Virus record (IMG/VR): IMGVR_UViG_3300043409_002659
Coordinates: 1 to 21,352 of that record
Source of the DNA: a virus
DNA length: 21,352 nucleotides
Reading direction: 5' to 3' (one strand)
A model generated the notes under the pieces. It was not told the origin of the DNA and ran no database searches. It was given only the letters and a program-made list of their open reading frames with translations. Of the stretch, positions 1 to 21,352 are shown piece by piece; the first letter of the stretch is position 1; every line of letters begins with the position of its first letter. Both the position numbers and the translations under genes were made by a program.

Positions 1-859
1 CAATTTCATTGGCAACACAATTTAAGGCACATCCTCCCCCTAACACAAGATTTTTAGATTGGGTGATTTGTTGGGCGCGAGATAGCAAATCGTGAAAATA
101 CAATTCATACACAAACTGGGTTGATGCGGCAATGTCATAGTATTGTTTCTTTGTTTTCAACTCAGGCTTCCACCAAGAACATCCACGATGAAGATTATGT
201 TTCAATCTTAAAAGGGTGTCCTCAAGAAACATCTCGTTAGGATGAATATTTTCTTCTGTTTTGAAAAAATCATGTAATATATCCAATGAATATTTTGTAG
301 GATTCCCATAAGCTGCCATACCCATCAGAATATATTCCTCTTCATTAGGTTTCAGTCCAATACGTTGTGTCATGGCAGAATACCACAATCCTAAACTATG
401 GGGATATGCAACAGTCATTTTTCTTTTAAGACTGTGCTGTTTACCATGCCAAATGGTAGTGGTATCAAACTCACCTATCGCATCAATGACTAATACGGCA
501 GCGTCCTTGAACGGTGAAGTAAAGTATCCGCCCGCCGCATGACTTTTGTGATGAGACACATATTTAATAGGGGCGACGATCCCATATCCCTTCAAATATT
601 TTTTTACATTGTTTTCATTCCATCTCCACCCTTGTCCTGAAAATAGCTGGCGCAATGTTTTTAATACGGGCTTTTCATACCAAACAATTAATTCTGGTTC
701 ACCATATTTACGAGCATCTGCAATCAAATCTACATGTAGATGCATATCATTTTTCTTTTTAGAGTACCGTTCACTCTGAGAAGCAAAAATAATGGTGTTA
801 TTATCTACTACGGTGATGGCAGCATCGTGGCTGTTAGCCGAGATTCCCCAGATTATCAT
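1..859 (-). CDS. NodU/CmcH-family O-carbamoyltransferase, N-terminal part (cut by window edge)
   Basis: The frame is open from the ATG at 859 to the left edge, giving 286 residues of a protein family normally about 550-600 aa long, so the C-terminal half lies outside the window. The N-terminus MIIWGISANSHDAA is the canonical family start with its HD pair (H11, D12). SHHKSHAAGGYF follows at about 102-113 (HxxxH metal/nucleotide site), then an IDAIGEFDTT block near D126. The visible end carries the glycine-rich GGGCALNCVANE block. Family members use carbamoyl phosphate and ATP to carbamoylate a hydroxyl, through a carbamoyl-adenylate. The start overlaps the preceding SGNH gene by 26 nt and I see no clear Shine-Dalgarno site, so translation is probably coupled. 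The position at the end of the cassette suggests it decorates the same product. The acceptor is unknown; carbamoylated glycans and modified phage DNA bases are both possible. Confidence 0.88.
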   Translation of the reverse strand, partial: MIIWGISANSHDAAITVVDNNTIIFASQSERYSKKKNDMHLHVDLIADARKYGEPELIVWYEKPVLKTLRQLFSGQGWRWNENNVKKYLKGYGIVAPIKYVSHHKSHAAGGYFTSPFKDAAVLVIDAIGEFDTTTIWHGKQHSLKRKMTVAYPHSLGLWYSAMTQRIGLKPNEEEYILMGMAAYGNPTKYSLDILHDFFKTEENIHPNEMFLEDTLLRLKHNLHRGCSWWKPELKTKKQYYDIAASTQFVYELYFHDLLSRAQQITQSKNLVLGGGCALNCVANEI

Positions 860-1754
860 GTGTTATTATTTGTAAAAAGTTTTCATCAGTGAATAAGGTA
901 TTTTCTAAATTGTCTACGAATAATTTATATCCCTTTGGGCCTGGATGTAAATGGTCTATGGCAATATCTATGCCGTCGAATTCATCGTCGTAGTCTTTAC
1001 TATTCCAATCAGTAAATGCACTACAATTATATTCAGGGTCAAAATTTTGCATGAAATTGTGACCCTCAGTAGACCATGACGTAAGTACTGACATGATTCC
1101 ATGGGATTTCAGAAAATATTTGATTAAAAAATACTGCTGAAGCCACATATAAAATGCGCTTGATGAATCTACGGCGTCAAACCATTTGTGTGATAATCGT
1201 TTTCGAACATCATCAGGATCTTCAAAGTCGGTGAATGTGCGATAAAACATATCCCAATTGTCATAGACTAATTCTTGTCTTTCAAATTCCGGGAAAAGTA
1301 TAATTACCACATCAGGTTTAATTTTTGCACCTTCGATTAAACTAAACAATATCCGAAAATAGGAAGCGGTACCTAAACTTCTTCTTCCTAGATTAAACAC
1401 AGGAATATCTATATTTAATTTTTCTTTAATTCTTTTCTGAAGTTGTGCCGGCCATGTATGTTCATATTTCACACCTTCTCCTTCCGTCATGGAACATCCT
1501 ATACACACAATTTTTTTATTGTTGGTGTGATGTGTAATAGTAGGGCCGCGAAATCCTAAAGAGTTGTATTCAGTTAATACTTCTCCATCTGCATAGGTTC
1601 GTAAAGTTTTAACGGCTTCTTCACAACCAGGTTTATATCGCTTAGGTTCTACCCAGGCAATGTCACGATATCCAACTATATCTTTAGGAGGAAATTTTTT
1701 AATATCCTTAAACTTAAACATATTGGCCTGGGTAGAAATGTCCCAACTCTTCAT
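834..1754 (-). CDS. SGNH/GDSL-fold hydrolase or acyltransferase-like protein
   Basis: 306 aa. Block I reads IGCSMTEGEGV with the likely nucleophile S88 (GCS replaces the usual GDS). NLGRRSLGTAS at 121-131 supplies the oxyanion-hole Gly/Asn region, and DHLHPGPKGYKLF near 267-279 supplies the Asp-x-x-His dyad (D267, H270). The upstream EYNSLGFRGP segment (63-71) is typical of SGNH proteins linked to surface polysaccharide loci. Such enzymes remove or transfer acyl groups on sugars or lipids; which of these applies cannot be told here. No signal peptide is visible, so it should act in the cytoplasm. The ATG overlaps the stop of the upstream radical SAM gene by 4 nt (ATGA) and follows a GAGGA ribosome site. 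It is the first of three SGNH-fold genes interleaved with radical SAM genes. Confidence 0.8.
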   Translation of the reverse strand: MKSWDISTQANMFKFKDIKKFPPKDIVGYRDIAWVEPKRYKPGCEEAVKTLRTYADGEVLTEYNSLGFRGPTITHHTNNKKIVCIGCSMTEGEGVKYEHTWPAQLQKRIKEKLNIDIPVFNLGRRSLGTASYFRILFSLIEGAKIKPDVVIILFPEFERQELVYDNWDMFYRTFTDFEDPDDVRKRLSHKWFDAVDSSSAFYMWLQQYFLIKYFLKSHGIMSVLTSWSTEGHNFMQNFDPEYNCSAFTDWNSKDYDDEFDGIDIAIDHLHPGPKGYKLFVDNLENTLFTDENFLQIITHDNLGNLG

Positions 1755-3073
1755 GATTCCTCATTACGCATTTTTTGCACTGTTTTATGTGCCTTAAATG
1801 TGTCAGGTCGAGTATCTAAGGTATGTGTATAGATTTTATCAATCGCACTTTTTTCTCCACAGGTTTCATTACAATACAACATTCCTTCAGGTTGGTCTTT
1901 ACCCCACTTTTTTTCAAACACATTCTGCAAAAAACCACTGTTTAGAATTTCCTCTAGGGTATTGTTATGCAGAGTTATTTTTTCTAATCCGAATTCTTCA
2001 ATCGCCAAACTCATCTGTACCGAACCAAATGTGTCAAAGTTAGCAACGTAATGCGTTGCAACATAACAGCATGGAAATACTCTACCATATGCATCGACAT
2101 AGATTTCATGTTTCGTCATGCTAGGCACAGATGATAAATGACTTTTACAAATAATACTCGTACACTTCTCAGCTTCCTTGGGCTGATAGGTTTCTAGCAT
2201 GTTTAAATATTTTTGTTTCTTTGTTTCATTATTATATTCAATATTATTTTCTAGATAGTTTACGTAGCTCGTTGCGTCGAAATTCAAATCACATATAGAT
2301 TCTAATGTTTTAGCTGTACCGTCGATAGAAGAAAAGTTTGTATTTTCTAACGACGGAGGTTCAATTGTATATGCATATGATCCATCAGTATTTCTAACTG
2401 TCTTTCCTATAAGGATTCCCTCTCCTACGGTTGCAGGCTGAAATCCTAATGCTTTCTTAGGCACGAAGTATCGAAATCCTATGGATTGAGCCAACATTGC
2501 TGCTTCTTCAACTTGATGTTCGTTGTGTTTAAAAATCAAGTAGTCCCAGTAAGCTGTGCCTCCGGCTGCAATAAACGCTTTTGCATTAGTGATTGCTTTA
2601 TTAAATGACACATTTCTTCTATACAAGTGATTGGTATCTTCTAATCCGTCAATTGAAAAAGTGACATGCCTTGTTGTATTGGGTCTAGAGGTTGCATTAA
2701 TTTGTAAAACTTTAGCAAGGTCATGCCAGAACTCACTTGTTCTCATACCTCCGTTCGTATTAAAAAATACAGACGACCCGTGGGTGCAAACATATTCAGT
2801 AATTTTTAAAACGTCCTTATTCATCATCGGGTCACCGTGCGTGCCACAAAAAATCCAACTAACAATATTTTTGGCTACCTCGGGCGGAAACCATTTTATA
2901 AAATTTTCGTAAGTTATAGATTCAAGTTTTAAATCCGGTCTCACAACAGGCAAAGAGCTGCCATCAGGAACAGCTATATGCCGCGGACACATGGGACATC
3001 TCGCATTACAATGCGTAGACAGTTCCATGTGCACCTGATTTACAGTTTTAAAATTCCACTTATATTCCGTCAT
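1751..3073 (-). CDS. Radical SAM protein with C-terminal SPASM/twitch-like cysteine region
   Basis: 440 aa. The radical SAM cluster motif is C22-x3-C26-x2-C29 (THCNARCPMCPRH), close to the N-terminus. FCGTHGDPMMNKD (75-87) occupies the GGEP-like SAM-binding position. A C-terminal cysteine set (C304, C309, C335-C336, C401, C405, including RVFPCCYVA and CNETC) looks like a SPASM or twitch auxiliary Fe-S domain. Known SPASM enzymes modify peptides, proteins or sugars through a 5'-deoxyadenosyl radical. This protein differs from its four neighbours, which have the auxiliary cysteines ahead of the core. It overlaps the upstream gene by 14 nt and the downstream SGNH gene by 4 nt. The substrate is unknown. 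Confidence 0.88.
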   Translation of the reverse strand: MTEYKWNFKTVNQVHMELSTHCNARCPMCPRHIAVPDGSSLPVVRPDLKLESITYENFIKWFPPEVAKNIVSWIFCGTHGDPMMNKDVLKITEYVCTHGSSVFFNTNGGMRTSEFWHDLAKVLQINATSRPNTTRHVTFSIDGLEDTNHLYRRNVSFNKAITNAKAFIAAGGTAYWDYLIFKHNEHQVEEAAMLAQSIGFRYFVPKKALGFQPATVGEGILIGKTVRNTDGSYAYTIEPPSLENTNFSSIDGTAKTLESICDLNFDATSYVNYLENNIEYNNETKKQKYLNMLETYQPKEAEKCTSIICKSHLSSVPSMTKHEIYVDAYGRVFPCCYVATHYVANFDTFGSVQMSLAIEEFGLEKITLHNNTLEEILNSGFLQNVFEKKWGKDQPEGMLYCNETCGEKSAIDKIYTHTLDTRPDTFKAHKTVQKMRNEES

Positions 3074-4292
3074 TATTTTCTACCATTAATTGATGAATTT
3101 CTGGGAAGTATTCTTCAAACTTCTGATTTCTATACAAGTCACTCGCCTTGGTGAATTTTTTGAAATCATTCCAATGTTTCTCATTATACGCACCATTCGT
3201 AATGAATTGTAAAACACTTTCCAAGAATACATTTTCTGCTATCAACGGAGTGAGTTTTTCAACGACCTTTTCTTTAAAATAATTGGGCATGTATTGAATG
3301 TTGTAGTATTCAGGATAATGAATTAGGTTTAAATAGAGGGTCAGCTTCCCGTCATTGAATTGTGCATTTTTTTGTTTAACATACTCAATCATTTTATCAA
3401 TATAAAACACATTTAACGGACTTAAAGTCATACACACGCACATCTGACCATTATCATTATCTAAACAATACTGATACCAACGATCCACATTGGCATCTAC
3501 AACATCCCAATCCGACGGGTATCGGATGTATTTGGCGTGATTTTCTAATCCATCAATACTGAACGCCATATCTACCTTCTTAAATTTTTGCAAGTGCGAA
3601 ATATGTTCAGCAGGCCATATAGTACAGTTAGTATTATAATGCAGTATTTGGTTTTTGGCATAATCATTATCAGAACAGAATCTAATAAACTCCCACTGCT
3701 TCTTGATTAGAAAAGGTTCTCCACCATAAAAGTCTAAAAACTCTACGGTTGGCGCGGCCTTATGCACACTTTCCCAAAAGGGAGAATCGGCATCATACAG
3801 CACTGTATATTGTGTTTGTTGCTTTAAAAAACTTTCCCACGTAACATGTGGATTATTGTCCTTATACTTCAACTCAAAGTATTCTCGTATCCACTGACTG
3901 CTGCTCCATGGACTACATGTTCTGCACTTAATATTACAGGTGTTACCTAAATTTAATTCAAGAATTTTTAATTCATTCTCGCTGTTGAACTTTTTTACTT
4001 GATTATCGCGTACTCTCTTACTGCTTCTACCTGATGCCTCCTCGTCCCAACATTTTTTACAACCAGCATCCTTAATACCATTTCTAAGATTTTCTCTAAC
4101 TCTGTTGATTGCAGGCGAGATAAAAATTTCTTGTAAACTGTGTTTGTCTACATTATATAAGTTTTTATTTTCATCCATCAAGGATTCTTCAACCATACAA
4201 CAAATTCTAACATCACCGCTAGTACCTACAGTGAGACTGTGTTCGGCATTCACACACCAGGTATGTTTGTTATTTTCATTTATCATTTTCAT
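3060..4292 (-). CDS. Radical SAM protein with N-terminal twitch-like cysteine module
   Basis: 410 aa. An N-terminal module of about 110 residues carries C13, C31-C32 and C78/C81 (ICCMVEE and GCKKCWDEE). The core then begins with the cluster motif C119-x3-C123-x2-C126 (GNTCNIKCRTCSPW). FYGGEPFLIKKQW supplies the SAM-binding GGEP motif and FSIDGL follows further on. The cysteine pattern of the N-terminal part (C, CC, CxxC) resembles a SPASM/twitch domain moved ahead of the barrel. Layout and motifs match the gene at 8713-9825. The start has two ATGs two codons apart (4292 and 4286); both overlap the upstream gene. The reaction is not identifiable from sequence. Confidence 0.88.
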   Translation of the reverse strand: MKMINENNKHTWCVNAEHSLTVGTSGDVRICCMVEESLMDENKNLYNVDKHSLQEIFISPAINRVRENLRNGIKDAGCKKCWDEEASGRSSKRVRDNQVKKFNSENELKILELNLGNTCNIKCRTCSPWSSSQWIREYFELKYKDNNPHVTWESFLKQQTQYTVLYDADSPFWESVHKAAPTVEFLDFYGGEPFLIKKQWEFIRFCSDNDYAKNQILHYNTNCTIWPAEHISHLQKFKKVDMAFSIDGLENHAKYIRYPSDWDVVDANVDRWYQYCLDNDNGQMCVCMTLSPLNVFYIDKMIEYVKQKNAQFNDGKLTLYLNLIHYPEYYNIQYMPNYFKEKVVEKLTPLIAENVFLESVLQFITNGAYNEKHWNDFKKFTKASDLYRNQKFEEYFPEIHQLMVENNDGI

Positions 4293-5685
4293 ACTCGTCG
4301 TAAACAGTTTTGCAGAAATTTTTAAATTCTACATATTCAGGAAATGTTTCATCAAAATTTAACCCACGGCGCTCGTCATATTCATTAAAGAACACCCAGA
4401 AATCTCGGCGCCCTCGTTTAATTAAATCATCAGTCAAATGAGGATGAGCTGCGGTGTTTAACGGAGTTTTCATGTAATCAGTAACTCGTTTCCATTTTTC
4501 AATCTCAACATCATTGAACCATTGCGGGTTGTCTTGTAAAAATTTCATGTTGTCGTCCATGTATGTATGAAACGATTCAGGCAGAATATTAATCATCCAA
4601 TGAGGGGGTTCTTTCAAGTATGGGGTATCGAAAGCAATTCTTCCCACACCAAACTCTTTTCTCCACTCAATAATTTTTTCAAATAACATCTGAAAATTAG
4701 TAACACATAGCACATTAAACGTACACATGAAATTTATTGTGGCTTGCGGAAACATGTGCAAATAGTATCGTAAATTACGTTCCCAGTGTGCACAATCTAA
4801 ACCGCCGCGCATATATTCTGCCTTTTCACCCCAGCTATCTATGGATGTAAACAGTGTAAAACTCTTGATTTTCTTTTCGTCTAACAACTTACGTATTTTG
4901 TCAATCGCTGTATCAAACTTTTCAAAGCTGATACCCATGTTAGAATTCATAGACAAGTTCAACCCGGGAGCAGGCTCCTGGTCTAGTATATCTAAAAAGC
5001 GATAAGTGGGAGGATTCATCAAAGGTTCGCCGCCCGTCAAACGAAGTGTGTGTAAGTCATTGCGCAGACTTGGCCACCATTTCCAAAAGGCATCAACGTA
5101 GGGATTTTCTTCGCGTGGAGAATAATAACTTTTTCCATGTCCATCAGGTAGTTGTCTATGCAAAAACTCAATACCATACTGATTGTACGTCAAATCATAA
5201 TTCCCATGTTTCTTGATTTCATCCATCCATGAGGTAGATGCCTGTGGGCAACAATACCCACATTTAAAATTGCATGCATTACCAAAACTTAATTCAAGAT
5301 ATCGGGGATTAACATCAGCATCCCATGGGGTTTGTGCTATTTTTTCAATTAATGGTTCAGCAAAGTCGCTTGCACTGTGAATCATTCTGTCGCTAATGTA
5401 ATCGGGTCCAAGATTTTCCACATTCCAGCAATAGTAACATTCTTCTGGACGAACACCTGTTAACATTTCTTTTCGGCGTTCTTTTTTCCATTGAGTGTTA
5501 TGTAGAGCAGCAGGATTAGCCTCAATTTCATGTAGAGGAATATGTTGTGGGCGAGGATGATAGCAACTATGATTATCACCTGTGTGTAAATATAGTGTTT
5601 CGTGCAACCACTTCATGGCACACAAACTAGGACTCACGGCATTCAGTTTATCACGGGTTTTTTTAATAAATTCAACATGACTCAT
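4276..5685 (-). CDS. Radical SAM protein, paralogue of the one at 6535-8055
   Basis: 469 aa. The N-terminal region has C22, C41 (SCYHP) and C83/C86 (CYYCW), followed by an ISDR segment. The core cluster motif is C138-x3-C142-x2-C145 (GNACNFKCGYCCPQ), and LTGGEPLMNPPT supplies the GGEP motif. The N-terminal cysteine module, the spacing and the final FFNEYDERRGLNF segment all recur in the gene at 6535-8055, so the two are a tandem-duplicated pair separated by an SGNH gene. The ATG at 5685 overlaps the SGNH stop by 4 nt and has an AAAGGA ribosome site. Alignments by eye in both halves support paralogy; the substrate is unknown. Confidence 0.87.
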   Translation of the reverse strand: MSHVEFIKKTRDKLNAVSPSLCAMKWLHETLYLHTGDNHSCYHPRPQHIPLHEIEANPAALHNTQWKKERRKEMLTGVRPEECYYCWNVENLGPDYISDRMIHSASDFAEPLIEKIAQTPWDADVNPRYLELSFGNACNFKCGYCCPQASTSWMDEIKKHGNYDLTYNQYGIEFLHRQLPDGHGKSYYSPREENPYVDAFWKWWPSLRNDLHTLRLTGGEPLMNPPTYRFLDILDQEPAPGLNLSMNSNMGISFEKFDTAIDKIRKLLDEKKIKSFTLFTSIDSWGEKAEYMRGGLDCAHWERNLRYYLHMFPQATINFMCTFNVLCVTNFQMLFEKIIEWRKEFGVGRIAFDTPYLKEPPHWMINILPESFHTYMDDNMKFLQDNPQWFNDVEIEKWKRVTDYMKTPLNTAAHPHLTDDLIKRGRRDFWVFFNEYDERRGLNFDETFPEYVEFKNFCKTVYDEYENDK

Positions 5686-6542
5686 AAAATTTTTTCCTTT
5701 ATTATATGTGCGATTATTTGGGCAAACTCATCGTGGGCTTCCTTCACAAAATGTCCGCCGGGCATGTGTTCTTTCATATTACTTATGAAAGGTATACATT
5801 CAGAAAGGCCTGAATTTTCGTATAATGTTTTAAATGTACTGTTATTTTTGTCAGCACAAAAATTGATTATATCTGTGAATCCATGAATGGCTACAAAAAT
5901 AGGAGGAATTCCTGTTTGATTTATAATAAAGTTGCGCAATAGTGTAATACTGTTTAGGTATCTAACCAGCATGCCGAAGTAATCTTCTCGGCGCAAATAA
6001 TATTTTGTAAAATTAATAAATTCTTCTGAATTGTTCAATATAGGATCAAACGGCATTTTTTTTAGGAAATCAGGTAAAAGTATAGATTTATCATATCCAG
6101 TTGTGTTATAGTATCTGTTATTTTTGTTAAATGCATCTTGAGCATTATGGCTATGGAAAAAAGTTATTCTATCGGGTGCGGTTAGCTGCACTACCGCCAA
6201 ATCAACATTAATTCCTTTTTCTTTTAAGTTTAAAATATCTACTACAGTTCGATGGGTCATTGCTTCTTGCGCTGATCCTCCTGTTGCACTGTTCAAGAAA
6301 TTTATATTAAGGATCTTCGCTACCGAATTAGGCCAAGCTCTTTCATACTGCAAGTCAATATGTTTTTCGTAATCACGCTGACTCAACTCATTAACTGTCG
6401 ATTTCATAAATGCAGTATATTCTTTCCAAACTTCCATTGAACTTTTAGATTTTCTACCTGGCCAACTGAGAAACATATCGTCGGCTAGTTCTGTTCCTGC
6501 AGTAAAACTATCGCCTGTAAAATATATAAATGGTTTAGACAT
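5682..6542 (-). CDS. SGNH/GDSL-fold hydrolase-like protein
   Basis: 286 aa. The N-terminus runs straight into block I, FTGDSFTAG, with the nucleophile S12. NFLNSATGGSAQE (81-93) fits the block II/III Gly-Asn region, and GGHFVKEAHDEFA near 262-274 offers the C-terminal histidine. There is no signal peptide, so it should act in the cytoplasm. It lies between the two paralogous radical SAM genes, overlapping one by 8 nt and the other by 4 nt, which implies joint expression. Beyond the catalytic blocks it shares little with the other two SGNH genes of the cassette, so they may act on different substrates or steps. Esterase, deacetylase or acyltransferase activity cannot be distinguished. Confidence 0.77.
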   Translation of the reverse strand: MSKPFIYFTGDSFTAGTELADDMFLSWPGRKSKSSMEVWKEYTAFMKSTVNELSQRDYEKHIDLQYERAWPNSVAKILNINFLNSATGGSAQEAMTHRTVVDILNLKEKGINVDLAVVQLTAPDRITFFHSHNAQDAFNKNNRYYNTTGYDKSILLPDFLKKMPFDPILNNSEEFINFTKYYLRREDYFGMLVRYLNSITLLRNFIINQTGIPPIFVAIHGFTDIINFCADKNNSTFKTLYENSGLSECIPFISNMKEHMPGGHFVKEAHDEFAQIIAHIIKEKIL

Positions 6543-8055
6543 ACTTTATTAGTGTAGGGAATGTAGTGTTAAATGATTTATTTCTACGTTTATCATATTC
6601 ATTAATAAAATATATGAAATTTTTCTTGTTTAATTCGTATTCAGAAGTATTTAGTGGTTCTTCCATGACAGCTATATCACGCTTTAATTTTAAAATTTCA
6701 TATGGTTTGAATCCTTCGAAGGTGCGTGAATAATTTTCATCCTGAACATGTTGTTCCATGAAGATTAATACCTTTTTCACTTCTTCTATTTCAGAAGATT
6801 TTGCGTTTTGAATGCTGAACCAATTAGGATATCTTAAAATTGGAATATCGAACCAAATTCTTTGGAATCTTTTCAATTCATACGGAGGATGTATGATATT
6901 ATCTGATGGCGGAGGAGTAAAGATAATTCTTTTTTGATTTTTACCACCAAACTCTTTTCGAAGTTGAAGTATCAATTCCATGAATTGTTGCAAACTTGGA
7001 ATACTAAGCAGATTAAATGTATTGATGAAACTAATACTAGTATGATGTGTTTCACTTAGAAAGGTTCGAATATTGTTCAATAATCTTTCATAGTGTAGGC
7101 CATCGCGCATATACTCTGCTTGTTCTCCCACTCCGTCAAGACTAATAAACAGCATAAAATGTTTATAAGCAGGTGCAACATATGCATGATTACCGGAATT
7201 TTCATTAAAATTTTCAGGATCATCCCATACACGTATTTCTTCTAGCTTCTTTACCTTGTCTAGAAAAGTATCAAATAATTTCTGGTCAGGAGGACAAAAA
7301 TTACTCGTTATACTTAATTCAAGTTGACCGTGAGGATTTTCATTTACATAATCAAGAATCTTAAATGTATTTTTATCCATTAATGGCTCGCCGCCTGTCA
7401 TACGGAAAACACGCAGTTTTCTATATATTTCAGGCCACCATTCCCAGAATGCTTGTACATATGGATTTTCTTTGGAAGAAATTTTTAAAGGCATCATTCC
7501 ATTTTTTTCCAATGCCGAGATATCATTATGCCCATGGTCGTGTAGTTTAAATGGCCCATGTGTTTCAATATCCTCTTGCCATGCGGTACTAAGATGTGGA
7601 CTACAATACATGCATTTAAAATTACATGCTTGATTAAAATTTACCTCAACATATCGAGGTGCTCCGGACCAACTACTTCCATCCGCAACAATTTCATCAA
7701 ACGCAGGAGCTGCCCACCATTCACTGCTACGATAATGTCGGTCGCTTATGTGTCCCTTAGGATCTTCACTTTTTGCATCCTCAATTTTCCAGCAATATGA
7801 ACATCCGTCTGGGCGCTCGCCCTTCATCATTTGTTCACGTTCAGCAATTTTTATTGGTGTATTATGAAGAACACCTGGATTATTTTTCAATAATTCTACA
7901 GGAATAGAGTGAGTTGGAGGATGATAGCAGCTTTGTGTTCTTCCTTGTGGGAGGTGTAAACTAACTTGAAGCCATTTTGCTAAACACAAAGAAGGACTAA
8001 CATTATTTAATTTATCGCGCATTAACTGTGCACGGTCACCATACTCAGCCGTCAT
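6535..8055 (-). CDS. Radical SAM protein, paralogue of the one at 4276-5685
   Basis: 506 aa. The N-terminal module has C24, C43 (SCYHPP) and C85/C88 (CSYCW), then GHISDR. The core motif is C144-x3-C148-x2-C151 (QACNFKCMYCSPH) and MTGGEPLMDKNTF is the SAM-binding motif. The C-terminal part contains FINEYDKRRNKSF, matching the paralogue. It is about 37 residues longer than that paralogue, mainly in the segment after the SAM motif and near 380-420. The ATG at 8055 overlaps the upstream sulfotransferase-like stop by 11 nt; an internal ATG at 8022 (MRDKLNN) would line up with the paralogue's conserved start region, so the first 11 residues are less certain. A consensus promoter lies about 56 nt upstream inside the preceding gene. 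Confidence 0.87.
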   Translation of the reverse strand: MTAEYGDRAQLMRDKLNNVSPSLCLAKWLQVSLHLPQGRTQSCYHPPTHSIPVELLKNNPGVLHNTPIKIAEREQMMKGERPDGCSYCWKIEDAKSEDPKGHISDRHYRSSEWWAAPAFDEIVADGSSWSGAPRYVEVNFNQACNFKCMYCSPHLSTAWQEDIETHGPFKLHDHGHNDISALEKNGMMPLKISSKENPYVQAFWEWWPEIYRKLRVFRMTGGEPLMDKNTFKILDYVNENPHGQLELSITSNFCPPDQKLFDTFLDKVKKLEEIRVWDDPENFNENSGNHAYVAPAYKHFMLFISLDGVGEQAEYMRDGLHYERLLNNIRTFLSETHHTSISFINTFNLLSIPSLQQFMELILQLRKEFGGKNQKRIIFTPPPSDNIIHPPYELKRFQRIWFDIPILRYPNWFSIQNAKSSEIEEVKKVLIFMEQHVQDENYSRTFEGFKPYEILKLKRDIAVMEEPLNTSEYELNKKNFIYFINEYDKRRNKSFNTTFPTLIKYV

Positions 8056-8716
8056 ATGACTTTACCCTAGTTCGTAATATTTTATAATCACATTCATATA
8101 TCTTGCTTATAATATAATCAATCTCTTGTAACATGTCAATGCTTTCAGGTGTAATTACAACCTTCTTCATAGGTAACGCGGCTGCAACTCCTCCTAGCTT
8201 ATCTTGCGTAAAATGTGAGAGATCGTACATGTCTAATATATGATATTCGTCGGGCGAAAATCCTGTATATTCAAAATACGTAATAAGAGGTGTTGTATGT
8301 GTATCAAATTGTAATAGGTTCTGTAGTTCGTCAATAGTATACTGCCTTAAAAGAAAAAGTATGTTTTCTATCATATCTTTTCTAAAAGATAGGTGTTTAT
8401 ATGCAACGGTGTACAACTCATTATACGCAATCCCGTATTCTACCTTGTCTTTGAACTGTTCATATACAAACATATTGTACCAGGCAATAAATCTATCTAT
8501 GGGGTCTCGATAAATAAAAATTTTTTTGTATATTTTTTCGTTGTGTAATATGTCATTATTGGAATCGTCTGAAATTTTCAATTTTTTGTATTGGTGTTTC
8601 TCAAAAAGAAGCTGATCAAGATATCTTGAAGCGCACTTGTTTGCTGATACTACCAGTATACCAGGAGGAGTCGAAAGATATGCTAAAAATTCAGGAAAAG
8701 GATGAGTAATTTTCAT
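8045..8716 (-). CDS. Sulfotransferase-like protein
   Basis: 223 aa from the ATG at 8716. Near the N-terminus ILVVSANKCASRYLDQLL (20-37) resembles the PAPS 5'-phosphosulfate loop with K27 and S30, and IFIYRDPIDRFIAWYN (66-81) resembles the 3'-phosphate motif with R70 and D71. These are the two defining blocks of sulfotransferases that take sulfate from PAPS. No transmembrane segment is visible. An upstream GTG at 8740 would add 8 residues, but the ATG at 8716 makes the 4-nt ATGA overlap typical of this operon and is preferred. It sits between two radical SAM genes, suggesting sulfation of the cassette's product. The acceptor is unknown, and a role other than sulfate transfer is possible. Confidence 0.72.
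   Translation of the reverse strand: MKITHPFPEFLAYLSTPPGILVVSANKCASRYLDQLLFEKHQYKKLKISDDSNNDILHNEKIYKKIFIYRDPIDRFIAWYNMFVYEQFKDKVEYGIAYNELYTVAYKHLSFRKDMIENILFLLRQYTIDELQNLLQFDTHTTPLITYFEYTGFSPDEYHILDMYDLSHFTQDKLGGVAAALPMKKVVITPESIDMLQEIDYIISKIYECDYKILRTRVKSYDG
8111..8139 (-). promoter_or_regulatory. Intragenic sigma70-type promoter (TTGACA-N17-TATATT)
   Basis: On the minus strand TTGACA (8139-8134) is followed after exactly 17 nt by TATATT (8116-8111). It lies inside the 3' part of the sulfotransferase-like gene, about 56 nt before the start of the radical SAM gene at 8055. The same hexamers with the same spacing occur at two intergenic sites, near 14.45 kb and 18.65 kb. It would give separate early transcription of the left part of the cassette. 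Confidence 0.6.
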
Positions 8717-9825
8717 ACTAGCTCTTGTAGATGTGGCCACAATTCAACGAACTTATATTTTTTTGCGTGATAGATGTTTTCCAAGTTTTCATGAAAAATT
8801 CTTATTTGGTCTTTTTGTATCTCTGAATCGTCCTTTAGTAAAGAGTTTTTTAACATTGACAAAGTATCTAAGTCTAAATTTTTTCCATTTCTTAACAGTA
8901 CCTTATTAATTTCTTCAATCGCCAAAATACGAAATTTCTTAGGTAAGTAATTGACATTGAGTTCTACAGGCCCTTCAATCTTTTGCCACCCCACTTCAAT
9001 ATTGTTTTTCTCAATAAAATCGTAGTATTCTTCAAGATTAAAAGCAGAATATACGCAGTAGAGAGGTCTGGCAACTATTTTTGAGTTTGGAAATTCTTTT
9101 TTAATAAGGGATAAATTATGAGAAAATTTATCCCATGATGCATTATGTCTCACATATTCAAATTTCTTACCTACAGTCTCAAAGCTGAGATGAAAGGTTA
9201 CATACTTAAAACATTTTAGCTTTTCGTAAATTGGGTTACCTTCTAACTGTGTACTTAAATTGGTTAGGAACAATATAGAACAATCAGAATTTAAATTCTC
9301 TAACAACTCAATATTCCTTTTTTGTAAAAAAGGTTCCCCGCCTAAACATAGCACGTGCCTTATTTCCTCTGCTTTATCTTTAATATATGACATAACTCCG
9401 TCATTATTTCTAGGAGGTGTTTGATATTCTTTTTTAATGGAAGCCCAAACCGAACTAAAGTATGGCATACAATAGTTGCAGGCTAAATTGCATGTATTAT
9501 CCCACCGAACGTCAAGCATGTCAGGGGTGTGATACAAGATATTATCCTTATAAAATGCATGATTTTTAAACTCTTCCTGTGTCCTGTGCCGTTGACTTTC
9601 AACCCCGCGGTCTTCTAGTTCCTTACACAGGCCACAATTTTTATGCCATTCCCCCTTTAAAATGGTATTTTTAATATCTAATAATTCATCACCTTTAAGA
9701 ATTTCTTCTATTGTGTTTTGTTGTAGATCGCCTAAATTGACCCGGCCCGCACAACACGTTTTGATTTTACTATCAGGACCTATAAAAATTTGCTTCCAGG
9801 GCTCTGCACAGAAATTATTGGTCAT
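8713..9825 (-). CDS. Radical SAM protein with N-terminal twitch-like cysteine module
   Basis: 370 aa, the shortest of the five. The N-terminal module has C6 (NNFCAEPW), C24-C25 (KTCCAG) and C64/C67 (NCGLCKEL). The radical SAM motif is C112-x3-C116-x2-C119 (DNTCNLACNYCMPY) and LGGEPFLQKRN is the SAM-binding motif. The pattern C-CC-CxxC followed by CxxxCxxC is shared with the gene at 3060-4292. The FCxxPW start is typical of SPASM/twitch segments in other radical SAM families. Start and stop form 4-nt overlaps with both neighbours. No precursor-peptide gene is visible beside it, so peptide modification is unproven. Confidence 0.88.
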   Translation of the reverse strand: MTNNFCAEPWKQIFIGPDSKIKTCCAGRVNLGDLQQNTIEEILKGDELLDIKNTILKGEWHKNCGLCKELEDRGVESQRHRTQEEFKNHAFYKDNILYHTPDMLDVRWDNTCNLACNYCMPYFSSVWASIKKEYQTPPRNNDGVMSYIKDKAEEIRHVLCLGGEPFLQKRNIELLENLNSDCSILFLTNLSTQLEGNPIYEKLKCFKYVTFHLSFETVGKKFEYVRHNASWDKFSHNLSLIKKEFPNSKIVARPLYCVYSAFNLEEYYDFIEKNNIEVGWQKIEGPVELNVNYLPKKFRILAIEEINKVLLRNGKNLDLDTLSMLKNSLLKDDSEIQKDQIRIFHENLENIYHAKKYKFVELWPHLQELV

Positions 9826-10796
9826 ATGGAAGGGAATTGGGTAGAATAATTTAAATAATTTAAATTACCAAACTTTAAAAAATTTGCAGTTCTAGCTTGT
9901 TTTTCTTTACTTAAAGAATTATTTTGTATAATCTCGTCTATTCCTGGCTCCTTAAATGCAATATACCTTTCTTCAAATTTTCCTGTGTGAAGTATATCTA
10001 GAAAAATTTTAGCGAATGCACATTGTGTTGCTTTAGACATATGATTTTTACAATCACTTCCATGCTTAGATGTGGGTTTGATATTGAAATAATTAATATA
10101 TTTGGCAGTTCCTTTCTCATTCCACTCTGTGGGTATTGCTTCATCAGAGATAATAATATTTTTATCCTTATCATCTAAAAATTGTATAGTTGAGATATCC
10201 CACAGTGCAATACTACCTAGTAAATTTGGTACGTTAAAGTTATAGGTATTATAAAAATGTTTGTAATGTTCCGAGAAAAATCTTTTCCGATTAAAACAAT
10301 AAATAAAAATTGTGTTCTGTTTACTGAACAACCTCTCAACCATATAATTATCTTGAATATGCACTATTTCTGAATTGAAAAGTCTTTCCATATACTTAAA
10401 TCCAATTTCTTTGTACATATTAAGATTTTCGTTAGACACCACCGCGTTATTTGTGCAAACTAATATTGATTGGTCTACGTTAATTCCAGCTACTATGAAC
10501 AAATCATCATTTATATAAATTCTGTCGCTACCTGTAATCAAAAAAATGTTTAAACAATTTTCATCATAGTACTTTGTAAAGAGTGATATTGTTCGTAAAT
10601 TAGGCGAACCAACATAACTGTAATTTAATACAGGTATACCCAACTCCTTGGCGATTAATCCGATCCATGTTTCTTCATCACTATAATGCCCATAGCTATC
10701 ACCAAAAATTTGTAACGCCTTAGGAGTTTTACCCTGAGAAACAAAATTGGTGACGTACATATCATGAATGTATTTTCTATACTCGGCGTTAGTCAT
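9822..10796 (-). CDS. SGNH-fold hydrolase-like protein
   Basis: 324 aa. Block I is LQIFGDSYGHYSD with S34. NYSYVGSPNLRTI (58-70) supplies the Gly/Asn block, and a C-terminal NHMSKATQCAFAKIF segment gives a candidate catalytic histidine. The catalytic Asp two residues before that His is not obvious, so activity is less certain than for the other two SGNH genes. There is no signal peptide. The ATG at 10796 is preceded by AGGA at good spacing and overlaps the upstream methyltransferase-like stop by 4 nt. The protein is Asn/Lys/Tyr-rich, reflecting the low GC of this region. Confidence 0.68.
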   Translation of the reverse strand: MTNAEYRKYIHDMYVTNFVSQGKTPKALQIFGDSYGHYSDEETWIGLIAKELGIPVLNYSYVGSPNLRTISLFTKYYDENCLNIFLITGSDRIYINDDLFIVAGINVDQSILVCTNNAVVSNENLNMYKEIGFKYMERLFNSEIVHIQDNYMVERLFSKQNTIFIYCFNRKRFFSEHYKHFYNTYNFNVPNLLGSIALWDISTIQFLDDKDKNIIISDEAIPTEWNEKGTAKYINYFNIKPTSKHGSDCKNHMSKATQCAFAKIFLDILHTGKFEERYIAFKEPGIDEIIQNNSLSKEKQARTANFLKFGNLNYLNYSTQFPSI

Positions 10797-11401
10797 TTAT
10801 ATCCTAAACTCATGTAACGTGTGAATTGTGTGCAATCCAATGACCCAGAAAATAAAGTATAGGAGAGAGGATTGTGGTTGGTGAATTCTTGCAACGTGGG
10901 GAAGCATCGGACATGTTCTATACAGGAAAAGTAATTATTGCCTTGTAGTATTACTGGGATATGTACAGGCACATTCACTAACCAGGAGTCAAATACTTCC
11001 TGTGATACATGTTCTGTAGAGGTATTTATTACTAAGGATGGCACGTAGTATGAAGAATATGTCTCCATGTCATCGCATACAAAGGTAATTCGACTATCAT
11101 CATTAGATAATTTCTTGCCCATCTCAATACACTGAGGATCTTTGTCAATGGAAATGACGTTGACATTTGGAAAATTATCAACAATCATCTGGGCTAATAT
11201 TCCATACCATCCTCCAAAAATATACACATTACCTGGTGGAAACCAACACCCCCAGCCATAGGTGTGCAGGATATTGACAAGCCATGCCTTACTATTCAAT
11301 TGACTTGCCCAAAAATTTTCTAAAATGCGGTAATTATCAGGATTTTCTCGGATAACATTCATCCAATCTATTACCCGATGGTGTGAAATCACATTTCTCA
11401 T
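10793..11401 (-). CDS. Class I SAM-dependent methyltransferase-like protein
   Basis: 202 aa. VYIFGGWYGILAQ (59-71) fits motif I of a Rossmann methyltransferase and VISIDKDP (82-89) provides the acidic residue (D86) that binds the SAM ribose. ITFVCDDMETYS and LVINTSTEHV (123-132) fit the following strands. The first Gly-rich loop is reduced compared with the usual GxGxG, so SAM binding is inferred, not proven. It ends in an ATGA overlap with the SGNH gene and follows a 38-aa gene, making it the first sizeable gene of the AT-rich cassette. The methyl acceptor is unknown. Confidence 0.66.
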   Translation of the reverse strand: MRNVISHHRVIDWMNVIRENPDNYRILENFWASQLNSKAWLVNILHTYGWGCWFPPGNVYIFGGWYGILAQMIVDNFPNVNVISIDKDPQCIEMGKKLSNDDSRITFVCDDMETYSSYYVPSLVINTSTEHVSQEVFDSWLVNVPVHIPVILQGNNYFSCIEHVRCFPTLQEFTNHNPLSYTLFSGSLDCTQFTRYMSLGYK

Positions 11402-11404
11402 ACA

Positions 11405-11521
11405 TCAGCGATAAATGAAAGGATCTCTTTTCTTCATTTCCTGTAATCTACGCTTAAATTTATAATTTTCTAATCTTGCAAGAAGCCAATCGACTATTTT
11501 ATCTAAAATTTTCAGTGTCAT
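11405..11521 (-). CDS. 38-aa basic protein of unknown function
   Basis: This short gene fills what would otherwise be the gap between GuaC and the methyltransferase-like gene. The product begins MTLKILDKIVDWLLARLEN, an amphipathic helix, and ends in a basic tail RRLQEMKKRDPFIYR. The ATG at 11521 overlaps the GuaC stop in an ATGA, and GGAG lies about 11 nt upstream. The clean protein-like composition and the coupling make it a likely real gene. I recall similar small proteins ending in a DPFIY-like motif from marine phages, but only loosely. No function is assignable. Confidence 0.6.
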   Translation of the reverse strand: MTLKILDKIVDWLLARLENYKFKRRLQEMKKRDPFIYR

Positions 11522-12534
11522 ACTGTGTATTGCTCCAAAGAACGGTTAAGTTGGGTGTTAACTTGAATGAATTGTGCCTTTTCAGACATTTCTGAGATAT
11601 TTATAGCGCCTATATAGGCACAGGTTGAACGAATTCCCCCCAAAATGTCGGAAATGGTGTGTTCCACCAGCCCTTTATACGGGATTTGCACCACGCGCCC
11701 CTCGGAAGCCCGATAATTCTTCACTTGATTGTGTTTTTGTTGGGCAGCATGACTACTCATCCCATAAAAAATCACTTTTCCATCCCGAATTTCTTGTTCC
11801 GACTCGTCATGCCCCGCAAACATGCTACCAGCCATCACCATTTGGGATCCAGCTGCGAATGCTTTCGAAAAATCGCCGGGATTCACACATCCCCCATCAC
11901 TTTGCACACCACCGCCCGACTCCGCCGCAGCAGGAACACACTCCATCAACGCGGAAAACAAGGGATATCCAACCCCCGCCATGCGGCGTGTCGTACACAC
12001 CGCCCCTGTTCCAATACCAATACGAGCTAAATCAGCGCCTGATTCAATTACTCGGCGTGTTGCTTCAGGTGTTGTGACAGTTCCTGCCATGATGAAGGCA
12101 TCGGGTATGTTAAATCGTACTTTCGTGATGAAATCATAGAAAGGATTCATGTATCCGTTTGCCACATCAATGACAATTTTCGGGGTGAACTTTGATACGC
12201 GGTCTTTCCAAACTTTTACAATACTCATGGCTTTCTGTAATTCTTCTTCATTCATGCCAATGGTGATGAAAGCATGGCTGACATCTTTTTGTTCCAGCCA
12301 ATCTCTCAACACATGATGCTTGGTGATGGCAGTAAACATACCAAACTTTTTTAATGAATGATGCATACTAAATGTCCCAACACCATCCATGTTGGCGGCA
12401 ATGATGGGAACACCCGTGATCTGGGCGCCGTGACATCCTTGCAATGTTGTTGTCAAATCAACTTGACTGCGTGAAGTGATGTCAGAAAATTGTGGCACAA
12501 TCAACACATCATCAAAATCCAATTTTGTCATCAT
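11518..12534 (-). CDS. guaC: GMP reductase (GuaC)
   Basis: 338 aa, close to the usual ~345 for GuaC and without the CBS domains of most IMP dehydrogenases. The enzyme reduces GMP to IMP and ammonia with NADPH. The N-terminus KLDFDDVLIVPQ and the catalytic loop GIGTGAVCTTRRMAGVGYP with C180 are clear. SDGGCVNPGD (212-221), FYGMSS (256-261) and YRASEG (274-279) follow, and the last two distinguish GMP reductase from IMP dehydrogenase. ILGGIRSTCAYIGA closes the barrel. The ATG overlaps the dsbA-like stop by 4 nt and AAGG lies just upstream. With the PurA gene at 17036-18058 it would give GMP to IMP to adenylosuccinate, a G-to-A route useful to an AT-rich phage. Whether it also takes dGMP is unknown. 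Confidence 0.93.
   Translation of the reverse strand: MMTKLDFDDVLIVPQFSDITSRSQVDLTTTLQGCHGAQITGVPIIAANMDGVGTFSMHHSLKKFGMFTAITKHHVLRDWLEQKDVSHAFITIGMNEEELQKAMSIVKVWKDRVSKFTPKIVIDVANGYMNPFYDFITKVRFNIPDAFIMAGTVTTPEATRRVIESGADLARIGIGTGAVCTTRRMAGVGYPLFSALMECVPAAAESGGGVQSDGGCVNPGDFSKAFAAGSQMVMAGSMFAGHDESEQEIRDGKVIFYGMSSHAAQQKHNQVKNYRASEGRVVQIPYKGLVEHTISDILGGIRSTCAYIGAINISEMSEKAQFIQVNTQLNRSLEQYTV
11598..11605 (-). promoter_or_regulatory. Possible T4-type late promoter box TATAAATA
   Basis: The exact T4 late promoter octamer TATAAATA occurs on the minus strand within the 3' end of guaC, about 77 nt before the 38-aa gene that opens the AT-rich cassette. An octamer of this composition is expected by chance about once or more in such a window, so this is only suggestive. 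Its location at the cassette boundary is the reason for listing it. Confidence 0.22.
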
Positions 12535-12791
12535 GATGCCTTTTTCGTCACCGTTTCATATAATGTTTCAAAGTCTTTGTGCATTTCAACTTCTTCGCTG
12601 AAATTACCCTTGTGATATGTGCGGGCAAGTTTATTCAGGACCTTTCTGTTCAATTGTAGATCATCGCAAATATCCTTCTTAATCGTCTTTAGCAAATCAC
12701 GCTCTGCATCCATTCGTGACATGCCTGCAGAAATGTCCTTCAAGGCGTCAAGAAGTTTAAGTTTATCCTCGGGGGATGTAGGAAGTGTCAT
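12531..12791 (-). CDS. dsbA: DsbA-like phage double-stranded DNA-binding protein
   Basis: 86 aa from the ATG at 12791. A GGAG site 8 nt upstream supports this start; the longer GTG form from 12821 would contain that site within its coding region. The helical, charged sequence with LLKTIKKDICDDLQLNRKVL and KLARTYHKGNF closely resembles the T4 DsbA family (89 aa in T4), which binds double-stranded DNA at late promoters and aids late transcription. The key LARTYHKxNF-like segment (about 56-65) is intact. It overlaps the endolysin gene by 29 nt and guaC by 4 nt. It is the best single marker in this window for a T4-like phage. Confidence 0.8.
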   Translation of the reverse strand: MTLPTSPEDKLKLLDALKDISAGMSRMDAERDLLKTIKKDICDDLQLNRKVLNKLARTYHKGNFSEEVEMHKDFETLYETVTKKAS

Positions 12792-13323
12792 TGTATATTC
12801 TCCATAATTCAAAATGTTCACCTGGGTCTGATTTTCTCCCGTTCGGGAATGCTATATCCTGATGACCCAGAATAGGTTTTGTTTTGCTATCAGGATACTT
12901 AATATTAATGTATTCAACTACTTTTTGCAAGCTCGCATATTGTGCATCGGTGTACTGTAACTTGTCTTTGCCTTGAAGGCATACACCAATACTAAATGCA
13001 TTCCATCCTGTAATGTCTTGCCATTTTGTTTTGCCCGCATGTTTTGCAACATATTTCAAATCCATGAATTGTGTAATGGTACCATCTCGGGCAATGAAAT
13101 AATGGTATGCCAATCGTCGCGCGCGCAAGACCAAACGAGTTGTGGCAGCATTTAAATTACCGCCATCATTATGCACCACAATGTAATTTTGTGTGGTGTC
13201 TCGTTTAACTTTACTCGACAAGAAATTCTTTTTTACTTGTAGAATCGGCGGGCGAGGTGTTTGTGCATTTGCAACATACGGGACAACAATGAGAGCAATT
13301 ATTACACTGATGCGTGTGAGCAT
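12763..13323 (-). CDS. N-acetylmuramoyl-L-alanine amidase endolysin with signal peptide
   Basis: 186 aa, Amidase_2/PGRP fold. The expected zinc ligands are H51 (YIVVHNDGG), H154 (LGHQDI) and D166 (GRKSDPG); HAGKTKW (95-101) and the YHYFIARDG block are also family features. It would cut the amide bond between muramic acid and the stem peptide to lyse the host. The N-terminus MLTRISVIIALIVVPYVANA is a Sec-type signal peptide with a likely AxA cleavage near residue 20-22, so export would not need a holin pore. GGAG 9 nt before the ATG at 13323 supports this start even though it overlaps the PspC-domain gene by 113 nt. Confidence 0.9.
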   Translation of the reverse strand: MLTRISVIIALIVVPYVANAQTPRPPILQVKKNFLSSKVKRDTTQNYIVVHNDGGNLNAATTRLVLRARRLAYHYFIARDGTITQFMDLKYVAKHAGKTKWQDITGWNAFSIGVCLQGKDKLQYTDAQYASLQKVVEYINIKYPDSKTKPILGHQDIAFPNGRKSDPGEHFELWRIYNDTSYIPRG

Positions 13324-13513
13324 GTTTCATTTCTCCTTTTTTTGGAAGAATGAACCACATGGCAAGATATAAGGTGATGATGGGCACAGGTGTAAACATT
13401 AAACAAAAAAATACGATACGAATGATTGAAACATCCCATTTAAACAATTCCGAGATGCCACTACACACGCCGCCAAGTTTCACATCTGTTTCACTCCGAT
13501 ACCATTTTTTCAT
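13211..13513 (-). CDS. PspC-domain membrane protein with cysteine-rich tail
   Basis: 100 aa. Residues 1-60 are a PspC domain: KKWYRSETDVKLGGVCSGIS, then FKWDVSIIRIVFF, then a hydrophobic span at about 29-56 ending in WFILPKKGE. Cellular PspC proteins sit in the inner membrane and take part in the phage-shock response to membrane stress. The tail (70-83) packs seven cysteines (C70, C73, C76, C77, C80, C81, C83) after a His-rich HAHTH stretch, suggesting metal binding. It follows uvdE with a 1-nt gap and an upstream GGAG. Its last 37 codons overlap the endolysin signal-peptide region in another frame. A role in membrane protection or lysis timing is inference. Confidence 0.82.
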   Translation of the reverse strand: MKKWYRSETDVKLGGVCSGISELFKWDVSIIRIVFFCLMFTPVPIITLYLAMWFILPKKGEMKHAHTHQCNNCSHCCPVCCKCTNTSPADSTSKKEFLVE

Positions 13514-13514
13514 A

Positions 13515-14411
13515 TTATCTCATCTCCTGATATTTTAACCATGCAAGTTCTTTCGCCTTTGTTTCAAGGTCGATATCTATATTTAGACGATAATCATCTA
13601 TACGATTGAGCGCATAATCGGAGTGTGCGCGCGGGTTACCGGACACCCCTTCATTTAGATTTTTACTTTCACTGTAATGAAACAAGGGAGTACAATCCCA
13701 TGTTGTGGATGCCAAGTGTGCTGCTTCATGGCTTGTCAACCCATCAGGATGAAACGTATGATGAAAATAATCAAACGTGATAGGTGTGTTGATTTTCATG
13801 TAAATATGATCAAACAATTGTTTCACGGAAAATGAATTTGCCTTGTCATCATTTTCCACCACCAATCTTTTTTTAGTATCATCTTTGAGCATTTGAAACC
13901 GATCAATGAATCGGTCAACCACTTCAAGAGTGAAATTCATACCCACATGAATGTTCAGCGGATAATAATGATTGGCAGGCAGCTGTAACATGGTCATTAC
14001 ATCATTGTGATGATTCAAATCATGAATGGATCGCCGTGCCACGTTGTCTTTTGTAGTTCCCAATTTCACAAAATGGTCAGGATGAAACGACACCCGTTGC
14101 CCACTATCTCGGATGATGTTCCCTGCTTTTTTGAATGCATCCAGAATTTCAACCATGTCAGGCAAATCATCAATTAGATATTCCGAGTTCCACGGAAACA
14201 AGTTACTACCAATACGAAATACGTGAACATTGTTTTCCACATTCCATTGTAGAATGGTAATCAAATCTTTCACATTTTGTAACGCGAGAGCAGATGTTCG
14301 AACCAAACCAGTATCTTGTTGGAATGAGGCTTGGCGCATCGTCCGACCAGTAGTAATTTTTTGCTTACCTAGTGTGACATTGATACAACAATAGCCTACC
14401 TGATGTGGCAT
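13515..14411 (-). CDS. uvsE: UV damage endonuclease UvdE (UvsE)
   Basis: 298 aa, typical UvdE length. The enzyme nicks DNA 5' to UV photoproducts and other lesions to start alternative excision repair. The TIM-barrel metal ligands are visible: H110/H113 (SFHPDHF), H155 (NIHVGM), E187 (VVENDD), D214 and H217 (FDYFHHTF), H245 and E248 (FHYSES). The N-terminal VGYCCINVTL and the MRQASF block are family features. The ATG at 14411 has a strong GAGG ribosome site 5 nt upstream. It is the first gene after a consensus promoter at 14439-14467, implying early transcription. This fits a phage of sunlit surface water. Confidence 0.93.
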   Translation of the reverse strand: MPHQVGYCCINVTLGKQKITTGRTMRQASFQQDTGLVRTSALALQNVKDLITILQWNVENNVHVFRIGSNLFPWNSEYLIDDLPDMVEILDAFKKAGNIIRDSGQRVSFHPDHFVKLGTTKDNVARRSIHDLNHHNDVMTMLQLPANHYYPLNIHVGMNFTLEVVDRFIDRFQMLKDDTKKRLVVENDDKANSFSVKQLFDHIYMKINTPITFDYFHHTFHPDGLTSHEAAHLASTTWDCTPLFHYSESKNLNEGVSGNPRAHSDYALNRIDDYRLNIDIDLETKAKELAWLKYQEMR

Positions 14412-14438
14412 AACACCTCACGTTTAGAGTCATACTGT

Positions 14439-14467
14439 AATATAACACCCTATTATGTAGTTGTCAA
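14439..14467 (-). promoter_or_regulatory. Sigma70-type promoter (TTGACA-N17-TATATT) upstream of uvsE
   Basis: On the minus strand TTGACA (14467-14462) is separated by exactly 17 nt from TATATT (14444-14439). The -35 box lies in the last codons of the QueC-like gene. A start site about 7 nt after the -10 would leave a leader of roughly 20 nt before the uvsE ATG, with its GAGG site. It is identical in boxes and spacing to the promoters at 8111-8139 and 18639-18667. Confidence 0.8.
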
Positions 14468-15025
14468 GTCTTCCATTTCGCATTGTTTGAATGCCCACGC
14501 CCGTTCCCTACATTGCCAACAAACAGTACACCTGCCAATTGCTTGTTCAGTACATGTATGTGTGAGTGATAGTAAATCCAGTAGATTATGCGTCAAATAT
14601 AGTTGAACAATATCTATTTTAGTTAAATGAAATAGTGGATATTTAACCGTATGGTGGGGATGTTTCACTCTAATAGGTCCTCCTGGCAATTCATTTTCAG
14701 GATAGATGTTATCTCCAACATAAAAAACATCAGCTAAATTGTGTCGAATAACACGGGTTAATGCATCTCCTATAATTCTATCATGGGGCAAATTTGGATT
14801 TCCGATAATAATAGGATCATTTATAGATATGTGCAATCTGTTGGAAATCCAGTTTACTATAGGTTGGACATACAAGGAAGCTCCATCATGCTTGGCAACT
14901 GTAAAAGGTTGAATACATGATGCAGCTTCTTTTGTTACAAGATATAACATTAATGCACTGTCCATTCCGCCTGACAATAGAACTCCTATTTTTCTATTAG
15001 ACGGATGTACAAAATTCATTGACAT
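14453..15025 (-). CDS. QueC-like PP-loop ATPase (7-cyano-7-deazaguanine synthase family)
   Basis: 190 aa, somewhat shorter than cellular QueC (about 220-230). The PP-loop GVLLSGGMDSALML has S18-GGMDS-23. The C-terminal cysteine cluster C158, C166, C169, C172 (CTEQAIGRCTVCWQCRERAWAF region) matches the zinc site of QueC. QueC turns 7-carboxy-7-deazaguanine into the nitrile preQ0 with ATP and ammonia, for tRNA queuosine or deazaguanine DNA. No FolE, QueD, QueE, QueF or DpdA/transglycosylase gene is visible here, so either the partners lie elsewhere or the enzyme acts on another carboxylate. The start is an ATG next to the stop of the 38-aa basic gene (TAATG), with no clear ribosome site. Confidence 0.75.
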   Translation of the reverse strand: MSMNFVHPSNRKIGVLLSGGMDSALMLYLVTKEAASCIQPFTVAKHDGASLYVQPIVNWISNRLHISINDPIIIGNPNLPHDRIIGDALTRVIRHNLADVFYVGDNIYPENELPGGPIRVKHPHHTVKYPLFHLTKIDIVQLYLTHNLLDLLSLTHTCTEQAIGRCTVCWQCRERAWAFKQCEMEDLTTT

Positions 15026-15141
15026 TATTTTTTTGTCTTTTTAGGTTTTCGAAGATGAGGTTTCACGCGAACTTTTTTCACAGTGCCTGTTTTTTTATTC
15101 TTCACCTTACGCCAAACTTCAGCAATATATTTATTAGCCAT
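15025..15141 (-). CDS. 38-aa lysine-rich protein of unknown function
   Basis: The product starts MANKYIAEVWRKVKNK and ends RKPKKTKK, with about one third Lys/Arg, which suggests nucleic-acid or ribosome binding. It fills the space between the QueC-like gene and the 43-aa gene. Its stop shares a base with the next ATG (TAATG), so the two are likely co-translated. The ribosome site is weak (AAGA). It has no resemblance to a protein I can name. The operon fit and lack of any other use of this stretch support it as a real gene. Confidence 0.5.
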   Translation of the reverse strand: MANKYIAEVWRKVKNKKTGTVKKVRVKPHLRKPKKTKK

Positions 15142-15154
15142 TATATTTTCTTAA

Positions 15155-15286
15155 TTATAGTAAAGAAAAATCCTGACGGCGTGCTTGTTCCTTTAATGCG
15201 TCAACATGACTTTTGCCCAATTCTATTGCCATCTTCATCACCTCTGGGATGTTCTCCGGAGTGAGTTTTATTTCGTTCGGGTGCAT
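15155..15286 (-). CDS. 43-aa protein overlapping the 74-aa gene upstream
   Basis: The product starts MHPNEIKLTPENIPEVMKMA, goes on to IELGKSHVDALKEQARRQDF, and looks like a soluble two-helix protein. The ATG at 15286 has a strong GGAGAG ribosome site 5 nt upstream, better than most genes here. Its first 86 nt overlap the 3' end of the 74-aa gene in a different frame. The next gene begins 13 nt after its stop. The quality of the ribosome site is the main reason to accept it; no function is recognised. Confidence 0.55.
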   Translation of the reverse strand: MHPNEIKLTPENIPEVMKMAIELGKSHVDALKEQARRQDFSLL

Positions 15287-15425
15287 TATAACTCTCCATG
15301 TTAGGTAGTCCACTATAGTTACAAATTTGTTCTGGAATTTCCTGCTTAAATATCATATCCCAATTACTTTCAAATCTATCTCTGTTTACACTTAATGGTC
15401 TAGGGGTGTCTCCTTTTCCATTCAT
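15201..15425 (-). CDS. Small phage protein starting MNGKGDTPRP
   Basis: 74 aa. The N-terminal half (KGDTPRPLSVNRDRFESNW and DMIF) matches a small protein family I recognise from many phages, with a conserved KGDxPRP start and an NWDxIF segment. No function is known to me. The C-terminal 28 residues share DNA with the 43-aa gene and look less protein-like (hydrophilic, Gly/Asp/Arg-rich). The ATG at 15425 overlaps the upstream sulfotransferase-like stop by 4 nt and has GGAG 7 nt before it. The overlap means one strand segment is read in two frames. Confidence 0.72.
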   Translation of the reverse strand: MNGKGDTPRPLSVNRDRFESNWDMIFKQEIPEQICNYSGLPNMESYNAPERNKTHSGEHPRGDEDGNRIGQKSC

Positions 15426-16066
15426 TTTATTTCTCCAAAATATTCCACTGACAATGTATCATATAAAGAGTGAAAATCATGTGCATCGTGTAACATATCT
15501 TCATCTGATATTTCAAATGGAGTATACCCGTGTTTACTTTTCATAACGGGCAATTGTAAAGTTTGTTGTACTTCATTTGGATTATTTATGATAAAAGTAT
15601 CCGTGAACTGATAATCACATTGCTGTTTAAATGTCATATGACGAACATAGTAATCAAATCGTTGTAATATATCTTCTTTCGTAATTACAACTGTTGCTTT
15701 ATATCGCTGTCGGGCATACTTGTTACCAAACGTGTCCGTCTTTTTTGCCACCAATACCTTTAACACCTGCTTCCGTAAATCGCTGGGTTCAATAAACACC
15801 GTCTTATACTCAGACTGTAAAATTCTATCTACCATTGAAAAATCATGATTGGAGATAATTTTAATCAATGGCAGGGGAGTTTGCTGCATGATAGTTGCAA
15901 ACGTCATCTCAATTCCTTCGGGGGTGGTGTACCGAGGATTGAAAGTAGAAAATTTTGATGTGTGTTGATTTATTACAACGCGAGGTTCTATCATTATTAA
16001 ACTATTAAATAATAGTTCATGTGCGGAAGTGGACGCAGTGCGAGGCAAAGAAATGATGCAATACAC
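15422..16066 (-). CDS. Sulfotransferase-like (P-loop PAPS-binding type) protein
   Basis: 214 aa. The extreme N-terminus MYCIISLPRTASTSAHELL holds a PRTxST loop (8-13) like the 5'-phosphosulfate-binding segment of sulfotransferases, and FIEPSDLRKQVLK (91-103) fits the 3'-phosphate region. The rest does not match a family I can name. The start is GTG at 16066, sharing a base with the DUF2061 stop (TAGTG); no other start would keep the N-terminal loop. It follows the APS-kinase-like fusion and the DUF2061 gene, so a sulfate-activation link is plausible. Transfer to another phage- or host-made molecule is inference. Confidence 0.6.
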   Translation of the reverse strand: MYCIISLPRTASTSAHELLFNSLIMIEPRVVINQHTSKFSTFNPRYTTPEGIEMTFATIMQQTPLPLIKIISNHDFSMVDRILQSEYKTVFIEPSDLRKQVLKVLVAKKTDTFGNKYARQRYKATVVITKEDILQRFDYYVRHMTFKQQCDYQFTDTFIINNPNEVQQTLQLPVMKSKHGYTPFEISDEDMLHDAHDFHSLYDTLSVEYFGEIK

Positions 16067-16275
16067 TATTCTTTATCTAAACCAAAAGTAATGTTATTAT
16101 ACCACACTCGTTCGTGGAAATAATACAACACCATTTTAGTAAACACCTCAACCCCGCCAATCGACAATCCCAGTTTCCAATTGCCCGTGAGTACTCCAGC
16201 AATCAACATAGTGTCTATTGTCCCCAATATGCGCCAACTAATCGCCTTCATGACATGTCGTTTACGTTGAACCAT
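16066..16275 (-). CDS. DUF2061 membrane protein
   Basis: 69 aa. The sequence follows the DUF2061 pattern: KAISWRILGTIDTMLIAGVL at 10-29, a second hydrophobic stretch, then GGVEVFTKMVLYYFHERVW ending in the HERxW signature. Two membrane segments are likely (about 17-33 and 36-53). The biochemical role of DUF2061 is not known; in bacteria I associate it with sulfate-assimilation genes, which fits its place between an APS-kinase-like gene and a sulfotransferase-like gene. The ATG overlaps the kinase stop by one base (TAATG) and GGGG lies 6 nt upstream. Confidence 0.87.
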   Translation of the reverse strand: MVQRKRHVMKAISWRILGTIDTMLIAGVLTGNWKLGLSIGGVEVFTKMVLYYFHERVWYNNITFGLDKE

Positions 16276-17039
16276 TACAGCCCCATGCTCTTACGAATAT
16301 CGGTGGCTGAAATGGATTCAACATCGGCACCAAGATGAAGTTGTTCCACCTTGTACCCCACATCACGTCCATAATACACGCCGGTGATATTAGGTACTTG
16401 TATAATGTTAAATCGTCCTGAATACTTGTCATCAAGCACTTCAACGATTCTTTCATACACTTGCCAGAAGTCAAATGGATTTTTTTCATCTGTATTATGT
16501 GTGTCACGAACACAAATTAACACTTGTCCTTCTTTTTCAAGGATGGTCTCAAACAGCTTCAAATGGCCATCATGAAATGGCTGAAACCTACCAATCATCA
16601 ATCCTGTTGGCTTCTTCCAATCAAATGCCAAACGTGGTCTCAACACCTTTGCAATGATTTCATCCGCCTGTGTTTGTACATCACCCCATTCACTCACCGT
16701 CCAATCGGAACGTGCAGGCGGTTCAAAAATCTTATTGGTATCTTCAAATCTCCCAGCGGTAATTGTGTCCATGAACACAAGAAAATCAGGTTCGAACCTT
16801 TCTAATGTTTCTGCGGTAGGGCATACAAAGTCTGATACCGTATATTCTGTTTCTGCCTGAACAGACAACCGATACATACGATCTGCTTGACGCCGCCTAC
16901 CTTCTTCTGTGAAATCCCAATCATTAAACATTTTTCTGACTTCATCTGCATTGAAATATGCAGCATTCAACTTTTCAGCTAATACTTTTGCCAGTGTGGT
17001 CTTACCTGAACCAGGCAGCCCCATAACTAAAATTCTCAT
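16275..17039 (-). CDS. Fusion of APS-kinase-like P-loop kinase and HxGH nucleotidyltransferase
   Basis: 254 aa from the ATG at 17039, which overlaps the purA stop by 4 nt and has GGAG 5 nt upstream; the TTG at 17063 is not needed. Domain 1 (about 1-135) has a Walker A GLPGSGKT (7-14), FNADEVR (29-35), NDWDF and DTITAGRFEDTNKIF, a pattern of the adenylylsulfate kinase (CysC) type. Domain 2 (about 143-254) opens with GLMIGRFQPFHDGHLKLF, with H156 and H159 of the HxGH motif, and ends with ISATDIRKS, as in NMN adenylyltransferases. Two activities are possible: PAPS supply (kinase plus adenylyl transfer), or NAD salvage for domain 2. Domain 2 lacks the ATP-sulfurylase QxRNPxH motif, so complete PAPS synthesis is not proven. 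Confidence 0.8.
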   Translation of the reverse strand: MRILVMGLPGSGKTTLAKVLAEKLNAAYFNADEVRKMFNDWDFTEEGRRRQADRMYRLSVQAETEYTVSDFVCPTAETLERFEPDFLVFMDTITAGRFEDTNKIFEPPARSDWTVSEWGDVQTQADEIIAKVLRPRLAFDWKKPTGLMIGRFQPFHDGHLKLFETILEKEGQVLICVRDTHNTDEKNPFDFWQVYERIVEVLDDKYSGRFNIIQVPNITGVYYGRDVGYKVEQLHLGADVESISATDIRKSMGL

Positions 17040-18058
17040 ACTTTCTCCGGTGAAGTTGACCAAATTATAGTGTTCAGTTTATACTTATACTCACTTCGAA
17101 TTTTTGTTTCTACAAATTGTTTGAAGTCGTGCCCGTTGTGAAATGTGTGAGTTACTCCACGATGCACAACACCAAACACATCTACTTCTTCCAATACATC
17201 TATTTTATTAATAATTAAATCGGTGACATCATTTACATGCATGGCTTGAACAACATCATCTACATGTAGCCAGCGAACCTGCCGCTTTCTCCCGGTGGTT
17301 GCACCAAACTCTTGCCCTACTTCTTGAATGGCGGAAAATATTGAGGTGTCCTCGGTGTAATGTGTTTTGAATCCTGAATAGGTTTCATACGCCTTCATCA
17401 CGCCATATACATTTCGCCATGTACGAGGTGCGACGCCATTCAGTGCCACGGCACCTGTTGTGCAATGTGAACTGGTGACATAGGGATAATCACCCCAATC
17501 AATGTCAATTTGAAATCCCTGGGCACCTTCACATAACACATGTAGCTGTCTATCCAACTGAAAGAAATACTGTGCAATGTCAATGACACTATATGGCTGG
17601 GTGAAATCATTGAATTTCACTACATCACCCAGGCGCTGTCCTGTTCGAGCATACTTGTCCCGATATGTGGGCCCTATGCCTTGGCGAGTGGTGCCAATTT
17701 TATTATCTTGCCCATCTTCGGCAATGTGGGCGGGCGATGTCACGTGGCATCGTTTATCAATGTAAATGGTGGTCTCAAATCCTAATTTCTTCAACATGTG
17801 AATTTCATCCGTCAGTGCAGGAATATTCACCACACACCCAGGTCCAATGATGCAGGGAATGTTGTAGAACACACCCACGGGCACTTGATGTGTCACCACC
17901 TTTTGTCCTTCATGATAAATGGTGTGCCCTGCATTGGCGCCGCCATTGAAGCGAAGCACATAATCATATGAATTATGTTTTGCCAAATGATGCGACACCT
18001 TGCCTTTGCCTGTGTCACCTGCCTGTAAGTCAATCACAATGTCTGCATGTTTAATCAT
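17036..18058 (-). CDS. purA: Short adenylosuccinate synthetase (PurA-type)
   Basis: 340 aa from the ATG at 18058, well below the ~430 of most bacterial PurA and close to archaeal and phage forms. The enzyme joins IMP and aspartate with GTP to make adenylosuccinate. The catalytic Asp is kept in AGDTGKGK (D15), and H45 is in GGANAGHT. GTTRQGIGPTYRDKYARTG, CEGAQGFQIDIDWG, YPYVTSS and EFGATTGRKRQVRWL are all present. As I recall, PurZ of diaminopurine (Z-genome) phages replaces the catalytic Asp with Ser, so the retained Asp argues for IMP as substrate. The longer GTG-type start at 18106 would run into the IscA-like gene; the ATG has AGGGG upstream. Pairing with guaC suggests G-to-A conversion. 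Confidence 0.93.
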   Translation of the reverse strand: MIKHADIVIDLQAGDTGKGKVSHHLAKHNSYDYVLRFNGGANAGHTIYHEGQKVVTHQVPVGVFYNIPCIIGPGCVVNIPALTDEIHMLKKLGFETTIYIDKRCHVTSPAHIAEDGQDNKIGTTRQGIGPTYRDKYARTGQRLGDVVKFNDFTQPYSVIDIAQYFFQLDRQLHVLCEGAQGFQIDIDWGDYPYVTSSHCTTGAVALNGVAPRTWRNVYGVMKAYETYSGFKTHYTEDTSIFSAIQEVGQEFGATTGRKRQVRWLHVDDVVQAMHVNDVTDLIINKIDVLEEVDVFGVVHRGVTHTFHNGHDFKQFVETKIRSEYKYKLNTIIWSTSPEKV

Positions 18059-18077
18059 AATATACCCCTGGATGAAA

Positions 18078-18398
18078 TTATGCTGAGAAACTTGACCCGC
18101 ATCCACACCCGCCCGAGGCGTTGGGATTTTTAAATGTGAATCCAGATTCAGTCAATGTTTTGACATAATCCAATTCGGCACCTTCAAGATATTGCGCCGA
18201 AAAAGGATCAACTAAAATTTTCACATCCTCAGACGCATCAATGGTCCAATCATCTTCCGCGGCGGCATCTTCTAACAGAAGTGTATATTTAAATCCTGAG
18301 CACCCGCCAGGCTGCACGCCCATGCGGTAATGTTGAACATCCTGCTCCTTATTGGCGCGGAGTTCGGTAATGGCATTATCTGTTACGTGAATATTCAT
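18078..18398 (-). CDS. IscA/HesB-type Fe-S carrier protein
   Basis: 106 aa, normal length for the A-type carrier family. The three conserved cysteines are C33 (PGGCSGFKY), C98 and C100 (GGCGCGSSF). Such proteins hold and deliver Fe-S clusters to target enzymes. The five radical SAM proteins encoded downstream each need at least one cluster, so a phage-borne carrier would fit; IscA-like genes are also seen in other marine phages. The start ATG shares a base with the zinc-finger stop (TAATG), so the two are co-translated from the promoter at 18639-18667. Confidence 0.92.
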   Translation of the reverse strand: MNIHVTDNAITELRANKEQDVQHYRMGVQPGGCSGFKYTLLLEDAAAEDDWTIDASEDVKILVDPFSAQYLEGAELDYVKTLTESGFTFKNPNASGGCGCGSSFSA

Positions 18399-18610
18399 TA
18401 TCTACCTCGGTTCACAAACCGAATTAATGTTTGTACTGCTTCTTTATTTTCGGGACGAACAAATTCCACACGACCCGCCGTTTTATGATCATACACCATG
18501 GCGCCCACATATTTCTGAACACCTGAACACCCCACACAGGTTTGCGTGTCCGGGAGAACATCTAATCGTGAGCGTGGAATGAATGATTTACACCGAACAC
18601 ATGTACGCAT
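18398..18610 (-). CDS. DksA/TraR-type C4 zinc-finger protein
   Basis: 70 aa from the ATG at 18610, which has GGAG 6 nt upstream; the TTG at 18634 lies at or before the predicted transcription start. C4 and C7 with C25 and C28 flank IPRSRLDVLPDTQT, matching the zinc-finger segment of DksA/TraR proteins, which bind RNA polymerase in the secondary channel. The coiled-coil arm with its acidic tip, which carries DksA activity, is absent, so it may be a finger-only adaptor and not a full DksA. It is the first gene after a consensus promoter, as expected for an early protein acting on host transcription. Confidence 0.72.
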   Translation of the reverse strand: MRTCVRCKSFIPRSRLDVLPDTQTCVGCSGVQKYVGAMVYDHKTAGRVEFVRPENKEAVQTLIRFVNRGR

Positions 18611-18638
18611 ATTCTTCTCCGTGAAAAGATACAAATGA

Positions 18639-18667
18639 AATATATCAGTATTTCAGATGTTTGTCAA
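18639..18667 (-). promoter_or_regulatory. Sigma70-type promoter (TTGACA-N17-TATATT) before the zinc-finger/IscA/purA operon
   Basis: On the minus strand TTGACA (18667-18662) and TATATT (18644-18639) are exactly 17 nt apart in the 60-nt spacer between two genes. Transcription from about 18632 would give a leader of about 22 nt that includes the GGAG site of the zinc-finger gene. Boxes and spacing equal the promoters at 14439-14467 and 8111-8139. Confidence 0.82.
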
Positions 18668-18670
18668 GTG

Positions 18671-20044
18671 TTAACCAATTTTTTCTAATGTAAAGTTTAC
18701 AAATCCCTGCTTGGCATCCAAGTCGGTATAGGCACTCTTTCTACCTGTTATTTTAATCTTAGCATCACCCGCTTTGATCAAGGCAAAATGGAGTTCACCT
18801 TTTTTTAACCGTGTTAGGTCTATATTGGCTTGATAGAAATTTTTACCACCTAAAACATTATGCATAATTTCCATACTTTTCGTATCATTTTGTAAGTTAT
18901 CAGCAATCACCTTACAGAAAAACACTGTAGTAGAATTATCAATATTCAGTTTTGATGTTCGATCCTGGCGCTCATCAATTTCACGCACCAATGCTTCATA
19001 TGCTACAGTCACTGGCGTAGAATATTCACCTGGGTCATACTTTTTGAATTCTTCATATACCGAGTATGACTTGGGTATAACTGTGCTTGGAATTTTAAGA
19101 ATATCCCGTACACCTATTTCATACACCAATTGTTTGGTTTTTAAGGTGGCCTCACTCGTCATGTTTATACCCTTGGCATATTCATACATTTTCTTGAGAT
19201 AACTATTGCTCGTATTCACCAGGCTTGGATTATTCAAGATTGTAGTAAACACAGCTGTAAAGAAGCTCGGCGCAGCCCCCCCTCCTGATTTACTACTGAT
19301 AGGAATAAACTTCTTGTCTTGTGTATAAAATATGGAATCCACCATTGGAAAGGAATCTTTCAGCGGCACATAGAACTTTGTGATTCTCTTTCCTGCGAAC
19401 GGATTATAACCAGTCATATTAATTTTATTTTCAAATAATCCAATAGCAATCAACAGTTCACCAAGATACTTAGAAAACTCTTGCTTCGCACTATCAGAAA
19501 CCAAAGGTAACCAGTTCACCGTTCGTGTATCATCTCCTTCAAAATACTCTTTGACAGATGTGCGAAAATCTGCATGTTCCTCGCCGACTTTTTTCAAGAA
19601 GTTGTCAAGAATAGTTTCACGTAGTTGTTTGGCAGAAGTAAATACGGCACATTTAACATTTTCAAACCCCATTAAATTAATCTCAACAGTGGGGGCACCT
19701 GCAACCATGTGCACACTTTGTAAGTTAAACCTCACCTTGTCCCCGTCACCGAGTATTGTGGGCTTACCAATGTTTCCCATGCAAAACTTGTGGGGGGTGG
19801 CATCCATGACCAGTGATAAGCTCAATATAATTTCCTCACGGGTGCCATGGACATCTTGAAGAAACTTCTCTAACGTATCACGATTTTTCTTGGTGTCAAG
19901 AACCTGAAAATCATGTGCCTGTGACGTTGGGACCTTGACTACTTTAACGGGGGTGTTGTCTGTTATACTGCGATAACAGACACCATACGCATAATCCCCA
20001 TATTTCTCGGGATTTCCTTTTTTCGTTTGCTTAATCGGTTGCAT
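18671..20044 (-). CDS. Hypothetical protein, 457 aa, possible nuclease-like core
   Basis: I do not recognise the family. The start ATG at 20044 overlaps the upstream stop by 14 nt; a GTG at 20110 would overlap it by 80 nt. The protein is soluble, without signal or membrane segments. A segment with GELL (E196), then VDSI (D236), then PISSKSGGGAAPS (S250, K252) is reminiscent of a PD-(D/E)xK nuclease core with Ser in place of the second acidic residue, but this is a weak motif match. The C-terminal part (FALIKAGDAKIKITGRKS) looks like a beta-rich domain. It is the last gene before the 18.64 kb promoter. Confidence 0.85.
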   Translation of the reverse strand: MQPIKQTKKGNPEKYGDYAYGVCYRSITDNTPVKVVKVPTSQAHDFQVLDTKKNRDTLEKFLQDVHGTREEIILSLSLVMDATPHKFCMGNIGKPTILGDGDKVRFNLQSVHMVAGAPTVEINLMGFENVKCAVFTSAKQLRETILDNFLKKVGEEHADFRTSVKEYFEGDDTRTVNWLPLVSDSAKQEFSKYLGELLIAIGLFENKINMTGYNPFAGKRITKFYVPLKDSFPMVDSIFYTQDKKFIPISSKSGGGAAPSFFTAVFTTILNNPSLVNTSNSYLKKMYEYAKGINMTSEATLKTKQLVYEIGVRDILKIPSTVIPKSYSVYEEFKKYDPGEYSTPVTVAYEALVREIDERQDRTSKLNIDNSTTVFFCKVIADNLQNDTKSMEIMHNVLGGKNFYQANIDLTRLKKGELHFALIKAGDAKIKITGRKSAYTDLDAKQGFVNFTLEKIG

Positions 20045-20669
20045 GAGTGATGATGTCGTAATAGAAGCGATTGCTATCTTCTGTGGAATATTTAGGGGTG
20101 TTTTCCACACGATATTTCTTGTCCGACAACAATCGGTGCACCACCAAGTCTTTTTTCACGGTGAAGCTGGGATCAAAGAAGCGCATTCTGTTGTTGGGTT
20201 GTATGGCGAAATGTCCTGAATCCAACTTGATGACATGCCCACATTTATGATTGTCGGCGGTCTCGGCATAGCCATAGCGCAGTTCCGAGTAATCTCCCTG
20301 TGCCCAATCTATCGTGAACAGATATTCCCCTGCATGGGGTGTGTTGTCTCGGTCATAATACACGCAACTCAGGGCGCTCAACGCGGCAAATGTCGTGACA
20401 CTGACATTGTAACTGAAGTTGTTCCAAAGTTGCAATTGCTCCAAGTCACGATGCTCACAGGGTTTCCAGCATAAGGCGCTCACGGGCACACCCCACCACA
20501 CACCCCCGTCTTCCATGAGAATGGTGAACAACGTGGCTTCTCCAGGACGACTGATGATGCCAAACACAATGCACGGGTGAAACTCGCCCTGACCCTGTTC
20601 ATGATTTTGCAAATATTCACTTCGGATGAAACAATTCATCACTGGGATGTTGCTATTTAAATAGGCCAT
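20031..20669 (-). CDS. Conserved hypothetical phage protein, 212 aa
   Basis: The product begins MAYLNSNIPVMNCFIRSEYL and includes HPCIVFGIISRPGEATLF and MEDGGVWWGVPVSALCW. I recall similar proteins of unknown function from marine phage genomes. It is soluble and Trp/Tyr-rich, with mixed strands and no catalytic motif I can name. The ATG at 20669 has AGGG about 5 nt upstream; the ATG at 20684 has a GAGG only one base away and is less likely. It overlaps the zinc-ribbon gene by 13 nt and the next gene by 14 nt. Confidence 0.8.
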   Translation of the reverse strand: MAYLNSNIPVMNCFIRSEYLQNHEQGQGEFHPCIVFGIISRPGEATLFTILMEDGGVWWGVPVSALCWKPCEHRDLEQLQLWNNFSYNVSVTTFAALSALSCVYYDRDNTPHAGEYLFTIDWAQGDYSELRYGYAETADNHKCGHVIKLDSGHFAIQPNNRMRFFDPSFTVKKDLVVHRLLSDKKYRVENTPKYSTEDSNRFYYDIITHATD

Positions 20670-20896
20670 TTTCCCTTGGGACATGCCTCGACGCCGGGCT
20701 TGGGACTATACACTTTCTTTTGTATGGGGCATCCGCAGGCGGCACAGGTCCATGTGCGCAGCAGTGCCTGCCAGGTGCGGTGCTCACACCCGTCACACAC
20801 CTGGGCGCGCTGTTCGGCGATCCGGGCATGTTCGGGCGTGGGGTTCCTGGCGCGGTGCCATGACACAACAATTTCAGAAATGTCAGGTATCTTCAT
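20657..20896 (-). CDS. Small zinc-ribbon protein
   Basis: 79 aa. The cysteines are arranged as C34-x2-C37 (VCDGCEH), C51-x2-C54-x-C56 (TCAACGCPIQKK) and C72 (ACPKGKW), fitting a zinc ribbon closed by the last Cys. The CGCPxxxK and CPxGKW segments are typical of a small phage and marine viral family I recognise without a known role. The ATG at 20896 overlaps the stop of the short upstream reading frame (ATGA) and has GAGG about 9 nt before it. The gene is GC-rich compared with the left half of the window. Confidence 0.8.
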   Translation of the reverse strand: MKIPDISEIVVSWHRARNPTPEHARIAEQRAQVCDGCEHRTWQALLRTWTCAACGCPIQKKVYSPKPGVEACPKGKWPI

Positions 20897-20964
20897 ATCT
20901 CGTTCCTCACGCAGTTGACAACAGCATTCATACAGTATTTATTCATGTCCCAGGACGAGACCAT
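20893..20964 (-). CDS. Possible short coding segment coupled to the zinc-ribbon gene
   Basis: A reading frame ends at 20893 in an ATGA overlap with the zinc-ribbon start. Its C-terminal part reads MVSSWDMNKYCMNAVVNCV and covers the ~100 nt between the zinc-ribbon gene and the lipoprotein. Upstream the frame is open to a GTG at 21090, but that part overlaps the lipoprotein. No start has a convincing ribosome site: the ATGs at 20964 and 20946 are weak. It may be a small gene, the coupled tail of a frameshifted lipoprotein, or non-coding. Confidence 0.25.
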   Translation of the reverse strand: MVSSWDMNKYCMNAVVNCVRNEI

Positions 20965-20992
20965 GGGGATTCGTGTTCCGCCGATTTTTGCG

Positions 20993-21349
20993 TCACCAGG
21001 CGCGATGACATCCCTGGACGCGCCCCATGACCGCCACCGTGACCTGGTCTCCGAATCGCGGATGCATATCACTCCCGGCGTAGTAATCACGATGGGTCAT
21101 GAACGCGCGCACCATGCCTCCCCCCATCCGCGATTTCCTAATGTCCCAACACACCGGACGCCCATAGCGCGGTGTCACGGGTATGCCCAACGTGCTGCTC
21201 CCAGACACATAGTCACCATCCACCTGTCCTTCCCAGAATGTATCACTTTCAATGCGCACAATGTATCCTGATGTGTTGGGCGCCATGATGTAATAGGGCA
21301 CACATGATGTGAGGATGAACATACTGATCACGAGGATATATGATTTCAT
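20993..21349 (-). CDS. Predicted lipoprotein, 118 aa
   Basis: The N-terminus MKSYILVISMFILTSC is a lipoprotein signal peptide with a lipobox (LTSC, Cys16), so the mature protein would be lipid-anchored after export. The rest is beta-rich: SGYIVRIESDTFWEGQVDGD, then PVCWDIRKS and FGDQVTVAVMGRV, a pattern I associate with small phage surface or periplasmic proteins. No function is assigned. Lipoproteins near phage lysis genes can be spanin or superinfection-exclusion factors, but nothing here decides this. The gene starts 3 nt from the window edge, so its upstream control is not visible. Confidence 0.75.
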   Translation of the reverse strand: MKSYILVISMFILTSCVPYYIMAPNTSGYIVRIESDTFWEGQVDGDYVSGSSTLGIPVTPRYGRPVCWDIRKSRMGGGMVRAFMTHRDYYAGSDMHPRFGDQVTVAVMGRVQGCHRAW

Positions 21350-21352
21350 ACG

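Follow-up and report, generated by a model that had tools for sequence, protein, structure and literature searches.

A candidate surface-glycan tailoring cassette with five radical SAM genes in an uncultured T4-like phage

What might a phage do with a run of radical SAM (rSAM), SGNH, sulfotransferase-like, methyltransferase-like and carbamoyltransferase genes, and do their products work together? The run lies in a window, by which we mean the whole stretch of 21,352 nucleotides analysed (positions 1 to 21,352 of IMG/VR record IMGVR_UViG_3300043409_002659), and its source is an uncultured T4-like virus of bacteria. We propose, with a probability of about 0.5 and from sequence comparison, that the eleven genes form one exchangeable cassette for tailoring a surface glycan, the glycan being the inferred part of the proposal.

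Gene content and active sites of the cassette

ORF calling fills positions 2-11401 with eleven minus-strand ORFs, and all ten junctions between them overlap, by 26, 4, 14, 17, 4, 8, 11, 28, 4, and 4 nt (an alternative ATG at 8716 in the sulfotransferase-like gene ST would give a 4-nt overlap in place of the 28 nt). The sole gap, of 116 nt, separates the methyltransferase-like gene MT from that of GMP reductase. The sequence-only reading had described eleven consecutive, overlapping minus-strand genes lacking a precursor peptide, and on both counts it was right: no short precursor peptide gene accompanies the rSAM genes, the overlapping junctions leaving no free coding space in the cassette. 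The GC content of the cassette is 0.32-0.38, that of the remaining window 0.35-0.50 and mostly about 0.40.

Five of the genes encode rSAM proteins: RS1 (1751..3073), RS2 (3060..4292), RS3 (4276..5685), RS4 (6535..8055), and RS5 (8713..9825). Each has one CxxxCxxC motif, confirming the five clusters noted earlier, and a Pfam Radical_SAM domain (E values for RS1 to RS5 of 7e-8, 4e-6, 1e-5, 4e-3, and 3e-10), of which only those of RS1 and RS5 exceed the Pfam cut-off (PF04055, 33.2 and 41.2 bits). RS2, RS3, RS4, and RS5 are assigned to the N-terminal-twitch family, scoring 301.7, 315.8, 295.4, and 231.1 bits against NCBIfam model NF033640 (N_Twi_rSAM; curated cut-off 170 bits). RS1 falls below that cut-off at 47.8 bits; it has a C-terminal SPASM region, whose match (PF13186, 20.9 bits) is just below its own cut-off. 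No assigned reaction or biochemistry for N_Twi_rSAM was found in the literature.

The active sites are intact. C144, C148, and C151, together with C24, C43, C85, and C88 (RS4 numbering), are invariant in 12 diverse family members, and CxxxCxxC is present in 417/417 long rSAM proteins, a count for which the same motif also served as inclusion filter. RS3 is 95-99% identical to its counterparts in close relatives (dN/dS 0.012 and 0.073), and dN/dS for RS3 and RS4 together spans 0.01-0.08. Gene order is kept in these relatives with dN/dS far below 1; conservation of the cassette among them is better than chance. RS4, the core member, occurs in 97 viral contigs. Its AF2 model (pLDDT 87) matches rSAM folds, the best being SuiB (which acts on a peptide), viperin (a nucleotide), and BlsE (a nucleoside sugar), but the TM-score is low for all of them, and the fold thus does not single out a substrate.

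The companion genes are less uniformly recognizable. CT (2..859) is cut by the window edge; its N-terminal 286 residues, out of 484 in a full-length relative, are those of a NodU/TobZ-type O-carbamoyltransferase (Carbam_trans_N, PF02543, E 8e-39; phrog_1601), as the earlier recognition of a NodU start implied, and the position of Carbam_trans_C is beyond the edge. Three SGNH proteins had been proposed, and all three have block I motifs, but only SG1 (834..1754), an SGNH/GDSL-type hydrolase or acyltransferase, has a Pfam GDSL match (PF00657, 27.1 bits, cut-off 23.6). The fast-diverging alleles SG2 (5682..6542) and SG3 (9822..10796) have no Pfam match and are termed SGNH-like by motif only. The block I serine (GDS/GCS) and C-terminal His are kept across diverged alleles of all three: GCS...N...DxxHPG is retained in most SG1 relatives, the exception being one short relative without the C-terminal part; a GDSFTAG-type motif and C-terminal His are retained in four SG2 relatives that are 27-31% identical; and GDSxGH with NHxS is retained in the L001 and L002 alleles of SG3 (34-39% identity). 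ST (8045..8740) was likewise called a sulfotransferase; the conserved ANKCxS...RxPxxRF pattern, present in all relatives, favors this, but the Pfam match is weak and below cut-off (Sulfotransfer_2, PF03567, 19.8 bits versus 22). MT (10793..11401) does match a class I SAM-dependent methyltransferase, as had been suggested, but below threshold (PF13649, E 0.0025).

Co-occurrence and order in other phages

The sequence-only reading took the genes to act in one pathway, and held this to be unlikely should related phages carry them singly in unrelated places or with degenerate rSAM clusters. The data speak against both. At least one further rSAM gene lies close by in 72/80 RS4 loci (loci fetched via RS4 of course contain RS4 by construction) and in 21/22 RS2 loci, which were fetched by an independent search; the active-site cysteines are kept. 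Subfamilies follow one order in 271/279 subfamily pairs (97%), a statistic that counts distinct orders, which are not independent evolutionary events, and the order RS4-RS3-RS2-RS1 recurs in unrelated phages. Co-occurrence in fixed order, the intact active sites, and the rarity of lone rSAM genes thus support the view that the eleven genes would act as a set. That the locus is a hypervariable island collecting unrelated moron genes, with no joint pathway, would agree with its strongly variable content, but is very improbable in view of the overlapping genes, the subfamily order fixed across lineages, and its repetition in unrelated phages. IMG/VR scans with SG2, SG3, and ST yielded no relatives outside RS4 loci.

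The surroundings of the arrays bear on the substrate. A glycosyltransferase or sugar gene is present in the fetched flanks of 65/80 RS4 loci, which, like the 97% consistency of subfamily order, argues for a surface glycan. In other phages, rSAM arrays come after tail genes, two GTb genes, and one GTa gene. The GTa model resembles GT-A enzymes, with the PBCV-1 capsid glycosyltransferase and HddC as top matches (probability 0.99, E about 1.5e-3), and the GTb profile has a weak glycogenin match (E 0.011); GTa and c4GT profiles searched against the PDB gave no matches. Many phages have the array directly behind tail genes, including one whose fibre-like product has an autoproteolytic chaperone domain. 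This arrangement favors the main alternative to a glycan, in which twitch/SPASM rSAM enzymes would act in the manner of RiPP maturases, epimerising, cross-linking or oxidising side chains of polypeptides in the tail fibre or elsewhere in the virion, and the remaining enzymes would decorate that same protein. SuiB, the top fold match of RS4, is a peptide-modifying rSAM enzyme, and a Peptidase_S74 chaperone protein is encoded in Bdellovibrionota loci. We nevertheless consider virion-protein modification rather unlikely: the cassette contains no precursor-like small ORF and, in the window lineage, is remote from the tail genes; genes for NDP-sugars and for a NodU-type carbamoyltransferase indicate sugars; and one and the same slot exchanges whole rSAM sets for glycosyltransferase and NDP-sugar genes. 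A near relative of the window has glycosyltransferases beside its tail fibres.

An exchangeable slot shared with sugar genes

That slot lies between MT and CT/ligase. Both MT, adjoining GMP reductase in an arrangement conserved in the lineage, and CT are conserved cassette flanks, and 35 lineage loci contain 22 compositions between them. The contents range from up to eight rSAM genes to glycosyltransferase genes accompanied by those for NDP-sugar epimerase and dehydrogenase; glycosyltransferase, NDP-sugar epimerase, UDP-glucose-dehydrogenase-like, and amidinotransferase genes all replace rSAM genes in relatives within the same MT/CT flanks. Because the whole block or single parts are swapped for sugar-building gene sets, decoration of a surface sugar chain is the cassette's most likely role. 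An earlier claim that it is distinct from capsule- or LPS-type loci is accordingly not supported, relatives holding sugar genes in the same slot, although the accompanying statement that sugar-nucleotide synthesis genes are absent is correct for the window cassette itself. Near-identical phages carry diverged alleles in place of SG2, SG3, RS5, RS2, and ST, and such mosaic swaps are the pattern expected of surface structures.

Under the surface-glycan reading we infer the reactions, their timing, and their purpose as follows. During infection, the four N-terminal-twitch enzymes and the SPASM enzyme, with Fe-S clusters from host or phage carriers, would edit sugar residues by oxidation, epimerisation or other changes. 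Acyl, sulfate, methyl, and carbamoyl groups would be put on or taken off by the products of the SGNH, sulfotransferase, methyltransferase, and carbamoyltransferase genes. The most likely target would be a host polymer of the LPS/O-chain type, and secondly a virion glycan, on sugar chains supplied by the host or by phage glycosyltransferases encoded elsewhere. Allele swaps would then alter the decoration and so change phage receptors, competitor exclusion or recognition. A twitch rSAM enzyme, BtrN, is known to act on an aminocyclitol (PMC9012708), in keeping with a sugar-like substrate. Against a glycan stand the absence of glycosyltransferase and NDP-sugar genes from the window cassette, the RS4 fold, and several rSAM arrays in Bdellovibrionota with no evident glycan genes alongside. 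A trade-off between rSAM and glycosyltransferase numbers in the slot was rejected, the anticorrelation not being significant (rho -0.18, p 0.43), and this also counts against the glycan.

BtrN is equally a point for a small molecule or secreted natural product, an aminocyclitol- or aminoglycoside-like compound that rSAM, carbamoyltransferase, amidinotransferase, and aminotransferase chemistry would furnish for action on competitors or host. The gene types resemble those for tailoring aminocyclitol antibiotics, and sister cassettes include amidinotransferase, DegT, and CT. Those cassettes are, however, dominated by glycosyltransferases, the window cassette has no scaffold-forming or export gene, and near-identical phages differ in content, which would be odd for a defined compound; we regard this explanation as improbable.

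Hypermodification of the phage's own DNA was also weighed. Other phages have base modifications of the carbamoyl, glycosyl, and rSAM-dependent kinds. The window has a QueC-like gene, and a relative has QueD/QueE, but beyond QueC and nucleotide genes nothing of this kind lies near the cassette, whose eleven genes include no hydroxymethyl-pyrimidine or comparable nucleotide pathway. Moreover, components differ between near-identical genomes with a constant backbone, and the bacterial homologues are chromosomal, some beside polysaccharide exporters. We give DNA hypermodification very little credence.

Elsewhere in the window, an A-type Fe-S carrier of the IscA/ErpA family (18078..18398, minus strand; PF01521 E 2e-21, TIGR00049 above cut-off) possibly supports the five Fe-S enzymes. 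A kinase-nucleotidyltransferase at 16275-17063 barely exceeds the cut-off for Pfam APS_kinase. A PAPS-synthase role was dropped, however, as the second domain resembles NMN adenylyltransferase and none of the specific NCBIfam models reached its cut-off.

Related phages and bacterial homologues

It is known that some phage islands alter surface sugars, but we found no description of one in which radical chemistry is the main tool. The cassette had been put forward as undescribed. This holds for function but not for occurrence, as T4-like phages with multiple rSAM genes are on record, mentioned only in passing. The host-recognition islands of pelagimyophages, also T4-like, contain rSAM cassettes whose genes were given no function (Zaragoza-Solas et al. 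2020, PMC7029224). The window cassette differs in its place, a second slot with GMP reductase/MT on one side and CT/ligase on the other, and in combining five rSAM genes with SGNH, sulfotransferase, MT, and CT genes without a glycosyltransferase (compare PMC7029224). The T4-like environmental virus TARA_ERS488813_N000010 resembles the window in having many rSAM genes (12) and an A-type Fe-S carrier in one genome; in the excerpted text of that paper they are interpreted as Fe-S metabolism, with neither array order nor a glycan-locus context (mSphere 2017, PMC5332604).

In the cultured Pelagibacter phage HTVC008M, a Nol/NodU-type CT clusters with methyltransferase, glycosyltransferase, UDP-glucose dehydrogenase, and 2OG oxygenase genes, with the same "ferredoxin" family gene nearby. 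The association with glycosyltransferase and UDP-glucose dehydrogenase supports the glycan reading, whereas that stretch has no annotated rSAM genes and the CT is only 25% identical. The Vibrio phages KVP40, nt-1, and K566 have one to several N-twitch-like rSAM genes, one of them near a PF00534 glycosyltransferase in KVP40, but at 22-25% identity and in no contiguous array with SGNH, sulfotransferase, and carbamoyltransferase genes.

Bacterial homologues are enriched in the predatory Bdellovibrionota (20/78 genomes, versus 3/299 in a comparison phylum); the scan used RS3-type patterns only, and other bacterial relatives are thus under-sampled. Their arrays contain the same rSAM family as the window, but are chromosomal and have different gene orders. 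Some lie beside genes for glycosyltransferases, a carbamoyltransferase, and an ABC exporter of the polysaccharide type; N_Twi_rSAM loci of Bacteriovoracaceae have an ABC-2 exporter, two GT-B genes, a NodU-type CT, and DegT. An alphaproteobacterial locus combines RS3-RS2 with SGNH and a CT at 44%, and this pairing of rSAM genes with glycan-type genes or CT in both groups again argues for a surface glycan. More tentatively, the ordered arrays, which reach ten distinct N-twitch rSAM proteins, might be a modular glycan-editing line common to T4-like phages and predatory Bdellovibrionota, each subfamily making one modification and phages altering surface identity through module swaps. If the surface-glycan reading holds, T4-like phages would hold unusually large rSAM tailoring arrays, diversify a surface sugar by allele swapping, and have this enzyme family in common with predatory bacteria.

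Gene content and lineage of the cassette

Within the viral record of 21,352 bases, eleven minus-strand ORFs run from position 11401 to the window edge in the order MT (methyltransferase-like), SG3 (SGNH-type), RS5 (radical SAM, rSAM), ST (sulfotransferase-like), RS4, SG2, RS3, RS2, RS1, SG1, and CT. Neighboring ORFs overlap by 4-28 nt at all junctions, which suggests, by inference, a single transcript with translational coupling. The GC content of the cassette is 0.32-0.38, vs. mostly ~0.40 in the remainder of the window. Pfam, NCBIfam, and motif checks upheld the enzyme types assigned to these genes in the sequence-only reading, but with unequal strength: RS2-RS5 score above the curated cut-off for N_Twi_rSAM (NF033640, N-terminal-twitch rSAM proteins), RS1 belongs to the radical SAM proteins and has a SPASM-like C-terminus, CT, at the window edge, is a carbamoyltransferase, and SG1 is of the GDSL type, whereas SG2, SG3, ST, and MT were assigned by motifs or sub-threshold matches.

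The window derives from a T4-like myovirus, because L012, a 124 kb contig sharing its backbone, encodes a T4-type terminase, tail sheath, baseplate wedge, gp32-like single-strand binding protein, and T4-like DNA polymerase. The backbone of the lineage comprises IscA, PurA-like, kinase, QueC, UvdE, amidase, and GMP reductase genes. Tblastn detected no RS4 relatives in cultured phages, among which Vibrio phages, including KVP40, nt-1, and K566, carry the closest rSAM relatives (22-25% identity). The lineage also keeps a fusion protein (16275-17063) that joins a P-loop kinase, marginally similar to APS kinase, to an NMN-adenylyltransferase-like domain. The adenylosuccinate synthetase (17036-18106) falls below the cut-off of both NCBIfam models that it matches, PurA and PurZ, and its GDTGKGK motif retains the Asp. 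The QueC-like protein (14453-15025), together with QueE and QueD in the relative L170 (L170:11363-12280 and L170:16238-16753), points to a 7-deazaguanine route in the lineage. Another sulfotransferase-like protein, short and with an SLPRTAST loop, is encoded outside the cassette (15422-16066) and has no Pfam match.

Allele swaps and an exchangeable slot

The window and L001 are near-identical in backbone, with dS values of 0.07 for GMP reductase, 0.21 for MT, and 0.11 for RS3. SG3, RS5, ST, SG2, and RS2 are in the same order but only 32-59% identical, with synonymous sites at or near saturation; RS4 has a dS of 0.94. Individual cassette genes have thus been exchanged for old alleles. Strong purifying selection acts on RS3 and RS4 (dN/dS 0.012-0.076). 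Degenerate rSAM clusters, which would have argued against a joint pathway, were not the case: CxxxCxxC occurs in all 417 long rSAMs, although the motif also served as an inclusion filter, and four N-terminal auxiliary cysteines are invariant across a diverse alignment.

The interval between MT and CT or a ligase varies among phages of the lineage, with 22 compositions among 35 loci, some cut off by contig ends. It holds five rSAM and three SGNH genes plus CT in the window and L002; seven to eight rSAMs in L012; one or two rSAMs with glycosyltransferases and several NDP-sugar epimerases in L086 and L094; six rSAMs with SGNH, glycosyltransferase, and UDP-glucose-dehydrogenase-like genes in L106; and glycosyltransferases, a dehydrogenase, and an amidinotransferase in L119.

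Sugar genes and proposed function

Most RS4 loci carry small glycosyltransferase-like genes, and in half of all RS4 loci the array lies near tail genes. The predicted structure of one such family, GTa (pLDDT 82), matches GT-A enzymes, the top match being the PBCV-1 capsid glycosyltransferase at an E-value slightly >1e-3 and a low TM-score; GTb weakly matches glycogenin, and we read c4 as a putative GT-B family from its C-terminal motif alone, without a database match. The EPIM, UGD, AMDT, and CYT labels of sister-cassette genes are likewise our own readings, apart from database-backed exceptions: DegT and carbamoyltransferase relatives are Pfam-confirmed in bacterial loci, and the UGD family matches the annotated UDP-glucose dehydrogenase of HTVC008M at 48%. 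That cultured phage has its own CT clustered with a glycosyltransferase and the dehydrogenase. L012 carries DXD-type, family-2, and Anp1-type glycosyltransferases beside tail fibers.

The eleven genes are best read as a glycan-tailoring cassette, in which the rSAMs would edit sugar residues and CT, ST, MT, and the SGNH proteins would attach or remove small groups; support may come from an A-type Fe-S carrier whose gene lies 7 kb from the cassette. Anatomy, constraint, order, swapping, and sugar genes in the same slot were observed directly; we infer the substrate, reactions, timing, and purpose. The main rival is that the cassette modifies a virion protein. A fold search with the RS4 model had SuiB, viperin, and BlsE as top matches; with low TM-scores throughout, it confirms the rSAM fold but does not identify the substrate.

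Ordered arrays and bacterial relatives

Clustering at 45% identity divided 434 rSAMs into 63 subfamilies. Among 50 distinct array orders, order was kept in 271/279 subfamily-pair cases, counting only pairs co-occurring at least four times. The RS4-RS3-RS2-RS1 set is also present in other groups of phages (L038, L048, and L052), and in L261 and L262 with RS2 and RS1 inverted or another rSAM between. Additional rSAMs lie nearby in 72/80 RS4 loci and 21/22 loci fetched with RS2. L176, L216, L218, and L245 were binned as Flavobacteriales, Neomarinimicrobiota, and Rhodobacteraceae, yet their contigs resemble phage, with either a tail-GTb-GTa-rSAM order or a short contig that is wholly cassette. Earlier papers reported cassettes of rSAM genes in pelagimyophage host-recognition islands (PMC7029224) and a T4-like virus that encodes an A-type carrier alongside 12 rSAM genes (PMC5332604). 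As far as our searches show, the replacement of slot contents by sets of sugar genes, the mosaic of alleles, the conserved array order, and the connection to Bdellovibrionota are new.

An RS3-type alignment scan of 84,980 species genomes matched mainly Bdellovibrionota, where 20/78 genomes had strong family-model matches vs. 3/299 in a comparison phylum, and one genome had 33 N_Twi_rSAM matches (E up to 0.001). Predatory members (G019-G024; L253-L257) carry such matches in arrays of 7 to ~15. A recurring Bacteriovoracaceae locus (L217, L233, L235, and L240) combines an ABC-2 exporter pair, two GT-B genes, a NodU-type carbamoyltransferase, and N_Twi_rSAM, with DegT in some copies; a short protein there has a Peptidase_S74 chaperone domain resembling that of phage tail fibers. 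Other bacterial arrays are without evident sugar genes. A W(F/L)RNS...SDxD family of 300-340 aa, which had no Pfam match and is possibly nucleotidyltransferase-like, adjoins rSAM genes in many Bdellovibrionota loci (L185, L192, L198, L214, L230, and L240).
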